DNA of 64,000 bases from the NCBI RefSeq assembly GCF_036021035.1, contig NZ_CP107930.1:496001-560000 (forward strand), read 5' to 3'. Source of the stretch: Kineococcus sp. NBC_00420. GTDB taxonomy: Bacteria; Actinomycetota; Actinomycetes; Actinomycetales; Kineococcaceae. This document shows, piece by piece, positions 1 to 64,000 of the stretch. Each line of letters starts with the position of its first letter. Position 1 is the first letter of the stretch. The translations under genes and the position numbers were made by a program. The notes below the pieces were generated by a model, which worked only from the letters and a program-made list of their open reading frames with translations, did not search any database and had not been told where the DNA came from.

Positions 1-213
1 GAGCCGGCAGGGCCGCCACTGCGCCCGCCGGCCCTTGACCACGAGTCCGGCGCTCTCCAGGACCGTGAGGTGCCGGGAGATCGCGGGCAACGTCATCGCG
101 TGCGGCGCGGCGAGTTCGTTCACGGTCGCCTCACCCCGGACAAGCTGGGCGAGCAGGGCTCGACGGGTGGGGTCGGCGAGGGCGGCGAAGGTGACGCTCA
201 ACTGGTCATCCAC
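1..213 (-). CDS. ArsR-family transcriptional regulator (C-terminus outside window)
   Basis: The first 71 codons of a small winged-helix repressor are visible; the C-terminal end lies left of the window. The start GTG at 213 has a GGAG six bases upstream. The reading contains FAALADPTRRALLAQL, then a recognition helix region ending in AISRHLTVLESAGLV, the classic ArsR helix-turn-helix signature. Family members bind DNA as dimers and release it on binding a metal or other signal. No metal-binding CxC is seen near the recognition helix in the visible part, so it may belong to the non-metal subgroup often paired with SRPBCC or transport genes. A perfect palindrome lies 12 bp upstream of the start and is a likely self-operator. 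The partner gene is probably outside the window. Confidence 0.85.
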   Translation of the reverse strand, partial: MDDQLSVTFAALADPTRRALLAQLVRGEATVNELAAPHAMTLPAISRHLTVLESAGLVVKGRRAQWRPCRL

Positions 214-224
214 GTGGGTCTCCG

Positions 225-248
225 GTACTTGACGACTTCGACAAGTAC
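225..248. promoter_or_regulatory. 24-bp palindrome, likely ArsR operator
   Basis: GTACTTG (225-231) is mirrored exactly by CAAGTAC (242-248) around a 10-bp centre. It starts 12 bp upstream of the ArsR-type gene. Size, spacing and TTG...CAA half sites fit ArsR-family operators. Autoregulation is inferred from position. Confidence 0.6.
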
Positions 249-268
249 AGCGCGACGGCCGGTCGCCG

Positions 269-511
269 TCAACCCCGGGAGACGGGTCGGACCGGGGGAT
301 CCGGGCGGCGGCGGGCGTCGAGGACGTCACCGACGGCGGCGGCCGCACCCAGCAGGCGGGCCAGGGTGCGGGTCCCGGTGAGGGGTTCACGCCCGCCGGC
401 ACCCCACAGGTGTGGGCACCACCGGCGCAGTAGGGCGACGAAGACCTCGACCTGCAGGAGGTTGGCGAGCACGAAGAAGAGGGCGAGCACGGGACCGGCG
501 CCGGTGGCCAC
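269..511 (-). CDS. Small hypothetical membrane protein, possibly a remnant
   Basis: An 80-codon frame begins at GTG 511. Its hydrophobic start (ATGAGPVLALFFVLANLL) is followed by a basic stretch and an Arg/Pro-rich tail that does not look like folded protein. The frame stays open upstream to about 616 and also looks coding (GLLALLTWSLNV), but has no start codon there. One or two membrane segments are therefore likely. The missing N-terminal start and the poor tail suggest a decayed gene rather than an intact small protein. No family recognised. Confidence 0.3.
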   Translation of the reverse strand: MATGAGPVLALFFVLANLLQVEVFVALLRRWCPHLWGAGGREPLTGTRTLARLLGAAAAVGDVLDARRRPDPPVRPVSRG

Positions 512-1016
512 GTTGAGCGACCAGGTGAGCAGGGCCAGCAGACCCTGACTTGCCCCTGACGCTCGACCGCCGCGGAAGGGGTGACGTGCCGGGGAGGGCG
601 TCTCGTCCGTAGATTGTCATAATGTCGATTATCGGTGTGACTCACAGCGTGGTGATCCGTCGCCGAAGGGGCGCTCCGGACCAGCCATCGACTCGTCGGT
701 TCCCACGTTCCGGCTCGCCCACCGACCCGACGTGTCGACTCGATGCGTCGACTCGATGCGTCAACGCATCCCGCATCGACCACCACGCCGTCGCGGTCGT
801 CCGCGTGCGCGACGACCTCGCGGTCGTCCACCACCCACGCGGTGACCTCGCACCCGGACGACCACGACGCTCGGCCGGCGTGATCCGCACGGTGACCCCA
901 CACCCGACCCAGCGGCCCGCCGCCCGAACTCCGCATAACGACGAATATGCGGACGACTCCCCCGTTCCAGATCTCCTCTGCACTGAAACAAAACCGTTGC
1001 GGCACAACGGAAGTGC
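512..1016. other. Non-coding or decayed stretch with a 13-bp tandem repeat
   Basis: No convincing intact gene. GTCGACTCGATGC occurs twice head to tail at 734-759, directly followed by a small hairpin (GATGCG 755-760, loop tcaa, CGCATC 765-770). On the minus strand at about 745-905 one frame keeps G/C at nearly all third positions (including EVTAWVVDDREVVAHADD), so it may be a relic of a coding sequence, but no start or family could be assigned. Confidence 0.4.
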
Positions 1017-1045
1017 TTGACACAACTCCCCCAGTGCGACATGAT
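1017..1045 (+). promoter_or_regulatory. Promoter of the recombinase gene
   Basis: TTGACA (1017-1022), 17-bp spacer, CATGAT (1040-1045). Transcription from this pair would begin at about 1052, which is the ATG itself, so the mRNA is probably leaderless. This supports the ATG at 1052 over an in-frame ATG at 947. Confidence 0.6.
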
Positions 1046-1051
1046 CGTCAC

Positions 1052-2080
1052 ATGACTCCCCCGTCGTCCGGGGTTCCCGAGGTCGTGACCTCCTCGACGT
1101 CGCTGCAGGCCGCTCTCGACGCCTACGACGTCGCACGACTCCCCCGCAAGGAATCCCCGCACACCACCGACGCCCGGCGGCGTGACGTCGCCGTCCTGCT
1201 CCCCCGGCTGCGACGTTTCGCCGGTGAGGAACTCCTGGTGGCCGACCTCACGGTCCGCGCCCTGCGCGCGGCGTTCGCCGAGTTCGCCGCCGACCACGCA
1301 CGGAGTTCCATCGCCCGCTGCTGGTCGACGTGGAACGGGTTCTGCTCCTTCCTCGTGGCGGAGGACGCTTTGCCGGGCAACCCGATGGGCGGTGTGCAGC
1401 GCCCGCGCCCGGACCGCACGGGTCCCAAACCCCTGCGCGGGGAACGCACGCCGGAACTGTTGCTGTCCTCGGTCGCGCTCGACCGGCCCGGGGCTCGTGA
1501 TCCGTGGCCGGAGCGGGACCTCGCGGTGGTGGCGACGTTGCTCGTGAGCGGCATCCGCAGCGCGGAACTGCTGGGGCTGCGGGTGGGTGACCTGGCCGGC
1601 GCCGACGGTGATCAGCGTCTGCGGGTCCTCGGCAAGGGCAACGCCGAGCGCAGCGTGCCCGTCGAGGCGGCGTTGGCGGAGGTCCTGCAGACCTACCTGG
1701 CCTCGCGTCGTGCGCGCTTCGCCCGCCCCGCGGTGCTGCCGCTGGACGCGGCGATGTTCGTCGACACCCGCGGCACGGCCCTGACCCGCAACCAGCTGCA
1801 GTACCTCGTCCGCACCGCCTACCGGGCGGCCGGGATCCACGACCGGGTGGCGCGGGGTGCCTCGGTGCACGCTCTGCGCCACACCTTCGCGACCGAGGTC
1901 GTCGCCGCCGGGGGAAGCGCCGTGGAGATCATGCGGCTGCTGGGCCACCAGAGCCTCACGACGTCCCAGCAGTACATCGACGTGGCTGCCCAGGAGCTGC
2001 GGTCCGCGGCCGCGGGCAACCGCACCTACGCCGCGTTGCGCGGTGTCTCGGCAGGGTCGGCGGTGTCGGCGCAGGGGTGA
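1052..2080 (+). CDS. Tyrosine recombinase, XerC/XerD-like
   Basis: A 342-residue site-specific recombinase that would cut and rejoin DNA through a 3'-phosphotyrosine. Residues 20-110 form the SAM-like core-binding domain (HARSSIARCWSTWNGFC) and about 125-325 the catalytic domain. All catalytic residues can be read: R169 in GIRSAELLGL, K195 in GKGNAERSVP, H273 and R276 in HALRHTF, H299 in LGHQSL and nucleophile Y308 in SQQYIDV. Length and motif spacing fit chromosomal Xer-type enzymes, but nothing shows whether it is the dimer-resolution enzyme or an integron/phage-type relative. It stands alone with its own promoter and has no att-like repeats beside it. Confidence 0.9.
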   Translation: MTPPSSGVPEVVTSSTSLQAALDAYDVARLPRKESPHTTDARRRDVAVLLPRLRRFAGEELLVADLTVRALRAAFAEFAADHARSSIARCWSTWNGFCSFLVAEDALPGNPMGGVQRPRPDRTGPKPLRGERTPELLLSSVALDRPGARDPWPERDLAVVATLLVSGIRSAELLGLRVGDLAGADGDQRLRVLGKGNAERSVPVEAALAEVLQTYLASRRARFARPAVLPLDAAMFVDTRGTALTRNQLQYLVRTAYRAAGIHDRVARGASVHALRHTFATEVVAAGGSAVEIMRLLGHQSLTTSQQYIDVAAQELRSAAAGNRTYAALRGVSAGSAVSAQG

Positions 2081-2160
2081 GCGGGCACGCGCGACCGCGC
2101 ACGCCGGACGCGCGGCGTGAGATGATCCCGGGGAGATTTCCACGAGCGAAGAGGACAGGC

Positions 2161-2634
2161 ATGCCCAGCAACAGGCGCACGCAGTGCGCCAACAAGATGC
2201 CCTGGCCGGCCGGCAACCACCGCAGCCTCGAGCGCTTCCTGGACGAAGCCGAACGCGCGGGCACCCTCGACACCATCGCCGAGCACCCCGCGGCCGCGAC
2301 GGCTCTCGCGCAGCCGCCGTACAGCCTGGACGCCGCCAGTGTCGGCACCGTCCTGCGGGACGCGGACAGCCGCGAGCAGGCGGCCGCCTACGTCAACGGC
2401 TGGCACCACTGGCTGCAGGCCGTCGGTGACGACTACCCGGACACGGCCTCCTCGGTCGAGGCCTTCGCCGCCTTCACCTCGGAGATCACCTCCGAGCACT
2501 GGGACGCCCACGGCGAGGACACCTCCTTCGACGACTTCTTCATCTCCCTCGTCGACGCCGCCGTCGCCGCGAAGAAGTCCGGTACCCCGACGCGGGAAGC
2601 GCTCGACACGCTCACCGGCGCCACCTCGGACTGA
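2161..2634 (+). CDS. Hypothetical protein, acidic, 157 residues
   Basis: Not recognised. It begins at ATG 2161 behind a weak AGAGGACAGG sequence and encodes a soluble, strongly acidic, mostly alpha-helical protein rich in Ala, Asp, Ser and Thr. There is no signal peptide, membrane segment or cysteine cluster; its only Cys is near the N-terminus (TQCANKMPW). Composition and codon use match the neighbours, and a strong hairpin follows the stop. It is monocistronic between the recombinase and the convergent toxin-antitoxin pair. Confidence 0.7.
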   Translation: MPSNRRTQCANKMPWPAGNHRSLERFLDEAERAGTLDTIAEHPAAATALAQPPYSLDAASVGTVLRDADSREQAAAYVNGWHHWLQAVGDDYPDTASSVEAFAAFTSEITSEHWDAHGEDTSFDDFFISLVDAAVAAKKSGTPTREALDTLTGATSD

Positions 2635-2645
2635 CCGTCCCCGTC

Positions 2646-2669
2646 GCCGGGCCCCGTCAGGGGCCCGGC
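2646..2669. terminator. Bidirectional hairpin terminator
   Basis: GCCGGGCCCC (2646-2655), loop gtca, GGGGCCCGGC (2660-2669): a perfect 10-bp stem lying between the convergent genes ending at 2634 and 2696. There is no long T run, as usual in high-GC actinobacteria. Confidence 0.7.
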
Positions 2670-2695
2670 CGGTGCGTTTCCTCGAGGGGGAACGT

Positions 2696-3118
2696 TCAGC
2701 TCGGGGGCAACGTCTCCCGCCACGGCTCCCCGAGGGCGATCTGCCGCAGGTGGGTCGCGATGAGACCGACGTCGTCGAGCCCTTCGGCGACCGAGCGGAC
2801 GAGGCGTTGGCCGTGGTCGGCGTCCGGTCGCAACGTCTTGATCCCGTTGCGGTCCAGGGCGGCCAGCGCGACGAACAACGCGATCCCCGGGTTCAGTGCT
2901 GAGTCGAACGGCCGCGTCGTGGCGATGGCGTGCATCAGAGCGCCCGCCTGCTCGTACTCGTCGCGGTAGACGCGTTCACCGTCGACGTCGACGGCAGGCC
3001 GCGACGCAGCGGCCACCAGGGCCCCCACGTCGCGGATGCGGACGGGTTCCTCGGCGAGCCAGTCGGCGAGTTCGCTGATCTGGGCGACGGTCAGGAAGCG
3101 GGGACGCTCGGGGATCAC
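2696..3118 (-). CDS. Doc/Fic-like toxin with divergent active site
   Basis: A 140-residue protein starting at GTG 3118, whose GTGA overlaps the antitoxin stop. The layout is that of Doc-type death-on-curing toxins: FLTVAQISELADWL at the start, GALVAAASRP, YEQAGALMHAI and a C-terminal helix ending LRQIALGEPW. Active Doc proteins carry HxFxxxNKR to bind and transfer phosphate or AMP. The corresponding stretch here is TTRPFDSALNPGIALFVAL, so the His and the Lys-Arg pair are missing while Phe and Asn remain. It may be catalytically dead, or act through a different chemistry. The upstream RHH gene and translational coupling still identify a toxin-antitoxin arrangement. Confidence 0.65.
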   Translation of the reverse strand: MIPERPRFLTVAQISELADWLAEEPVRIRDVGALVAAASRPAVDVDGERVYRDEYEQAGALMHAIATTRPFDSALNPGIALFVALAALDRNGIKTLRPDADHGQRLVRSVAEGLDDVGLIATHLRQIALGEPWRETLPPS

Positions 3119-3321
3119 CGAGCGCGCAGCGCTTCCCACAGCGCGGGGTTGCTGGTGGCGATGCGTTCGGCGATCGTTGCGATCTCCTCCTCCTGCTCGC
3201 GCGTGGACTGCTCGAGCATCGATTCGAAGAGCTTCTGCCGCGAGACACCGGGGTTGCGTCGCTGGAGGTCGTCCAGCATGCGTTCGTGCTCCTCCGAGAG
3301 GCGGAGGGTCATCTGGGCCAT
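3115..3321 (-). CDS. Ribbon-helix-helix antitoxin
   Basis: Sixty-eight residues from ATG 3321. The first part (MAQMTLRLSEEHERMLDDLQ) is a typical RHH/CopG beta strand followed by an amphipathic helix, then GVSRQKLFESMLEQST as the second helix. The acidic, helical C-terminus (EQEEEIATIAERIATSNPAL) would wrap and neutralise the toxin. Such proteins dimerise, bind the operon promoter and repress it, with the toxin as co-repressor. The gene is first in a two-gene operon, overlapping the Doc-like gene by four bases. No palindromic operator was obvious in the 30 bp upstream. Confidence 0.75.
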   Translation of the reverse strand: MAQMTLRLSEEHERMLDDLQRRNPGVSRQKLFESMLEQSTREQEEEIATIAERIATSNPALWEALRAR

Positions 3322-3355
3322 GCGATCCAGGGTACCCCAGTGATGTCGCGTGATG

Positions 3356-3682
3356 TCAGGCGTTGCGGCGTTCCCGCTGGTACGTCGTCCACGCCTCGGT
3401 GCACCGCTCGCAGCGACAACCGACGTTGCGGTAGCCGTTGGCCGAACCGTGCCGCGGATCAGCGGGATCGGCCAGGAACGCCGCCTTGCGCTCCGCCGCG
3501 GAGGGGCGCGCCACGGCCACCCCCACGCCCAGGTCGGCCCGCCAGACCCGCACCGTCGGGTGACTGACGCCGAGCACCCGGCCCGCCTCCTGCTGGGAGA
3601 GGTGGGCCGTGGCCTCGACGGCCTGCTGCCAGCTGTCGTGCCCGCAGCGGCGGGCGATCTCGTCACGGTCGTAGCGGGGCAC
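3356..3682 (-). CDS. Small HTH protein with a Cys-rich C-terminus
   Basis: A 108-residue protein, taking GTG 3682 as start (an in-frame ATG at 3727 would add 15 residues of poorer quality). Residues about 28-55 read as a helix-turn-helix (HLSQQEAGRVLGVSHPTVRVW). The end, HGSANGYRNVGCRCERCTEAW, is the glycine-tyrosine/CxCxxC motif seen in many small actinobacterial and actinophage proteins, probably a one-zinc module. Exact role unknown; DNA binding is inferred. It is transcribed toward the toxin-antitoxin pair and may be part of the same mobile or phage-derived patch. Confidence 0.6.
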   Translation of the reverse strand: MPRYDRDEIARRCGHDSWQQAVEATAHLSQQEAGRVLGVSHPTVRVWRADLGVGVAVARPSAAERKAAFLADPADPRHGSANGYRNVGCRCERCTEAWTTYQRERRNA

Positions 3683-3746
3683 GGCAGCAGCGTAGGACGC
3701 GCACTCCCCCTTGACGCCGACGAACATGTTCGTCGCGATCGTGTTC

Positions 3747-4522
3747 GTGACTCGTCGACCGCTCACCATCGTGGGCGCCGGCCTCACCCTCGCCTGCGTC
3801 CTGCACGTCCACGGTGTCGACGCCCTCGTCCTCGACCTCTCCGCTGGGGCGCCAGGCTCACCGCCACCCACCCCCACCCCGACGGCGGCCACACCCTCAC
3901 CCTCGCCGACGGCACCACCACGACCACCGACCTCCTCGTCGGCGCCGACGGCGCCTGGTCGCGGGTACGGCCCCTCCTGACCCCCGCGGTCCCCGCCTAC
4001 AGCGGCATCTCCTTCGTCGAGTTCGACCTCGTCGACGCCGACGCACGCCACCATCTCGCCGCCGACACCGTCGGCCCGGGGATGCTCTTCGCCCTCGGTC
4101 AGGACCAGGGATTCCTCGCCCACCGCGAGACCGACGGCAGCCTCCACGTCTACGCCGGCCTCCGCGTCCCCGAGAACCGGACCCGGCGGCGCATCGACAC
4201 CCGCACCGCCCTCCTCACCGCCTTCGACGGCTGGGACGAGAGCCTGCTCCGCCTCGTCCACGAAGCCGACAGCGGCTTCACCCCCCGCCCCGTCCACGCC
4301 CTCCCCACCGGACTCACCTGAGACCGGGTCCCCGGGGTCACCCTCCTCGACGGCGCCGAACTCGCCCGCGCCCTGCTCGAACACCCCGACGACTCCGAGA
4401 CGGCGCTCGCGGGCTACGAGGCGGCCCGCAACCTCGACCTGATCTTCTGCGCCGACTCACCCGCGCCGCTGGTCGAGCAGTTCGCGATCCACGCCGCGAC
4501 GGCCGCCGGAGCCCGGGCGTGA
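3747..4522 (+). pseudogene. Decayed FAD-dependent monooxygenase
   Basis: Pieces of a TetX-type flavin hydroxylase lie in order but in different frames. GTG 3747 begins VTRRPLTIVGAG, the FAD-binding Rossmann start, already damaged after it (LTLACVL, the usual second glycine region shortened). At about 3840-3865 the frame shifts and some 60-80 residues are lost, resuming at ARLTATHPHPDGGHTL and the well preserved LLVGADGAWSRVRPLL. A stop at 4321-4323 follows LPTGLT, where the GDAAH motif should come. The C-terminal part continues in another frame (LLDGAELARALLEHPDD) to TGA 4522. The end overlaps the TetR gene by four bases, so the two were once an operon. Confidence 0.75.
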
Positions 4523-5184
4523 CCCCCACCCCGCTCAGCCGCCGGGAACGACCCGCGAAACCCCCGCTGAGTCGCGACGCGATCGTGGACGTCGCCCTGC
4601 GCCTGATGGACGCCGACGGCCTCGAACGGCTCACGATGCGGAAGCTGGCCGCCGCCCTCGACACCGGCCCGGCGTTGTTGTACGTCTACGTGCGCAACAC
4701 CGCCGAACTGCACGCGGCGATCCTCGACCGCCTGCTGCTGGACCTCGAACCTCCGGTGGAGGGGGACTGGCGGGAACGCCTCGTCGCGCAGTTCAGCGGC
4801 TACACCGAACTGCTCGTCCGCCACCCCGGACTGGCCCGTTCGCTGGTCGCGGTCCGTCCCACCGGTCCGCAGTTCCTCGCGTTCGTGGACCGGGCGCTCG
4901 GGGAGCTGCACCGGGGCCACGTCCCCGCACGCCAGGCGGCGTGGGGGGTGGACCTGCTGCTGCAGCTGGCCACGGCCACCGCCGCGGAGCAGGCCACCCG
5001 TCGCGACTCCCCCGACACCGACGACGCGGTCGAGCAGGACGCCGTCCGCCACCACGACGGAGACCTCGTCCACCTCGACCGGGTGGGCGAGGAACTCTTC
5101 TCCGGAACCGGGCGGGACCGTCTGCGCTGGGCGTTGCGAGCCCTGCTGCACGGCATCGTCGCCGTCACCCCCACCGGGGGGTGA
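4519..5184 (+). CDS. TetR-family regulator (TetR class C-terminal domain)
   Basis: A 221-residue regulator starting at GTG 4519, in a GTGA overlap with the dead monooxygenase. The N-terminal helix-turn-helix is clear: LSRDAIVDVALRLMDADGL, then MRKLAAALDTGPALLYVYV. The rest (ILDRLLLDLEPPVEGDW onward) resembles the drug-sensing domain of classical TetR. A TetX-like flavin enzyme beside a TetR-class repressor is a common pair for modification or efflux of aromatic compounds. Here the enzyme has decayed while the regulator is intact, so it either regulates another target or is on its way to loss. Confidence 0.85.
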   Translation: MTPTPLSRRERPAKPPLSRDAIVDVALRLMDADGLERLTMRKLAAALDTGPALLYVYVRNTAELHAAILDRLLLDLEPPVEGDWRERLVAQFSGYTELLVRHPGLARSLVAVRPTGPQFLAFVDRALGELHRGHVPARQAAWGVDLLLQLATATAAEQATRRDSPDTDDAVEQDAVRHHDGDLVHLDRVGEELFSGTGRDRLRWALRALLHGIVAVTPTGG

Positions 5185-5206
5185 GCCCGGCGCTACCGTG
5201 AGGCCC

Positions 5207-5752
5207 GTGACGACCGCGGAGATCTCAGGACTTCCCCCGGTCAGCCTGCGGGCGTGGCGGCCCGAGGAAGCTGAACGGCTCTACGACCTGTTGCGCCGCA
5301 ACGAGGTCATCCAGTGGTTCGGGGAGGCGGCGCGCGTCCCGCTGGCCGAGGTCACCCAGGCCCGCCACCGCATCGAGCAGTGGGCGCTGACCGCGCAACC
5401 CCCGCTGGGCACGCGCGCCATCGTCACCCCCGACCGCCTCGAACCCGTCGGCAGCGTCCTGCTCTTCACCGCACCGAACTCCGAGCACGGTGAGGTGGAG
5501 GTCGGCTGGTACCTCCACCCCGACGCCGTCGGCCACGGCTACGCGGCAGCGGCGGCCCTCACCGCCGTCCACGACGCCTTCGACGCGGGTCACGACGAGG
5601 TGTGGGCCCTCACCCACACCCACAACCTCCGCAGCCGTGCGACGGCCAGCCGGATCGGGATGCGCGACCTCGGCATCGTCGACGGCCTCTGGCACGACGG
5701 CCGGTCGCAACTGTTCGTGATCACGAACCCGTCGGGCCGGTTCCCGGTCTGA
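5207..5752 (+). CDS. GNAT-family N-acetyltransferase
   Basis: A 181-residue acetyltransferase of the RimJ/RimL-like group: VSLRAWRPEEAERLYDLL at the start, GSVLLFTAPN in the core strand, EVEVGWYLHPDAVGHGYAAAAA as strand 4 and the acetyl-CoA pyrophosphate loop (VGHGYA replaces Q/RxxGxG/A), and SRATASRIGM before the last strand. It transfers acetyl from acetyl-CoA to an amine; the substrate cannot be told. GTG 5207 is preferred because TACCGT at 5194-5199 sits seven bases upstream, a leaderless arrangement; GTG 5198 would lie inside that hexamer. It follows the TetR gene by a short gap. Confidence 0.85.
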   Translation: MTTAEISGLPPVSLRAWRPEEAERLYDLLRRNEVIQWFGEAARVPLAEVTQARHRIEQWALTAQPPLGTRAIVTPDRLEPVGSVLLFTAPNSEHGEVEVGWYLHPDAVGHGYAAAAALTAVHDAFDAGHDEVWALTHTHNLRSRATASRIGMRDLGIVDGLWHDGRSQLFVITNPSGRFPV

Positions 5753-5781
5753 GGAACCCGGGCTCCTCGGACCGGAGGAGG

Positions 5782-6024
5782 TCACTCCGCGACGACGGAA
5801 CGGCGGTCGCGTTCGGCGAGGACGCCGTCCCAGTCGACGCCGCAGGCCGCGGCGATGGAGCGCAGGGCGTCCAGGGCCGCGGCGTGCAGACCTCCGGCGA
5901 GACCAGCGGTGGCCTCGTCGCCGGCGCTCTCGGCCGCGGCGAGCAACTGGTCGAGGTTGCCGGTCAGGGCGGTGAAGCTGTCGGCCACGGGGGCCGGGGG
6001 CTGGGAGTGCTCGATGTCGGTCAC
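5782..6024 (-). CDS. Small hypothetical protein, 80 residues
   Basis: From GTG 6024: a short, acidic, alanine-rich protein predicted to be helical (ADSFTALTGNLDQLLAAAES, then ALDALRSIAAACGVDWDGVL). It has no membrane segment and no recognised domain. It is convergent with the acetyltransferase and lies downstream of the M20 peptidase, with 68 bp between. Codon use is typical of the region, which supports a real gene. Function unknown. Confidence 0.55.
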   Translation of the reverse strand: MTDIEHSQPPAPVADSFTALTGNLDQLLAAAESAGDEATAGLAGGLHAAALDALRSIAAACGVDWDGVLAERDRRSVVAE

Positions 6025-6092
6025 CTGCTCAGGGTGGCGGCTGGCGGCGGAGTCGGCGACCGCACCACCCCGAGCCCACCCGGACCCGGACC

Positions 6093-7433
6093 TCAGGCGT
6101 CGGCGAGGAAGCGCTGCAGCACCCGCACGCCGAACCCCAGGGCGTCCACCGGAACGCGCTCGTCGATCCCGTGGAACATGCCCGCGAAGTCCATCCCCGC
6201 CGGCAACCGCAGCGGCGCGAAACCGTAGCCGCGGATCCCCAGGTGCGAGAACGACTTGTTGTCGGTACCCCCGGACAGGCAGTACGGCAGCACCTTCGCC
6301 CCCGGGTCCTCCGCCAGCAGGGCGGCCTGCATGCGGTCCACCAACGGGGTGGCGAACTCCGTCTCCAGCGCGACGCTCTGGTTGACGACCTCGACGTCGA
6401 CGCGCTCGCCCGCGAGGTCGCGGATGACCTCCATGAGCTGTTCCTGACGTCCCGGCAGGAACCGGGTGTCGATGAGGGCGCTCGCCGTGCCCGGGATCAC
6501 GTTGTGCTTGTACCCGGCGTCCAGCGCGGTGGGGTTCGCGGTGTTCTGCAGGGTGGCCCCGACCCAGCGGGCGGTCGTGCCGAGCTTCGCGAGCAGCGCC
6601 GAGGGATCGGTCTCCTCGAACGCCACCCCGGTGATCTCGGAGACACCCTCGAGGAACTGCCGCACGGTGGCGGTGTACTCCAACGGCCAGGAGTACTCAC
6701 CGATCCGCGTCACCGCGGCGCACAACCGGGTCACGGCGTTGTCGGTGCCGACCTGCGACCCGTGGCCCGCACGACCGTGGGCGACCAGACGCAACCAGGC
6801 CAGTCCCTTCTCGGCCGTCTGCAGCAGGTAGGTGCGTTGCCCGTCGAGGTCGACGGAGAAACCCCCGACCTCGCTGACGGCCTCGGTGACCCCCTCGAAC
6901 AGTTCGGGGCGCTCGTGCACCAGCCACTCCGCACCCTGCACGCCCGCGGCCTCCTCGTCGGCGAGGAACGCGAAGACGATGTCGCGCGGGGGTTTGGTCC
7001 CCTGGCGGGCCATGTCGCGCAGGACGGCGAGCAGCATCGCGTCCATGTCCTTCATGTCGACCGCGCCACGACCCCAGAGACAGCCGTCGGCGATCTCACC
7101 GGAGAACGGGTCGACCTTCCAGTCGGCCGCCTGCGCCGGGACGACGTCGAGGTGGCCGTGCATCAGCAGCGCGCCGCGCCCGGCGGTTCCCCGCTCGTCA
7201 CCGGGCACCCGCACGACCACGTTGCCGCGCTTGGGGAACCCCTCGACGTACTCGGGCTGCAGGCCGACCTCGTGCAGGAGTTCCATGACGTGCTCGGCCG
7301 CGACGCGCTCCCCCGGACCCGAACCGTCGCCGTAGTTGGAGGTGTCGATGCGCAGGAGATCGCGACACAGGTCCACGACCTCCGCCTCGGCCGCGCCCGT
7401 CCCGTTCGTCCCGTTCGTCGTGTCCGCGCTCAC
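6093..7433 (-). CDS. M20-family dipeptidase/deacylase (ArgE/DapE-like)
   Basis: A 446-residue zinc hydrolase that removes an acyl or peptide amide bond in the cytoplasm. The di-zinc motifs are complete: HGHLDVVP (His and catalytic Asp), AVDMKD (bridging Asp), LADEEAAG (catalytic and metal Glu) and a final metal His in FHGIDERV. The lid/dimerisation domain (about 195-310) includes KGLAWLRLVAHGRAGHGS. Actinobacteria carry one long M20 of this type annotated as a dipeptidase or uncharacterised deacylase; the true substrate is unknown. GTG 7433 is chosen because TACGGT (7446-7441 on this strand) ends seven bases upstream; GTG 7442 is the alternative. Confidence 0.9.
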   Translation of the reverse strand: MSADTTNGTNGTGAAEAEVVDLCRDLLRIDTSNYGDGSGPGERVAAEHVMELLHEVGLQPEYVEGFPKRGNVVVRVPGDERGTAGRGALLMHGHLDVVPAQAADWKVDPFSGEIADGCLWGRGAVDMKDMDAMLLAVLRDMARQGTKPPRDIVFAFLADEEAAGVQGAEWLVHERPELFEGVTEAVSEVGGFSVDLDGQRTYLLQTAEKGLAWLRLVAHGRAGHGSQVGTDNAVTRLCAAVTRIGEYSWPLEYTATVRQFLEGVSEITGVAFEETDPSALLAKLGTTARWVGATLQNTANPTALDAGYKHNVIPGTASALIDTRFLPGRQEQLMEVIRDLAGERVDVEVVNQSVALETEFATPLVDRMQAALLAEDPGAKVLPYCLSGGTDNKSFSHLGIRGYGFAPLRLPAGMDFAGMFHGIDERVPVDALGFGVRVLQRFLADA

Positions 7434-7492
7434 CTGCGCCACCGTAGAGCGTGCCGCCCCCGGGAGCGCGTCTCGGGTAGCGTCCCGGTGCC

Positions 7493-8176
7493 ATGGACAG
7501 CTCCCGCGCGACCACCGACGACGGCGACTGGTCGGTGGACGCCCCGCGGGGACTGAGCGACACCGTCCACGACGCGATCCTCGAACTCCTGATGAACCGG
7601 GGCCTGGAGCCCGGCTCGGCGCTGCGGACCCAGACCCTCGCCGTCCGCCTCGGCGTCTCCGCCACCCCGGTCCGGGAGGCGCTCGCCCGCCTGGAGGGCT
7701 CGGGCCTCGTGGTCCGCAGCGCCCGCCGCGGCTACCGGGCCGCGCCGCTCCTCTCGGCGGAGGAGCTCGCCCAGCTCGTCGACGTCCGGCTGCTGGTGGA
7801 ACCCGGCAACGCCGAGCGTGCCTGCGTCCGCACCGACGACGCCTTCGTCGCCCGGCTGTGGAGCGCGGTCGAGGACCAGCGCTCCGCGCCCACCGGTCCG
7901 GGCTACGCCGGCTTCAAGCACTACCTGGAGGCCGACTGGTCCTTCCACGAGCTGGTCGCGGAGGGGACGGGCAACCCGTTCATCGTCCGGACCCTGGACT
8001 CCTTCCGCGGTTTCGTGCAGCGTCTGCACCAGGTCGAGGAACGGGTGAGCGATGCGGACGAGAGCGTCTCGGAGCACGAGGCGATCGTGCGCGCCTTCGA
8101 GCAGCGCGATCCGGCGGGCGCCGCGCAGGCCATGCGCGCGCACCTGCAGGGTGTCCTGGACCGGGCGGTCGAGTGA
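7493..8176 (+). CDS. GntR-family regulator, FCD subfamily
   Basis: A 227-residue regulator with an N-terminal winged helix (LSDTVHDAILELLMNRGLEP, LAVRLGVSATPVREALARLE) and an all-helical FCD effector domain (VDVRLLVEPGNAERACV; ADWSFHELVAEGTGNPFI; SEHEAIVRAFEQRD) whose Asp/His residues usually hold a metal and an organic-acid ligand. FCD regulators typically sense sugar acids, dicarboxylates or keto acids. It lies directly upstream of, and in the same direction as, the five-gene sugar-acid operon, with a palindrome in between, so it is the likely local repressor. TAGCGT at 7478-7483 lies nine bases before the ATG, so the leader is very short or absent. Confidence 0.9.
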   Translation: MDSSRATTDDGDWSVDAPRGLSDTVHDAILELLMNRGLEPGSALRTQTLAVRLGVSATPVREALARLEGSGLVVRSARRGYRAAPLLSAEELAQLVDVRLLVEPGNAERACVRTDDAFVARLWSAVEDQRSAPTGPGYAGFKHYLEADWSFHELVAEGTGNPFIVRTLDSFRGFVQRLHQVEERVSDADESVSEHEAIVRAFEQRDPAGAAQAMRAHLQGVLDRAVE

Positions 8177-8210
8177 ACACGCCGGGAGGCGCTCGCCTTC
8201 TGGCGTGATT

Positions 8211-8220
8211 TTCTATAGAA
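8211..8220. promoter_or_regulatory. GntR-type operator palindrome
   Basis: TTCTATAGAA at 8211-8220 is a perfect AT-rich palindrome in a GC-rich gap, flanked by GATT and TC (GATTTTCTATAGAATC, 8207-8222). It sits between the GntR gene and the operon start at 8255. FCD-GntR operators are commonly short palindromes of this form. Binding is inferred. Confidence 0.6.
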
Positions 8221-8254
8221 TCTGACTCAACGGACGACCTTTTGGAGTGACACC

Positions 8255-9271
8255 GTGAGCGACGACGCGCACACCCCGACGAGCACTCGCGTGTTCGACG
8301 GCTTCCCGGACGTGCTGACCCGCCAGAACTGGCCGATCACCGTCCCGATGATGCCGCACCCGCACGTCCTGAAGGACGGCACCACGGTGCAGGAGCAGTC
8401 CGCCGAGGAGTGGGCGCAGACGCTCGAGGTCATGACCGACGCGGGCTACACGAGCATCGACCCGACCGACACCTGGATCCGGATCGCGGACCTCTCCCCC
8501 GAGCGTCTCGACGAGTTCTCGGCCACGGTGCGTCAGGCCGGGCTGACGATCCCGGCGTTCTCGACCTCGCGTCGTTCGGTGATGGACCACGAGAAGGCCG
8601 ACGAGAACCTCGCCTACTCCCACCGCGCCATCGACGCGTGCGCCGCGATCGGCATCCCGGTCGTGAACTTCGGGTTCATGCGCGGTTTCACCCCCGACCA
8701 GGCCAAGGCCCTGTGGTTCTGGCTGCAGCCCGGCTACTCCGACGACTTCAGCGACGACGTCCGCGCCGTCGCCGTCGCGAAGATCAAGGAACTGGCCGCG
8801 CACGCCCAGAGCGTCGGCGTCCAGATCGCCCTGGAGATGTACGAGGACACCTACCTCGGCACCGCCGACGGCATGGTGCAGTTCGTCCAGGACGTGGGTT
8901 TCGACAACGTCGGCCTCAACCCGGACTTCGGCAACATCCTGCGCCTGCACCGCGAGGTGGAGCCGTGGGAGGAGATCGCCGCCAAGACGTTCCCCTACAC
9001 GAACTACTGGCACCTCAAGAACTACTACCGCGACGAGGAACCAGGCACCGGTTCCGTCCGCACCCACCCGGCTCCCCTGGAGTTCGGCACGATCAACTAC
9101 CGCAAGGCGATCACGATGGCCATCGAGGCCGGGTTCCGGGGCGCCTTCTGCGTGGAACACTACGGCGGCGACAGCATCAGCGTCGGCGCCACGAACCGCG
9201 AGTACATCCGTCGCGTCCTGCCCAGGGCGACGACCTGGAAGCAGTTCAGCAGCTCCGCCGTGAACCACTGA
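8255..9271 (+). CDS. Xylose-isomerase-like TIM-barrel enzyme (candidate 3-oxo-aldonate decarboxylase)
   Basis: A 338-residue sugar isomerase/epimerase-type TIM barrel, start GTG 8255 behind TTTGGAG. Metal-site residues typical of the fold are visible: QIALEMYEDTYLG (Glu), FDNVGLNPDFGNI (Asp), NYWHLKNYY (His), and GAFCVEHYGGDS (Glu, His). Members include hydroxypyruvate isomerase, epimerases and, as remembered, OiaC, which decarboxylates 3-oxo-isoapionate to L-erythrulose. First gene of an operon that continues with a dihydroxyacetone-kinase-like enzyme and two tetrose-phosphate-type isomerases, so a role in producing a tetrulose is attractive. An isomerase or epimerase role remains possible. 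Confidence 0.8.
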   Translation: MSDDAHTPTSTRVFDGFPDVLTRQNWPITVPMMPHPHVLKDGTTVQEQSAEEWAQTLEVMTDAGYTSIDPTDTWIRIADLSPERLDEFSATVRQAGLTIPAFSTSRRSVMDHEKADENLAYSHRAIDACAAIGIPVVNFGFMRGFTPDQAKALWFWLQPGYSDDFSDDVRAVAVAKIKELAAHAQSVGVQIALEMYEDTYLGTADGMVQFVQDVGFDNVGLNPDFGNILRLHREVEPWEEIAAKTFPYTNYWHLKNYYRDEEPGTGSVRTHPAPLEFGTINYRKAITMAIEAGFRGAFCVEHYGGDSISVGATNREYIRRVLPRATTWKQFSSSAVNH

Positions 9272-9293
9272 GCGATCGAAGGAGACCGTTCGC

Positions 9294-11003
9294 ATGACGA
9301 AGATCTTCGGGGACCCGTCCTCGTTCGTCGACGATTCCGTTGCCGGATTCGTGGACCTCTACTCCCACTTCGTGCAGCCGGTCCCGCACGGGGTGATCCG
9401 CTCCACCGCCACCCCCGACGGGAAGGTCGCCGTCATCGCCGGTGGCGGGTCCGGGCACTACCCGGCCTTCGCCGGCTACGTCGGACCGGGTCTGGCCGAC
9501 GCCGCCGTGTGCGGCAACGTCTTCGCCTCCCCCTCCACCCGCTGGGTCTACGACGTCGCCAAGGCTGCGAACCGCGGTGGCGGGGTCCTGCTGGGTTTCG
9601 GCAACTACGCCGGTGACATCCTCAACTTCGGCCTCGCCGCGGAACGCCTGCGCGCCGAGGGCATCCCCGCGGAACTGCTCGTCGTGACCGACGACGTCGC
9701 CTCCGAGGGCCAGGGCGCCAACGGGGAACGCCGGGGCATCGCCGGGGACGTCGTCGCCTTCAAGATCGCCGGTGCCGCCGCGGAGGCCGGTTACGACTTC
9801 GAGGACGTCGTGCGGGTCTCCCGTCACGTCAACGACGTCACCCGCTCGATGGGCATCGCCTTCGCCGGCTGCACCCTCCCCGGTGAGACCGAGCCGTTGT
9901 TCACCGTCACCCCGGGGAACATGGCCATCGGGCTCGGCATCCACGGTGAGCCGGGGATCTCCGAGGAGCCCATCGGTACCCCGGAGGAGATCGCGACCCT
10001 GCTCGTGGAGAAGGTCCTCGCCGGCAAGCCCGACGACGCGCCGGACTCCGGCAAGGTCGCTGTGCTGGTCAACGGCCTCGGCTCCACCAAGTACGAGGAG
10101 CTGTTCCTGCTCTACGTGCCCATCGCGAAGCAGCTGCGCGCCGCGGGCTACGAGATCGTCGCCCCCCAGGTCGGGGAACTCGTCACCAGCCTGGACATGG
10201 CGGGTTGCTCGCTCACGGTGACGTGGCTGGACGAGGAACTCGAGAAGCTGTGGACGGACCCGGCGCAGTGCCCGGCGCTGAGCGTCGGCGCGAGCATCGA
10301 GACGACCCCGGCCCCGACGTACGTCGTCCCCGAGGACGAGGTCGCCGACTACAGCGGCACTCCCGCGGCGGCGCAGGAGTCGGGGCAGAAGATCGCCGGG
10401 CTCATCGAGGCCGTGCGTGAGGTCCTCAAGGACGCGGAAGCGGAACTCGGGCGCATCGACGCCATCGCCGGTGACGGCGACCACGGCACCGGCATGGTCA
10501 ACGGCTCCGTCGCGGCCGCGCAGGCGGCCCGGACGGCGGCCGACGCCGGGGCCGGTGCCGCGTCGACGTTGTCCGCGGCGGGTGCGGCGTGGGCCGACCG
10601 CGCCGGCGGCACCTCCGGGGTGATCTGGGGCGTGCTGCTGCACGCGTTCGCCGAGAAGCTCGGCGACGAGGGCACGCCGACGCCGGAGCAGGTCTCCGAA
10701 GGCGCCACCGCGTCGGTGGAGGCCGTGATGCGCCTCGCGGGTGCCCGCGTCGGCAACAAGACGATGCTCGACTCCCAGGTCCCCTTCGCGGAGACCCTCG
10801 CCGAGCGGATCGCTGCCGGTGACGACCTGAAGACGGCCTTCACCACGGCGTCGCAGGCGGCGACCGACGCGGCCGAGGCGACGAAGCAGCTGCGGCCGCA
10901 GATCGGGCGGGCGCGGCCGTTGGCGGAGCGTTCCATCGGTCACCCCGACGCCGGTGCCGTCTCGCTCGCGCTGGTGACGCGCACCGTCGCCGAGAAGCTC
11001 TGA
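9294..11003 (+). CDS. Fused DhaK-DhaL ketose kinase (candidate erythrulose kinase)
   Basis: A 569-residue ATP-dependent kinase related to dihydroxyacetone kinase. Residues 1-330 are the DhaK half: [23 protein letters not shown], and the His that forms a hemiaminal with the ketose (H217 in GLGIHGEPG). Residues about 365-569 are the DhaL nucleotide half, with the Mg-binding Asp cluster DGDHGTGM near 394-400 and [10 protein letters not shown] single-chain DhaKL that uses ATP, not PTS phosphate, fits actinobacterial enzymes. The neighbours (RpiB-like and TIM-like isomerases) match erythrulose kinases of the tetritol and apionate pathways better than glycerol metabolism. ATG 9294 follows GAAGGAGA. 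Confidence 0.9.
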
Positions 11004-11016
11004 GGAAGGAAAGCGC

Positions 11017-11517
11017 ATGACTGATCTGCAGTGGCGTGTGGTGCTGGCCGCCGACGAGGCCGGTGTCTCCTACAAGAACGCCATCAAGGCCGACCTGCTG
11101 AAGGACCCCCGGGTCAAGGAGGTCCTCGACGTCGGCGTCGACAGCGACACGGACAAGACGGCCTACCCCCACGTCGCCGTCGCCGGGGCGCGCAAGATCG
11201 CCGCGGGTGAGGCGGATCGCGGGATCTTCGTCTGCGGGACGGGCATGGGCGTGGCGATCTCGGCGAACAAGGTCCCGGGCATCCGGGCCTCCGTCGCGCA
11301 CGACTCCTTCTCCGTGGAGCGTCTGGTGCTCTCCAACAACGCCCAGGTCCTGACCCTGGGCGAGCGCGTCATCGGCAAGGAGCTGGCGCGCCGTCTGGCG
11401 AAGGAGTTCCTGGGCTACGTCTTCGACGAGACCTCCGCCTCGGCGGAGAAGGTCGACGCCATCACCGGGTACGAGACCGCGACGGAGGGCGAGGCAGGTA
11501 CCGTCGGTTCCTGCTGA
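11017..11517 (+). CDS. RpiB-family isomerase (candidate D-erythrulose-4-phosphate isomerase)
   Basis: A 166-residue member of the RpiB/LacAB fold. Family marks are [20 protein letters not shown] (active-site loop), [20 protein letters not shown] and [12 protein letters not shown]. RpiB converts ribose-5-phosphate and ribulose-5-phosphate, but paralogues named DerI/EryI isomerise D-erythrulose-4-phosphate to D-erythrose-4-phosphate. A place between a ketose kinase and a TIM-like gene argues for the tetrose reaction. The start is ATG 11017 with GAGGAAGG upstream; 13 bp separate it from the kinase gene. Confidence 0.85.
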
Positions 11518-11546
11518 TGCCCACCTAGATCTGGAGCCCGCGCACC

Positions 11547-12344
11547 ATGACGACTCGTCCCCGCCCGCTCGTCGGGGTCAGCCTGAAGATGTACTTCTCC
11601 CTGGCCCGCACGCGCAGCTACCTCGCCGACGTCGCGACCCTCGGTCGCGACGTGGCGGGTAGCGGCGTGGACGCGTTCGTCATCCCCGACTTCCTCAACA
11701 TCACCACCGGCATCGACCTCCTGCGCGGCACGGGCATCGCCGTGGGCGCTCAGGACGCCTCGTGGGAGGACTTCGGGGCGCTGACCGGCGAGGTGTCGCC
11801 GGCGGCGCTGCGCGAGGCCGGTGCGCGGTTCGTCGAGATCGGGCACGCCGAACGCCGGCGCATGTTCGCCGAGGACGACATCGTGACCGCCCGCAAGGCG
11901 GCCGCGGCCGCCCGCAACGGGCTGGTCCCGCTGATCTGCATCGGCGAGAACGTGCGCATCGACGTCCCCGACGCCGCCCGCACCACGATCAGCCAGGTGC
12001 TGGCCGCGCTCGAGGACGTGCCCTCCGAGGCCGAGGTCGTCATCGGCTACGAACCGAACTGGGCCATCGGGCAGACCGAACCGGCCCCGCCGGAGCACGT
12101 CGTCGGGGTCACCACCCGCTTGCGCGACGCCCTCGCGCACCGTCGCGGGGTCAGCCGCATCCTCTACGGCGGCAGCGCCGGCCCTGGCATGTTCACCGAC
12201 GTCGCCGAGGGCGTGGACGGCCTGTTCCTGGGCCGCTTCGCCCACGACGTCGCCAACTTCCGGCTCGTGATCCAGGAGATCGCGGACCACCCGCTCAACG
12301 CACACCACACCGACACGGACGACGAACCGGCCGACCGCGCCTGA
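11547..12344 (+). CDS. Triose-phosphate-isomerase-like enzyme (candidate L-erythrulose-1-phosphate isomerase)
   Basis: A 265-residue TIM homologue with intact catalysis: Lys in GVSLKMYF, electrophilic His in FVEIGHAERRRMF, base Glu in VIGYEPNWAIG, and the phosphate loop ILYGGSAGPG. The usual N-K-M of housekeeping TIM is S-L-K-M here, and the sequence is divergent, so this is probably not the glycolytic enzyme. In Brucella EryH and mycobacterial LerI, TIM paralogues convert L-erythrulose-1-phosphate to D-erythrulose-4-phosphate. The partner RpiB-like gene immediately upstream would perform the next step. The C-terminal tail is acidic. Confidence 0.85.
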   Translation: MTTRPRPLVGVSLKMYFSLARTRSYLADVATLGRDVAGSGVDAFVIPDFLNITTGIDLLRGTGIAVGAQDASWEDFGALTGEVSPAALREAGARFVEIGHAERRRMFAEDDIVTARKAAAAARNGLVPLICIGENVRIDVPDAARTTISQVLAALEDVPSEAEVVIGYEPNWAIGQTEPAPPEHVVGVTTRLRDALAHRRGVSRILYGGSAGPGMFTDVAEGVDGLFLGRFAHDVANFRLVIQEIADHPLNAHHTDTDDEPADRA

Positions 12345-12401
12345 GGCGCGGGAGGTCCGGTTCACCGTCGAACCAGCCACCACCACATCAGGAGACCTCC
12401 C

Positions 12402-13379
12402 GTGCCTCTCGCACCCCGCACCGACAAGATCACCAAGGTTGCCCAGATCGGCACCGGCTACATGGGCGGCGGCATCGCCCAGTCGCTGGCGCTGGCCGGC
12501 AACGACGTGTGGCTCGCCGACGCCGACAAGGAGTCGACGCAGCGCAACTACGAGCGCCTCCTGAAGGAGTCGGAACTCTTCGAGGCCCAGGGGCTGTTCC
12601 CCGCGGGCAGCACCGACACCCTCAAGGAGAAGTTCCACCCCGCGGACTCCATCGAGGAGGCCGTCGCCGACGTCCACTTCGTCGAGGAAGCCGTCTTCGA
12701 GGACCCGCAGGTCAAGAAGGACGTCCTCTCCCGCGTGGAGAAGGCCGTCACCCCCGGCACCATCATCGGCACCAACACCTCGACCATCCCGGTGAAGGTC
12801 CTGTCCGAGGCGTTCGAGGACGCGTCGATGTTCCTCACCGTGCACTTCTCCAACCCGGCGCCGTTCATCCCGGGTGTCGAGCTCGTGATGGGTGAGGCGA
12901 CCAACCCGGCCGTCCTGCCGCTCATCGAGGACCTGCTCACCCGCGCCGGCCGCCGTGGCGCGCAGGTGAAGGACGTCCCCGGTTTCGTCCTGAACCGCCT
13001 GCAGTACGTGCTGCTGAAGGAGGCCATGTCGGTCGTCGAGGAGGGTGTCGCCACCCCCGCCGACGTCGACACGATCGTCTCCACGACCTTCGGTTTCCGG
13101 CTGCCGTTCTTCGGGCCGTTCGCGATCGCCGACATGGCCGGGCTCGACGTCTACGCCAAGGGCTTCAAGGTCCTCGAGGGCCACTTCGGCGAGCGTCTCT
13201 CCGCCCCGGCGAACCTCACCGCGCTCGTCGACGCCGGCAAGTACGGCACGAAGACCGGTTCCGGGTTCCTCGAGCTCGAACCGGAGAAGCTGGCCGCGCT
13301 GATCGACTACCGCAACAAGGCCTACCAGAAGATGGGCGAGCTCCTCGCCGAGCTCGGCCCGTCGCCGCTGGCGGAATGA
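12402..13379 (+). CDS. 3-hydroxyacyl-CoA dehydrogenase-family oxidoreductase (candidate sugar-acid dehydrogenase)
   Basis: A 325-residue NAD-dependent dehydrogenase starting at GTG 12402 after AGGAGACC. The Rossmann start is IGTGYMGGGIAQSLALAGND with an acidic strand-2 end (WLADADKE) favouring NAD. TIIGTNTSTIPV and the catalytic His in FLTVHFSNPAPFIPGVELV are family motifs, and VPGFVLNRLQYVLLKEAMSV opens the C-terminal helical domain. The family includes lambda-crystallin/L-gulonate 3-dehydrogenase, which makes a 3-keto acid from a sugar acid. Last in the sugar operon, it most likely oxidises the aldonate (apionate-like or a pentonate) before decarboxylation by the product of the first gene. 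A fatty-acid role fits the context poorly. Confidence 0.8.
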   Translation: MPLAPRTDKITKVAQIGTGYMGGGIAQSLALAGNDVWLADADKESTQRNYERLLKESELFEAQGLFPAGSTDTLKEKFHPADSIEEAVADVHFVEEAVFEDPQVKKDVLSRVEKAVTPGTIIGTNTSTIPVKVLSEAFEDASMFLTVHFSNPAPFIPGVELVMGEATNPAVLPLIEDLLTRAGRRGAQVKDVPGFVLNRLQYVLLKEAMSVVEEGVATPADVDTIVSTTFGFRLPFFGPFAIADMAGLDVYAKGFKVLEGHFGERLSAPANLTALVDAGKYGTKTGSGFLELEPEKLAALIDYRNKAYQKMGELLAELGPSPLAE

Positions 13380-13443
13380 GTTCCTGACCGCTCCGAACTC
13401 GCCTCGGTTCGCCGGGGCGGGTTCGACGGCACCCGCGAGACCT

Positions 13444-13480
13444 GAGTGGGGCGTGGACCTTCCGTGTCCACGCCCCACTC
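13444..13480. terminator. Terminator of the sugar-acid operon
   Basis: GAGTGGGGCGTGGAC (13444-13458), 7-nt loop, GTCCACGCCCCACTC (13466-13480): a perfect 15-bp stem starting 65 bp after the last gene of the operon. Confidence 0.8.
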
Positions 13481-13556
13481 GTCCTCGGCCTCCGGGCCAT
13501 CGCCCAGGTGCCCTGCCCCACCCTCCTCAGCCGACGCGGGGCGACGACGGTACGCC

Positions 13557-13943
13557 GTGTCCACGGCGCGCATCGTGAACGCGGCGATCGAGGTCCTGGA
13601 CGCCGGTGGCGTGGACGCGTTGTCGAGACGGAACTCGACGCGCTGGGTACCCGAACCCTTCCAGTTCGACGCCGCACCGCTGCTCGTGCACGACGTCGTC
13701 GGTGTCGCGAGTCAGCCCGACGCCGCGACGAGGCTCCCCGGCGCTCAGCCCGGACGACGGTTCGACCGGTCGACGTTCCTGAGCGACGCGACGTCGGCCC
13801 TCACCGAGGAGGTCGACGCCGCGGGCCTGCCCTTCCTGACCCGCGTCGCCGATCGGTTGCGCAACCACGACGACCGCGAGCAGTTCCGTGCCGGCGTGGA
13901 GATCATCCTGGACGGCCTGTCGCTCCTGCCGAGGGGCACCTGA
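13557..13943 (+). pseudogene. Degenerate TetR-family regulator
   Basis: From GTG 13557 the first helix of a TetR DNA-binding domain is recognisable (STARIVNAAIEVLDAGGVDA), but the expected helix-turn-helix that should follow is missing. Instead an unrelated-looking stretch (TRWVPEPFQFDAAPLL) leads to DRSTFLSDATSALTEEVDAA and a plausible C-terminal helix region (FRAGVEIILDGLSLLP) ending at 13943. This is best explained by an internal deletion with frame changes. It follows the operon terminator and has no clear promoter. Confidence 0.55.
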
Positions 13944-13967
13944 ACCCCGGCCTCTCGTCGGCGCAGG

Positions 13968-14405
13968 TCAGTCGAGACAGAACTCGTTCCCTTCGGGGTC
14001 GGCGAGCACCAGGTGCCCGGCTCCGAGGGGTGGGGCGGGTTCGAGACGGGCGACCCGGTGCGCGCCGAGGCCGACGAGGCGGTCGGCCTCGCGCTCCAAC
14101 GCCGCCATCCGTTCCGGTCCGGTGAGTCCGGGGGCGGCACGGACGTCCAGGTGCAGCCGGTTCTTGACCCGCTTCTCCTCGGGGACCCGTTGGAAGAACA
14201 CCCGCGGTCCGGATCCGGACGGGTCCACGACGGCCGAGGCGTCGTCGCGCTGCTCCTCGGGCACTTGCCAGGCGTCGAGCGCCGCGGCCCAGGTGTCGAA
14301 ACCCGGTGGCGGCCCCTGGACCCGGTAGCCGAGGGCTTCCGCCCAGAACCCGGCGAGGCGGGCCGGGTCGGCGCAGTCGATCGTGATCTGCAGTTCCCGC
14401 ACCAC
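13968..14405 (-). CDS. VOC/glyoxalase-fold protein
   Basis: A 145-residue vicinal-oxygen-chelate fold protein of the glyoxalase-like class: LQITIDCADPARLAGFWAEA at the start, RVFFQRVPEEKRVKNRLHLD in the middle and HLVLADPEGNEFCLD at the end. The two beta-alpha-beta-beta-beta units are each represented. Metal-ligand candidates are the His in RLHLDV and the Glu in GNEFCLD. The reaction is unknown; such proteins often handle antibiotics or small oxidised molecules. GTG 14405 begins one base after the stop of the DinB gene, so the two are cotranscribed. Confidence 0.8.
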   Translation of the reverse strand: MVRELQITIDCADPARLAGFWAEALGYRVQGPPPGFDTWAAALDAWQVPEEQRDDASAVVDPSGSGPRVFFQRVPEEKRVKNRLHLDVRAAPGLTGPERMAALEREADRLVGLGAHRVARLEPAPPLGAGHLVLADPEGNEFCLD

Positions 14406-14406
14406 G

Positions 14407-14970
14407 TCAGACCTCCTTCGTGCGGAACAGGTCGCGCAGCAGCGACACCTCGGCCAGGTGGTGGATGAGTTCGCGGTGGATGTGCAGGACGAGGGCCGCC
14501 CTCGGGGTGTCGGCGTACCCCTCTTCCGCGGGTCCGCAGGGTTCGAGCAGGGCGTCCTCGCCCCACGACTCCATCCCGGCGAGCCAGGTCGCGTACTCGG
14601 TGTCGAGTTGGCGCAGGGCGGTCGCGGCGTCCGGAGCGTAGTCGAAGGTGAAGTAGTCGGTGGCCGCCCGGCCGAAGTGCACGGCGTTCCTGAGGGCCAG
14701 GCAGCCGACGATCACGTGTCCGAGCCGCCAGGCGATGGTCGTCAGGGGCGGGGGACTCGGTTCGGGGTACGCGAAGTCGATCGTCATCGCCCCCGACCCA
14801 CCCTGCACGGGTGCGGTGCTGCTCCCCCGGGGACGGACGTTCCAGCTGCCTGGGGACGGTTCCCAGAAGTACTCCTCGTCGGTGAGCCCGTCGAGTCCCC
14901 TCCGCACCTGGTGCTCCCAGTGCCGGTCCATCTGATCCCGCAGGAGTCGGTTCCAGCTGTGATCGCTCAT
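14407..14970 (-). CDS. DinB-superfamily protein
   Basis: A 187-residue four-helix-bundle protein: MSDHSWNRLLRDQMDRHWEH at the start, RRGLDGLTDEEYFWEPSP, a central helix with AWRLGHVIVGCLALRNAVHF, and the C-terminal ALVLHIHRELIHHLAEVSLL. The His residues in GHVIVG and HRELIHH are the usual metal ligands of DinB/YfiT-like proteins, some of which are thiol transferases (mycothiol-dependent in actinobacteria). ATG 14970 begins the operon with the VOC gene. It is divergent from the WYL regulator with a shared palindrome between, so probably controlled by it. Confidence 0.8.
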   Translation of the reverse strand: MSDHSWNRLLRDQMDRHWEHQVRRGLDGLTDEEYFWEPSPGSWNVRPRGSSTAPVQGGSGAMTIDFAYPEPSPPPLTTIAWRLGHVIVGCLALRNAVHFGRAATDYFTFDYAPDAATALRQLDTEYATWLAGMESWGEDALLEPCGPAEEGYADTPRAALVLHIHRELIHHLAEVSLLRDLFRTKEV

Positions 14971-15020
14971 GGCACCACCGTGACGCCGATCGCGGACAGG
15001 ATCGGTCCGCGATCGGTGCC
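14971..15020. promoter_or_regulatory. Nested palindrome between DinB and WYL genes
   Basis: CCGATCGCGGAC (14986-14997) is mirrored by GTCCGCGATCGG (15005-15016) around a 7-bp centre, a 12-bp perfect inverted repeat. An outer pair GGCACC (14971-14976)/GGTGCC (15015-15020) overlaps it. The element fills the 61-bp gap between divergent starts at 14970 and 15032 and is the obvious operator for the WYL regulator. Confidence 0.65.
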
Positions 15021-15031
15021 AGGATCGCGGG

Positions 15032-15994
15032 ATGGGCGGGGAAGGGACCACCGAGCGCGTGCTCCGGATGCTCGGCCTGCTCCAACGGCGGAGGTCCTGG
15101 ACGGCGGCCGAGCTGGCCGCGGAGCTCGGGGTGACCGAACGCTCGATCCGTCGCGACGCCGAGCGGCTGCGTTCCCTGGGCTACCCCGTGCGGGCGACCT
15201 CCGGCGTGGGTGGCGGGTACCGGCTCGGCGCCGGCGCGCGGATGCCGCCGTTGCTCCTCGACGACGAGGAGGCGATCGCCACCGCCGTCTCGTTGCGCCT
15301 GGCCAGCGGCGGAACCGTCAGCGGGGCGGCCGAGGCGGCCCTGCGGGCGCTGGCCAAGCTCGACCAGGTCATGCCACCCCGGCTGCGCGAACAGGTCCGC
15401 GTCGTGCACGCCGCCACCGACACCCTGGTCCCGGACGGGGTGACGATCGACGCGGACGTCCTCGTCACCTTCGCCCGCGCCTGCCGCGACCTGCTCCGGG
15501 TCCGCTTCCACTACCCCGCCCGCGAAGGGGGCGAGAGCGAGCGGACGGTGGAACCGGTGCGGATGGTCACGACCGGTCGGCGGTGGTACCTCATGGCCTT
15601 CGACGTCGACCGCGACGACTGGCGCACGTTCCGGCTGGACCGCATGCGCGACGTCCGCGCGACGACGTGGCGGTTCCGCCCGCGGCAGCACCCGGACCCG
15701 GTGGAGCACGTCCAGCGCTCCGTCACCACGGTCCCCTACCGCTGGCTCGTCCGGGTCCGCCTGCACGCCCCGGCCCGGACGGTCCGCGAACTCGTCCCTC
15801 CGACGATCGGCCTCGTGCACGACGAGGGGCCCCACTGCGTCCTCGAGGTCGGCGGCGACGACCTCGACTGGATCGCCGCCCACATCGCCCGGCTCAGGAT
15901 CCCCGCCGAGGTCCTGGAACCGCCGGAACTGCGGGAGGCCGCCACCCGGCTGGCCCGCACCCTGCGGGACCTGGGCACCGCCGGGGCAGGGTAG
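15032..15994 (+). CDS. WYL-domain transcriptional regulator (YafY-like)
   Basis: A 320-residue regulator. Residues about 5-60 are a DeoR/HTH_11 winged helix (LQRRRSWTAAELAAELGV, RSIRRDAERLRSLGY), followed by GVGGGYRLG. The WYL domain at about 140-210 contains the Sm-like core ending GRRWYLMAFDVDRDDWRTFR, with WYL and the Arg residues that bind nucleotides or nucleic-acid-like ligands. A WCX extension follows. Members respond to DNA damage or small ligands. Divergent from the DinB-VOC operon, which is its likely target. CAGGAT at 15020-15025 lies six bases before the ATG, suggesting a leaderless message that begins next to the operator. Confidence 0.9.
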   Translation: MGGEGTTERVLRMLGLLQRRRSWTAAELAAELGVTERSIRRDAERLRSLGYPVRATSGVGGGYRLGAGARMPPLLLDDEEAIATAVSLRLASGGTVSGAAEAALRALAKLDQVMPPRLREQVRVVHAATDTLVPDGVTIDADVLVTFARACRDLLRVRFHYPAREGGESERTVEPVRMVTTGRRWYLMAFDVDRDDWRTFRLDRMRDVRATTWRFRPRQHPDPVEHVQRSVTTVPYRWLVRVRLHAPARTVRELVPPTIGLVHDEGPHCVLEVGGDDLDWIAAHIARLRIPAEVLEPPELREAATRLARTLRDLGTAGAG

Positions 15995-16005
15995 GACTCC
16001 CCCGT

Positions 16006-16374
16006 TCAGGCGCGGTCGTGGAGGGTGATCTGGTAGCCGTCGGGGTCGGCGAAGGTGAACGTGCGCCCGAAGGGCCCGTCGATCGGCGCCGAGACGATGC
16101 GGTGGCCGCCGGCGACGAGGGCGTCGTGGATGTCCTGGACGTCGTCGGCGTGCAACCAGATCGCCGCTCCGACGCCCGGCTGCGCGACGGCGCCGAGGTC
16201 GGTGCCCGGCACGACGTCGCGCAGGGCGAAGGCGATGGGCGCGGTCTCGAAGACCACGGCGTGCGGGGGACCGGCCGGGGAGCGGAGGAGACCGAGGTAG
16301 TGCTCGTAGAACTCCTGGGAGGCGGCGAGGTCGCTCGCCTGCAGCGAGATGAAGTCGGGTCCGGTGACCGGCAC
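16006..16374 (-). CDS. VOC-family (glyoxalase/bleomycin-resistance-like) protein
   Basis: A 122-residue single-chain VOC protein from GTG 16374 (GGAAGGG about ten bases upstream). Marks: FISLQASDLAASQEFYEHYL, GLLRSPAGPPHAVVF, AAIWLHADDVQDIHDALVAG, GPFGRTFTFADPDGYQITLHD. The last motif is typical of antibiotic-binding or dioxygenase-like members. The promoter region carries two TGTCAG palindromes, so expression is tightly controlled by a regulator not seen next door. Substrate unknown. Confidence 0.8.
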   Translation of the reverse strand: MPVTGPDFISLQASDLAASQEFYEHYLGLLRSPAGPPHAVVFETAPIAFALRDVVPGTDLGAVAQPGVGAAIWLHADDVQDIHDALVAGGHRIVSAPIDGPFGRTFTFADPDGYQITLHDRA

Positions 16375-16404
16375 GAGGGTGTCCCTTCCGTCTGTGTCCG
16401 TCTG

Positions 16405-16447
16405 TGTCAGGTGCCTGACATGCAGAACGTATGTCAGAGAGCTGACA
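16405..16447 (-). promoter_or_regulatory. Twin palindromic operators upstream of the VOC gene
   Basis: TGTCAGG-tg-CCTGACA (16405-16420) and TGTCAG-agag-CTGACA (16432-16447), centres 27 bp apart. On the minus strand TTGACC (16455-16450) is a possible -35 box, placing the second palindrome in the promoter spacer and the first near the start of transcription, an arrangement suited to repression. Confidence 0.6.
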
Positions 16448-16493
16448 CAGGTCAAGACCCACACCCCGACGCAGGACCGGTAGCGTGGCGGCC

Positions 16494-18099
<1,606 letters not shown>

Positions 18100-18105
18100 C
18101 CCGTC

Positions 18106-18885
18106 GTGGCAGAACAGGTCTCCTTCCTCAGCACCACCGGCCAGAAGCTCGCCGGCCTGCTCGACCTGCCCGAGGGACAGGTCCGCGGGTGGGGGATCTT
18201 CGCCCACGGGTTCACCCTCGGCAAGGACTCCCCCGCCGCCTCCCGCATCTGCAAGGGCCTCGCCGCCGAGGGCATCGGCATGCTCCGCTTCGACAACCTC
18301 GGCCTCGGCGACTCCGAAGGCGACTGGGGCGACGGGTCCTTCACCCACAAGGTGTCCGACACCGTCCTCGCCGCCGGGTTCATGGCCGAACGCGGAACCC
18401 CCGCCGCCCTCCTCGTCGGACACTCCTTCGGCGGTGCCGCCGTCATCGCCGCCGCGCACCGCATCCCCGACCTGCAGGCCGTCGTCAGCATCGCCTCGCC
18501 CTCCGAACCCCGCCACGTCGAGCACAACTACGACGCCCTCGTCGAACGCGTCATGTCCGAAGGTCACGCCGAGTGGATGGTCGGAGGCCGCGCCCTCACC
18601 CTCAAACGCGCCTTCATCGAGGACGTCCGCACCGCAGACCTCAAGCAGCAGATCCACCGGCTCTCGGTCCCGCTGCTCGTGATGCACTCCCCCACCGACG
18701 ACACCGTCAGCATCGACAACGCCAGTGAGATCTTCAAGGCCGCCAAGCACCCCCGGAGCTTCATCTCCCTCGAAGGCTCCGACCACCTGCTCATCGCCCG
18801 CGGCCAGGCCCGCCGCGCCGCGCACATCATCAGCGCTTGGGCCGACCAGTACCTCAAGGACGTCTCCCCGCCCACGAGCGTCTGA
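18106..18885 (+). CDS. Alpha/beta hydrolase (OsmC-associated type)
   Basis: A 259-residue cytoplasmic alpha/beta hydrolase. GIFAHGFTLGKDSPAASRIC forms the oxyanion region, the nucleophile Ser is in LLVGHSFGGAAVIAAAH, the acid is in VMHSPTDDTVSI, and the His in LEGSDHLLIARG. This sequence type is usually found alone or fused to an OsmC peroxide-reductase domain; no OsmC part is present. Natural substrate unknown. GTG 18106 lies eight bases after TAGGCT (18092-18097), consistent with its own leaderless promoter inside the end of the monooxygenase gene. Confidence 0.85.
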   Translation: MAEQVSFLSTTGQKLAGLLDLPEGQVRGWGIFAHGFTLGKDSPAASRICKGLAAEGIGMLRFDNLGLGDSEGDWGDGSFTHKVSDTVLAAGFMAERGTPAALLVGHSFGGAAVIAAAHRIPDLQAVVSIASPSEPRHVEHNYDALVERVMSEGHAEWMVGGRALTLKRAFIEDVRTADLKQQIHRLSVPLLVMHSPTDDTVSIDNASEIFKAAKHPRSFISLEGSDHLLIARGQARRAAHIISAWADQYLKDVSPPTSV

Positions 18886-19233
18886 TCAGGAAGGGACGGG
18901 CAGGTCCAGACCGTCCAGGACCCGCTCCCCCTCGCCGGAGACCCGCAGGACCACCCGCCGCCGGTCCGCAGGATCCAGACCCCGGTACAGCAACCCCAGG
19001 TCCACCAACGCGTCGACCGCCCGGCTCGCCGTCGCCGGCGCCATCACGAGAACCTCCACCAGGTCGCTCATCGACGCCCCCGGCCGCTGCGCCACCAGCG
19101 CCAGGCACCGCCACCGGTCCACCGTCAGATCACTACCGCGCAACGCCTCGGCCAGGAGGTTCTGCAACAGCGCCGCCGCCCGCAACCGGTCGAGCAACTC
19201 GACCGCCGGACTCGTCGGGACCGCAACCACCAC
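18886..19233 (-). CDS. MarR-family regulator
   Basis: A 115-residue, rather short MarR-type winged-helix protein from GTG 19233 (AGGAGG upstream). It contains LTVDRWRCLALVAQRPGASM, the recognition region LVMAPATASRAVDALVDLGL, and a wing with the conserved Asp-Arg-Arg (DPADRRRVVLRVSGEGERVL). Its stop codon abuts that of the convergent hydrolase without a gap. MarR proteins sense phenolic compounds; the nearby flavin hydroxylase is a plausible but unproven target. The start is only 32 bp from the divergent AmiC-like gene, so it might also act there. Confidence 0.85.
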   Translation of the reverse strand: MVVAVPTSPAVELLDRLRAAALLQNLLAEALRGSDLTVDRWRCLALVAQRPGASMSDLVEVLVMAPATASRAVDALVDLGLLYRGLDPADRRRVVLRVSGEGERVLDGLDLPVPS

Positions 19234-19265
19234 CCGACCTCCTCGCTCGTGGGATCGTGGCCAGC

Positions 19266-20375
19266 ATGCCAGACAGCTACCGCGTCGCGCTGGCCGTCCC
19301 CCGCCGCGGACCCGCCGGCATGTTCGGACTGTCCTGCCGCGTCGCCGCCCACCTCGCCGCCGAGGAGGTCAACGCCCACGGCGGCATCGGCGGCCGCCCC
19401 CTGGAACTCCTCGACGTCGACGCCGGCCTCGACCCCGACCAGGTCGCCGACACCCTCGACCTCGCCGTCACCCGCGGCCACATCGACGCCGTCGCCGGCT
19501 GGCACCTCTCCAGCGTCCGCGAAACCGTCGCCCCGGCGCTCGCCGGCCGGGTCCCCTACGTCTACGCCACCGCCTACGAGGGCGGCGAGGCCCGCGACGG
19601 GGTGCTGTGCACGGGAGAGCTCCCGGGGGAGCAGGTGGTCGCGGCGCTCGGGTTCCTGCGCGAGGAGTTCGGCTGGCGGCGCTGGCTCGTCGTCGGCGAC
19701 GACTACGTCTGGCCGCGGGCCACGGCCGCACGGGTGGCGCGGACGCTGGCCGGGTCCGGGATCCACCTGGGGGTTCAGCACTGGCTGCCGCTCGGTTGCG
19801 ACGACGACGAGGTCTGGTCCGGACTGCTGGACGCGCTGCAGCGCAGCGCATCCCGGGTCGACGGGGTGGTCATGCTGCTCGTGGGCGCGGACGGCGCCCG
19901 GTTCAACCGCGAGTTCCACGCCGCGGGCCTGGACGGGGACCTGGTCCGGTTCAGCCCCTTCATGGACGAGACGATGCTGCTGGCCAGCGGGCCCGGGACG
20001 ACCCGGGGGCTGTTCGCGTCCGCCGGCTGGTTCGCCGGTCTCGCCACTGCGGCCGCCCTGGACTTCAGCGCAGGTTTCGCCCGCACCTTCGACCGCGTCG
20101 CGGGCACCTCCCCGGGGCTGGCGGCGCCGTCGCCCGGGACGATGGCCGAGAGCACCTACCTCGCCCTGAAACTACTGGCCGACGTGGGGCACCGCACGCC
20201 ACCCGGTGCGGACGACCTGGACCGCGCCCGGTCGCAGTGGGCCTGGGAGACCCCGCACGGGACGGTAGAGATGCGCCGGGGCCGCGCAGGGCACCGCGTG
20301 CACGTCGCCGCCGCAGTGGGACTGGAGTTCGAGGTGCTGGCCGAGGTCTCCGGTCCGTCCTCCCCGCCGCTCTGA
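19266..20375 (+). CDS. AmiC-like cytoplasmic ligand-binding protein
   Basis: A 369-residue type I periplasmic-binding-protein fold without a signal peptide, like AmiC, the amide sensor of Pseudomonas, and FmdD/UrtA relatives. The N-terminal lobe starts YRVALAVPRRGPAGMFGLSC and includes HLAAEEVNAHGGIGGRPLEL, followed by GVLCTGELPGEQVV and WLVVGDDYVWPRATAARVAR. The C-terminal lobe ends with a beta-rich tail. It probably binds a small amide or urea-type molecule. It lies directly upstream of a GlnR-type box, an NCS1 permease and urease, but no AmiR/ANTAR partner is adjacent. ATG 19266 lies seven bases after GATCGT, so the message may be leaderless. Confidence 0.75.
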   Translation: MPDSYRVALAVPRRGPAGMFGLSCRVAAHLAAEEVNAHGGIGGRPLELLDVDAGLDPDQVADTLDLAVTRGHIDAVAGWHLSSVRETVAPALAGRVPYVYATAYEGGEARDGVLCTGELPGEQVVAALGFLREEFGWRRWLVVGDDYVWPRATAARVARTLAGSGIHLGVQHWLPLGCDDDEVWSGLLDALQRSASRVDGVVMLLVGADGARFNREFHAAGLDGDLVRFSPFMDETMLLASGPGTTRGLFASAGWFAGLATAAALDFSAGFARTFDRVAGTSPGLAAPSPGTMAESTYLALKLLADVGHRTPPGADDLDRARSQWAWETPHGTVEMRRGRAGHRVHVAAAVGLEFEVLAEVSGPSSPPL

Positions 20376-20378
20376 GGT

Positions 20379-20416
20379 GTTTCCGGCGTGTTTCGGCAGT
20401 TTTTCCAGCAGGTCAA
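20379..20416 (+). promoter_or_regulatory. GlnR-type nitrogen control box
   Basis: Pentamers spaced exactly 11 bp apart: GTTTC (20379), GTTTC (20390), TTTTC (20401), GTCAA (20412). Read on the other strand this is TTGAC-n6-GAAAA-n6-GAAAC-n6-GAAAC, close to the actinobacterial GlnR pattern gTnAC-n6-GaAAC repeated. It lies about 100 bp upstream of the predicted transcription start of the permease-urease operon, where an activator would bind. Confidence 0.65.
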
Positions 20417-20462
20417 CTTTCGTAATTCTCTGCGCTGCAACATGATTGAGAACACCGGTTCG

Positions 20463-20515
20463 TTGACCGCCGAACGGGTGACGCCCTAGCGTCAGAACGC
20501 TTCCAGTTGGAAGCG
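20463..20515 (+). promoter_or_regulatory. Promoter and leader hairpin of the permease-urease operon
   Basis: TTGACC (20463-20468), 18-bp spacer, TAGCGT (20487-20492). The predicted start falls at about 20498, the first base of the hairpin CGCTTCC (20498-20504)-agtt-GGAAGCG (20509-20515). The hairpin at the very 5' end of the transcript could stabilise the mRNA or be an operator half-site pair. Confidence 0.5.
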
Positions 20516-20539
20516 ATCCGACGTCGCCGGAGGTCCGGG

Positions 20540-22195
20540 ATGACCCAAGACACCACGAGCGCGCACCACGTCAGCGCCGCCACCTCGGAGACCCTCGAGG
20601 ACTACACGCTGCGGTTCGCCCCCCGCAGCTACCGCCGCTGGACCCCCGCCGTGGTCGCGACCTCCGCCCTCGGCGGCATCGCCTACCTCGCCGACTTCTC
20701 CATCGGCGCGAACATCGGCATCGCGCACGGGACCACCAACGCCCTCCTCGGCATCCTCGTCGCCGCCGTCGTCATCTTCGTCAGCGGTTTCCCGCTGGCC
20801 TACTACGCGGCGCGGTACAACATCGACCTCGACCTCATCACCCGCGGCTCCGGGTTCGGCTACTACGGTTCCGTCCTCACCAACGTCATCTTCGCGACGT
20901 TCACGTTCATCTTCTTCGCCCTCGAGGGATCGATCATGGCCCAGGGCCTCGAACTCGGCCTCGGGATCCCGCGGTGGATCGGGTACGCGATCTCGACGAT
21001 CCTGGTGATCCCGCTGGTCGTCTTCGGCATGAAGGCCCTGTCGAAGATGCAGGTCTGGACCACGCCGTTCTGGCTCGTCCTCATGGTCATCCCCTTCGTC
21101 TACCTCGTCGCCAGCCACCCCGACTCGGTGGACACCTTCTTCGCCTACGACGGCGAGGACGGTTCGGGCGCCTCGATCAGCACCGCCTCCGTCCTGCTCG
21201 CGGCCGGGGTCTGCCTCTCGCTGATGGCCCAGATCGCCGAACAGATCGACTACCTACGGTTCATGCCGCCGCGCACCGCGCAGAACCGGCGGAAGTGGTG
21301 GACCGCGGTCGTCCTCGCCGGCCCCGGCTGGGTCGTCTTCGGCGCGCTCAAGCAAGCCGTCGGACTGTTCCTCGCCGTCTACCTCATCGCCTCCCTCGAC
21401 CCCCAGGCCGCGGCCACCGCGAACGAACCCGTGCACCAGTTCCTCGGCGTCTACGAGGAGATGATGCCGGGCTGGCTGGCCATGACCCTCGCCGTCATCC
21501 TCGTCGTCATCAGCCAGATCAAGATCAACGTGACGAACGCCTACTCGGGTTCGCTGGCCTGGACGAACTCCTTCACCCGGGTCACCAAGCGCTACCCCGG
21601 CCGGATCGTCTTCGTCGTCGTCAACCTCGTCATCGCGCTGACGCTGATGGAGTCGAACATGTTCGACTTCCTCAACACCATCCTCGGCTTCTACGCCAAC
21701 TGCGCCATGGCCTGGGTCGTGACCGTCGCCACCGACATCGTCGTGAACAAGGGCATCCTCAAGATCTCCCCGACCGTCGCGGAGTTCCGCCGCGGGATGC
21801 TCTACCCGGTGAACCCCGTCGGGTTCGTCTCGGTCCTGCTCTCGGCGGGGTTGTCCATCGTCGTGTTCTTCGGCGGGTTCGGTGCCGGTCTGCAGCCTTA
21901 CTCCCCCGTCGTCGCCATCGTCCTCGCGGTGCTCTGCCCACCGGTCCTGGCACTGGCCACGAAGGGGAAGTACTACCTGCGCCGCAGCGACGACGGCATC
22001 GCGCTGCCGATGTACGACGAGGACGGCAACCCCTCCGGCGCCGTCCTCACCTGCCACGTCTGCCGCCAGGACTACGAACGTCCCGACGTCACCGCCTGCC
22101 TCACCCACGACGACGTCGTCTGTTCGCTCTGCCTCAGCACCGACAAGGTGTCCGACCACGTCCTGCCCGCCGCCGGGCGTACGGTCCACCCGTGA
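20540..22195 (+). CDS. NCS1-family permease with cysteine-rich C-terminal tail
   Basis: A 551-residue inner-membrane transporter of the nucleobase:cation symporter-1 family, about 12 helices ([60 protein letters not shown] are characteristic). NCS1 members carry cytosine, purines, allantoin or hydantoins; with urease next door, urea, allantoin or a related nitrogen compound is likely. Unusually the protein ends in a roughly 60-residue cytoplasmic module with [19 protein letters not shown] and [10 protein letters not shown], a CxxC...C...CxxC pattern expected to bind zinc. ATG 20540 follows GGAGG. The urease beta-gamma gene overlaps the stop by four bases. Confidence 0.88.
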
Positions 22196-22821
22196 ACCTC
22201 AGCCCGGCCGACACCGAGAAGCTCCTCCTGGCGGTCGCGGGCATGGTCGCCCGCGACCGCCTCGAGCGGGGAGTCCTCCTCAACCACCCCGAGGCCGTCG
22301 CCCTGCTCTCCACGTGGGTGCTGGAACGGGCCCGCGAAGGCGCCCTCGTCGCCGACCTCATGGAGTCCGGTCGTCACGTCCTGCGTGCCGACCAGGTCAT
22401 GACCGGGGTCCCCGAGATGCTCCACGACGTGCAGGTCGAGGCGACGTTCCCGGACGGACGCAAACTCGTCACCCTGCACCACCCCGTCCAGGGCGGTGCC
22501 CCCACCGAAGGCCCCGGCGCGGTCCGGGTCCGACCGGGCACGATCGTCCTCAACGGGGACCGGACACCCGGGGAACGCCTCGAACTCCTCGTCGAGAACA
22601 CCGGAGACCGCCCCGTCCAGATCGGTTCGCACCTGCACCTCCCCGACGCCAACCCGGCGCTCCGCTTCGACCGCGCCGCCGCCGCGGGTTTCCGGCTCGA
22701 CGTCCCCTCCGGCACCTCGCTCCGCTTCGAACCCGGCGTCTCCCGACTGGTCCAGGCCGTCGCCCTGCGCGGGAACCGCCTCGTCCCCGGCCTGCAGATC
22801 AAGGAGTCCTCGCGTGGTTGA
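22192..22821 (+). CDS. ureAB: Urease, fused gamma-beta subunit
   Basis: A 209-residue protein joining the two small urease subunits. Residues 1-100 are the gamma part ([57 protein letters not shown]). Residues about 108-205 are the beta part ([54 protein letters not shown]). Gamma-beta fusions occur in several lineages, including Helicobacter and some actinobacteria. They form the outer part of the urease trimer around UreC. GTG 22192 overlaps the permease stop, so transporter and enzyme are translated together. Confidence 0.93.
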
Positions 22822-24511
22822 GATCGACCGCAGCGCCTACGCCGCGCTGTACGGCCCCACCACCGGCGACCAGGTCCGCCTCGGTGACACCGACCTCTGG
22901 ATCGAGATCGAGCAGGACCTCACCGCCGGCGGCGAGGAAGCCGTCTTCGGCGGCGGCAAGTCGATCCGCGAGTCCATGGCCCAGGGCACCACGACCCGGG
23001 CCGCCGGCTCCCCCGACACCGTCATCACCAACGCCGTCGTCCTCGACCACAGCGGGATCTACCGCGCCGACGTCGGCGTCCGCGACGGCCGGATCTCCGC
23101 GATCGGCCGCGCCGGGAACCCCGACATCGCCGACGGGGTCCACCCCGACCTCCGCATCGGTCCCTCCACCGACGTCATCTCCGGCGAGGGACGCATCCTC
23201 ACCGCCGGTGGCATCGACACCCACGTGCACCTCATCTCCCCCTCCCAGGTCCACGAGGCCCTGGCCGCGGGGATGACCACCATCGCCGGGGGCGGCACCG
23301 GCCCCAGCGAGGGGACGAAGGCGACGACCGCCACCCCCGGGTCCTGGCACCTCGCGCACACCCACCGGGCGCTGGACGCCCTCCCCGTCAACGTGCTCCT
23401 GCTGGGCAAGGGCAACACCGTGAGTGCCGAGGGTCTCGCCGAACAGGCCCTCGGTGGCGCGGCCGGCTACAAGGTCCACGAGGACTGGGGATCCACCCCG
23501 GCCGCCATCGACGCCGCCCTGCGCGCCGCCGACGAGTTCGGCCTCCAGGTCGCACTGCACTCCGACTCCCTCAACGAGGCCGGCTACGTCGACTCCACCG
23601 TCGGCGCCATCGCCGGCCGCTCCATCCACGCCTTCCACACCGAGGGGGCCGGCGGCGGCCACGCCCCGGACATCATCACCATCGCCGGGCTCCCCCACGT
23701 CATCCCGGGTTCCACCAACCCGACGCTGCCGCACACCGTCAACACGGTTCCCGAGCACCTCGACATGCTGTTGGTCTGCCACCACCTCAACCCGGCCGTC
23801 CCCGAGGACCTCGCCTTCGCCGAGTCCCGGATCCGGGCCACGACGATCGCGGCCGAGGATGTCCTGCACGACCTCGGCGCCCTCTCCATCACCAGTTCCG
23901 ACGCGCAGGCGATGGGCCGCATCGGCGAGGTCATCACCCGCACCTGGCAGGTCGCGCACGTCATGAAGCTCCGGTTCGGAGGCCTGGACTCGCGGGCCGA
24001 CAACGAACGGGCGCGCCGCTACGTCGCCAAGTACACGATCAACCCCGCCATCGCCCACGGCATCGACCACCTCGTGGGATCCGTCGAGGTCGGGAAGCTG
24101 GCCGACCTCGTCCTGTGGGACCCCGCGTTCTTCGGCGTCCGGCCCTCGGTGGTGCTCAAGGGCGGAGCACTGGTGCTCGGGGCCCTGGGGGATCCGAACG
24201 CCTCCATCCCCACCCCCCAACCCGTCCTGCTGCGCCCCGCGCTGATGCACGCCAACGGCGCGGACGTCTCGGTCAGCTTCGTGTCCCCGGCCGCCCTGGC
24301 CGACGGCCTCGAAGGCCGACTCGGGCTGCGGCGCAGGCTCGAACCCGTCCACGACACCCGTGGCGTCGGGAAGGCGCAGATGATCCACAACGACGCCCTG
24401 CCCCGCATCGAGGTCGACCCGGAGACCTTCGCCATCACCATCGACGGCGACCTCGTGGAACCCTCCCCGGCCACCGAACTCCCGCTCGCCCAGCGGTACC
24501 AGCTGTTCTGA
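22814..24511 (+). CDS. ureC: Urease alpha subunit
   Basis: The 565-residue catalytic subunit, hydrolysing urea to ammonia and carbamate. Nickel site residues are all present: DTHVHLISP, the carbamylated Lys K220 in [13 protein letters not shown], the His residues in [20 protein letters not shown], and the Asp in [12 protein letters not shown]. The mobile flap with the catalytic His is [19 protein letters not shown]. Length matches the family (about 570). GTG 22814 lies eight bases after AAGGAG and overlaps the end of the upstream gene by eight bases. Confidence 0.96.
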
Positions 24512-25173
24512 TGACGGTTTCCCCGGACCTCCTGCTCACCCTGCTCGCCGACGCACGCCTGCCCGTCGGCGGGCACACCCAGTCCGCCGGCCTGGAACCC
24601 GCCGTGACCCACGGCGGGGTCACGGCGGCGGACGTCCCGGAGTTCCTCCGCGGACGGCTCACGACCGTCGTCGCCGTCGAGGCCGGGACCGCCGTCGTCG
24701 CCCGCCACCACGTCCTCGCCGGGCTCGACCTGGAGCCCGTGGAGGACGCCTGGGCAGCCAGGACGCCCAGCGGCCCGCTGCGGACGGTGTCACGCACCCT
24801 CGGGCGCGGCTACCTGCGCCTCGCCGGACGCACCTGGCCCGATCCGGTCTGGGCGCACCTCGGTCGGACCCCACCCCGCCCCCTCGTCCTCGGCGCCCTG
24901 GCCGCCGTCGCCGGACTGGATGCAGCACGACTCGTCCGCCTCTGCGGGCACGAGGACATCGCCACCGTCACCGCCGCCGCCCTGAAGCTCGACCCGTGCG
25001 ACCCCCTCGAGACCACCGGGTGGGCGCTCGCCGCGCACCCCCTCGTCGAGGAGCTCGTCGAGCGGTGTGCGGGGCTCACCGAAGCCTCCGCGATACCCGC
25101 CGGATCGGCCCCGACGCTCGAACGGTTCTCCCTCCTGCACGACCGGACGAAACAGAGGTTGTTCCATGCCTGA
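24511..25173 (+). CDS. ureF: Urease accessory protein UreF
   Basis: A 220-residue all-helical chaperone that forms the UreF-UreG-UreD complex delivering nickel to the apo-urease. Recognised by [20 protein letters not shown] at the N-terminus, [20 protein letters not shown], and the C-terminal [11 protein letters not shown]. UreF is poorly conserved in general, so assignment rests partly on order. ATG 24511 overlaps the ureC stop by one base (TGATG). No ureE gene is present in the operon. Confidence 0.88.
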
Positions 25174-25885
25174 GCACCACCACCACGCGACCCGCTCCTT
25201 CCGCCTCGGCGTCGCCGGCCCCGTCGGGACCGGCAAGAGTTCCCTCATCGCCCTGCTCTGCCGGGAACTGCGCGACACCTACCGCCTCGGCGTCATCACC
25301 AACGACATCTACACCGACGAGGACGCCCGGTTCCTGCGGTCCGCCGGCGTGCTGGAACCCGAACGCATCCGCGCGGTCGAGACCGGGGCCTGCCCGCACA
25401 CCGCCATCCGCGACGACGTCACGGCCAACCTGCTGGCCGTGGAGGACCTCGAGCACGACTTCGACCCCCTCGACGTCGTCCTCGTCGAGTCCGGTGGCGA
25501 CAACCTCACCGCCACCTTCTCCCCCGCCCTCGTCGACGCGCAGATCTTCGTCCTCGACGTCGCCGGCGGCGGTGACGTCGCCCGCAAGGGTGGCCCGGGG
25601 ATCGCCCGCGCGGACCTGCTGGTGGTGAACAAGACCGACCTCGCACCCCACGTCGGGGTCGACGTCGCACGGATGCAGGCGGACGCCACCCACGCCCGCG
25701 ACGGCCGCCCCGTCATCGCCCTGTCCCGCACCGACGCGGCGTCCGTCACCGAACTCACGGACTGGCTGCACGCCGTCGTCGCGCGGTTCCGCTCCGGAAC
25801 GCACTCCCCCGTCGACCCGGGCCCGATGGCCCCGCACTTCCACCGGGGGGACGACGGCGCGATCACCGCCCACACCCACGCGTGA
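25166..25885 (+). CDS. ureG: Urease accessory GTPase UreG
   Basis: A 239-residue SIMIBI-class GTPase that couples GTP hydrolysis to nickel insertion. P-loop [20 protein letters not shown] lies near residue 20, the metal-binding Cys-Pro-His is in [14 protein letters not shown], and [16 protein letters not shown] and [16 protein letters not shown] give the base-recognition NKxD. Four His residues follow the start (MPEHHHHA) and the last residues ([15 protein letters not shown]) also contain His, which may partly replace the missing UreE. ATG 25166 overlaps ureF by eight bases. Confidence 0.95.
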
Positions 25886-26538
25886 CCAGAATCCATCTGC
25901 ACCGCAACGGTTCCCTCGACCTCGTCACCGGGGCGTTCGCACCGAAGCTCCTCACCCGCGGCGTCGCGTCCGCGCGCGTGGCCCTCGTCGGGGCCCGAGC
26001 GCTGCTGCTCGCCGGCGACGACGTGCGCATCGACGTGAGCGTCGCCGAGGGCTGCACGCTGGAACTCGTCGAGGTGGCGGGCACCGTCGCCCACGACGGC
26101 CGGGGTGGACCGGCCTCGACGTGGACCACCACCGTGGACGTCGCACCCGGCGCGAGGATCTCCTGGGCCGGAGAACCGTTCGTCGTCGCCGACGGGGCCG
26201 AGGTCACCCGCTCCCTCGACGTGTCACTGGGTCCCGGGGCCGTCGCCGAACTGCGGGAGACGTTCGTGCTGGGCCGCACCGGCGAACGCGGCGGGTCACT
26301 GCGCTCCACCACCCGCGTCGACCTCGCCGGGAAACCCCTGCTCGTGGAGGACCTCGACCTCACCGTCGACGCCGTCCGACGCTCGCCCGCCGTCCTCGGC
26401 ACCGCGCGGTGCCTCGACACCCTCAGCCGGTTCGGCGAGCGGTTCGAGCACCCCGACGCCCTGCAACTGCAGGGACCCGGAACCCTGCTGCGCTGGCTCG
26501 GCACGGACCAGCACCGCTCCCCGGTCCCTTCCCCCTGA
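25882..26538 (+). CDS. ureD: Urease accessory protein UreD/UreH
   Basis: A 218-residue beta-rich scaffold (short for the family, typically 250-300) that binds apo-urease and channels nickel. Visible marks: [49 protein letters not shown] and [16 protein letters not shown]. It starts at GTG 25882 in a GTGA overlap with ureG and is the last gene of the operon. Position at the end of the cluster is the usual actinobacterial order (A-B-C-F-G-D). Confidence 0.9.
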
Positions 26539-26558
26539 GCGTCTGACCGACCCCGAGG

Positions 26559-27905
26559 TCAGGAGGTCGGAGCGTTCCGCGAGGCCAGGACGAGTTCCAG
26601 AGCCCGGACGGGCTCCCACGGCAGGTGCAGCGCCAGGTTGTACTGCTCGCCGAGGACGTCCCGGCTCCAGCCGATCCGGGTGTGGCCCGGGTACCCGTGC
26701 TGGACCCCGATGCGGGTGCTGTTGACGGTGACGCGCGTGTAGCCGCCGGCCGGCTCGGTGAAGGACGTCGTTCGCTGGCTGGGGTCCTCCGCCAGGCGGA
26801 CGAACGGCGACCAGCGCACTAGTCCCGTCACCCGTTCCTCGTCAGGTGCAACGCGCGCGGCGTCGGGGCCCCGAGGCACCCAGAGCAACTGGATGCTCAC
26901 CTCCAGCGGTTCGCCGTTGGGCAGCAGGCTCCCCCTCGCGGGCAACGGGTCGGCGTCGCCGTTCCAGAAGTGCTTGGCGGTCCTGCAGATCAGCTCGAAC
27001 CCCGACGCCTCCAGGGGCGTCAGCGACGGCAGGGGGAACCCGAGCCAGTCCTCGACCTCGCCACGGGTGTAGCGCAGCACGGAGTCGTCGACGTCGTCTG
27101 CGAGGCGCGCTCGTCGTCGGGAGCGCCGACCGACGCTCTGCGGCCGCAGGGCTTCGAGCACCCGGCGCAGGTGGTCGCCGAGCGGGAGTTCCGCGACCGG
27201 GTAGGGGTTCGTGAGGGCGGCGCGCAGGAGATCCGCTTCCGCGTCGGCCGCCGGGTACAGGGACAGCCGTCCCTGTCGCCACGGACCGGACGGGTCGTTC
27301 GAACCGGTCCAGCGCTGCACCTCGGCCTCGGCGTCGCTCCAGTCGTAGAGCGGGCCCACCCAGCGCATCGACCCCCGCGAGGACGGGCGGCCGTCCTCGC
27401 GCACCGCTCGGAACTGCTGGACGTGCGCCTGCGTGGCCGCGCTGATCGCGGCCAGCAGCACGGCCGTCGTCGGCCGGTCCAGCCCGGACAGGTCGCTGCG
27501 CAGGTCGACCGCGACGGCCCCCGCGAGTCCGGCGGCCAGCCGGAGCACGGGGACGTCGCGACGGGGCTGGTCGGGATCGGGCTCGACTGCGTAGGGGTCG
27601 TCGTCGAGGTGCAGGTCGAGGCTGCGCGAGGCGAGGGCACCGCCGTGCTCCGCGGCGGCCAGTGCCTCCGTCCACGCGATCGTGGCGCGCGGGCGGGCGT
27701 CGGGGTCGTCGGGGTGCGGTGGGCCGATCTCGATGAACCCGGCCGCGTCCAGGGCGGACAACCAGTTCCCGGTGCGGTGCAACAAGGTGACGGCCGCGGG
27801 TGGACCGCTCAGCTCACCGAACGCGTGCTCGAGGGTTCGGGCGAGTTCGTCGGGTTCGAGTCCATGGCCGCCCACCGGCAAGGTGCCTCCACTCCGCGAC
27901 GCCAC
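26559..27905 (-). CDS. Hypothetical protein, 448 residues
   Basis: Not recognised. Starts at GTG 27905 (an alternative is the GTG at VGGHGLEPDELA). It is soluble, acidic in the N-terminal half, with a basic Arg-rich linker near the middle (VGRRSRRRARLADDVDDS). The order suggests a helical N-terminal region (ELARTLEHAFGELSG), a mixed alpha/beta centre (LRLAAGLAGAVAVDLRSDL), and a beta-rich C-terminal half (YTRVTVNSTRIGVQHGYPGH). No catalytic motif or transmembrane segment seen. It is convergent with ureD, 20 bp apart, and is not part of the urease operon. Strong third-position GC bias makes the frame secure. Confidence 0.8.
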   Translation of the reverse strand: MASRSGGTLPVGGHGLEPDELARTLEHAFGELSGPPAAVTLLHRTGNWLSALDAAGFIEIGPPHPDDPDARPRATIAWTEALAAAEHGGALASRSLDLHLDDDPYAVEPDPDQPRRDVPVLRLAAGLAGAVAVDLRSDLSGLDRPTTAVLLAAISAATQAHVQQFRAVREDGRPSSRGSMRWVGPLYDWSDAEAEVQRWTGSNDPSGPWRQGRLSLYPAADAEADLLRAALTNPYPVAELPLGDHLRRVLEALRPQSVGRRSRRRARLADDVDDSVLRYTRGEVEDWLGFPLPSLTPLEASGFELICRTAKHFWNGDADPLPARGSLLPNGEPLEVSIQLLWVPRGPDAARVAPDEERVTGLVRWSPFVRLAEDPSQRTTSFTEPAGGYTRVTVNSTRIGVQHGYPGHTRIGWSRDVLGEQYNLALHLPWEPVRALELVLASRNAPTS

Positions 27906-27932
27906 AGCCCGTCGTCGGGCTCCGGCCCCAGG

Positions 27933-28607
27933 CTACGACGACCACCCGGGTCCGGGCGTCGTTCTCGGTGCAGGCGCCGCGCCGAACCCGAATCGGCTCA
28001 CGACACGGGTCACGAGGTCGTCGAGGGACGTCGATCCGTCGACGACCCACCCCGCCTCCCCGGTCTCGCCCGCCAACCGGTCGGTGAACCGGGCGTCCCG
28101 CTCGAGGAGGTTGGCCAGGGCCCGCCCCGGGTCACTGGTCCGGGCGGCGATGTCCGTCGTGGAACCCCGCGCGGCGAAGGCCCGCACCCGGAAGTCTCGG
28201 GTCGGCAGCAGCCACACCGCGTGGTCCGGGCGGGACAGCAGCGGGGCCACGAGCCGGGGCAGCAGCCGGAACCCTTCGACGACCACGGCCGGGGCCGGCG
28301 GGAGGCCCAGGAGGTCCTCGACGACGAGGTCGAAACCCTCACCGGCGAACCAGTGGAAGGTCTGCAGCATCTCGGCCGGGGTCCGCGCCACCCACCGCTC
28401 GTCCATCGACATCGCGGTGAAGGCGTGCAGCAACGGAGCGGACGCCGGGGTCAGTCGGCGGGCGTGCCGGGTCATCGCGTCGTCGGTGGAGAACACCTCG
28501 ACGCCGAAGCGCGCCGCCAGCGCGCGGGCCACGGTGGACTTCGCCCCGCCGGACCCGCCGCCGATCCACCGGACGTGCCGCAGCCGTTCGCGCAGGTGGT
28601 CGACCAC
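27933..28607 (-). CDS. P-loop kinase-like NTPase
   Basis: A 224-residue protein of the adenylate-kinase/uridine-kinase type. The P-loop near residue 16 is GGGSGGAKSTVARALAARFG; here Ala stands where the last Gly of GxxxxGK[ST] is expected. A DD pair follows strand 2 (VEVFSTDDAMTRHARRL), PAVVVEGFRLLPRLVAPLL is the Walker-B-like strand, and LLPTRDFRVRAFAARG and LLERDARFTDRLAGE form a lid region. Substrate unknown. GTG 28607 is preferred because TAGCGT (28620-28615 on this strand) ends seven bases upstream. It is cooriented with the unknown 448-residue gene, 27 bp away. Confidence 0.7.
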   Translation of the reverse strand: MVDHLRERLRHVRWIGGGSGGAKSTVARALAARFGVEVFSTDDAMTRHARRLTPASAPLLHAFTAMSMDERWVARTPAEMLQTFHWFAGEGFDLVVEDLLGLPPAPAVVVEGFRLLPRLVAPLLSRPDHAVWLLPTRDFRVRAFAARGSTTDIAARTSDPGRALANLLERDARFTDRLAGETGEAGWVVDGSTSLDDLVTRVVSRFGFGAAPAPRTTPGPGWSS

Positions 28608-28728
28608 CCGCACGACGCTACCGCCGACGTTCCCACCTGCCCCTGCCCCGGGGTGAACCGAACGGGGCGTGACACCGTGTCCCTTCCGAGCGGACCGATC
28701 GGGCCCGCCGGACCGACGGAGGATCCTC

Positions 28729-29226
28729 GTGGACGACGCCCGACTGCCCCAGCCCGTGACTCCCGGGGTCCTGTCCCGGCGCAAGGCGCTCGCCGTGGGC
28801 GGTGGCGCGCTCGGTGTCGGGTCCCTGCTGGCGGCCTGCGGCAGCGACGACGACGCCGGCACCACCCCTGCGACCACCGACAGCAGCAGCTCGTCCACCA
28901 GCTCCTCCGCCAGTGCCACCTCCAGCGGGGACGGGGCGCTGACCACGGTGTCCGCGGTACCCGTGGGCTCGGCCCTCCTGGTCACGGCGGCCGGCGGCGC
29001 ACCGGTCGTCGTCGCCCAGCCGACCGCGGGCGAGATCGTCGCCTTCAGCGGGCTCTGCACCCACCAGGGCTGTGCGGTGGCCGTGATGAAGAAGGAGCTC
29101 GACTGCCCCTGCCACGGGTCGAAGTTCGACGCTCTCACCGGCGCCGTCCTGAACGGGCCCGCGACAGATCCCCTGACCCCGTTCAAGGTCACCGTCGACG
29201 GCGATTCGGTCGTCGCGGCGACCTGA
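28729..29226 (+). CDS. Rieske [2Fe-2S] lipoprotein
   Basis: A 165-residue exported electron-transfer protein. GTG 28729 follows GGAGG. The N-terminus has a Tat-like SRRKALAVGGGALGVGSLLA ending in the lipobox LLAAC, so the mature protein is lipid-anchored outside the membrane. A Ser/Thr-rich linker precedes the Rieske domain. Cluster ligands are C110 and H112 in CTHQGC and C128 and H129 in CPCHGS; C115 and C126 form the usual disulphide. The short length fits stand-alone actinobacterial Rieske proteins (QcrA-like fold but without membrane helices), with an unidentified redox partner. It is followed by a hairpin terminator. Confidence 0.92.
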   Translation: MDDARLPQPVTPGVLSRRKALAVGGGALGVGSLLAACGSDDDAGTTPATTDSSSSSTSSSASATSSGDGALTTVSAVPVGSALLVTAAGGAPVVVAQPTAGEIVAFSGLCTHQGCAVAVMKKELDCPCHGSKFDALTGAVLNGPATDPLTPFKVTVDGDSVVAAT

Positions 29227-29253
29227 CCTCCCAGGGCTGTCCGTCCTGCTCAG

Positions 29254-29281
29254 CAGCAGCCCCCCGCTGTCGGGGCTGCTG
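29254..29281 (+). terminator. Terminator after the Rieske gene
   Basis: CAGCAGCCCC (29254-29263), 8-nt loop, GGGGCTGCTG (29272-29281): a perfect 10-bp stem 28 bp after the stop, followed by a short TTGGGC tail. Confidence 0.75.
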
Positions 29282-29359
29282 TTGGGCGGCGCAGCCGACA
29301 TCTTGAGCAATATCACGCATTGGCTCCAATAACTGAACTTTCAACGCTATTGTGGAGGT

Positions 29360-30358
29360 ATGACCGACGAGATGCCAGAACTCGCTGCCGCGGGCCTGCC
29401 GCCGTTGCCTGTCCCCGGCGCGTTCGACGCCGAGACCCTGGGCCTCTGGTTCGCCCTGCTGGACCCGGTCCGTCGGGCGGTGCGCGCGCCCGGGACCTGG
29501 AACGCCTACGCCGTGGACCTCGCGCACTTCGCCGAGTGGTGCACCCGCACCGAACGGCAGCCGTTGCCGGCCGAGCCGGAGACGGTCGCCGCCTACCTCG
29601 CCGACCACGTCGAGACGCTGTCCATCTCGACGCTGCGCCGTCGCCTCGCCGCGATCGCCGTCGCGCACGGGATCATCGGGGTCCCCTCCCCCACCGACGG
29701 CGAGCACGTCTCACTGGTCTGGCGCGGGTTGCGCCGGGTGCACGAACCGCAGCGCAAGCCCCGGAAGGTCGACGCCGTCGAGATCCGTGAGCTCGCGGTC
29801 CTCGTCGCCCCGCTGCAGGACACGGTGATGGACCACCGCGACCGGGCTCTGCTGGTCATGGGGTTCGCCGGGGCGCTACGACGTTCCGAACTCAGCGCGC
29901 TCGACGTGTCCGACGTCGTCGTCGAACCCGGACGCCTGCTCGTCACGATCCGCGAGGCGGGGTCCCGGGCCGAACGGACCGTGGAGCTCCCCCGCGGTCA
30001 CCGGCTCGAGACCTGCCCCGTCCGCTCCTGGAAGGCCTGGATCACCGTCGCGCGGCTCACCGAGGGGGCCGCGTTCCGCCGGATGACCAAGGGCGGTCGC
30101 TCCCTGCGGCCCGAACGCCTCGGCGACCGCGGCGTCGCGGAAGTGGTGAAGCGCCGGACCCTCGACGTCGGGCTGGACCCGACGCTCTTCTCGGGTCACA
30201 GCCTACGGGCCGGGTTCGTCACGGCCGCGTCGCGCGCCGGTGTCCCGTCGGTGTCGATCGCCCGCCAGACCGGTCACCGGTCGGCGGCGGCTCTCGCCGC
30301 GTGCGTCCGGGAAGACCGCCCGTTCCCGCGGAACCCCGCCGCCCACGTGGGGTTGTGA
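29360..30358 (+). CDS. Tyrosine-recombinase homologue with Cys replacing the catalytic Tyr
   Basis: A 332-residue phage-integrase-family protein, ATG 29360 after GGAGG. The core-binding domain spans about 30-125 (GTWNAYAVDLAHFAEWC), the catalytic domain about 140-325. R174 in GALRRSELSALDV and the HxLR in FSGHSLRAGFVTAASRAG are present, as is TGHRSAAA. The active-site Lys loop lacks a Lys (IREAGSRAERTVEL). The nucleophile position reads ALAACVRED: residue 315 is Cys (TGC) where relatives have Tyr (TAC). The upstream 60 bp are noticeably AT-rich. Either catalytically dead, an unusual Cys enzyme, or affected by a single-base error. Confidence 0.85.
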   Translation: MTDEMPELAAAGLPPLPVPGAFDAETLGLWFALLDPVRRAVRAPGTWNAYAVDLAHFAEWCTRTERQPLPAEPETVAAYLADHVETLSISTLRRRLAAIAVAHGIIGVPSPTDGEHVSLVWRGLRRVHEPQRKPRKVDAVEIRELAVLVAPLQDTVMDHRDRALLVMGFAGALRRSELSALDVSDVVVEPGRLLVTIREAGSRAERTVELPRGHRLETCPVRSWKAWITVARLTEGAAFRRMTKGGRSLRPERLGDRGVAEVVKRRTLDVGLDPTLFSGHSLRAGFVTAASRAGVPSVSIARQTGHRSAAALAACVREDRPFPRNPAAHVGL

Positions 30359-30382
30359 CGACGGGGACCACCGCCGCACGGG

Positions 30383-31492
30383 TCAGAGCGCGTTCGCCGT
30401 GCCCACCACCGGTCCTCCCGCCGCCCGCCACGCGACGACCCCACCCTCGAGGTGCACGACGTCGGTGCGGCCCGTCGCCAGGACCGCGCTCAGCGCCTGG
30501 GCGGAACGGGTCCCGCGTTCGCAGTGCAGGACGAGCGGTCCCGGGGGCAGGATCCCCGGGTCGGCGAGGACGCCCGCGAGGGGCACGTTGAGCGATCCCG
30601 GGATCGCGGAGTCGGCGTGCTCGACCGGTTCCCGCACGTCGACGACCAGCGGTGCCGCACCCCCCACGGTCGCGATCAACGCCCGCGCCTGCACCGCGGG
30701 CAGCGTGTCCAGGCCGGTGACGGGTTCGCGTCGGGGGTCGGGGCGCAGCGGCAGTTCGCGCCAGGTCATCGCGAGCGCGTCGTGGACGAGGATCCGCCCC
30801 AGCAGCGACCGGCCGGCGCCGGTGACGACCTTCACGGCCTCGGTCACCATGGTCGAGGCGACGGCGCCGCACACCCCGCCCAGCACACCCGCCTCGCCGC
30901 AGCCGGGGACGGTTCCCGGTGGCGGGGCCGTGGGGAAGAGGTCGCGGTAGGTCGGTCCGTGCCCGGCGTGGAAGACGCTGACGTGACCGTCGAAGCGCAG
31001 GACCGCACCCCACACCCAGGGCACACCCACCAGGCTGCACGCGTCGTTGACCAGGTACCGCGTCGCGAAGGTGTCGGAGCCGTCCAGGACGAGGTCGTAG
31101 CCGCGCACCAGGTCGAGGGCGTTCGTCGCGGTGAGACGTTCACGGTGGGTCCGGACCACGACCCCGGGGTTCAGCCGTCGCACGGCCTCGGCCGCGCTGT
31201 CGACCTTCGCCCGCCCGACGTCCGGTGTGCCGTGGGCGATCTGGCGTTGCAGGTTCGACGCGTCGACGACGTCGTCGTCGACGACGCCGATCGTCCCGAA
31301 GCCGGCCGCCGCCAGGTAGAGCAGCGCCGGGGACCCGAGACCGCCGGCGCCGACGACGAGGACCCGGGCGGCCAGCAACCGCCGTTGTCCGACCTCACCG
31401 ATCTCGGGGAGCAGCAGGTGCCGCGAGTAGCGGGCGCGTTGCTCGTCGGTCAGCTGCGGGCCGGGTTCCACGAGAGGCGCGTTCGGGGTCAC
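30383..31492 (-). CDS. moeB: MoeB/ThiF-type adenylyltransferase with rhodanese domain
   Basis: A 369-residue E1-like enzyme that adenylates the C-terminus of a sulfur-carrier protein (MoaD or ThiS type) and carries the sulfur relay. Residues about 10-250 are the ThiF fold: QRARYSRHLLLPEIGEVGQR, VVGAGGLGSPALLYLAAAGF (ATP loop), DDDVVDASNLQRQIAHGT, YDLVLDGSDTFATRYLVND, and the Cys region PGCGEAGVLGGVCG. Residues about 275-365 are a rhodanese domain with active-site loop HCERGTRSAQAL. This combined form is standard in actinobacteria. GTG 31492 overlaps the upstream GAF-protein stop by four bases. Confidence 0.9.
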   Translation of the reverse strand: MTPNAPLVEPGPQLTDEQRARYSRHLLLPEIGEVGQRRLLAARVLVVGAGGLGSPALLYLAAAGFGTIGVVDDDVVDASNLQRQIAHGTPDVGRAKVDSAAEAVRRLNPGVVVRTHRERLTATNALDLVRGYDLVLDGSDTFATRYLVNDACSLVGVPWVWGAVLRFDGHVSVFHAGHGPTYRDLFPTAPPPGTVPGCGEAGVLGGVCGAVASTMVTEAVKVVTGAGRSLLGRILVHDALAMTWRELPLRPDPRREPVTGLDTLPAVQARALIATVGGAAPLVVDVREPVEHADSAIPGSLNVPLAGVLADPGILPPGPLVLHCERGTRSAQALSAVLATGRTDVVHLEGGVVAWRAAGGPVVGTANAL

Positions 31493-32301
31493 GGGGAAAC
31501 CCTCCCTCCCGCCGCGGCGATCCGCTCGGGCGGGCTGTCCTGGCGTTGCAGGGCGGCGCGCAGCGTGTCGCCGCCGGTGTCCAACCCCTGACCCACCGCG
31601 GGTGGCGCCGACCCCGTGAGCCGTTGCAGGGCACGGGAGGTCGCCTCGAGCACCCCGAGGACGGCGGGTGAGCGCAGGAGCTCGAGGGAACCGACCGGCC
31701 CGTCGAGCGCCACGCACCCCGTGACGCGGGAGGTCTCTCCCGTATCGTCGACGAGCGGGACGGCGACCACCACGGCGTACTTCCCGACGACCCGGCGGAA
31801 CTCCTCCACCGTCAGTCCCTGCCGTTCCCCGGCGGCGTCGAGGACGCTGACGTCGCGCGCGATCACGGCGCCCGTCGCGACGCACTCACCGATGACGCCC
31901 TTGCCGGGCGCCCACCGCACCCCGGACGCCACCGGTCGGCGCCGGGCCCGGACCCGGTGCACCCGCGCCAGCCGGGGCGGGCGCAGGAACGGCCGGCGCA
32001 CGCGGTAGGCGGCGAGGGCGAGGTCGCGCGGGTCGAGGCGGCCGCCGGTCGTGTCGACGACGGCCCACAGGGCCCCGGAGAGCAGGTCGTCGTGCAGTTC
32101 GCGGTCGGCGTCGTCACGCCGGTCCAGCGCCCGCGCGAGGACGTGCTCGGCCGTGGAACCGATCGCCAGCACCGCGGTCAGGACGACGAGGGTGACGACC
32201 ACGCCGGCCGAGGGGTTCCAGATGTCGCCGCGGTCCAGCGCCAGGGCCGCGCCGGCGGCGGCGGCGAGGACGGCGAGAGCGAGGTCGACCCAGGTGCGCA
32301 C
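31489..32301 (-). CDS. Membrane-anchored GAF-like protein
   Basis: A 270-residue protein with two N-terminal membrane helices (LALAVLAAAAGAALAL and AGVVVTLVVLTAVLAIG) followed by a soluble region resembling a GAF fold: LALAAYRVRRPFLRPPRLAR, SGVRWAPGKGVIGECVAT, KYAVVVAVPLVDDTGE, VTGCVALDGP. GAF domains bind small ligands or act as dimer modules. No enzymatic output domain is attached. GTG 32301 lies six bases after TACGGT on this strand (32313-32308), a leaderless arrangement, and the gene overlaps moeB, so they are an operon. Confidence 0.7.
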   Translation of the reverse strand: MRTWVDLALAVLAAAAGAALALDRGDIWNPSAGVVVTLVVLTAVLAIGSTAEHVLARALDRRDDADRELHDDLLSGALWAVVDTTGGRLDPRDLALAAYRVRRPFLRPPRLARVHRVRARRRPVASGVRWAPGKGVIGECVATGAVIARDVSVLDAAGERQGLTVEEFRRVVGKYAVVVAVPLVDDTGETSRVTGCVALDGPVGSLELLRSPAVLGVLEATSRALQRLTGSAPPAVGQGLDTGGDTLRAALQRQDSPPERIAAAGGRVSP

Positions 32302-32344
32302 GCCGTCACCGTAGGGGGCCGCTCCGACAGGACCTCCGGACGGC

Positions 32345-33481
32345 TCACGTCCAGTCGACCCCGCACCCGCTGAACGTGCTCCGCCGCCGCAGGGCCTCGT
32401 GGACGGCCTCCTCGACACCGGGCAGTTCGCGCCGTTCGTCACCGTCGGGCAGTTCCACGACGCGGAACGCGTCGGGTCGCACGACCCGGGGTCGCGGGCC
32501 GTTGACGATCGCGTCGAGGACCCTCGTGAACGCTCCGGCCGACGCCAGCGGGGACCGCAGCGGCCGGCCGTCCAGGCGGTGGCGCAGGAGGTCGTCGAGC
32601 AGGTCGACCCGGGGGTGCTGCGTCGTCGCCGGTGGACGCCCCGGGAGTTCCTCCACGACCACGTCGAGGGTGTAGTAGAGCGTCATCCGGCCGCGGGTCC
32701 CCTCCACGACGACGAACGGTTCGCCGGGTTCGGCCGCCGCCAGCGTCGCGGCGAGGACGAGGTCCGGGGAGTCGCGCAGCGAGACGACGACGGACGTCGT
32801 GTCGTCGGTCTCGATGTCGTTGACCCGGAACGGATCCACTTCGACGGCGAGCACGTCCTCGAGCGACTGGCGGCCGGCGACGGCCAGTGCGGTCGCCACC
32901 GCGTGGGCGAGGGGGTTGGTGAGGACGCCGTCGGCGACGACCCGCTCCCCCAGCCGGCGGCGACCCGCCCAGGGGGCGCGGGTGAAGTAGGAGCGGGCAC
33001 GCACCCAGCACCCCGCCGCGGAGAAACCGGTGACCTCCCCGATCCGGCCCTCGGCCACGCGGGTACGGACGTGGTCCAGCGCGGCGGACCCGAGGGACTG
33101 GAAACCCACCTGGACGCTGCGACCCTCCGCCTGGGCGAGGTCGAGGAGGTGGGCGAACTCCCCCAGTCCCGTCACCGCGGGTTTCTCGAGGACCACGTCG
33201 GCCCCGCTGCGCAGCGCCCGTTCCGCGAGGTCCGCGTGGGTGTGCAAGGGGGTGGCGATGGCGACGACGTCGGGCCGCTGCTCGGCGAGGAGGTCGGCGA
33301 GGTCGCCGTAGCGGGGGACGTCGGCGGGCAGGCCCTCGGGGAGCGCCCCGACCCCGAGCCGCGGGTCCGCGACGCCGGCCCAGCGGAACGTGCCGGCGGC
33401 GATCCGGGGGCGCAGGCGCGCGAGGTAGGAGTGTCCGTAGCCGTGGACCCCGGCCAGGGCGATCGTGGGGACGGGGTTCAC
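32345..33481 (-). CDS. Gfo/Idh/MocA-family oxidoreductase
   Basis: A 378-residue NAD(P)-dependent dehydrogenase acting on a sugar or sugar derivative. The Rossmann start is TIALAGVHGYGHSYLARLRP, slightly unusual for the GxGxxG. The family motif EKP is in ADVVLEKPAVTGLGEFAHL, and the C-terminal beta sheet starts at GEVTGFSAAG. It overlaps the upstream esterase gene by four bases (GTG 33481), forming a two-gene operon that probably works on an acylated or deoxy sugar. A LacI-type operator before the first gene supports sugar control. Exact substrate unknown. Confidence 0.85.
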   Translation of the reverse strand: MNPVPTIALAGVHGYGHSYLARLRPRIAAGTFRWAGVADPRLGVGALPEGLPADVPRYGDLADLLAEQRPDVVAIATPLHTHADLAERALRSGADVVLEKPAVTGLGEFAHLLDLAQAEGRSVQVGFQSLGSAALDHVRTRVAEGRIGEVTGFSAAGCWVRARSYFTRAPWAGRRRLGERVVADGVLTNPLAHAVATALAVAGRQSLEDVLAVEVDPFRVNDIETDDTTSVVVSLRDSPDLVLAATLAAAEPGEPFVVVEGTRGRMTLYYTLDVVVEELPGRPPATTQHPRVDLLDDLLRHRLDGRPLRSPLASAGAFTRVLDAIVNGPRPRVVRPDAFRVVELPDGDERRELPGVEEAVHEALRRRSTFSGCGVDWT

Positions 33482-34671
33482 CGTGCTACCTCCGGGGACG
33501 AGGGACCCGGGACGGGTCCGGGGGTTTCGAGCCAGTCGAACGCCGTCTGCTGCGCGGCCGCGTCGAAGGAGTGCCCCACGTCGGCGAACGACGCGCTGTA
33601 GGCCTGCGCCGCACCGGCTCCGCTGTAGCGACGACGGATGACCTCGTCCGCGCGGGTCATGCCCTCGCGCGGGAACAACCGGTCGCGGGTGGCGTAGTGG
33701 ACGTGCAGCGGACGGGGCGCGGCGGCCGCGACGACGTCGGGCCAGTCGCCCACCCGCGCCAGGCCGGGGGTCGTGAACGCCCAGGTGTGGGAGTGCACGT
33801 GCTCGGCCAGCACGTCCCGCAACGTCGAGACCATGGCCGCCACCACCACCCGGCCGATGCCGTCCTCCGGGGTGGGTCGCAGCGCGGAGGCGATGGCGGC
33901 CCGGGCACCGCCTCCTGACAGACCCACCAGGGCGACGCCGTCGAGCGCCTCACCGGTGGCGCGGAGGACGTCCAGGGCGAGCAGGTCCTCCCGCGCGATC
34001 AACCCCGCCCACGACGTGCCCAGCAGACCCAGCGCCTTGGCGATCGCGTCCTCGGCCGGGCCGGCGTGGACGTCGTAGGTGGCGGCCTCGTCGAGCGGTG
34101 CCCCGGCGGCCAGTTCCCGCGCGGCGAGTTCGAGTTCGGCGACGGCTTCGCTGCGGGCGGGCATCGCCGCCACGGGCAACCGCCGGCTTCCCCAGCCGTA
34201 GGCGTCGTGGACCAGCACGAGGTGGCCGCGGCGGGCCAGTTCCTCGGCGGGGGCCCGGCCGCCGTAGAGCGCGTCCCGGACCCCGACGAGGGAGGGGTGG
34301 ACGGGCCGGCCGTCCGCTCCGTCGGCGAGCTTGTCCAGCCCGAACCGCTTCATCCCGCCGTGGCAGTGCAGGAACACCGCGGCCGGCAACCGTTGCGGAC
34401 CGTCGAGGGGTCGCAGCAACCGGCCGCGCACGCGGGGCCCGAACCCGGCGTCCCAGGACAGTTCCCGCCCGGACAGGTCGCCGCGGACCCACTCGGCCTC
34501 GACGCGGACGTCGGCCTCGGCGACGCCGGGGACGCGCGGCACGCCGAGCACCGCACGCAGCCGCCGGCTGACCTCTGCCGGCGTCGGTGCGTCGTCGCCG
34601 AAGAGCGGCCAGGAGTCCTCGAGGACCTCCACCAACCCGTCGAAGACTCCGAGACGATCAGTGGTGGTCAT
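33478..34671 (-). CDS. Alpha/beta hydrolase (acetyl-xylan-esterase-like)
   Basis: A 397-residue alpha/beta hydrolase from ATG 34671. The oxyanion region is AAVFLHCHGGMKRFGLDKLA, the nucleophile Ser is in GVALVGLSGGGARAAIASAL, the acid is in HYATRDRLFPREG and the His in FADVGHSFDAAAQQ. The long insertion between strand 4 and the nucleophile (LVHDAYGWGSRRLPVA and following) matches the dienelactone-hydrolase/acetyl-xylan-esterase-like group. There is no signal peptide, so the substrate is imported. Paired with the downstream sugar dehydrogenase. Confidence 0.8.
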   Translation of the reverse strand: MTTTDRLGVFDGLVEVLEDSWPLFGDDAPTPAEVSRRLRAVLGVPRVPGVAEADVRVEAEWVRGDLSGRELSWDAGFGPRVRGRLLRPLDGPQRLPAAVFLHCHGGMKRFGLDKLADGADGRPVHPSLVGVRDALYGGRAPAEELARRGHLVLVHDAYGWGSRRLPVAAMPARSEAVAELELAARELAAGAPLDEAATYDVHAGPAEDAIAKALGLLGTSWAGLIAREDLLALDVLRATGEALDGVALVGLSGGGARAAIASALRPTPEDGIGRVVVAAMVSTLRDVLAEHVHSHTWAFTTPGLARVGDWPDVVAAAAPRPLHVHYATRDRLFPREGMTRADEVIRRRYSGAGAAQAYSASFADVGHSFDAAAQQTAFDWLETPGPVPGPSSPEVAR

Positions 34672-34695
34672 GTCGATCCGGCTCCGTCGCAGGTC

Positions 34696-34710
34696 GGGAA
34701 AGCGCTTGCT
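34696..34710. promoter_or_regulatory. LacI-type operator
   Basis: AAGCGCTT (34700-34707) inside gggaaAGCGCTTgct is the classic LacI/PurR-family centre with near-symmetric flanks. It lies 25 bp upstream of the esterase start. No LacI-family gene is in the window, so the repressor is encoded elsewhere. Confidence 0.55.
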
Positions 34711-34750
34711 CGCACCGTAGTGGGCGGCCTTCCGGGCCAGCAAGCCACCC

Positions 34751-35470
34751 TCAGGAGATGAGTTCCGAGAGGACCAGGTAGACCAGGAACCCGACGAAGA
34801 ACCCGACGCTCCCGACGCTCGTCTCGCCGCTCTCGTGCGCCTCCACGAGGAGTTCCTCGGTGGCCAGGTACATGAAGGCGACGGCGCCGAAGGCGAGGAC
34901 ACCGGCGAGCAGGGCGGGCGACGCACCGCCCAGGAGCACGGCCCCGCCGAGGGCACCGCCGATGGTGAGCACGGCGAGGACCGCCGGGAGCAGCGCCACC
35001 ACGAAGGTCGGGAGGGTTCCCGCGATCGAGGCGGAGAGGGACAGCCCCACGAAGAGGTACTCCACGGCGAGGGCCACGGTGAGCAGGACGCCGACCTGGG
35101 CCTCGGTGGAGAACCCGGCCCCGAGGATGACGCCGTCGACGAGGAAGTCGATGCCGGTCGCGACGATGAGCCCGACCGGGACCCCCAGCGCCCCGCGGGC
35201 CGCGCGTCCGCGTTCGATGCGGGCACCGACGTGGCGGAAGGTGAACATCACGGCGATGCCGGCGGCGAACCCCGCCACCGCGACCCACGGGGACCGTTCG
35301 AGCACGGCGGGGATGAGCTCGATGGCGGTGGCCGCGAAGACGACACCCGCGGCGAAGTGCTGCAGGCCGCTGGTGAGGCGGGGACCGGGGGCACGCACCG
35401 CGGCGATGCCGCCGGAGAGCAGGGCCGCCGCGAGCGGGACCAGGGTGTAGAGGGCGATGGTCGAGAGCAC
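34751..35470 (-). CDS. ZIP-family metal transporter
   Basis: A 239-residue integral membrane protein with about eight helices. ZIP marks: LQHFAAGVVFAATAIELIPA in the early helix pair, GIDFLVDGVILGAGF where most ZIPs have HNxxEG (here the metal residues are Asp), and EYLFVGLSLSASI in the next helix with Glu. ATEELLVEAHESGE is a cytoplasmic acidic/His segment before the last helix. It probably moves zinc or another divalent metal into the cytoplasm; the altered ligand set leaves substrate and direction open. GTG 35470 start. Confidence 0.8.
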   Translation of the reverse strand: MLSTIALYTLVPLAAALLSGGIAAVRAPGPRLTSGLQHFAAGVVFAATAIELIPAVLERSPWVAVAGFAAGIAVMFTFRHVGARIERGRAARGALGVPVGLIVATGIDFLVDGVILGAGFSTEAQVGVLLTVALAVEYLFVGLSLSASIAGTLPTFVVALLPAVLAVLTIGGALGGAVLLGGASPALLAGVLAFGAVAFMYLATEELLVEAHESGETSVGSVGFFVGFLVYLVLSELIS

Positions 35471-35515
35471 CTCGTGATCGTCCCCCGGGACGGGACCGGG
35501 CGCCGTCCGTGCGGT

Positions 35516-36214
35516 TCACCAGGCGAGCGCGCCCTCCCGGTTCGCGAAGGTCCCGGTGGGGCCGTCGTCGGGCAAGGTCGCGAGGCGGACGATCGCGTCG
35601 CTGCCCTCGGTGACGGTCTGGGTCCCCTGGCCGTCGTTGAGGTCGGTGTCGGTGTAGCCGGGGTCGGCGGCGTTGACGAGGATCCCGGGCAGCGCCCGGG
35701 AGTACTTCAGGGTCAGCATGGTCAGGGCCGTCTTGGAGACGGCGTAGATCGGGGGGACGACCTCCCAGTCGAACATGTCGTGCTCCAGCGTCGCAGCGAA
35801 GGAGCCGACCGTGGAGGAGACGTTGACGATCCGCGGGTGCTCGGAGTTCCGGAGGAGGGGTACGAAGGCGTTGGTGACGCGCAGGACCCCGAGCAGGTTG
35901 GTGTCCAGGACCGCCACGGCCTGTTCCGCCGTCGTCCGTTCCAGGGGGGCGACGCCGGTGTTGACGGCGGCGTTGTTGACGAGGACGTCCAGGCGACCGT
36001 GCTCGCTGCGGACCCGGGCGGCCGCGGCGTCGACGCTGCCCTGGTCGGTGACGTCGAGGTGCAGGAAGTCGACCCCGAGGTCGGCGGCGGCGGAGCGACC
36101 GCGGTCGAGGTCGCGAGCGCCGAGGAGGACGGTGTGTCCGGTGGCGGCGAGGCGTCGGGCGGTTTCGCGGCCGATGCCCTTGTTGGCGCCGGTGACGAGG
36201 GTGATGGTGTCCAT
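35516..36214 (-). CDS. Short-chain dehydrogenase/reductase
   Basis: A 232-residue classical SDR: TLVTGANKGIGRETARRLAA (cofactor loop), LGARDLDRGRSAAADL (Arg favouring NADPH), LHLDVTDQ, DVLVNNAAVN, and the catalytic Ser-Tyr-Lys in NVSSTVGSF and IYAVSKTALTMLT. This carbonyl-reductase-like type (with EHDMFDWEVVPPIYAVSK) is common in actinobacteria next to MmyB-type XRE regulators. It is divergent from just such a gene here, 92 bp apart, and likely under its control. Confidence 0.9.
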   Translation of the reverse strand: MDTITLVTGANKGIGRETARRLAATGHTVLLGARDLDRGRSAAADLGVDFLHLDVTDQGSVDAAAARVRSEHGRLDVLVNNAAVNTGVAPLERTTAEQAVAVLDTNLLGVLRVTNAFVPLLRNSEHPRIVNVSSTVGSFAATLEHDMFDWEVVPPIYAVSKTALTMLTLKYSRALPGILVNAADPGYTDTDLNDGQGTQTVTEGSDAIVRLATLPDDGPTGTFANREGALAW

Positions 36215-36306
36215 GGCGCCACCTTGCGGGTCGGTCCTGCGGGGCGGAAGGCGCTGTGCCTCGGTAGGACTGCCGGCACCACCCGGCTCACGGGCATGAT
36301 GCCCGG

Positions 36307-37129
36307 GTGAGCGGGAGTGCGGAGTTGGGGACGGTGTTGCGGGGGTTGCGCAACCGCTGCGACGTGGGGCCGAGCGGGATGGTGGTCACCGCGCGCCGGA
36401 CGCCGGGGTTGCGTCGTGAGGAGCTCGCGCTGTTGGCGGGGGTGTCGGTGGACTACCTGGTGCAGTTGGAGCAGGGGCGTGCGAGGCGGCCGTCGGCTCC
36501 GGTGGTGGCGGCGTTGTCGCGGGCGTTGCGCCTGGAGGCGGAGGATTCGGACCTGCTGCACCGGGCGGCGGGGTTGGCTCCGGTGCGGGGGGCGTTGTCC
36601 CGCGAGGTCCCCGAGGGGGCGGAGCGGGTGGTGTCGCGGTTGCGGGAGTGGCCGGCGGCCGTCTACTCGGCGGACTGGTGGTTGTTGCGGTGGAACTCGG
36701 CGTGGACGGCGCTGCTGGGTGGGGGAGGGTCGGTCGCGCAACGTGGTGTGGTTCGAGATGACGCAGCCGAATCCGAACGTGCGGGTGGATCCGGTGGAGG
36801 AGGAGGTGTTCCGGGACGCGATCGTGGGCGACCTGCGGGTGGCGCTGGTGGAGCATCCCGACGATCCGGAGCTGGTGGACCTGGTCGGTGCGTTGCGGGA
36901 GGCGAGTCCGGAGTTCGTGGAGCGGTGGGGTGCGGCGCGGCCGGCGCGGTACCGCGGGATGCGCAAGCGGGTGGAGCACCCGGAGGTGGGGACGGTCGTG
37001 CTCGACGGTGACGTGGTGCAGTTCCCGGGGTCGGACGTGCGGTTGGTGGTGTACTCCCCCGTCGCGGGTGGCCGGGACGCGGAACGCCTGTCGCGGTTGA
37101 CGGGGGCCGTCGACGCGCCAGGCGAGTAG
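36307..37129 (+). pseudogene. MmyB-like XRE regulator with a frameshift
   Basis: The N-terminal part (36307 to about 36720) has an intact XRE helix-turn-helix: LGTVLRGLRNRCDVGP, TPGLRREELALLAGVSVDYL, QLEQGRARRPSAPVVAALSR. The MmyB ligand domain begins AVYSADWWLLRWNSAWTALLG and then continues in the next frame as RSRNVVWFEMTQPNPNV through VRLVVYSPVAGGRDAERL, ending at 37129. The switch falls in the five-G run 36721-36725: with one G fewer a continuous protein of about 273 residues is restored. This could be a true mutation, a slippery site, or a sequencing error. The gene is divergent from the SDR gene it probably regulates. Confidence 0.8.
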
Positions 37130-37208
37130 CGGGGCTGGCCGCCGGGTGGGCGGTGGTCGTCGAGCGGGTCGTCGGGTCCTGCGTCGGGCGCGACGTGTCA
37201 CTCCCCGC

Positions 37209-38036
37209 TCAGAGGACTCCGGTCGCCAGGAGCACGAGCAGCACGACGCCGAGGAGGACCCGGTAGCCGATGAAGATCGTGATGGGGTGGCGGGCGACGA
37301 GGCGGAGCAACCCGGCGATGGAGGCGTAGGCCACGACGAGGCTCACCAGCGTCGCGACGAGCGTGGGGGTCCAGCCGACGCTGGCGCTGATGTCCGAGGC
37401 GCTGCCGGCGGCCTCGTAGGCCCCGGCGGCGGTCAGCGCCGGGATGGAGAGGAAGAACGACAGCCGGGTCGCCGTGACGCGGTCCAGGCCGCGGAACAGC
37501 GCGGCGCTGATGGTGGCCCCCGACCGCGAGACCCCGGGGACCAGGGCGACGCACTGGACGAGTCCGATGACCAGGACGTCGGAGAGCCGGACGTCGCGCT
37601 CGGACCGTTGCTGACTGCCCCGCCGTTCCGCGAGGTACATGACCGCGCTCCACGCGATGAGGGCGACGGCGACGACGACGAGGCTGCGGAGGCGACCCGA
37701 GACGAGGTCACGGGCGGCGAAACCCACGATGCCGATGGGGACGGAACCCGCGATGACGAACCAGGCGAGGCGGTAGTCCGGGTCGCGCCGGGCGGTGGGG
37801 TGCAGGAGTCCGGACACCCAGGCCCGCACCAGCCTGACGATGTCGGTGCGGAAGTAGATCAGGACGGCGGCGATGGCTCCGACCTGGATGATCGCGGTGA
37901 ACGCGGTCACTCCGGGGTCGTCGACCCGCAGGCCGAGGAGTCGTTCGGCGATGGTCAGGTGTCCGGTGCTGGAGACGGGGAGGAACTCCGTGATCCCCTC
38001 GACGACTCCGAGCACGAGGGCCTGGGCGATGTCCAT
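37209..38036 (-). CDS. uppP: Undecaprenyl-diphosphatase
   Basis: A 275-residue membrane enzyme of the BacA/UppP family that dephosphorylates undecaprenyl pyrophosphate to recycle the cell-wall lipid carrier, also giving bacitracin tolerance. Both signature regions are intact: VEGITEFLPVSSTGHLTIAE and ALVPGVSRSGATISAALFRG. Between them lie alternating hydrophobic helices, and the protein ends with VLLGVVLLVLLATGVL. ATG 38036. Cooriented with the DUF2231-like gene upstream (51 bp gap). Confidence 0.95.
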   Translation of the reverse strand: MDIAQALVLGVVEGITEFLPVSSTGHLTIAERLLGLRVDDPGVTAFTAIIQVGAIAAVLIYFRTDIVRLVRAWVSGLLHPTARRDPDYRLAWFVIAGSVPIGIVGFAARDLVSGRLRSLVVVAVALIAWSAVMYLAERRGSQQRSERDVRLSDVLVIGLVQCVALVPGVSRSGATISAALFRGLDRVTATRLSFFLSIPALTAAGAYEAAGSASDISASVGWTPTLVATLVSLVVAYASIAGLLRLVARHPITIFIGYRVLLGVVLLVLLATGVL

Positions 38037-38087
38037 GTGGTGCGGTCCTCAGATCGTTCTCGACGGGTGGCGGTTCGACGGTCCGCG

Positions 38088-38609
38088 TCAGTCTCCGCTG
38101 CCGCCCTGGGCCGGGGCGCTGGTCATCTGGTCCGCCCACACGGCCTCGGCGCCGGAGTCGCCGACCCGGTAGACCTGGACGCCGGCGGCGATCGCGGCGA
38201 CCACGGACAGCACGGCAACGAAACCGAGGCCGCGCACGGCGCGCGGACCTCGACCGCGAGCGCCGGGGTCCCTTGCGTCGTCAGCGTCGGCGCGGTGGCG
38301 GCGCTGGACCCACCACAGGACGATCGCGAGGAGCGTCATGGGGAGGGCGAACCAGACGAGCTGGTCTCCGAGTTCGGCGTGGGCGCCGGGGTCGCCGACG
38401 CGGTGTTCGAGGGCTTCTCCGCTGCTCGTCGCGATCGGGCAGAGGGCGGTGGCGATGACCGCGACGAGGGCGTTGAGTCCGCCGTAGCGGGCGCGCCAGC
38501 GGGGCAGGACGGCGACGAGGATCGTGCCGAGCACCGCCAGGGGCAGGAGCACGACGACGGCGTGGACGACGAGGGGGTGGACGGGGAGTCCGTTGATGGT
38601 GTCCAGCAC
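38088..38609 (-). CDS. DUF2231-like membrane protein
   Basis: A 173-residue protein with four predicted helices, start GTG 38609 preceded by GGAGG. LPVHPLVVHAVVVLLPLAVLG with its paired His residues is the hallmark of the DUF2231 group, sometimes linked to haem or electron transport. A charged Asp/Arg linker (HRADADDARDPGARGRGPRA) precedes the last helix (LGFVAVLSVVAAIAAGVQVY). Function unknown. It is divergent from the BlaI-like repressor. Confidence 0.75.
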   Translation of the reverse strand: MLDTINGLPVHPLVVHAVVVLLPLAVLGTILVAVLPRWRARYGGLNALVAVIATALCPIATSSGEALEHRVGDPGAHAELGDQLVWFALPMTLLAIVLWWVQRRHRADADDARDPGARGRGPRAVRGLGFVAVLSVVAAIAAGVQVYRVGDSGAEAVWADQMTSAPAQGGSGD

Positions 38610-38695
38610 GGGGGTCCTCCAGGGCTGCGGCTTCGGGGGGCGGTGTGCCGCACACTGGCGAGGGGCCGGTGGGGAGCTGCACGCGACGACGTCGA

Positions 38696-38716
38696 CTACT
38701 ATTCCTCCAGTAGTAG
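38696..38716. promoter_or_regulatory. BlaI-type operator
   Basis: CTACTA (38696-38701) and TAGTAG (38711-38716), inverted around 9 bp, just upstream of the BlaI-like gene. TACTA/TAGTA half-sites are those recognised by BlaI/MecI repressors. The site could also serve the divergent membrane-protein gene. Confidence 0.65.
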
Positions 38717-38743
38717 ACACGGAGACCAGGGGGGCGTCAACCG

Positions 38744-39133
38744 GTGGTGAGGCGATCGCGCGGCGCGCTCGAGGAGGCCGTCCTGACCGTGGTGCAGACC
38801 GCGGACCGTCCGTTGTCCGTCGCCGAGGTGGTGGACCGTCTCGACGACGACCCCGCCTACACGACGGTCATGACCACGATGGCCCGGTTGTGGTCCAAGG
38901 GGGCGTTGCTGCGCGAACCGGCGGGGCGCGGCTACACCTACGCACCGGCGGCGGCGCCGGACGAGCTCGTCTCCGCCCGGGCCGCGCGCAGCATGCGACG
39001 CCTCCTGGACGGGGAGGGCCGCCGCACCGACATCCTCGCGAGGTTCGTCTCCGAACTGGACCCCGACGACGAGCAGTTCCTGCTGGAGGTCCTCACGCGC
39101 ACCGCCGCCGAGAACCCCCGGACGGACATGTGA
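38744..39133 (+). CDS. BlaI/MecI/CopY-family repressor
   Basis: A 129-residue winged-helix repressor: RSRGALEEAVLTVVQTADRP, LSVAEVVDRLDDDPAYTTVM (recognition helix), TTMARLWSKGALLREPAGRG, and a C-terminal dimerisation helix with SELDPDDEQFLLEVL. In this family the M56 peptidase encoded by the next gene cuts or otherwise inactivates the repressor on a cell-wall signal. The start is GTG 38744 (or 38747). Overlaps the M56 gene by four bases. Confidence 0.9.
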   Translation: MVRRSRGALEEAVLTVVQTADRPLSVAEVVDRLDDDPAYTTVMTTMARLWSKGALLREPAGRGYTYAPAAAPDELVSARAARSMRRLLDGEGRRTDILARFVSELDPDDEQFLLEVLTRTAAENPRTDM

Positions 39134-40188
39134 CTCGCGTGCTCGCGACGGTGCCCGACGCGTTGGACGTGCTCCTCCCGCTCTGCCTCGCCTGGTCGCT
39201 GGTGCTGCGGGTCGTGGCCCGCCGGCGGGCCGAGGAGGCCTCCTGGCGACGGGCGGTGGTCCTGTTCGCGCTCGCGGCCGCCGCGACGACGACCTGCGTG
39301 CTCACGGCGGCCACCGTTGTGATCGGTGTCCTCCTGGCCCGCACGTCGTGGCTGGCGCACTGGGGTGGGTGGCACCCGACGGCGTTGCCGGAACCCGGGG
39401 TGTCCTCGTGGTGGGCCGTTCCCGTCGCCCTCGTGCTGCTCGTCCTCCTCGCCGCCACCGCGCGTCACGTCGTCCTGGTGGTCGCCAGCCTGTGGCGGGC
39501 CGAACTCGCCTGCCGTGACGTGGACACCCGCAGCACCCCCGACGGGGGGACCTGGACCGTCCTGGAGAGCGCCTCCCCCGACGCGTTCGCCCTCCCGGGG
39601 TGGCGGCGTCCGGTGGCGGGGGCACGTCAGCGCGGACGGGTCGTGGTCTCCTCCGCGATGCTCGCCGCCCTCGACCCCGACCAGCAACGCGTCCTCGTCG
39701 AGCACGAGCGCTCCCACCTGCGCCACCGGCACCCGGTGTGGATCCAGCTCGCGGAGTCGTGCGCGGTGCTGAACCCGTTGCTGCGGGGGGTGCCCGAGGT
39801 CGTGCGCGCTGCCGCGGAACGGCAGGCGGACCTCGACGCGGCGGCCTGCGTCGCGGACCAGGAACTCACCGCGCGGACCATCGCGACCGCCGCCCTGGCG
39901 CGGGCCCGGGTGGTGCCGCGCGAGCGCCGCCCCCCTGCTCCCGCCGCTCCTGCGGCCACCGGCGGTGACGTCGTCCACCGGGTGGAGTACCTGCTGCGTC
40001 CGCAGCGCCGCCGGTCCACGCGGTCCGGCACCCTGCTCCTGGTGGCCATCGTGCTGCTCGCCTCGACGACCTCGCTGGTCACCGGCTACTGCGCGATCGC
40101 CCGCCTGGACGACACCCGCGCCCAGGCCGGCGCGGCCGCGGTCTCGGGCGCGGCGACCCGCCCCTCAGACGCTGCGACCCACCAGTGA
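39130..40188 (+). CDS. M56-family (BlaR1-like) membrane metallopeptidase
   Basis: A 352-residue membrane protease from GTG 39130. Helices at the N-terminus (LDVLLPLCLAWSLVL, VVLFALAAAATTTCVL, VPVALVLLVLLAATARHVVL) flank a cytosolic peptidase domain with zinc motif HERSH (H192, E193, H196) in VLVEHERSHLRHRHPVW, and the third ligand region AAERQADLDAAACV. A final helix (TLLLVAIVLLASTTSLV) follows. No penicillin-sensing domain is attached, so the signal differs from that of true BlaR1. Works with the upstream repressor. Its 3' end overlaps the convergent VIT gene by 24 bp. Confidence 0.88.
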   Translation: MTRVLATVPDALDVLLPLCLAWSLVLRVVARRRAEEASWRRAVVLFALAAAATTTCVLTAATVVIGVLLARTSWLAHWGGWHPTALPEPGVSSWWAVPVALVLLVLLAATARHVVLVVASLWRAELACRDVDTRSTPDGGTWTVLESASPDAFALPGWRRPVAGARQRGRVVVSSAMLAALDPDQQRVLVEHERSHLRHRHPVWIQLAESCAVLNPLLRGVPEVVRAAAERQADLDAAACVADQELTARTIATAALARARVVPRERRPPAPAAPAATGGDVVHRVEYLLRPQRRRSTRSGTLLLVAIVLLASTTSLVTGYCAIARLDDTRAQAGAAAVSGAATRPSDAATHQ

Positions 40189-40905
40189 GCCGATCCCGTA
40201 GGTGACGGCCATCGCGAGCGCGCCGCCCAGGACCGTGCGCAGACCCGCCCGGCGCCGCCCGGCCCCGCCGAGCTGGGCGCTGACTCCGCCCGTGACGGCC
40301 AGGGCGACCAGGACGGCGACGAAGCACGCCGCCACCCGCACCGCGACCGGGGTGAGCAGGATGGCCAGCAGGGGGACGAGGGCCCCGAGGGTGAAGGCCG
40401 CCGCGGACGTCCCGGCGGCCGTCCAGGGGCCCGCGACCTCGTCGGGGTCGATGCCGAGTTCGGCGTCGGCGTGGGCGCGCAGGGGGTCGTGGGCGGTCAG
40501 TTCGAGGGCCACCTGCTCGGCCAGGGCGCGGGAGAGGCCCTTGTCGACGTAGATCGCCGTGAGCTCGGCGAGTTCCTCCTCAGGCATCTCGGCCAGTTCG
40601 CGGCGTTCCGCGGCGAGCAGGGCCTGCTGGGTGTCGCGCTGGGTCGAGACCGACACGTACTCCCCCGCCGCCATCGACAGCGCCCCGGCGACGAGACCCG
40701 CGACGCCGGCGGTGAGCAACGCCGTCCGGTCCGTGGTGGCCCCCGCGACGCCGACGACGAGACCCGCCACCGAGACGATGCCGTCGTTGGCGCCGAGGAC
40801 ACCGGCCCGCAGCCAGTTCAACCGCGACGCCAGGCTGCCCCGGTGCAGGGCCGGTTCCCCGGTGTGGGGCGGCTCGGTGGCAGCGCGGGCGAGGTCGTCG
40901 GTCAC
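40165..40905 (-). CDS. VIT1/CCC1-family iron/manganese transporter
   Basis: A 246-residue membrane protein. VIT family marks: RLNWLRAGVLGANDGIVSVA at helix 1, GLVAGALSMAAGEYVSVSTQ at helix 2 with conserved metal-path Met/Glu, a cytoplasmic metal-binding segment (ELAEMPEEELAELTAIYVDK; AHADAELGIDPDEVAGP), and three further helices to MAVTYGIGSLVGRSV. It would export Fe or Mn from the cytoplasm. The start is GTG 40905. Confidence 0.9.
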   Translation of the reverse strand: MTDDLARAATEPPHTGEPALHRGSLASRLNWLRAGVLGANDGIVSVAGLVVGVAGATTDRTALLTAGVAGLVAGALSMAAGEYVSVSTQRDTQQALLAAERRELAEMPEEELAELTAIYVDKGLSRALAEQVALELTAHDPLRAHADAELGIDPDEVAGPWTAAGTSAAAFTLGALVPLLAILLTPVAVRVAACFVAVLVALAVTGGVSAQLGGAGRRRAGLRTVLGGALAMAVTYGIGSLVGRSV

Positions 40906-41073
40906 GGGCCCAGCCAAGCGCCGGAGACGCGACACCGCCACCCACGGGCCACGTCGACGCCCGACCCGCGGTCCTTGAGCGACGGGTGGGCCGGACGGGT
41001 GACGCGGTGAGGTTCTTCCCCCGTTCGGCGCAACCGCCGGTGGCGTACGGGTGAACGGTGTCGATCGGTCGGC

Positions 41074-42597
41074 ATGCTCGCCCGTCGCTCCCTGTCCGTG
41101 CTCGTCCTCGCGGGCCTGACCCTGCTGGCCCCGGTCGTGTCGGCGTCGGCGGCAGGGTCGGCACCGACGCAGGTGCCCGAGCAGGTGCCTGCGGCGACGG
41201 CGACCCCGGTGCCCACCGGAACAGGACCGAGCGACCCCACCCCGCAACCCTCCTCCCCCTTGGGAGTCACCACGCGCACCTCCCGGGTCGCCGCACCGCC
41301 GAGCGGGTGCCTGGTCACCGGGGACTTCGGCCAGGCCTACGCGGCCGCGGGCGGTCGCTCGTCGGCGTTGGGCACGTGCACGGGCAACGAGGCTCCGGTG
41401 AACGGGGGCGGAGCGGCGCAGCCCTTCCAGAACGGCTCGCTCTACCGGAGCCCCGCGACCGGCGCCCACACCCTCTACGGCGCGATCCGGGGCCGGTACG
41501 CGAGCGCCGGGTGGGAGAACTCCCCCCTGGGGTTCCCCACCACCGACGAGTTCGAGGTGCGCGGTGGCCGCGGTCAGCACTTCCAGGGCGGGTCGATCTA
41601 CTGGAGCCCCGCCACCGGCGCGCACGACGTCGCCGGGGCGATCCGGGAGGAGTGGGCGGTGCTGGGGTGGGAGAACTCCCCCCTCGGCTTCCCCCTCACC
41701 AGCGAGGTCCCCCTGCCCCGCGACGGCGGGCGGCTGCAGCGGTTCAGCGGTGGCGTCGTCTACTGGACGGCGCGCACCGGCGCGCGGACGGTGCGCGGCG
41801 CGATCCTGAGCGCGTGGGCCGACACCGGCTACGAGGGCGGCCGGCTGGGTTACCCGACCAGCGACGAGTACGACGTTCCCGGCGGGCGGCGCAGCGACTT
41901 CCAGTTCGGGTCCATCACCTGGGACGCGGCGACGGGGCGCGTCGGGGTGAGCACCGTCCCGCGCGTCGCCGTCATCGGGGACTCGATCACCTACGGCGCC
42001 TGCGGCGGAACCGCGCAGACCGTTCCCTCCACCGTTCCGGCCGCCACCGCGGCCTGCTTCGGCTGGCCCGGCTCCACCAGCGACGAGATGCAGGCCTTCG
42101 TCGAGGACCAGGGCTTCCGCTCCGCCTGGCCGGGGATGCCCCTCCCCACGGCGACGGTGGACCTGCGCCGGGCCGTCGACGACAGCGACGTCCTCGTGCT
42201 CGGTCTGGGCACCAACGACGCCCTGCGCGACCGGGCGGCCTTCCCGACCCGGACGTGGCCGCTCGGGGACACCGCTCCGGTTCCCAGCGGGCACGTGCCC
42301 GTCGGCAACGGCTACTTCGACCAGAAGATCGACTGGTTCATGGGCCTGGCCGCGGGGAAACCCGTCTACTGGTACGACCTCGGGTTCAACGGCACCGACC
42401 GGGCCACCGGCGACTACTTCCGCGCCCGCAACGAGCGCCTGGCCGCGGCGACGCGACGATGGCCGAACCTGCACGTCATGGCCTGGTCCGGTGTGGTCGC
42501 GGCGCACCCGGAGTTCCTCGTGGACGAGGTGCACCCCAACGAGGCCGGTCGCGCCGCGCGGTGGGCTCTGCTGACGTCGAGCGTGTGGGGGCACTGA
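41074..42597 (+). CDS. Secreted LGFP-repeat protein with SGNH hydrolase domain
   Basis: A 507-residue exported protein. Signal peptide: MLARRSLSVLVLAGLTLLAP then VVSASA. A Pro/Thr linker leads to four LGFP repeats (about 95-295), three of them readable as WENSPLGFPTTDE, WENSPLGFPLTSE and GGRLGYPTSDEY, which anchor proteins to the actinobacterial cell wall. Residues about 297-507 are an SGNH/GDSL esterase: D303 and S304 in VIGDSITYG, GLGTNDALR, and catalytic D484/H487 in VDEVHPNEAG. The LGFP plus SGNH combination suggests deacylation of a wall polymer or exported glycolipid. ATG 41074. Monocistronic. Confidence 0.88.
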   Translation: MLARRSLSVLVLAGLTLLAPVVSASAAGSAPTQVPEQVPAATATPVPTGTGPSDPTPQPSSPLGVTTRTSRVAAPPSGCLVTGDFGQAYAAAGGRSSALGTCTGNEAPVNGGGAAQPFQNGSLYRSPATGAHTLYGAIRGRYASAGWENSPLGFPTTDEFEVRGGRGQHFQGGSIYWSPATGAHDVAGAIREEWAVLGWENSPLGFPLTSEVPLPRDGGRLQRFSGGVVYWTARTGARTVRGAILSAWADTGYEGGRLGYPTSDEYDVPGGRRSDFQFGSITWDAATGRVGVSTVPRVAVIGDSITYGACGGTAQTVPSTVPAATAACFGWPGSTSDEMQAFVEDQGFRSAWPGMPLPTATVDLRRAVDDSDVLVLGLGTNDALRDRAAFPTRTWPLGDTAPVPSGHVPVGNGYFDQKIDWFMGLAAGKPVYWYDLGFNGTDRATGDYFRARNERLAAATRRWPNLHVMAWSGVVAAHPEFLVDEVHPNEAGRAARWALLTSSVWGH

Positions 42598-43258
42598 CGT
42601 CGCTGCGCTCCGCGCCGAGGACCGCGGTGCCGCGAACATCGTCCTCGCCCCGTTCCCGGCCGTGCAGAGCTCGCAGCGCCGCGAGGTACGGCACGAGGAC
42701 GACGTTGCCACCGAGGAGCAGAGAAACGCCGACCGCGCGCAGACGCCGACGATGACCTGGACGGGAGCTGCACCCGCTCAGGACGCGGGCCGCTCCGGCC
42801 GTGCTCACGCTCGATCCCGCGACCAGCAGCAGAACTGGTCCGCGCGCAGCGTGGCGTCCGATGGCCCTTGGCCGGTGAGCAAGTTGCTCGTGCACGACGG
42901 CGACGACGGCGGGCGCCAGACTCACGACCGCGGTGCGCGCGAGATCGCCGTACCCCGCACCCGAAGGGCGCGAACGCGTTCCCAGGGCCACGAGGACCAG
43001 ACCGACGACCGACGCCGCGTCGAGGGACAGCACCGCGAGCAGCCTGCCGCGTCCAGGGACGCGGGCCGCCGCCGACGTGGGCACGAGGTTTCCCCCACCA
43101 CGCGCGGCCACGTCCACGGGCGCCCTTTTCGCCGGCTGCACCAGCGACGTGACGTCCGAGTCGACCACGCCCTGCTCGTCGGCGAACGTCGTCCTGGTCC
43201 GCTCGCTGCTCCACGGTCCGGGGTTCCCGGTGCGATCCGCTCGTCCACCGGCGATCAC
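42476..43258 (-). CDS. Hypothetical membrane protein, third gene of hydrolase operon
   Basis: A 260-residue protein from GTG 43258, whose GTGA overlaps the upstream hydrolase stop. Third codon positions are almost all G/C, supporting the frame. Predicted helices: LLAVLSLDAASVVGLVLVAL, TAVVSLAPAVVAVVHEQLA, GPVLLLVAGSSVSTAGAARV and VSLLLGGNVVLVPYLAALRA. The C-terminal 60 residues are basic and low-complexity, and its last 122 bp run antisense through the 3' end of the LGFP gene, so the natural stop may once have been earlier. No family recognised. Confidence 0.55.
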   Translation of the reverse strand: MIAGGRADRTGNPGPWSSERTRTTFADEQGVVDSDVTSLVQPAKRAPVDVAARGGGNLVPTSAAARVPGRGRLLAVLSLDAASVVGLVLVALGTRSRPSGAGYGDLARTAVVSLAPAVVAVVHEQLAHRPRAIGRHAARGPVLLLVAGSSVSTAGAARVLSGCSSRPGHRRRLRAVGVSLLLGGNVVLVPYLAALRALHGRERGEDDVRGTAVLGAERSDVSAPTRSTSAEPTARRDRPRWGAPRPRGTPGAPRPHRTRP

Positions 43259-43959
43259 GATGGGTGTGTCCGGCCCACCGACGCGAGGACGTCGAGCAGG
43301 GCCGAACCCAGCCGGGGATCGGCCAGCAACCGGAAGGGCCCGACGGTGTCGACGACGATGTTCTCCGCACCCGGGAGGTGACTGGAGCCGGGGATGTTCG
43401 GATCGATCTTCGCGTAGATCGAGGTGATGCAGCGGTTGACGTCCTCCACGGCGGTCAGGGTCCGCAGCAGTTCCCCGACGGGCGCGAAGACGCGCACCGC
43501 CCGCAGCGGGACGAACCGGGCGAGGCTCGAACCCGAGAAGGGGGAGTTCACGGCCACCAGGTGCTTGAACGAGCCGTCACCGTTGTGGTGGGCGAGCAAC
43601 TGCTTGCCGATGAGGCCGCCCTTGCTGTGCCCCACCAGGGCGATCCGGCCACCCCCGCTCAGGCCGTTCTCCTCGACGTGGCGGCGCACCCGGGAAGCCA
43701 TCTCGGGGATCTCGCCGCTGTTGAACCCGAGACTGCTCACGACGTGCACGGGATGGCCACCCCCGTGCAGGGCATCGATGATCGGCTGCAGGAAGCGCCA
43801 GGACTCGAAGACACCGGGAACCAGGACGACCGGGATCGACCCACCACCGCCCGCGCCGTACTTGGGCGCCAACACACTGCGCCGCAGGCTCTTCGCCTCC
43901 CACCTCAGCGCGTACCACAGATCCGCACCCACCCGGCGGACGATCTCGAGACGCCTCAC
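43255..43959 (-). CDS. Alpha/beta hydrolase, lipase-like
   Basis: A 234-residue protein starting at GTG 43959 in a GTGA overlap with the upstream hydrolase gene. It has a basic N-terminus, the oxyanion strand IPVVLVPGVFESWRFLQPII, the nucleophile elbow IALVGHSKGGLIGKQLLAHH, and a substrate-pocket region (VAVNSPFSGSSLARFVPL). The acid is probably in IYAKIDPNIPGSSHLPG and the His near the C-terminus. It looks like a small esterase or acyltransferase of the triacylglycerol-lipase type; substrate unknown. Confidence 0.75.
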   Translation of the reverse strand: MRRLEIVRRVGADLWYALRWEAKSLRRSVLAPKYGAGGGGSIPVVLVPGVFESWRFLQPIIDALHGGGHPVHVVSSLGFNSGEIPEMASRVRRHVEENGLSGGGRIALVGHSKGGLIGKQLLAHHNGDGSFKHLVAVNSPFSGSSLARFVPLRAVRVFAPVGELLRTLTAVEDVNRCITSIYAKIDPNIPGSSHLPGAENIVVDTVGPFRLLADPRLGSALLDVLASVGRTHPS

Positions 43960-44556
43960 GGCGAGGACTCCCCCACCGCCATCGTCGCCAACTCGCGTGT
44001 CCCCCACCACCAGCGCAACCGGGCCACCTCGGCGGGGTGCGACCAGTGGACGACGTGACCGGCACCGGGAACCTCAGCGACAGCACTCTCGAGGCACGCT
44101 GCGGACAGTCGTTGCGGCCACGCGGCCGAGGCCAGCCGATCCCGGTCCCCCCGCACGATCAGCAGGGGAACCCGCACCTGCTCGAGGGCGTCTTCGATGT
44201 GTTCGTCCAGCATGAACCGCGACGTCCACCACCAGACCCGGGCCCTGCAGGCCGCTGCCGCGAACAACTGGACGAACTTCAGGTTCAACGGCTCCCCCGA
44301 GGTGTCCCAGGCCAGCCGCCGCGCCTGGGAGAACCGGTTCCGGGCGGCGTCATCGGTCGTGGGGGTGAGGAGGACCGCACAGCGGACGTCGGCGGGTTCG
44401 GTGCTGAGGAGTTCGGCGACGACCTGGACACCGAGGGAGTGCCCCAGCAGCACGCCCCCCCCCCGTCAGGTCCTGCTCGCGCAGGAAACGCGCGAGCGCC
44501 TGCGAGGTCCACCCCGAGAAGGAGGCCCAGTGGCCACGGCTCTCGGGACGCGTCAC
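43956..44556 (-). pseudogene. Alpha/beta hydrolase interrupted at a ten-G tract
   Basis: Reading from GTG 44556, VTRPESRGHWASFSGWTSQA and LARFLREQDLTGGG run into a run of ten G (44464-44455 on this strand). The continuation is in the next frame: LLGHSLGVQVVAELL (nucleophile elbow), ADVRCAVLLTPTTDDAARN, RVPLLIVRGDRDRLASAAW (acid Asp) and VPGAGHVVHWSHPAEV (His), ending at 43956. With nine G the two halves join into a single protein of about 199 residues. The true N-terminus may lie further upstream in yet another frame (AFDRFQENP is visible near 44590). Homopolymer slippage, phase variation or sequence error are all possible. Confidence 0.65.
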
Positions 44557-44695
44557 CGGCTTCGGCGGACGTCGGGCGTCACGGGTTCTCCTGGAAGCGG
44601 TCGAAGGCCGCTGTTGGACCTGCGGGCAACCGCAGGTGCTCCGACGGTGGAGGGCACGCCGGGTTGTGCCACGAAGCGGTGAGGCCAGCACGGCG

Positions 44696-44914
44696 TCAGC
44701 AGCAGCCCGGACGTGTCTTCGCCCTCGTCACCACGTCTGACCACGTGTCGTGGGCCATCGCGTCCACCCATCGGCCCACGCTGGCGTACGAGCCACGCGA
44801 CCCCCACTTCGTGACCAGGGACGTGGTGCCCTCGGCCGGGATCCACCACGGGACGGCCGGTGAGCTCGGAGTGGAGCAAGCGCCGACCGGTGTCGGCTCC
44901 CGGGTCTGCTGCAA
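44696..44914 (-). CDS. Short hypothetical protein
   Basis: A 72-codon frame with strong third-position GC from about 44840 to the stop: WWIPAEGTTSLVTKWGSRGS, then SVGRWVDAMAHDTWSDVVTR, ending KTRPGCC. The first 20 codons are less convincing. Unrecognised; it could be a fragment of a larger lost gene. It lies between the interrupted hydrolase and the next hypothetical gene, in the same direction. Confidence 0.4.
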   Translation of the reverse strand: MQQTREPTPVGACSTPSSPAVPWWIPAEGTTSLVTKWGSRGSYASVGRWVDAMAHDTWSDVVTRAKTRPGCC

Positions 44915-44963
44915 CCTGGGCTTGCCCCGGTCGTCAGCGGTGCGCGGGGTGTGGCTGGTCAGG

Positions 44964-45497
44964 TCAGAGGAGTGGGTCCTGTTCCCATCCGTCGGCCAGC
45001 GGAGGGTGACCGTTCTGCGGGGTCGGGCTCGAGGGGTTCGGCTCGCTGGATCTTCGGGTCTTGCCGGGCGCGCGGGTCCTGGGGGTCTTGCCCGGCTGCA
45101 CCGTGCCGCTGGCGGCGAGACCGTCGTGGGGACCTGGCGACGCCGGCGCAGGTGGTGCCTCCTCCGCCCGCAGCTGGTACCGCCTGCTGCTCCAGCCCCT
45201 GCGGTGTCTGATCAGGTGACCCGCATCGCTGAGGTGCGCCAGGGTGGCACTGATGTTGCCCCCGATCACCAGCACCAACCAGGAGGCGCGCACGTCGTCC
45301 GGCAGTCGCCGCCACACCTCCTGCCGGACCGCGTCGAGGGGAAGCAGGTCGTCGGAGTCCGCGAAGACGCCGAGGACGATCTCCTGCAGCTCACCCAGCA
45401 GGCCCGGTGGACGAGGCGGTAGCGTCGACGAAGCACCAGCGGCGGTGAAGTCAGCCGGGAGCTGCGGGGCGTGGACGTCGAGCTCGAAGCGATCCAT
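44964..45497 (-). CDS. Hypothetical protein, 177 residues
   Basis: ATG 45497 with a perfect AGGAGG seven bases upstream makes the start firm. Residues about 30-110 form a compact helical region (GLLGELQEIVLGVFADSDDL; DAVRQEVWRRLPDDVRASWL; GNISATLAHLSDAGHLIRHR) with a winged-helix look: a helix pair, then a basic wing HRRGWSSRRYQLR. The C-terminal 60 residues are Pro/Ser/Thr/Arg-rich and probably disordered. A DNA-binding role is possible but unproven. No family recognised. Confidence 0.65.
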   Translation of the reverse strand: MDRFELDVHAPQLPADFTAAGASSTLPPRPPGLLGELQEIVLGVFADSDDLLPLDAVRQEVWRRLPDDVRASWLVLVIGGNISATLAHLSDAGHLIRHRRGWSSRRYQLRAEEAPPAPASPGPHDGLAASGTVQPGKTPRTRAPGKTRRSSEPNPSSPTPQNGHPPLADGWEQDPLL

Positions 45498-45685
45498 GCG
45501 GCACCTCCTCGACGACCCGAGCGACCGTGGACGACCTGCGTGACGTGGCCGTCACCTGATCATGCAGCAGATCCGCGCTGACCGACGAGGAGGTCACCAC
45601 GGGTTCGCCGGTGTCCTGGTCGCTGCGTACCCCCGCGGACGCGGACGAGTGGGGTCAGGGTCCCTCGGCCTCACGGAACGCCGCT

Positions 45686-46126
45686 CTACGCCTGCTCACG
45701 TTCTTGCACCAGCAGGTCCGCCAGGAGGTCGGGCTGCTCGTAGCGGGCTTCGTAGCCACTGTCCACGAGGACGGTGCCGACGGCGATGACCGAGACCCCC
45801 GCCATCTGCGCGTCCAACGCGAGGTCACCGGGGAGGAAGTCCCCCTCGCCCAGAGCCAGCAGCCGGGCGCGGGTGGCCTGGTCCACCTGCTCCCACCACG
45901 CTCTGAGCAGCGCCCGTTGTCCTCCCGCCTGCTCGAAGACGCCCGAGCCACCGGTGCGCTGGGAGTCGAGGCGGGGGTCGTGCGTGGATCGGTCAGGACC
46001 CGGGGTGTCCAGTCCCAGCTCGATGCCGCTCCGAGCGGTCGGGTGGTTGTGCTTCTCGCGCGTCCGCCCTCCGGGCTGGAGTGTCTGGCCGCAGAACGGA
46101 GAGTGGGACGAGGGAGAACGGGACAC
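45686..46126 (-). CDS. Hypothetical protein, 146 residues
   Basis: The C-terminal 80 residues look like a folded helical protein (ALLRAWWEQVDQATRARLLA; LGEGDFLPGDLALDAQMAGV; EARYEQPDLLADLLVQ), while the first 60 are low-quality and the start is uncertain. The WWEQVD...RARLL...GDFLP pattern is one I associate with uncharacterised actinobacterial proteins only. Cooriented with its neighbours at 44964 and 46144. Confidence 0.5.
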   Translation of the reverse strand: MSRSPSSHSPFCGQTLQPGGRTREKHNHPTARSGIELGLDTPGPDRSTHDPRLDSQRTGGSGVFEQAGGQRALLRAWWEQVDQATRARLLALGEGDFLPGDLALDAQMAGVSVIAVGTVLVDSGYEARYEQPDLLADLLVQEREQA

Positions 46127-46143
46127 GACCTGACCATGTCATA

Positions 46144-46464
46144 TCACCGTGTGTGTTGCCTGAGTGGCTCGCTGTCATGCTCGATCTGGCGGGGAACACC
46201 CGCCGGACCGACGGGAGGCTCGACCTCTTCCACGGACACGATCGTGGTCGAGGGGTCCTCGACCACCAGGACGACCGGCGTCCCGTGCACGCGGAAGGAC
46301 AACCAGGACGGACCACCCGCGCGGTGCACGACGTCGAAGAGGACGCCCGCGTAGGGCTGAGGCCCCCGCTCGGTGGAACAGGCCACGACGAGGTGGGAAC
46401 CGACGTGGGTGAACGCCAGGTCGGACACGCACAGTTCCGGCACTGCCACACGGTAACCACACAC
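46144..46464 (-). CDS. Hypothetical protein, 106 residues
   Basis: From GTG 46464 (a second GTG lies six codons on, at VAVPELC). A predominantly beta-strand protein: AVPELCVSDLAFTHVGSHLV, VLFDVVHRAGGPSWLSFRVH, GTPVVLVVEDPSTTIVSVEE, then an acidic tail. It may be a small beta-barrel or half of a sandwich. No motif, no membrane segment. It sits 17 bp upstream of the 146-residue gene and may be cotranscribed with it. Confidence 0.5.
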   Translation of the reverse strand: MCGYRVAVPELCVSDLAFTHVGSHLVVACSTERGPQPYAGVLFDVVHRAGGPSWLSFRVHGTPVVLVVEDPSTTIVSVEEVEPPVGPAGVPRQIEHDSEPLRQHTR

Positions 46465-46694
46465 CCCCCTGATGGGGGGCAGAACGAGAGATCAGCCCTC
46501 TCGAGCTGCCGGCCAGGTGGCGTGACCTCAGCCACGTCGCCACATCAGGCCACGACACAGCTCATCGGCGGGCGCACCCGGTCGCAGCACCCCCCGAACA
46601 GGCGATCGTGCCGCCCGCTCGACCCGCCGAAGAGTGAGGAGAGCAGGAAGCCCACGAGCAGCGGGGTGACCAGGCGGCGTTCGAGGAGGACCCA

Positions 46695-47096
46695 GTGCAG
46701 TACCACCCGCGTCCGAGCACGACCCACCGCAACGGGTCGTCTGCCGGGCGCCCCGCCCCGCCCCAGCCCGCCTCTGCCGCTGAGATCAGCGCGCTGGCCC
46801 GGATGCTGCTGAACCGCCCCGAGCTGGCTCACCTCGACGACGACAGACTGCTCCTGCGCCTGGCCCGCACCACCGCCGTCGGGCACCTGCTGCGTTCCCG
46901 CGTGGCCGCCGCAGCGTCCGACGCCGAGCGCCTCCTGGACGCCATGCTCAACGACGGCCGCGCCGTGGTCCTGGACATCACCGACCCCGATCCGCGGGAG
47001 GGGGTGCTGGCGGTGCGTCGCCCTGCCGCGGTGAGCGACCTGCCCCGCGCTCGTGACATGGCGCGCGGACTCGCCCCGCTCCTCGCGCGGCGCTGA
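46695..47096 (+). CDS. Hypothetical protein, 133 residues
   Basis: GTG 46695 behind GAGGAGGA. A disordered Pro/Ser N-terminus leads to a helical domain (EISALARMLLNRPELAHLDD; RLLLRLARTTAVGHLLRSRV; SDAERLLDAMLNDGRAVVLD) and a beta strand with the acidic turn ITDPDPREGVLAV. Not recognised. It is the only rightward gene in this patch, and runs toward the tRNA terminator. Confidence 0.6.
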   Translation: MQYHPRPSTTHRNGSSAGRPAPPQPASAAEISALARMLLNRPELAHLDDDRLLLRLARTTAVGHLLRSRVAAAASDAERLLDAMLNDGRAVVLDITDPDPREGVLAVRRPAAVSDLPRARDMARGLAPLLARR

Positions 47097-47293
47097 CCAC
47101 CGTCCCACCGGCGATGGAGCCGCGGGGGTGACGCGGGGGTAACGCGGCGACGGAACCGGCCGGCCTCGCCCCCGGTGGCGAAACCCTTCTGCGGCGTGCA
47201 CTCGCCGCCGCGGCAGCTCCACCGGACGTGGGCCGGACTGCACTGGTACCCACCGTCGTCCCACGGACGCCGGAAGGACCGGCGCCGGAGACG

Positions 47294-47331
47294 AAAAAGG
47301 CCCCGACCTGCGTTTCCGCTGGTCAGAGCCT
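47294..47331 (-). terminator. Rho-independent terminator of tRNA-Leu
   Basis: On the minus strand AGGCTCTGACC (47331-47321), 12-nt loop, GGTCGGGGCCT (47308-47298), an 11-bp stem with two G-U pairs, followed by TTTTT (47298-47294). This is the only classical terminator with a U run seen in the window. Confidence 0.85.
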
Positions 47332-47353
47332 GTCCCGTCGCTGTCTCAACGAG

Positions 47354-47438
47354 TGTCCGAGGGGGGACTTGAACCCCCACCCACTATACGTGGACTAGCA
47401 CCTCAAGCTAGCGCGTCTGCCTATTCCGCCACCCGGAC
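47354..47438 (-). tRNA. tRNA-Leu (anticodon GAG)
   Basis: An 85-nt class II tRNA. Acceptor stem GTCCGGG pairs with CTCGGAC (one G-U), discriminator A at 47354, no encoded CCA. Anticodon stem CTAGC/GCTAG holds the loop TTGAGGT with anticodon GAG, reading CUC and CUU. A long variable arm follows, then the T arm GGGGG-TTCAAGT-CCCCC. The terminator lies 23 bp downstream. Confidence 0.97.
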
Positions 47439-47602
47439 GAGTGGTGCTCACCCGTGCCTTCCGGTCGGTGCGAACGAGGAAAACCGTAGCACGCTGAGAG
47501 CCTCGATCACGCCACGCGTCCGGGGCCGACGGGGTGCTCCGGACGGGGGAAGCTGCTGCGCCACACCTCCTGTGGCCCACGCCGGGTGCCGATCCACCAG
47601 AG

Positions 47603-48601
47603 GTGAGCCACGCCCTGCCCGAGACCGCCCGCTCGACCACGGATCCCGCGAGCGCCGCGCGCGCCCTGGTGGAGGGGATCGAGCGTGTCGTCCGGGGGCG
47701 GCGGCAGGCGGTGGAGCTGCTCGTGACGGCGGTCCTGGCGCGGGGGCACGTGCTGATCGAGGACGTCCCGGGGAGCGGGAAGACGACGATGGCGACGGCT
47801 TTCGCGGCGTCGCTGGGGGCGGACTGCGCGCGGGTGCAGGCGACGGCGGACCTGTTGCCGGCGGACGTGACGGGGTCGGGGATGTGGGACCCGGCGGCCG
47901 AGGGGTTCCGGTTCGTGCCGGGTCCGTTGTTCGCGCCGGTCGTCCTGGTGGACGAGCTGAACCGGACCTCGCCGCGGACGCAGTCGGCGTTCCTGGAGGC
48001 GATGGAGGAACGGGCGGTGACCGTGGACGGTGTCCGGCACCGGTTGCCCGATCCGTTCGTGCTGGTGGCGACCCAGAACCCGGTGGAGCAGCACGGCACG
48101 TACCCGTTGCCGGAGGGGCAGCTGGACCGGTTCGCGGTGCGGTTGGTGCTGGGTCCCATCGGTGAGGACGTGGAGCGGCAGGTGCTGCGGGAGCAGTTGG
48201 CGGGCAACCGTCCGGAGGCGTTGTCGCCGGTGCTGGCGTTGAGCGACCTGATCGGGTTGCAGCGGGCGACGACGCAGGTGCACGTGGCGGAGGCGACCCT
48301 CGACCTCGCGCTGAGGCTGACCCGGGCGACGCGCACGGACCCGCGGATCGTGTCGGGGGCGGGGACGCGGGCGGCGTTGACGCTGGTGCGGTGCGCGCAG
48401 GCGCGGGCGTTGCTGGGCGGGCGGGACCACGTGCTGCCGGAGGACGTGCAGGCCCTCGTGGTGCCCGTGCTCGCGCACCGGCTGGTGCCGGCGGAGGAGC
48501 ACCGGTTCGCGGACTCCCCGGGGACGGCGTCGCGCACGCTGGCGCAGGAACGTCTCGCGGCGGGTCTCGTCGCCGGCACGGCCGTGCCGATCCACCGGTG
48601 A
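47603..48601 (+). CDS. MoxR-family AAA+ ATPase
   Basis: A 332-residue MoxR/RavA-type ATPase thought to act as a chaperone for metal or complex insertion. Walker A is LIEDVPGSGKTTMATAFAAS, Walker B with sensor is VVLVDELNRTSPRTQSAFLE, sensor 1 is VLVATQNPVEQHGTYPLPEG, and sensor 2/lid regions follow (SGAGTRAALTLVRCAQARAL). It starts at GTG 47603. It forms a tightly overlapping operon with DUF58 and transglutaminase genes, a conserved trio in bacteria of unproven role. Confidence 0.92.
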   Translation: MSHALPETARSTTDPASAARALVEGIERVVRGRRQAVELLVTAVLARGHVLIEDVPGSGKTTMATAFAASLGADCARVQATADLLPADVTGSGMWDPAAEGFRFVPGPLFAPVVLVDELNRTSPRTQSAFLEAMEERAVTVDGVRHRLPDPFVLVATQNPVEQHGTYPLPEGQLDRFAVRLVLGPIGEDVERQVLREQLAGNRPEALSPVLALSDLIGLQRATTQVHVAEATLDLALRLTRATRTDPRIVSGAGTRAALTLVRCAQARALLGGRDHVLPEDVQALVVPVLAHRLVPAEEHRFADSPGTASRTLAQERLAAGLVAGTAVPIHR

Positions 48602-49638
48602 GCGACGCGCGATCCGCTGCTGGTCCCCCGCCCGTCCTGGAGCGCGAGGTCCTGCTGACGCAGCCGAGCACGGACAAGATCCTGCGGATGCGCCCGATCC
48701 TCGTGGCGACGGCGGGGCCGGCGTTGCTGCTGCTCTCCTTCGGGGTCGGCAACCGCTGGATCGCGCTGGTGGCGTGCCTGCTGCTGGCCGCGGTCGGGGT
48801 CGCCGTCGCGACGCTGCCGCGGGTCTGGACGCTGTCGGTGCGGGTCGACGTGGCGGCCCGGACGCGGGTGGGCGAGGTGGTGGAGCACGTCTTCCACCTG
48901 CACAACCACGGGCCGCGGGACCTCCCCCCGGCCGTCCTGCACTTCCGCGGCGACGCCTTCGCGGCGGGTCACACCGCGCTGCCGGCGATCCCGGCCGGAG
49001 CGAGCGTGGCGCTGCGCGTTCCTCGCGAGGCCGCCTTCCGCTGCTTCAGCCCGGGCCCGGAGGTCCTCGTCGAGGCGGCGGACAGCCTCGGGTTGCTGAC
49101 CGTGGAGCGGGTCGGGCGCGTCGGCGCGCCCGTGCACGTCCACCCCGCACCGGCGACGCCGCCGCCGCCGGCGACCCCGCCCGCGAGCGCCGGGGTGGAG
49201 GACGTGGCGGGGGTGCGTCCGTTCCGGCGGGGGGACCGGGTGTCGTCGGTGCACTGGCGGGCGAGTGCGCGTCGGGGTGCGCTCTCGGGTCCCTCGCGTG
49301 GTGCGGGCGCGGGGTTGGTGGTGGTGGAGCGGGAGGCGGAGCCGGTGGGTCTGCTGGTGGTGGCGATCGGTGGTGCCTCCTCGGGTGACAGGGTGGATGA
49401 CGGGGCGTGGGAGGAGCTGCTGGCCTCTGCTGCGGCGCTGGTGCGTCGGGAGCTGGGGTCGGGGCAGACGGTGCGGGTGGTGCTCGCGGGGGCGTCGGGT
49501 GAGGGTCTGGGGGCTCTGGACGTGCTGGCGGCGGCAGGCGGGCCGACGCCGGTGGACGGGGTGGCCGCGCGCGCGGCCGCGGGTCGTGACGGTCGGGTGC
49601 TGGTGGGCGAGCTGGGGACGGGGTGGCGGTTCGCGTGA
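48598..49638 (+). CDS. DUF58-domain membrane protein
   Basis: A 346-residue protein from GTG 48598 (GTGA overlap). Two N-terminal helices (RPILVATAGPALLLLSFGVG; WIALVACLLLAAVGVAVATL) precede a beta-sandwich-like region (VEHVFHLHNHGPRDLPPAVL) and the DUF58 signature DVAGVRPFRRGDRVSSVHWR, followed by a von Willebrand-A-like segment (LVVVEREAEPVGLLVVAIGG). It is the usual middle gene of MoxR operons; the VWA-like part may bind the ATPase. Confidence 0.9.
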   Translation: MSDARSAAGPPPVLEREVLLTQPSTDKILRMRPILVATAGPALLLLSFGVGNRWIALVACLLLAAVGVAVATLPRVWTLSVRVDVAARTRVGEVVEHVFHLHNHGPRDLPPAVLHFRGDAFAAGHTALPAIPAGASVALRVPREAAFRCFSPGPEVLVEAADSLGLLTVERVGRVGAPVHVHPAPATPPPPATPPASAGVEDVAGVRPFRRGDRVSSVHWRASARRGALSGPSRGAGAGLVVVEREAEPVGLLVVAIGGASSGDRVDDGAWEELLASAAALVRRELGSGQTVRVVLAGASGEGLGALDVLAAAGGPTPVDGVAARAAAGRDGRVLVGELGTGWRFA

Positions 49639-51713
49639 GCAGGCGGTCGGGGACGTCGATCGAGGCGGCGTCGATCGAGGCGGCGGATCCCTACGTGACG
49701 CACGGGGCGGGTCGCGCGGTGCTGGTGCCCGCGGCGCTGGCGGTGCTGGGCGCGGCGTGGGGTCTGGTCGTGACCGGTGGACTGCCGGCGGGCGGGGTGG
49801 CGACGACGGCGGCGGGTCTGGGCCTGGCGGCGCTGGTGCGGGGCGCGACGTCGTCGCGCTCGGCGCGGGCGTGGACGGGGGTCCTCGCGGCGGGGGCGGG
49901 TGCGGTGTGGCTGCCGGGGGTGGTGTCGGGCTCGGGGGTCTTCGCGCTGTGGCCGGTGCTGGCGTTGTGCCTGGCGGTGCGCCAGTTCGCGAGCGCCCGT
50001 TCGTTGCGCGAGGTGCGGTTGGTGCTGGGGTTGTCGGTGCTGGTGGTGCTGGCGGCAGCGGGGGTGTCGCCGGTGGCGGCGTTGGTCGGCCCGTTGGTGG
50101 TGGTGTGGTCGGCGGTGCTGGTGGGTTTCGCGGGAGCGGTGCCGCACCGGGTCGGGGGTGCGGCGCAGCGGGTGCGGACGCTGCGGGCGGTGGCGGCGGC
50201 CGGGACGGCGGGGGTGCTGCTGTTCCTGCTGGTGCCGGCGGGTGGCGGGGCGTCGTTGGCCGGTGGCGCGCTGGGGCGGGCGACGGCCTCCGGTGCGGAG
50301 GAACGGGCGTCGGCGGCTCCGCGCTCGGGTGCGGCCTACGCGGGGGGTGACCTGGACCTGTCCTCGCGCGGTGAGCTGCCGCAGACGGAACTGGTGAGCG
50401 TGCCGGCGGACTCCCCCGGGTGGTGGCGTTCGGCGGTGCTGGACACCTACGACGGGCGGACGTGGACGGGTGGTCCGGTGGCGTCGTGGTCGTCGGGGTC
50501 GTCGCAGTGGTCGGCGGCCGGGGAGGACGGCGCGACGGGGCCGCAGCGGGTGGACGTGGTGGAACCCGTGTCGGGTGACTACCCGGCGCTGCTCAGCGCC
50601 GGGGCGCCGGGGGCGGTGTCATCCCCGGGGGTCGACCTGCGGGTGGTGCCGTCGGGCGCCGCGGCGTGGCTGGGGCCGGTGGGGGTCCCCTACACGGTGA
50701 CGTCTTCGGAGACCCCCACGCTCGGGTCGAGCGTGGACTCGGGATCGGGCGCCGGGGCGGCGCCGGTGGAGGAGGAGCGGTGGCTGCAGCTGCCGTCGTC
50801 GCTGCCGCAGCGGGTGCGCGACCTCGGGGTGCGCCTGGCGGTGGGGCGCGGGCCGGTGGCGACGGCCCGGGCGGTGAACGAGCACCTGCACGCGAGCGCG
50901 CGCTACTCCCTGGACGCGCCGGTGCCGGCGGCCGGTGAGGACGCGGTGGACGCGTTCCTCTTCGAGGACCGCATCGGCTTCTGCGAGCACTTCGCGAGCG
51001 CGGAGGTGGTGCTGCTGCGCTCGGCGGGGATCCCGGCGCGGTTGGTGACGGGTTTCGCCGGTGGCACCGACGCCGGTGGGCGGCGGGTGTTCCGCGGTGC
51101 GGACGCGCACGCGTGGGTGGAGGTGTGGGTCCCCGGGCAGGGATGGACGACGTCGGACCCGACGGCGGGTGCGCAGCTCGTGGCGGGGGATCGCCCGTCG
51201 TGGGCGGCACGGGCGTGGTCGTGGGTGCAGCGCACGGTGACCGAGGTGCTGGCGAGCGCCGTGGCGCGCACCGTGCTGGCCGTGGTGCTGGTGGGGGTGG
51301 CCGTCGGTGCGTGGGTGCTGCTGCGGGCGGGGGCGCGTCGTCGCCGGTCCCGGACGGGGGTCGCGGACGCGGTGGTGGTCCGCCGGCGCGGCGACGGGGT
51401 GTCGCCGTCGGTGCTGGCGCTGCTGGTGGCGTGGGAGCGCTTCGACGCGGCGTTGCCGCCGGAGCGTCGCCGGGGTGGCGCGGAGGGGCTCTCGGCGTGG
51501 CGCGCGCGGTTGCTGACGCCGGCGGGGGCGGGGCCGCTGGCGGCTCGGCGGGAGGAGCTGGGGGCGGCGCTGGCGGTGGTGGAGCGGGCCTGCTTCGCCC
51601 GCCGGGTGCCGTCGCGGGCGGAACTGGAGGGGGCGGTCGCGACGTTGGAGCGGGCGTCGTCCACGGTGCTGGCGGCGGCTCGGGTCGCGGGCTCGGCGGG
51701 TGCTCGGGGGTGA
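49635..51713 (+). CDS. TgpA-type transglutaminase-like membrane protein
   Basis: A 692-residue protein from GTG 49635 (GTGA overlap). The first 210 residues contain about six helices (VLVPAALAVLGAAWGLVVTG; VLGLSVLVVLAAAGVSPVAA; GTAGVLLFLLVPAGGG). An extracytoplasmic region ends in a transglutaminase/papain-like domain with catalytic C450 (IGFCEHFASAEVV), H492 (ADAHAWVEVW) and D508 (TSDPTA). A further helix (TVLAVVLVGVAVGAWVLLRA) and a cytosolic tail follow. Proteins of this kind may crosslink or cleave wall peptides; role unproven. Last gene of the MoxR operon. Confidence 0.9.
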   Translation: MSRRSGTSIEAASIEAADPYVTHGAGRAVLVPAALAVLGAAWGLVVTGGLPAGGVATTAAGLGLAALVRGATSSRSARAWTGVLAAGAGAVWLPGVVSGSGVFALWPVLALCLAVRQFASARSLREVRLVLGLSVLVVLAAAGVSPVAALVGPLVVVWSAVLVGFAGAVPHRVGGAAQRVRTLRAVAAAGTAGVLLFLLVPAGGGASLAGGALGRATASGAEERASAAPRSGAAYAGGDLDLSSRGELPQTELVSVPADSPGWWRSAVLDTYDGRTWTGGPVASWSSGSSQWSAAGEDGATGPQRVDVVEPVSGDYPALLSAGAPGAVSSPGVDLRVVPSGAAAWLGPVGVPYTVTSSETPTLGSSVDSGSGAGAAPVEEERWLQLPSSLPQRVRDLGVRLAVGRGPVATARAVNEHLHASARYSLDAPVPAAGEDAVDAFLFEDRIGFCEHFASAEVVLLRSAGIPARLVTGFAGGTDAGGRRVFRGADAHAWVEVWVPGQGWTTSDPTAGAQLVAGDRPSWAARAWSWVQRTVTEVLASAVARTVLAVVLVGVAVGAWVLLRAGARRRRSRTGVADAVVVRRRGDGVSPSVLALLVAWERFDAALPPERRRGGAEGLSAWRARLLTPAGAGPLAARREELGAALAVVERACFARRVPSRAELEGAVATLERASSTVLAAARVAGSAGARG

Positions 51714-51849
51714 CCTCGGCGAGCGCGGCGTTCGTCGGCGGTTAACCTGAGTGCCCGCCGCGCGGGTGGCCTGCTGCCAGCCGGTGGACGGTGCACCGGG
51801 CACGGCGACCCACCGCCGCGCGGCCGACGACTCTGGATCGGGGAAGCCC

Positions 51850-52902
51850 TTGTACGACCCTTCTGCCTCGGACCGCGCGTTCCACGGGAACGCGACGTTC
51901 GCACCGGCCAACGCCGCCCTGCTGTCGATCTCGCACGTCGAGGCGCCGCGGGTGGTGCCCTCGTCGTACTTCGACGACGTGCTGTCGGGGACGCTGGAGC
52001 GGTTGCGCCTGCGTCCCGGACTGCTGGAGAAGGTCGCGGGGGTGAGTGAGCGCCGCTGGTGGGCGGACGGCCAGAAGGCCTCCGACGTGGCCGCGGAGTG
52101 CGGCGCGAAGGCGCTCTCGGAGGCCGGGGTCGACGCGAAGGACGTCGGGGTGGTCATCTCCACGACGGTGACGCGCCCGCACCTGGAACCGGCGGTGGCG
52201 ACGTCGGTGCACCACGGGATGGACCTGCCGACGTCGGCGATGAACTTCGACATCGCCAACGCGTGCCTGGCGTGGGTCAACGGGGTGCAGGTGGCCTCCG
52301 CGATGATCGACGCGGGGATGATCCGCTACGCGGTGGTGCTGGGCGCGGAGGACGTGCGCTCCATGCACGAGGGGACGATCTCGCGGTTGCAGCGCGACGG
52401 GATCACCCGCAAGGACTTCCTCAACGAGTTCGCGACGATGACGCTGGGCTGCGGTGCGGCGGCGGCGGTCATCGGCCGCGCGGACGAGCACCCGCAGGCG
52501 CACCGGATCGTCGGTGGGGTGTCGCGGGCGGGCACGGCCCACCACGAGCTGTGCATCGGGGACATGAACCACATGAAGACCGACGCGAAGCTGATGCTGA
52601 CCGAGGGCATCGAGATCGTCGTGGACGCCTTCAACGCCGGTGACGAGCTGTGGGGCTGGCGCGACGCGGAGAAGTTCGTCATCCACCAGATCTCCCGCGT
52701 GCACACCGAGACCCTGGTGGAGCGGATCGGCGTGGACGCGGCGAAGGTGCCGATGACGTTCCCGCAGTGGGGCAACGTCGGTCCGATCTCGCTGCCGATG
52801 ACGTTGGCGGCGACGGCGCCGGAGCTGTCCCCGGGCGACCGGGTGATCGCGATGGGTGTGGGTTCGGGGTTGAACACGGCGATGATCGAGCTGGAGTGGT
52901 GA
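51850..52902 (+). CDS. oleA: OleA, acyl-CoA head-to-head condensing enzyme
   Basis: A 350-residue thiolase-fold enzyme that joins two fatty acyl-CoAs into a beta-keto acid, the first step of long-chain olefin synthesis. The catalytic triad is readable: C139 in DIANACLAWVNGVQ, H279 in VIHQISRVHTE and N309 in QWGNVGPISLP. The characteristic OleA entry AALLSISHVEAPRVVPSSYF follows the start. The initiator is TTG 51850 after GGGGAAG; the frame also stays open upstream to 51751, but that part looks non-coding. The genes for the remaining steps follow with 4-bp overlaps. Confidence 0.92.
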   Translation: MYDPSASDRAFHGNATFAPANAALLSISHVEAPRVVPSSYFDDVLSGTLERLRLRPGLLEKVAGVSERRWWADGQKASDVAAECGAKALSEAGVDAKDVGVVISTTVTRPHLEPAVATSVHHGMDLPTSAMNFDIANACLAWVNGVQVASAMIDAGMIRYAVVLGAEDVRSMHEGTISRLQRDGITRKDFLNEFATMTLGCGAAAAVIGRADEHPQAHRIVGGVSRAGTAHHELCIGDMNHMKTDAKLMLTEGIEIVVDAFNAGDELWGWRDAEKFVIHQISRVHTETLVERIGVDAAKVPMTFPQWGNVGPISLPMTLAATAPELSPGDRVIAMGVGSGLNTAMIELEW

Positions 52903-55610
52903 AGAACGCCGTGCTGCCGGCGGTGACCCCGCCGGCCGGTCTGGAGGGTCTCGACCCGCGCTGGTCCCGTCTCGTGGAGGCGGTCGACCACGCGGGGGTG
53001 ACGCGGACCTGGCACGTGCTCGACACCGCCCCCGACGCGGGACCGGACGACGTCGTGGGGACGTTGCTGTGCGTGCACGGCAACCCGACGTGGTCCTACC
53101 TGTGGCGGGGGCTGGCGCGGGCCGCCTCCGCGGTGCACCTGGGGTGGCGCGTCGTCGCGGTGGACCAGCTGGAGATGGGCTTCTCGGAGCGCACGGGGAC
53201 GACCCGTCGTCTCGCGGACCGGGTCGAGGACCTCGCCGGGCTCGTGGACGCGCTGGGGTTGTCGGGTCAGGTCGTGGCCGTGGGGCACGACTGGGGCGGT
53301 CTCGTCGTCTCCGGCTGGGCCGCGGGCGAACTCGCCCGCCGCGGGGGCCGGCACGGGTCGGGCTCGCGGGTGCGGCTGGCGGGGCTGGTCGTGGCGAACA
53401 CGGCGGCGAGCTGGCCGGCCGGCGCGGGTGCGCCGGGGGTCCTGAAGCTCGTGCTGCGCCCGGGGCTGCTGGCGGGCGTGACGTCGCGCACGGACGCGTT
53501 CCTGCGCACGACGCTGGTCCTGCCGCGCCCCGCGCTCCCGGCGCCGGTGAAGGCGGCCTACCGCTCCCCCTACGCCCACGCCGGTGAGCGGGCCGGGATC
53601 GAGGCGTTCGTCGCGGACGTCCCGGTGGGTCCCGACCACCCCAGTCGTGCTGCGCTGGACGCCGTCAGCGACGGTGTCGCGGCGATCGCCGCGGCGGGGG
53701 TCCCGACGTTCGTGGCGTGGGGTCCGCGCGATCCGGTGTTCACCGAGTGGTTCCTGCGCGACTGGCGGGCCCGGGTGCCGCACGCCGACGTGCACCGCTT
53801 CGCCACCGCGAGCCACCTCACCCCGGAGGACCCGCAGTTCGCGGCCGCGGTGCTGCGGTGGCTGGACGAACGGGTCCTGCACCCCGCCCCGCAGCCCGAG
53901 GACGGGCCGGTCGAGGTGCGGGTGCCGCGGATGTGGGCCGCGCTGGAGGAACGGGGCGGGGACCCCGCGCTCGCCGACTCCCCCGCCGTCATCGAGATGT
54001 CGGAGGACGGCACCTCGCGCAGCGTTCCCTGGGGCCTGCTGAAGCGCCGCACCGACGAACTCGCCGCGGGCTTCACCGCGATGGGCGTCGTTGCGGGGCA
54101 GCGGGTCTCGTTGCTCGTCCCGCCGGGCGCGGACCTGACGGCGACGCTGTACGCGCTGCTGCGCATCGGGGCGGTCGCTGTCGTGGCGGATGCGGGACTG
54201 GGGGTGCGCGGGTTGTCGCGCGCCGTCACCGGCGCCGGGGTCGACTGGGTCGTGGGGGTGTCGAAGGCCCTCGCCGCGGCGCGGGTGCTGCGCTGGCCCG
54301 GTCGCCGGATCGCGGCCGGGGAGATCTCCGACGCCGCCCTGAAGGTGCTCGGGGTCGAGGCGACGTTGCTGGAGGTCGCCCGGGCCGGGGCGCACCGCCT
54401 CGCCGCGGGTTTCGAACTGCCCGCCGAGCCGTCCCCGCAGGCGGAGGCCGCGGTGCTCTTCACCTCCGGCTCCACCGGCCCCGCGAAGGGCGTCGTCTAC
54501 ACCCACGGCCAGCTCGCGCAGCTCGCGCAGGCGATGGGCCGCACCATCCGCACCGGTCCCGGCCAGCCGCTGGTGTCGGCGTTCGCGCCGTTCGCGCTGT
54601 TCGGGCCCGCGCTGGGTGCGACGTGCGTGGTCCCCGCGATGGACGTCACCCGGCCGGCGACGCTGACGGCGGCCGCGTTGGCCGACGCCGTCGCCGCGGC
54701 CCGGGCGACGTCGGTGTTCCTCGCCCCCGCAGCCATCGTCAACGTCCTGGCCACCGCCGCGCAGCTGAGCGCCGACCAGCGCGAGGCGCTGGGTGGGGTG
54801 GACACCCTCCTCTCCGCCGGGGCACCCGTCCCGACGCCGCTGCTGCAGCGGGTGAAGGACCTCATGCCGCTGGCCGACCCGCGCACCCCCTACGGCGCCA
54901 CCGAGGTGCTGCCCGCCACCGACGTGGGTCTCTCCGACGTCCTGGCCGCCGGTCCCGGTGAGGGCATCTGCGTGGGCACTCCCGTCGAGGGGGTCGTCCT
55001 CGCGATCGCGCCCCTGGACGGGGACGGGCACGCGGGGGTCGACCTCGTCACCACCGCCGGGGTGGTGGGAGAGGTCGTCGTCGGTGGTGAGCACGTCAAG
55101 GACCACTACGACCAGCTGTGGTTCACCCAGGCCGCCAGCGTCGACGTGCGTCCCTCCCCGACGCTGCTCGGGCAGGTCCGGCCGGGGCGCTGGCACCGCA
55201 CCGGTGACGTCGGCCACCTCGACGCCGCCGGGCGGGTCTGGATCGAGGGGCGCCTGGCCCACGTCGTCGTGAGCGCCGACGAGGTCGTCACCCCCGTCGG
55301 GGTGGAGCAGCGGGCGGAGTCCGTGCCGGGCGTCGCGCGGGCCGCGTTCGTGGGGATCGGGCCGCGCGCCGCGCGCCAGTTCGTCGTCGTCGCCGAGGGT
55401 GAGGGCGACGTCGCGGTGACCCGCACGACGGTCGCCGACCCCGAGCTGTCGGAATCGGTGCGCGCCGCGACCGGGCGCAACCTGGTCGCGCTGCTGCTGG
55501 TCCCGGCGTTGCCGACCGACGTGCGTCACAACTCCAAGATCGACCGGGCCCGGGTGGGTACCTGGGCCGAGAGCGTCCTCGCGGGCGAGAAGGCGGGGAA
55601 GCTCACGTGA
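52899..55610 (+). CDS. oleBC: OleBC fusion: beta-lactone decarboxylase plus beta-lactone synthetase
   Basis: A 903-residue two-domain protein from GTG 52899. Residues about 1-340 are OleB, a haloalkane-dehalogenase-like alpha/beta hydrolase: LCVHGNPTWSYLWRGLARAA, nucleophile D131 in AVGHDWGGLVVS, and His in FATASHLTPEDP; it decarboxylates the beta-lactone to a cis-olefin. Residues about 350-903 are OleC, an AMP-binding enzyme closing the beta-hydroxy acid to the lactone: LFTSGSTGPAKGVVYTHGQL, PYGATEVLPATD, WHRTGDVGHLDAAGRVWIEG. Fused OleBC is known from actinobacteria such as Micrococcus. Confidence 0.93.
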   Translation: MKNAVLPAVTPPAGLEGLDPRWSRLVEAVDHAGVTRTWHVLDTAPDAGPDDVVGTLLCVHGNPTWSYLWRGLARAASAVHLGWRVVAVDQLEMGFSERTGTTRRLADRVEDLAGLVDALGLSGQVVAVGHDWGGLVVSGWAAGELARRGGRHGSGSRVRLAGLVVANTAASWPAGAGAPGVLKLVLRPGLLAGVTSRTDAFLRTTLVLPRPALPAPVKAAYRSPYAHAGERAGIEAFVADVPVGPDHPSRAALDAVSDGVAAIAAAGVPTFVAWGPRDPVFTEWFLRDWRARVPHADVHRFATASHLTPEDPQFAAAVLRWLDERVLHPAPQPEDGPVEVRVPRMWAALEERGGDPALADSPAVIEMSEDGTSRSVPWGLLKRRTDELAAGFTAMGVVAGQRVSLLVPPGADLTATLYALLRIGAVAVVADAGLGVRGLSRAVTGAGVDWVVGVSKALAAARVLRWPGRRIAAGEISDAALKVLGVEATLLEVARAGAHRLAAGFELPAEPSPQAEAAVLFTSGSTGPAKGVVYTHGQLAQLAQAMGRTIRTGPGQPLVSAFAPFALFGPALGATCVVPAMDVTRPATLTAAALADAVAAARATSVFLAPAAIVNVLATAAQLSADQREALGGVDTLLSAGAPVPTPLLQRVKDLMPLADPRTPYGATEVLPATDVGLSDVLAAGPGEGICVGTPVEGVVLAIAPLDGDGHAGVDLVTTAGVVGEVVVGGEHVKDHYDQLWFTQAASVDVRPSPTLLGQVRPGRWHRTGDVGHLDAAGRVWIEGRLAHVVVSADEVVTPVGVEQRAESVPGVARAAFVGIGPRAARQFVVVAEGEGDVAVTRTTVADPELSESVRAATGRNLVALLLVPALPTDVRHNSKIDRARVGTWAESVLAGEKAGKLT

Positions 55611-56584
55611 AGGTCCTCGTGACCGGGGCCAGCGGCATGCTGGGCCGGGAGACCGCGCGGGCCCTGGCCGCCCGCGGTGAGGACGTCCGCGTCCTGCAGC
55701 GCCGCCCGTCCGGGCTGGCCGGCTTCGAGGAGGTCCTCGGATCCGTCACCGACGCCGACGCGTGCGCCCGCGCCGCGGCCGGGGTCGACGCCGTCGTGCA
55801 CCTCGCGGCGAAGGTGTCGGTCACCGGACCCCACCCCGAGTACGTCGCCACCAACGTCGAGGGCACCGCGAACCTGCTCGCCGCGGCCCGCACCGCGGGG
55901 GTCTCCCGCTTCGTCATGGTGTCCTCGCCCTCCGTCGCCCACGCCGGGTCCGCGCTCGTGGGGGTCGGGACGACCCCCGCGGACCCGGCCGCCGCGCACG
56001 GCTCCTACGCCGTGACCAAGGCGCAGGCGGAACTGCTCGCCCTGGCCGCGGACTCCCCCACCTTCGCGGTGTGCGCGGTCCGCCCGCACATCGTGCTGGG
56101 TCCCGGGGACACCCAGCTCGTGCAGCGCATCGCCGACCGCGCCCGCGCGGGTCGGTTGCCGCTGCTGGACGACGGGACCGCCCTCATCGACACCACCTAC
56201 GTCGACAACGCCGTGGACGCGCTCCTCGCGGCGCTGGACCACGTCACCGACGCGGGCGTGCACGGCCAGGCGTTCGTCGTCACCAACGGCGAGCCGCGCA
56301 CCGTCAGCGAGGTCTTCGCCCGCATCTGCCGCGCCGCCGGGGTCCCCGCCCCGACCCGGCGGGTCCCCGCCGCCGTCGCGAAGGTCGCGGGCTCGCTCGT
56401 GGAGCGGGTCTGGACGCGGTTCGGGCTGCCCGACGAGCCGCCCATGACCCGTTTCCTGGCCGAGCAGCTCTCCACCGCGCACTGGTTCGACATCGCCCGC
56501 ACGAAGGAGCTGCTGCACTGGGAACCGCGGGTCGGCCTCGACGAGGGCTTCGACCGCCTCGCCGGGGGTTTCCCCGACCGTTAG
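55607..56584 (+). CDS. oleD: OleD, beta-keto acid reductase
   Basis: A 325-residue NAD(P)H-dependent SDR/3-beta-HSD-type reductase that turns the OleA product into the beta-hydroxy acid used by OleC. Cofactor loop VLVTGASGMLGRETARALAA, DAVVHLAAKVSVTGPHPEYV, the catalytic YxxxK in GSYAVTKAQAELL, and AVRPHIVLGPGD. GTG 55607 overlaps oleBC by four bases, so gene order oleA-BC-D is a single translation-coupled operon. Confidence 0.92.
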   Translation: MKVLVTGASGMLGRETARALAARGEDVRVLQRRPSGLAGFEEVLGSVTDADACARAAAGVDAVVHLAAKVSVTGPHPEYVATNVEGTANLLAAARTAGVSRFVMVSSPSVAHAGSALVGVGTTPADPAAAHGSYAVTKAQAELLALAADSPTFAVCAVRPHIVLGPGDTQLVQRIADRARAGRLPLLDDGTALIDTTYVDNAVDALLAALDHVTDAGVHGQAFVVTNGEPRTVSEVFARICRAAGVPAPTRRVPAAVAKVAGSLVERVWTRFGLPDEPPMTRFLAEQLSTAHWFDIARTKELLHWEPRVGLDEGFDRLAGGFPDR

Positions 56585-56594
56585 GGTCCACCAG

Positions 56595-57827
56595 GTGATC
56601 AACGGACCCGCTCTCACCGGCGCACAGCGACGGGCCCGGCGGGTCGCGGAGGCACGCCGTGACCTCGAGAACCTCCGCTCCCTCGACCTGACGCCCCGGC
56701 CCGGCGAGCACCGACTGCACCGCGCCGCCCGCATCGAGGACGCCGTGAAGGGTCTCGCCGGGTCGCGGCTGCGCCGGCGGGGCTACCACGCCCGGGCCAT
56801 CGCCTACCCCGGCTACGGCGGCCCCGGCTGGGTCCGCGTCCTCGGGCGGGTCCTGCTGGGCCGGGAGGAGACCCACGCCGAGAACGCCCGTGACGGGCTG
56901 CGCGTGGTGCGCGGCTGGCGCAACTTCCTCACCGTCCCCATCGCCGACGCCGAGGTGACGGTGCGCATCGGGCAGCACGAGCGCCTCCTGCGCACCAACC
57001 GCGAGGGCTACGTCGACGAGGTCGTGCGCATCGACCTGCCCCCGGGTGAGCACGAGGTCGTCCTCACCGTCGGCCCCGACGCCGGGGACGCCGGGGACGA
57101 GACCGCGGAGGACGTCGAACTCGTCGAGGACGACACCGAGGGCGGTGCGGAACTGCCGCCGCAGAACGTGTTGCGCCACTCCGGCACCTCACGGGTGATC
57201 GTCGTGGGTCCCGAACCGACGCTCGGGCTGCTCTCCGACATCGACGACACCGTCGTCGTGACCCGCCTACCGCGGCCCCTGGTGGCGGCCTGGAACTCCT
57301 TCGTCCTGGACGAACGGGCCCGGGTCCCGGTCAACGGGATGGCCGAGCTGTACCGCCAGGTCGTGGCCGAGAACCCCGGCGCGCCGGTGCTGTACCTCTC
57401 GACCGGGGCGTGGAACGTCGCGCCCACCCTCACCCGGTTCCTGCGCCGCTTCGGCTACCCCGAGGGACCGCTGCTGCTGACCGACTGGGGTCCCACCAAC
57501 ACCGGCTGGTTCCGCGACGGGCCCGGGCACAAGCGGGAGTCGCTGGCCCGCCTCGCCCGGGAGCTGCCGCAGGTGACGTGGCTGCTGGTGGGGGACGACG
57601 GCCAGCACGACCCGACGCTGTACGCGGAGTTCCTCGCCGCGGCCCCCGAACGCGTGGCCGGGGTCGCGATCCGCCGCCTCACCCCCGCCGAGCAGCTGCT
57701 CGCCGGTGGGCACCCGCTGGCCCCGACCGCGATGCCTGCGGACTCCCCCGTCCCCTGGGTGACCGGGGACAACGGCTACGAGCTGCTGCACCACTGGTAC
57801 CGGGCGGGGATCCTCACCGCCCCCTGA
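56595..57827 (+). CDS. App1-like phosphatidate phosphatase domain protein
   Basis: A 410-residue protein ending in the App1/DUF2183 domain. The HAD-like motif is LLSDIDDTVVVTRLPRP (DxDxT) at about 218; LYLSTGAWNVAPTLTRFLRR and LTDWGPTNTGWFRDGPGHKR match motifs around the lysine; LLVGDDGQHDPTLYAEFL closes the site. The N-terminal half has a helical part and a beta sandwich-like region (GWRNFLTVPIADAEVTVRIG). In yeast App1 dephosphorylates phosphatidate; bacterial members are uncharacterised. GTG 56595 lies seven bases after TAGGGT (56582-56587), so it probably has its own leaderless transcript, separate from ole. Confidence 0.85.
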   Translation: MINGPALTGAQRRARRVAEARRDLENLRSLDLTPRPGEHRLHRAARIEDAVKGLAGSRLRRRGYHARAIAYPGYGGPGWVRVLGRVLLGREETHAENARDGLRVVRGWRNFLTVPIADAEVTVRIGQHERLLRTNREGYVDEVVRIDLPPGEHEVVLTVGPDAGDAGDETAEDVELVEDDTEGGAELPPQNVLRHSGTSRVIVVGPEPTLGLLSDIDDTVVVTRLPRPLVAAWNSFVLDERARVPVNGMAELYRQVVAENPGAPVLYLSTGAWNVAPTLTRFLRRFGYPEGPLLLTDWGPTNTGWFRDGPGHKRESLARLARELPQVTWLLVGDDGQHDPTLYAEFLAAAPERVAGVAIRRLTPAEQLLAGGHPLAPTAMPADSPVPWVTGDNGYELLHHWYRAGILTAP

Positions 57828-57852
57828 CGGGAACGACGAACGGGAACGACGA

Positions 57853-57881
57853 AGGCCGGCCCCCGTAGCGGGGACCGGCCT
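57853..57881. terminator. Bidirectional terminator
   Basis: AGGCCGGCCCCCG (57853-57865), loop tag, CGGGGACCGGCCT (57869-57881), a 13-bp stem with one mismatch. It lies between the converging App1-like gene and the 33-codon gene and can serve both. Confidence 0.75.
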
Positions 57882-57892
57882 CGTGGTGGAGC

Positions 57893-57994
57893 TCAGAGCT
57901 GGATGCGGCGCGGGTTCGCGACGGTGGTCAGCTCGATCTCGCGGACGTCGATCACGACGTCGTTGGTGCCGTTGCGCGTGCTGCTGTCGTTCAT
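57893..57994 (-). CDS. 33-residue peptide gene
   Basis: A short gene with a textbook ribosome site: AGGAGG seven bases before ATG 57994. It encodes MNDSSTRNGTNDVVIDVREI followed by ELTTVANPRRIQL, then TGA, with a strong hairpin just downstream. The first half is polar and Asn-rich; the second is a beta-strand-like alternating segment with a basic end. No Cys, no signal peptide, no membrane helix. It resembles neither lanthipeptide nor other RiPP precursors known to me, and no modification genes are adjacent. It may be a regulatory microprotein or a short peptide precursor. Confidence 0.6.
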   Translation of the reverse strand: MNDSSTRNGTNDVVIDVREIELTTVANPRRIQL

Positions 57995-58219
57995 CTCACG
58001 ACCTCCTCGTTCAGGACGGTGCCTCTGGTCGACCACAGACGACACTGTCTTCACCGAGCGGTGGCGGGTCTGACTCCAGGATGGCCGATCAGCCCGGGCA
58101 GGGGAATCCCACGCTGCGCCGATCGGGGGTGAGGTTCATCACGCGGTGACCGAGCACACCCGGATGCCGCCTCCGAACGCCGTCTGAGTCACCTGGAGGT
58201 CACACCGCGTGACACCGCG

Positions 58220-60025
58220 TCATGCCGCGCGCCAGCACGCCCGCCCGGCCGCCTTCGCCCGGTACATCGCGCGGTCCGCCGCGCGCAGCAGCTCCTCGGG
58301 ACCGAGTTCCCCGTCGGTGCGGGCGGCGCCGATGCTGGCGCTGACCGTCACCGTCCGGACCCCCAGGTCGACGGGGATGCTGAGGCGGTCGCAGACCCGG
58401 TCCGCGATCGAGGACAACGCCTTGGCGTCGGCGACGTCCTCGCAGACCAGGACGAACTCGTCACCACCGATGCGGGCGGCCATGTCGCCGGCCCGCAGCA
58501 ACCCCCGCAGCCGGTCGGCGACGTCGGCGAGCAACGCGTCCCCGGCGGCGTGACCGAGGTTGTCGTTGACGTCCTTGAAGTGGTCGAGGTCGACGAAGAG
58601 CACCGCGCAGCCCCCGCCGCGGCGCCGGGTCCGCGAGATCGCCGTCCGCAGCCGGTCCTCGGCCTTGGCGCGGTTGGGCAGCCCCGTCAGCGGGTCGTGC
58701 AGGGCGGCGTGCTCGAGCTGCTCGGCCTCGCGCTTGCGGGCGGTGACGTCCTCGACGAAGGCGAGGAAGGCCGGCTCACCGGAGCTGCTGGAGGTCAGCG
58801 ACAGCGAGATCTGACCCCACACCACCTTGCCGCTGGGCAGCTCGTAGCGCCGCTCGCGGTGCACGACCTCGACCGCGCCGGAGACCAGCGCCTCCAGCTC
58901 GGCGGCGGCGCGGGCGTGCTCGTCGCGTTCCTCCGCACTGGGGCGGGCACCCTCGGCGGGGCTAGCGGGGTCGAGGAACTGCCCCGCCGGGGCGCCGATC
59001 AGCTCCGCGGCGTCGCGTTCCCAGAAGGTGCAGAGCGCGTCGTTGACCTCGCTGACCCAGCCCTCCAGACCGAAGAGCAGCATCCCCACCGGGCCGCGGG
59101 CGAAGATCTCGTGGAAGCGTCGTTCCGAGCCGGCGAGCGCGTCCATCGTCGTGATCGTCTCGGTGAGGTCCTGGGCGATGCCCACGACGCGCACCGGGAT
59201 CCCGACGGCGGAACGGTCGGAGACGGTGGAGCGGGTGTGCACCCACCGGTCACCGCCGTAGCCGTCGACGACGCGGTAGGTGCACTCCACGATCTCGCCC
59301 GCACCCGCACCGCCCAGGCACTCCAGGGCCCGCACGACGCCCGGGGCGTCGTCGGGGTGGATCGCGTCCAGCGAGGCCCCGCCGTCGGCGCTGGGCAGCC
59401 CCAGCAGCGAGACCGGTCCGGCGTTGGTCCACTCCACGACCCGCTGCGGCAGGTTGATGCGGTAGATCGTGTCGGGGCTGGCGGAGATCACCGCGTCCTG
59501 GCGGGCCAGCAGCGTGCGCAGCTGCTGGTGGGTCGCGCGTTCGACGGTCACGTCGCGCACGACGAGGACGGCCCCGCCGCCCGCCTCACCGGTGGTGGAG
59601 GCGTGCACGTGGGCGACCAGCAGCTGGCCGTCGGAGCGGGCGACGTCGACGTCCACGTCGAGGTCGCCGCTGCGGATCGCGCTCAGCACGTCCAGGCCGG
59701 TGGGCATCGCCCCGGACAGCACGGCCCGCTGGGTGGGCGTCAGGTCGTCGTGGGCGTCGCGGTCGTCGTGCCCGTGCCCCTCGGCCTCGGGGAGGACGAC
59801 GACGGAGAGTCCCAGCCACCACTGCAGCCGGTACCGGCCGAGGAGGTCCTCCGCGCTGACGCCCAGCATGCGGGTCAGGCCGTGGGTGACGTGGATGAGC
59901 CGGCCGTCGGCGTCCAGCACCGCGAGGGCCAGCCCGGAGCGCTCCATGGCCGTGGCCAGGACCGGGCCGGGCAGCACCGGGGGTGCCGTGACGTCCGACG
60001 TGTTCGTGGACGGCGCCGCCGTCAT
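58220..60025 (-). CDS. Multi-PAS diguanylate cyclase
   Basis: A 601-residue soluble signalling protein, start ATG 60025 (GGAG just upstream; GTG 60049 is an alternative). Three PAS-type sensor domains are visible: AMERSGLALAVLDADGRLIH; VISASPDTIYRINLPQRVVE; RRFHEIFARGPVGMLLFGLE. A PAC-like end (FLAFVEDVTARKREAEQLEH) leads to a GGDEF domain (about 440-600) with HDPLTGLPNRAKAEDRLR, VDLDHFKDVNDNLGHAAG and the active site RIGGDEFVLVCED. No EAL domain. It makes cyclic-di-GMP. Neighbouring PilZ and flagellar genes are candidate targets. Confidence 0.92.
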   Translation of the reverse strand: MTAAPSTNTSDVTAPPVLPGPVLATAMERSGLALAVLDADGRLIHVTHGLTRMLGVSAEDLLGRYRLQWWLGLSVVVLPEAEGHGHDDRDAHDDLTPTQRAVLSGAMPTGLDVLSAIRSGDLDVDVDVARSDGQLLVAHVHASTTGEAGGGAVLVVRDVTVERATHQQLRTLLARQDAVISASPDTIYRINLPQRVVEWTNAGPVSLLGLPSADGGASLDAIHPDDAPGVVRALECLGGAGAGEIVECTYRVVDGYGGDRWVHTRSTVSDRSAVGIPVRVVGIAQDLTETITTMDALAGSERRFHEIFARGPVGMLLFGLEGWVSEVNDALCTFWERDAAELIGAPAGQFLDPASPAEGARPSAEERDEHARAAAELEALVSGAVEVVHRERRYELPSGKVVWGQISLSLTSSSSGEPAFLAFVEDVTARKREAEQLEHAALHDPLTGLPNRAKAEDRLRTAISRTRRRGGGCAVLFVDLDHFKDVNDNLGHAAGDALLADVADRLRGLLRAGDMAARIGGDEFVLVCEDVADAKALSSIADRVCDRLSIPVDLGVRTVTVSASIGAARTDGELGPEELLRAADRAMYRAKAAGRACWRAA

Positions 60026-60163
60026 CGCTCCACCCCCACCGTTGGCCACCGGACCACGGGAGGTCAGCAGCTCTCACGGTGCTTTCGGTCCCTCGACGCT
60101 CCCCCTTGAGGGCGGCGTGGGCCGGACGGGTGAAGCGTTCTCGAAGCAGGACTCGGAGGGGGT

Positions 60164-60400
60164 TCAGGCGCCCGCGCGGCGGACGATGCCCCGCAGGGCG
60201 GAGATCGCCTCCTCGGAGGCGGCGGCGGCGGCGATGTTGGCCTCGCGGACCGCTTCGTAGACCTCCTGGCGGTGCACCTGCACGTCGCGGGGCGCGTCGA
60301 TGCCGACGCGGACGACGTCACCTCTCACCTCGAGGACGCGCACGACGACCTCGTCGCCGATGACCACGGATTCCCCGGCCTTGCGCGTCAGGACCAGCAT
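60164..60400 (-). CDS. csrA: Carbon storage regulator CsrA
   Basis: A 78-residue RNA-binding dimer, initiator ATG 60400: [53 protein letters not shown]. In motile Gram-positives CsrA pairs with FliW to control flagellin translation; fliW is not in the window. TATGCT on this strand (60413-60408) ends seven bases before the ATG, so the mRNA seems leaderless. An imperfect -35 (TGGACG) and the inverted repeat GACGAA/TTCGTC (60417-60433) lie just upstream. Confidence 0.95.
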
Positions 60401-60520
60401 GGGGCCCAGCATAGGTGACGAAACGTGTTCGTCCATGTCGTTCTAGTGACAGATTTCCGCGGCCCGGCGTGGACCCCACCCGTCACACCCGTCTCAGCCG
60501 GTGCGGAAACGTCCCGGAAA

Positions 60521-60561
60521 CACCCGACGCCCGCTCCGCGGTGCGGAACGGGCGTCGGGTG
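60521..60561 (-). terminator. Terminator at the end of the flagellar-side operon
   Basis: CACCCGACGCCCG (60521-60533) pairs with CGGGCGTCGGGTG (60549-60561). Inside, TCCGC-ggt-GCGGA continues the stem. The long hairpin lies 27 bp after the stop of the small membrane-protein gene and separates it from csrA. Confidence 0.8.
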
Positions 60562-60587
60562 GTCTCCAGCGGTGGCCGGAGCGGACC

Positions 60588-60833
60588 TCAGAAGTCGTTG
60601 CGGCGACGGCCCGGCAGGCCGTCGACGTCCTCCGCCTCGGGGTGGGGGGCCTTCTCGGCCTGTTCCTGGTACCCCCGGACCAGTCCGCGCAGGACGCGGC
60701 CCGCGACGGTGCTGACCAGCAGGGCCAGGACCAGGTGCAGCAGGGCGGTGTCGACGTCGCCGGTGCCCTGCAGGGCGGCCAGCACGGACGGTCCGGCCAG
60801 CAGCAGGCTGACGGCCAGCACGATCGCGGTCAT
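60588..60833 (-). CDS. Small membrane protein, 81 residues
   Basis: Two hydrophobic helices (MTAIVLAVSLLLAGPSVLAA; TALLHLVLALLVSTVAGRVL) followed by a charged cytoplasmic tail (GYQEQAEKAPHPEAEDVDGL). ATG 60833 overlaps the PilZ gene stop by four bases, so the two are translated together. No family recognised. Position after PilZ and FlhF-like genes suggests an accessory role at the flagellar base, by association only. Confidence 0.7.
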   Translation of the reverse strand: MTAIVLAVSLLLAGPSVLAALQGTGDVDTALLHLVLALLVSTVAGRVLRGLVRGYQEQAEKAPHPEAEDVDGLPGRRRNDF

Positions 60834-61558
60834 CGGTCTCCTCCACGGCGTTGCCTGATCTGGGTCTGCATGACGAAGCGGCGCAAGCGGTCCGCGGCGG
60901 GCACCGGCTCGCTGAAGGCGACGACGACCTCGACGAGGTCGGGGTCGAGGGAGTCCAGTGAGCGGACCACCTGACCGACCTGGTCGAGCGGGGCGCCGTC
61001 GAGCTCGAAGGACATCCGCACCAGCCGCCCCAGCCGCAGCCAGGAACCGCCCCCCACGGACAGCGCCGACCCGCCCTCGCTGAGGTCCACCAGGTGGCCC
61101 TCGAGCAGGGGCTCCACCACGCCGTCGGCGAGGTCGGCCTCGCGCTGCAGGGGGTCGCCCTCCACCGGGGAGAGCCGGACCGACCCGGAGGCCGGGACCC
61201 GGGCGTAGCGGCGACGCTGTTCGACCACGACCTCGCTGGAGGGCGCGAGGTCCCAGGCCGAGACCCGGCGACGGACGACCTCGGCGATCAGGAACTCCTG
61301 CCGGCTCTGGCCGCGCGCCCCCGCCCAGGCGACCGTCACGGGCAGCCCGGGGGCCACCACGTGCAGGTCACCGCGGAAGCTGGGTGCCGCGACCACGAGA
61401 CTGCCCTCGTGGGCGTCCTCGACCCGCGTGGGGAGCCGGATGAGGTCCCCACCGAAGGTGTCCGGCATCTGCAGCTCCACCCAGACCCGGTGGTTGAGGC
61501 CGGGCCACTGCGTGGCGGCGCGGCTCAGCTCCGCCCCCGGAGCAGCACGTCTGGCCAT
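60830..61558 (-). CDS. PilZ-domain (YcgR-like) protein
   Basis: A 242-residue two-domain protein from ATG 61558. Residues about 20-110 are a YcgR-N-like barrel (LNHRVWVELQMPDTFGGDLI; RGDLHVVAPGLPVTVAWAGA). Residues about 117-235 are PilZ: the c-di-GMP motif RxxxR is in VEQRRRYARVPASG and DxSxxG in GHLVDLSEGGSALSV. YcgR-type proteins slow the flagellar motor when c-di-GMP is high. Follows the FlhF-like gene, with 70 bp between. Confidence 0.88.
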   Translation of the reverse strand: MARRAAPGAELSRAATQWPGLNHRVWVELQMPDTFGGDLIRLPTRVEDAHEGSLVVAAPSFRGDLHVVAPGLPVTVAWAGARGQSRQEFLIAEVVRRRVSAWDLAPSSEVVVEQRRRYARVPASGSVRLSPVEGDPLQREADLADGVVEPLLEGHLVDLSEGGSALSVGGGSWLRLGRLVRMSFELDGAPLDQVGQVVRSLDSLDPDLVEVVVAFSEPVPAADRLRRFVMQTQIRQRRGGDR

Positions 61559-61628
61559 GGGCTCTGTCGTTCTCCGGTTCTGGTCTCGAGGGGTCGGGCG
61601 ATGGGGTGAGTTCGTGAACCGTTGCGGC

Positions 61629-64000
61629 TCAACGCATCCCGTGGTCGCCCGCGGCATCGAGGAGCAGACCGGCCCAGGCGCCGGAGGTGGCGGGGCGTCC
61701 GTCGAGGAAGCCGACGGGGACGTCGAGGGAGAGGACGTCCAGGGGGTCCGGGCTCTCGGCGGCGCGGTGCACGGCCAGGCGACGGGCGGGCAGCCCGACG
61801 GCCTCGAGCGCGCGCAGCAGGCTCGCGACGGCGTGGCTGCGGCGGGTGGCGTCGACGCAGACGACGACGGAGGCGGCACCGATCTCGGCGGCCATGCGGG
61901 CGGCGCGCTCGGCGTCGGCCCCGGTGGGACGGGCCGGGATGGCGACGGTGAGCGGGGCGCTCCAGCGCCGGGCCTGGTCCTGACGGGCCGGCAGCTCCTC
62001 GGCGGTGATGGTGTTCTGCACGTCGGCACGACCCAGCACCAGCGGCGCCTCGGAACCGACCTCGTCGGCGACGAGCAGCGCGGCGGAAACCACGGCGTCG
62101 GCCTCGCCGATGACGACGACCAGCTCACCGGCGCCCACGCGCAGCGGCGCGGGGACCTCGATGTCGCGGGCCAGGCGCAGCACGTCGCCGGTGTCCTGCG
62201 GCTCGCGGTACGGCATCCGCGGCTGCGAGGGACGGTCACTGTAGGTGGTCATCGGCTCACGGTAAGTCAGATCCATGCTCATCGCCTCGTTCTCGTCCCC
62301 GTCGCGTGCACTGGTGGGCTGGTAGGTCCGCTCCGCGGTGCGCGGAGACCGGTCGTCCTGCTCGGGGGCGTACTGGCCCGCGAACTCCTGCTGGTAGGCC
62401 TGGTCGAAGTCACGCGACTCGCCGTGGCCGTTGGCCGTTCCGTTCAGCTGGCCGTTGACGTGGCCGTTGGCGGTTCCGTTGACCTGGCCGTTGAGCTGGT
62501 CGTAGTCGCCGGCCCACTCGCCACGGCGGTCCTCGGCGAACCGGTCGCCGAACTGATCACCGAACTGGTCGGCGAACTGGTCGGCGAACTGGTCGGCCAC
62601 GGCCGCGGGGCGGCGCAGTTCCGGACGACGGGCGGGGCCACGGCCCTCCGGCTCGCCGCGGCGGCCGACCGGGGTGTTGGCGGCTCCGTTGGCCGCACCG
62701 AACTGGTCAGACACGCGATCCTCCGAGCTGCGAACGGTCCGGGTCGAGGCTTCGACCGCGGGGCGACCCGGACGGGGACGAGCGGGCCGCGCAGGCTGCA
62801 TCGTCACCGAGCGTACATCAGCAGTTACTCCAGCCACAGGGGATCGTCCGTAGCGGTGACCCTCTCCCCCGGTGCTGGCCGACGAGCGCATCGAGGCCAC
62901 CGTCGCCGCGAAGGAATCGCTCTCCGTGGAGATCGGCCGGTGCGGGCGCTGCTGGGACGCGATGTCCTGACGCGGGTCCTGACGTGCGACCTGACGCGGG
63001 TCCTGCGAGCGCCCGGCGGTGAACATGGCCTCGAGGCGGTGGGTGCCCTCGGCGGCGTCGGCGGCGGCGAGGACCTCACCGAGGGAGCGGGCCGGTGCGG
63101 TGGTGGCGCCCATGCGGTCGGCCTGGCGGCGACGGACGTCGGCGCGGGCCTCCTCCCGGCGCAGTTCCTGCTCGCGGGCGGCTTCGCGGCGGGCCGTCTC
63201 CTGCGCGTGCCGGCGCTCGGTCTCGTGGGCGTGCTGGCGTTCGATCTCCAGTTGGCGCATCCGCTCCTCTTCCAGGGCTCGACGGTCGGCTTCCTGCTGG
63301 GCTGCGATCTGCTGGGCGGCGAGCTCCTGCTCGTGGCGCTCGTTCGCGAGGCGTTCCTGCTCGAGGCGTTCCTGCTCGAGGCGTTCCTGCTCGAGACGTT
63401 CCTGCTCGAGGCGCTCGGCGCGCTCGATCTCGAGGCGGGCCTCCTCGAGGAGCTGGGCCTCGAACCGCTCGGCGACCAGGTCCTCGTCGCGGTCCTCGGA
63501 CTGGTCCTCGGTGGGGGCCTCGACCTCGGTGCTGTCACCCGTTTGCGCGATCACACCGACCTCCTCGGCATCCGTCCCGGAAACCTTGAACGGCGGTTCC
63601 TGGACGTCGCTGCCGCTGGAGGCGCGGAGCATGTCGAGCAGGCCCTGGCGGGCGGACTCGAAGTCCTCCTCGGGCTGTACGGCGGGCTGTGCGGCGAGGA
63701 CCTGGGGCGCGGCGGGGGCGGGGGTGGCTTCAGCGGCGTCGGCGGCGGCGAGCAGGGCCTCGAAGTCGAGGGACTCGCGTTCCTCCTCCCCCGCCGGGTG
63801 GGCGGTGGTGGAGGCGTCGTCCTGCGCGCCGGCTCCGCCGGTCATGTCGCCGGCGGTGTCGCCGTCCATCTCGACCGTCACCTCGTAGCGCTCCTTGGAG
63901 AAGAAGCCGGCGACACCGCCGGAGCGGATGCGTTCGGCGCGGACGACGCGGGCGGTCTCGCCGTGGGTCTCACGGACCTGCGTCAGCAGCTCCTGCAAGT
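61629..64000 (-). CDS. FlhF-like protein lacking a P-loop, N-terminus outside window
   Basis: At least 789 residues; the frame is open to the window edge and the initial codons are missing. The visible start (LLTQVRETHGETARVVRAER; SGGVAGFFSKERYEVTVEM) matches the B domain of flagellar GTPase FlhF. A very long middle region is acidic and coiled-coil (four LEQER repeats, Glu/Gln/Ala/Arg-rich), then disordered with DQFADQFADQFGDQFGDRF and Asn-Gly repeats. The C-terminal 180 residues (ELVVVIGEADAVVSAALLVA; GAASVVVCVDATRRSHAVA) resemble an SRP-type G domain in order, but have no GxxxxGK[ST]. Probably a flagellar placement/assembly factor that has lost GTPase activity. Confidence 0.7.
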   Translation of the reverse strand, partial: LQELLTQVRETHGETARVVRAERIRSGGVAGFFSKERYEVTVEMDGDTAGDMTGGAGAQDDASTTAHPAGEEERESLDFEALLAAADAAEATPAPAAPQVLAAQPAVQPEEDFESARQGLLDMLRASSGSDVQEPPFKVSGTDAEEVGVIAQTGDSTEVEAPTEDQSEDRDEDLVAERFEAQLLEEARLEIERAERLEQERLEQERLEQERLEQERLANERHEQELAAQQIAAQQEADRRALEEERMRQLEIERQHAHETERRHAQETARREAAREQELRREEARADVRRRQADRMGATTAPARSLGEVLAAADAAEGTHRLEAMFTAGRSQDPRQVARQDPRQDIASQQRPHRPISTESDSFAATVASMRSSASTGGEGHRYGRSPVAGVTADVRSVTMQPARPARPRPGRPAVEASTRTVRSSEDRVSDQFGAANGAANTPVGRRGEPEGRGPARRPELRRPAAVADQFADQFADQFGDQFGDRFAEDRRGEWAGDYDQLNGQVNGTANGHVNGQLNGTANGHGESRDFDQAYQQEFAGQYAPEQDDRSPRTAERTYQPTSARDGDENEAMSMDLTYREPMTTYSDRPSQPRMPYREPQDTGDVLRLARDIEVPAPLRVGAGELVVVIGEADAVVSAALLVADEVGSEAPLVLGRADVQNTITAEELPARQDQARRWSAPLTVAIPARPTGADAERAARMAAEIGAASVVVCVDATRRSHAVASLLRALEAVGLPARRLAVHRAAESPDPLDVLSLDVPVGFLDGRPATSGAWAGLLLDAAGDHGMR
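62538..62597. repeat. 12-bp tandem repeat inside the FlhF-like gene
   Basis: Five in-frame units: gaaccggtcgcc, gaactgatcacc and three identical gaactggtcggc, encoding the repeated DQFA/DQFG tetrapeptide. The identical copies suggest recent expansion by slippage; the number of units may vary between strains. Confidence 0.85.
63348..63407. repeat. 15-bp tandem repeat inside the FlhF-like gene
   Basis: Four units of gaggcgttcctgctc (the fourth has one change), in frame, encoding LEQER four times on the minus strand within the coiled-coil part. Exact copies point to recent duplication. Confidence 0.9.

Follow-up and report, generated by a model that had tools for sequence, protein, structure and literature searches.

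A C5 sugar acid would be degraded via L-erythrulose to D-erythrose 4-phosphate (E4P), under local GntR control, by the products of a catabolic operon in Kineococcus sp. NBC_00420, a reading for which the probability is put at about 0.55. In the proposed scheme, an oxidoreductase of the 3-hydroxyacyl-CoA-dehydrogenase fold (HCDH) would oxidize the C3 hydroxyl of the acid with NAD+, and a xylose-isomerase-like TIM barrel (BAR) would decarboxylate the resulting 3-oxo acid to L-erythrulose. A fused DhaK-DhaL kinase would then yield L-erythrulose 1-phosphate, a TIM-like enzyme would convert it to D-erythrulose 4-phosphate, and an RpiB-like enzyme would deliver D-erythrose 4-phosphate to the pentose phosphate pathway. 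Sequence comparison argues strongly for the last three reactions and moderately for the first two. The second half of the scheme resembles known pathways, and HCDH and BAR would form the entry route. As the configuration of carbon 4 would be kept, L-erythrulose as the product points either to an L-pentonate, a C5 acid that is L-configured at C4, or to a branched acid such as isoapionate.

Operon Organization and Local Regulation

The window, i.e., the whole 64-kb stretch of DNA that was analyzed, had been described in a first-pass annotation as carrying an operon of these gene families, and both coordinates and Pfam matches agree with that description. The six genes (GntR-FCD to 3HCDH) all lie on the + strand, separated by 13 to 78 bp, and all of them pass a Pfam cut-off; no transporter gene adjoins the operon. 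The GntR regulator of the FCD subfamily (7493..8176, + strand; FCD 4.5e-27, GntR 1.9e-14) is encoded directly 5′ of the barrel gene in the Kineococcus loci and would bind one operator in front of that gene. The palindrome TTCTATAGAA at 8211-8220 is its own reverse complement and occurs once within the window. When the upstream regions of the window, L002-L011 (same genus) and L012 (from a second genus in the family) are aligned, all 12 columns of ATTTTCTATAGA are invariant across the 12 rows, while columns more than 5 bases away from it agree in only 4-10 of the 12, which argues that the palindrome is more than chance. The longer GATTTTCTATAGAATC at 8207-8222, which contains this core, is the probable operator of the local regulator. 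The annotated combination of a local GntR gene with a palindrome in front thus stands, as a single operator-like site conserved in 12/12 regions. The 5.43-Mb genome holds one copy of GATTTTCTATAGAATC with up to 3 mismatches allowed, and the idea of using the operator as a route to a transporter gene was dropped for that reason.

Behind the operon, the 15-bp hairpin that had also been annotated was recovered at 13444-13480, with a perfect stem and a 7-nt loop (−38.3 kcal/mol for a 55-nt stretch). It is the only perfect 15-bp hairpin with a loop of 3-10 in the whole 64 kb, has no T run on its 3′ side, and is probably the operon terminator.

A Predicted Route from L-Erythrulose to Erythrose 4-Phosphate

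The D-apionate pathway, reportedly described by Carter in 2018, proceeds through ApnO, OiaC, LerK, LerI, and DerI. In the clusters referred to here as apionate-type, a PGDH_C (PF16896) protein is taken to be ApnO from its RuBisCO-like neighbors, and a second barrel family (BAR2) is likewise assumed to be OiaC from its gene context. The predicted L-erythrulose to E4P half of the pathway is well supported because the TIM-like, RpiB-like and kinase genes of the window group in trees with those of actinobacterial PGDH_C-BAR2 clusters, apart from the other copies in the genome, as the LerK/LerI/DerI-type trio proposed earlier would lead one to expect. The kinase (9294..11003, + strand; Dak1 3.2e-112, Dak2 8.1e-46) groups with LerK-position kinases of these clusters and away from the other Dak1 of the genome, which is a single long-branch outgroup. 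This second Dak1 gene and another TIM lie outside the operon.

The TIM-like protein (11547..12344, + strand) is a paralogue of LerI/EryH type, apart from the housekeeping TIM: it scores 170 bits vs 302 for the better-scoring TIM elsewhere in the genome and has Ser where the latter has the Asn of the GNWKM motif, a position occupied by Ser in 29/32 TIM rows and by Gly in L130, two rows being truncated. TIMs of BAR clusters fall into two lineages: the first also contains those of PGDH_C-BAR2 clusters, and the second contains the EryH-position TIMs of rhizobia as well as the TIMs of two clusters of the RuBisCO-like type. The RpiB-like protein (11017..11517, + strand), a candidate for the DerI type, passes the ribose-5-phosphate isomerase model TIGR02133 (186 > 168) and falls under the cut-off of NCBIfam NF051858 for D-erythrulose-4-phosphate isomerase (150 < 240), as does the apionate-type RpiB of L184 (139.8 < 240). 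It groups with actinobacterial apionate-type RpiB proteins with an unsettled bootstrap (92/99), L173 and L176 falling outside the group, and a 96% identical copy lies in the same genome beside the ApnO candidate of cluster L113. Genes in the fetched loci were picked by homology and codon models. L106 (RpiB) and L176 and L168 (kinase) were left out of the trees for length, the TIM tree was built without the TIMs of L173 and L176, which the codon model did not pick, and the second TIM of G514 (L182) is unplaced; the outgroups L104, L109, and L111 are long branches.

A Candidate Entry Route

BAR (8255..9271, + strand; AP_endonuc_2, PF01261 5.4e-32) is proposed to be a metal-dependent 3-oxo-acid decarboxylase. 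It belongs to the family of PDB 5tnv (8.8e-93; 305 profile positions aligned), an AP endonuclease family 2 protein by name, for which the listing gives no activity, and is distantly related to BAR2 (98.1%, 9e-14), the two being separate families. The decarboxylase assignment follows from this kinship, since BAR2 fills the decarboxylase place in apionate-type clusters, lying beside ApnO-type, kinase, TIM and RpiB genes in L165, L173, L176, and L184-L186. The window operon holds no barrel of the OiaC type, as that type is defined by the gene context of BAR2. The BAR survey covered 115 of 120 loci with a usable barrel (some genomes twice among the 115), thinned to 38 rows; the His of the WHxKNY motif is replaced by Gln in L135 and L138.

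HCDH (12402..13379, + strand; 3HCDH_N 5.1e-41) is proposed to act as a sugar-acid 3-dehydrogenase. It contains the His-Glu dyad of the 3HCDH superfamily with Ser and Asn: Ser127, His148, Glu160, and Asn198 are invariant in 14/14 sequences. Its best solved sequence relative is 4om8, an enzyme with a free-acid substrate by its name.

The first half of the predicted pathway is probably not the apionate route, because a candidate ApnO/OiaC-type pair, identified by gene context, resides in the separate cluster L113 of the same genome and because 27 of the 47 genomes with both BAR and HCDH have no PGDH_C protein. The operon has a 3HCDH enzyme where that route would have a PGDH_C protein. The first-pass annotation was right to single out, as different from ApnO, a dehydrogenase of the 3HCDH fold, which gave a 3HCDH match and no KARI match, and to suggest a different starting acid, which is probably not apionate given the pair at L113. 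Its statement that the same five activities are present was not borne out, the candidate ApnO/OiaC types being in L113 and the kinship between BAR and the OiaC type being distant. NCBIfam models named ApnO or OiaC gave no match at the limits used. Three of the 17 PGDH_C stretches (L165, L173, L176) carry BAR2 together with genes for the kinase, TIM and RpiB. BAR2 is absent from the remaining 14, and a scan for RuBisCO-like proteins covered two of these.

Distribution and Variants of the Proposed Module

BAR and HCDH occur together in 47 of 198 genomes, BAR alone in 8 and HCDH alone in 1 (Fisher 6e-36), and lie ≤5 kb apart in 42 of the 47. In L142, L143, L146, and L147 the pair runs on the opposite strand direction to the kinase-RpiB-TIM genes, which suggests a division of labor between a separate entry pair and the trio; L143, L146, and L147 also have PGDH_C and BAR2 in the same stretch. 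Across the fetched loci, the dehydrogenase partners of BAR come from four unrelated families (3HCDH, PdxA, LtnD-like, and DenD-like), and TctA, GntP or MFS transporters are found near BAR in other loci; together these observations favor an acid substrate. Two observations count against the proposed pathway. Clusters L067, L126, L128, L131, and L135-L139 are accompanied by sugar-type ABC transporter genes and no acid transporters, an assignment made mostly by eye, and BAR-HCDH pairs lack a kinase, RpiB or TIM within the fetched stretch in L123, L127, L129, L148, and L149, and RpiB was not seen in that of L030-L033. All nine genomes with RpiB-only BAR clusters are without a second TIM outside an apionate-type cluster, an observation in favor of the chirality assigned to the erythrulose intermediate. 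Some BAR clusters neighbor GH51-type, GH127 and GH43 genes, from which L-arabinose was considered as a substrate; this was weakened by a test of 12 genomes, all of which except the window genome have an L-arabinose isomerase (11/12). Several of them have glycosidase-linked BAR clusters, which thus need not serve L-arabinose.

A broader proposal can be offered only tentatively: a widespread entry module into tetrulose metabolism in which one barrel family would form L- or D-erythrulose by decarboxylating 3-oxo C5 acids, at least four unrelated, swapped dehydrogenase families would admit different acids, and the presence or absence of a LerI-type TIM would tell the enantiomer, the Kineococcus version being an L-pentonate 3-dehydrogenase/decarboxylase route to E4P. 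If true, a function would be given to a large barrel family whose solved structure, 5tnv, is functionally unnamed, C5 sugar acids would be seen to reach a tetrose phosphate by decarboxylation in addition to the routes that use dehydratases or phosphorylation, and a genomic rule would let the presence or absence of LerI predict the stereochemistry of the intermediate and narrow the substrate.

Alternative Readings

Oxidation and decarboxylation of a C4 tetronate (threonate or erythronate) to dihydroxyacetone, the kinase being a true dihydroxyacetone kinase, is unlikely in Kineococcus, where it leaves the RpiB-like gene and a second TIM of LerI/EryH type unexplained in a genome already endowed with another TIM and a second Dak1. 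It stands best in acetic acid bacteria, where the DenD-like partner of L038 passes the NCBIfam D-erythronate (C4) dehydrogenase cut-off (365 > 325); the LtnD-like protein of L034, also from a family named for tetronate enzymes, stays under that for L-threonate dehydrogenase (223 < 350), and in L147 the neighbors of BAR-HCDH include a kinase of the DUF1537 type as well as an LtnD-like gene. Most rhizobial clusters likewise combine BAR with the kinase without RpiB or TIM (L095 has both), yet the four such genomes tested that lack a cluster TIM have a second TIM elsewhere, in 3/4 within an erythritol-type operon. Quite unlikely is the reading in which BAR epimerizes or isomerizes either erythrulose or its phosphate (as an EryC-like enzyme) or a 2-oxo acid, with HCDH as a polyol or other dehydrogenase. 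EryC of the erythritol route is also a barrel, and the BAR profile matches psicose 3-epimerase and UlaE; however, comparison of BAR with four EryC-position proteins gave no alignment (2.9%, 0.015), so that EryC was rejected as its identity, and the acid transporters and hydroxy-acid-family dehydrogenases near BAR speak for a different role.

That HCDH and BAR are non-orthologous replacements of ApnO and OiaC within the D-apionate pathway itself would account for the shared trio, the kinship of BAR with the OiaC-type barrel and the 5/11 genomes of the genus with BAR and without PGDH_C. It is nevertheless distinctly improbable: a 3HCDH enzyme would need to shift a hydroxymethyl group, the KARI domain matched by PGDH_C proteins is not matched by HCDH, and PGDH_C is present in 20 of the 47 BAR+HCDH genomes, the window genome included. 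A CoA-dependent β-oxidation enzyme placed beside BAR by chance is hardly credible given the pairing in 47/198 genomes and an operon with no other gene from a β-oxidation family, even though the fold search with the HCDH model put CoA dehydrogenases above 4om8, which came at rank 39; CoA enzymes and free-acid enzymes were not distinguished by that search. The preferred reading remains a C5 sugar acid pathway through L-erythrulose.

Comparison with Known Pathways

In the open-licence library searched, no paper was found on an entry to erythrulose formed by a barrel with a 3HCDH, PdxA or LtnD enzyme. The closest relative is the D-apionate pathway, with which the kinase/TIM-like/RpiB-like trio groups and whose barrel belongs to the same superfamily; it differs in its PGDH_C/KARI-like ApnO, replaced here by a 3HCDH-fold enzyme, and in its only distantly related barrel. 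The tetritol pathway, for which Huang in 2015 reportedly gave a mycobacterial source, shares an L-erythrulose kinase and two isomerases leading toward E4P, but its kind of polyol dehydrogenase is missing from the operon, whose entry is of the acid type and includes a candidate decarboxylase. The erythritol route of rhizobia and their relatives, said to run through EryA-B-C-H-I (Barbier in 2014), shares the TIM-like EryH and RpiB-like EryI, the EryH lineage being present in some BAR clusters, whereas the window operon has neither an FGGY kinase nor a GlpD-like dehydrogenase, and BAR is unlike EryC. Published work gives the tetritol pathway as EltD-LerK-LerI-DerI (PMC10733421, which also describes an E. 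coli K-12 selection strain that lacks tktA and tktB), a RuBisCO-like branch of the D-apionate pathway (PMC6302742) and a D-apiose cluster by its enzyme names (PMC11747546).

Dehydrogenases of families related to those of tetronate degradation are also found as partners of BAR in other bacteria. The tetronate pathways proceed through LtnD/DenD-OtnI-OtnK-OtnC or DtnK-PdxA2 and use a DUF1537 kinase, in contrast to the DhaKL kinase, RpiB and TIM of the operon described here.

Operon Structure and Regulation

The operon lies in a window (G000:C1:496001-560000) of a single-contig genome of 5.43 Mb, and the six genes, the palindrome and the hairpin reported by the first-pass annotation were all found in place. 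The order of the GntR gene, the xylose-isomerase-like TIM barrel (BAR, 8255-9271), the fused DhaK-DhaL kinase, the RpiB-like isomerase, the TIM-like isomerase and the 3HCDH-fold dehydrogenase (HCDH, 12402-13379) is kept in L024 and L026-L029; L025 ends at a contig edge. BAR occurs in 11/11 sampled genomes of the genus and HCDH in 10/11, where the sole member without an HCDH match, G032, is a draft assembly in 1060 contigs. Another draft of the genus (G120) carries three HCDH copies of equal score and identity (C28, C33, and C59), perhaps an assembly artefact.

Upstream of the operon, the 12 bases ATTTTCTATAGA are invariant in 12/12 regions, columns more than 5 bases off agree in 4-10/12, and a genome-wide search tolerating as many as 3 mismatches gives a single copy of the 16-mer around them. 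The simplest reading of these sequences would be a GntR protein acting as local regulator of this operon alone at a putative operator. Elsewhere in the window (20540-26535), urease-like genes lie behind an NCS1-type permease (named by eye from translated starts); in L118 a similar permease precedes the BAR cluster by about 6 kb.

A Probable Erythrulose Module of a Known Kind

The half of the operon that probably leads from L-erythrulose to erythrose-4-phosphate is a known kind of module. LerK is described as an L-erythrulose 1-kinase, and LerI and DerI as converting L-erythrulose 1-phosphate into erythrose-4-phosphate (PMC10733421). In trees whose rooting is loose, the outgroup copies being long branches, the window kinase (LerK type), TIM (LerI type; 18-row side, 98/98) and RpiB (putative DerI type; 31-row group, 92/99, not starred) each join the proteins of actinobacterial clusters in which PGDH_C occurs with a second barrel, BAR2. 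The RpiBs of the Pseudomonadota clusters L173 and L176 fall outside the group containing the window RpiB. The TIMs of BAR clusters form two lineages, one shared with actinobacterial apionate-type clusters and the other with EryH-position TIMs and two RuBisCO-like-type clusters. Since the housekeeping TIM joins the tree between them, these lineages need not form one clade. Cluster TIMs carry Ser at the Asn position of GNWKM in 29/32 cases (otherwise Gly in L130, and two truncated), where the other TIM of the window genome has Asn. This other copy outscores the operon TIM (302 vs 170 bits), and the genome has only two TIM genes, a total of four RpiB-like genes and, besides the operon kinase, a second Dak1 gene. 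The latter (L112:6642-9721) adjoins an aldehyde-dehydrogenase-like gene, named by eye.

PGDH_C is assigned as ApnO by gene context, PF16896 being presumably the ApnO family, and its match to the KARI domain fits a carbon-group-moving enzyme. RuBisCO-like proteins are encoded at a distance of about 3 kb or less from PGDH_C in L168 (RuBisCO-like protein at 11175-12428) and L163 (at 4950-6203), and L168 was confirmed to carry a sugar-type binding protein as well. Such neighbours support the assignment, as the D-apiose pathway would predict: its RuBisCO-like proteins act on 3-oxo-isoapionate 4-phosphate (PMC6302742). Those of L168 and L163 would belong to the phosphorylated branch of apiose catabolism. 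L168 and L172 hold PGDH_C, TIM and RpiB without DhaKL between them (L168 has a DhaKL-like fragment at its far edge), a type in which the product would already carry phosphate. PGDH_C, BAR2, kinase, TIM and RpiB occur together in L165, L173, L176, and L184-L186, and in such clusters BAR2 would, by context, fill the OiaC place. Among 17 PGDH_C stretches retrieved for genomes that lie outside the order, 3 are of the BAR2 type.

The window genome has a second cluster (L113, G000:C1:2277000-2294000; cluster at 6504-12027 of L113) with BAR2, PGDH_C, an FGGY kinase, a transporter of the MFS type and an RpiB that shares 96% identity with the operon copy; DhaKL and TIM were not found in L113 by tblastn. 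Because the genome has no third TIM, this cluster probably relies on the window operon for LerI.

The Proposed BAR-HCDH Entry Pair

The BAR-HCDH pair is widespread, and no characterisation of it was found in the open-access literature searched. Among 198 sampled genomes of the order, 47 have both, 8 BAR only, 1 HCDH only and 142 neither (Fisher 6e-36, with genomes counted as independent despite kinship). BAR-positive here means the 55 strong matches of 60, the weak ones (G021, G049, G060, G070, and G193) being dropped. The two genes lie within 5 kb in 42/47 genomes, at 5-10 kb in one and farther apart or on other contigs in four, and 27 of the 47 have no PGDH_C match. Genomes with BAR only carry an LtnD-like gene (G025 and G137), PdxA (G155) or both (G100); G022 and G181 have none of the four partner dehydrogenase families beside a full-length barrel match, G032 is a draft, and the G042 locus was not fetched.

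BAR aligns with BAR2 (hhalign 98.1%, 9e-14, 216 columns) and gives no alignment with EryC-position barrels (2.9%, 0.015). In HCDH, Ser127, His148, Glu160 and Asn198 are conserved in 14/14; among solved structures the nearest to it in sequence is 4om8, a pyridine carboxylate dehydrogenase, and fold comparison places CoA dehydrogenases above 4om8. Entry is predicted to proceed by oxidation at C3, then decarboxylation.

BAR-HCDH runs opposite to the kinase-RpiB-TIM genes in L142, L143, L146, and L147, and a PGDH_C-BAR2 pair shares the stretch in the last three, where two entries apparently feed one erythrulose module. These three stretches continue with GntP, a DUF1537-type kinase, whose domains were scanned in L147, and an LtnD-like gene. 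The link between entry pair and module is not tight, as stretches of 16-17 kb in L123, L127, L129, L148, and L149 hold BAR-HCDH with neither a kinase nor RpiB nor TIM, and no RpiB was seen in loci L030-L033.

At least one of the four dehydrogenase families is present in the loci of 104/115 barrels, a rhizobia-heavy sample of non-independent entries (PdxA 48, HCDH 31, DenD+HCDH 8, LtnD-like 6, DenD-like 6, HCDH+LtnD 4, LtnD+PdxA 1; none 11/115). Partner labels require 16 changes on a weakly supported 38-row barrel tree (minimum 6; shuffled mean 20.4), which suggests that partners have switched repeatedly. Nearby transporters are of TctA, GntP and MFS types, with sugar-type ABC genes, mostly named by eye, in several actinobacteria.

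Candidate Substrates

Some clusters have plant-polysaccharide enzymes as neighbours. Glycosidase genes overlap or directly precede BAR-type genes in L067 (GH127, 5992-8954), L128 (GH51-type and GH3, collinear with BAR, 3624-11458) and L125 (GH3, 7807-11209), which may point to a plant-derived pentose source. A GH51-type gene lies behind HCDH in L126, GH43 on the opposite strand in L122, and GH39 in L137 with an aldo-keto reductase and a short-chain dehydrogenase upstream. L131 encodes an amidohydrolase, which could be a lactonase, together with an aldo-keto reductase. A short-chain dehydrogenase of about 255 residues recurs near BAR-HCDH (L118, L124, L132, L137, L138, L145-L147, and L150; L137 scanned, the others called by similarity or eye), possibly a sugar oxidation step. 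L-arabinose as the source is argued against by the presence of L-arabinose isomerase in 11/12 genomes examined, the window genome being the sole one in which it was not found. The case against C5 acids generally draws on the DenD-like partner of L038, which scores above the D-erythronate dehydrogenase cut-off, and on Tanticharoenia (G199), where the DenD-BAR cluster is bordered at its HCDH/LysR end by an erythritol-type operon (L183:240-15395; FGGY kinases, GlpD-like, EryC-like barrel, TIM and ABC transporter, for the most part identified by eye).

The isomerases bear on configuration. In nine genomes the BAR cluster includes RpiB and lacks TIM; seven of these (G133, G167, G137, G022, G209, G510, and G512) have a single TIM genome-wide, and in G511 and G513 the second TIM lies within a separate complete apionate-type cluster. 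The other 20 genomes checked have two or three TIMs each, including four rhizobia without a BAR-cluster TIM; an erythritol-type operon holds the second TIM in three of these rhizobia and in one acetic acid bacterium (L179-L181 and L183; FGGY, GlpD-like and EryC-like genes identified by eye). Should clusters of the RpiB-only type lead to D-erythrulose and those of the TIM type to L-erythrulose, a rule drawn from the same loci as those counted for it, the acid of the window operon would be L-configured at C4.

Comparison with the Apionate Route

The first-pass annotation had proposed the same five activities as in the apionate and tetritol pathways. The trees make this likely for the erythrulose half; the entry half differs from the apionate route.
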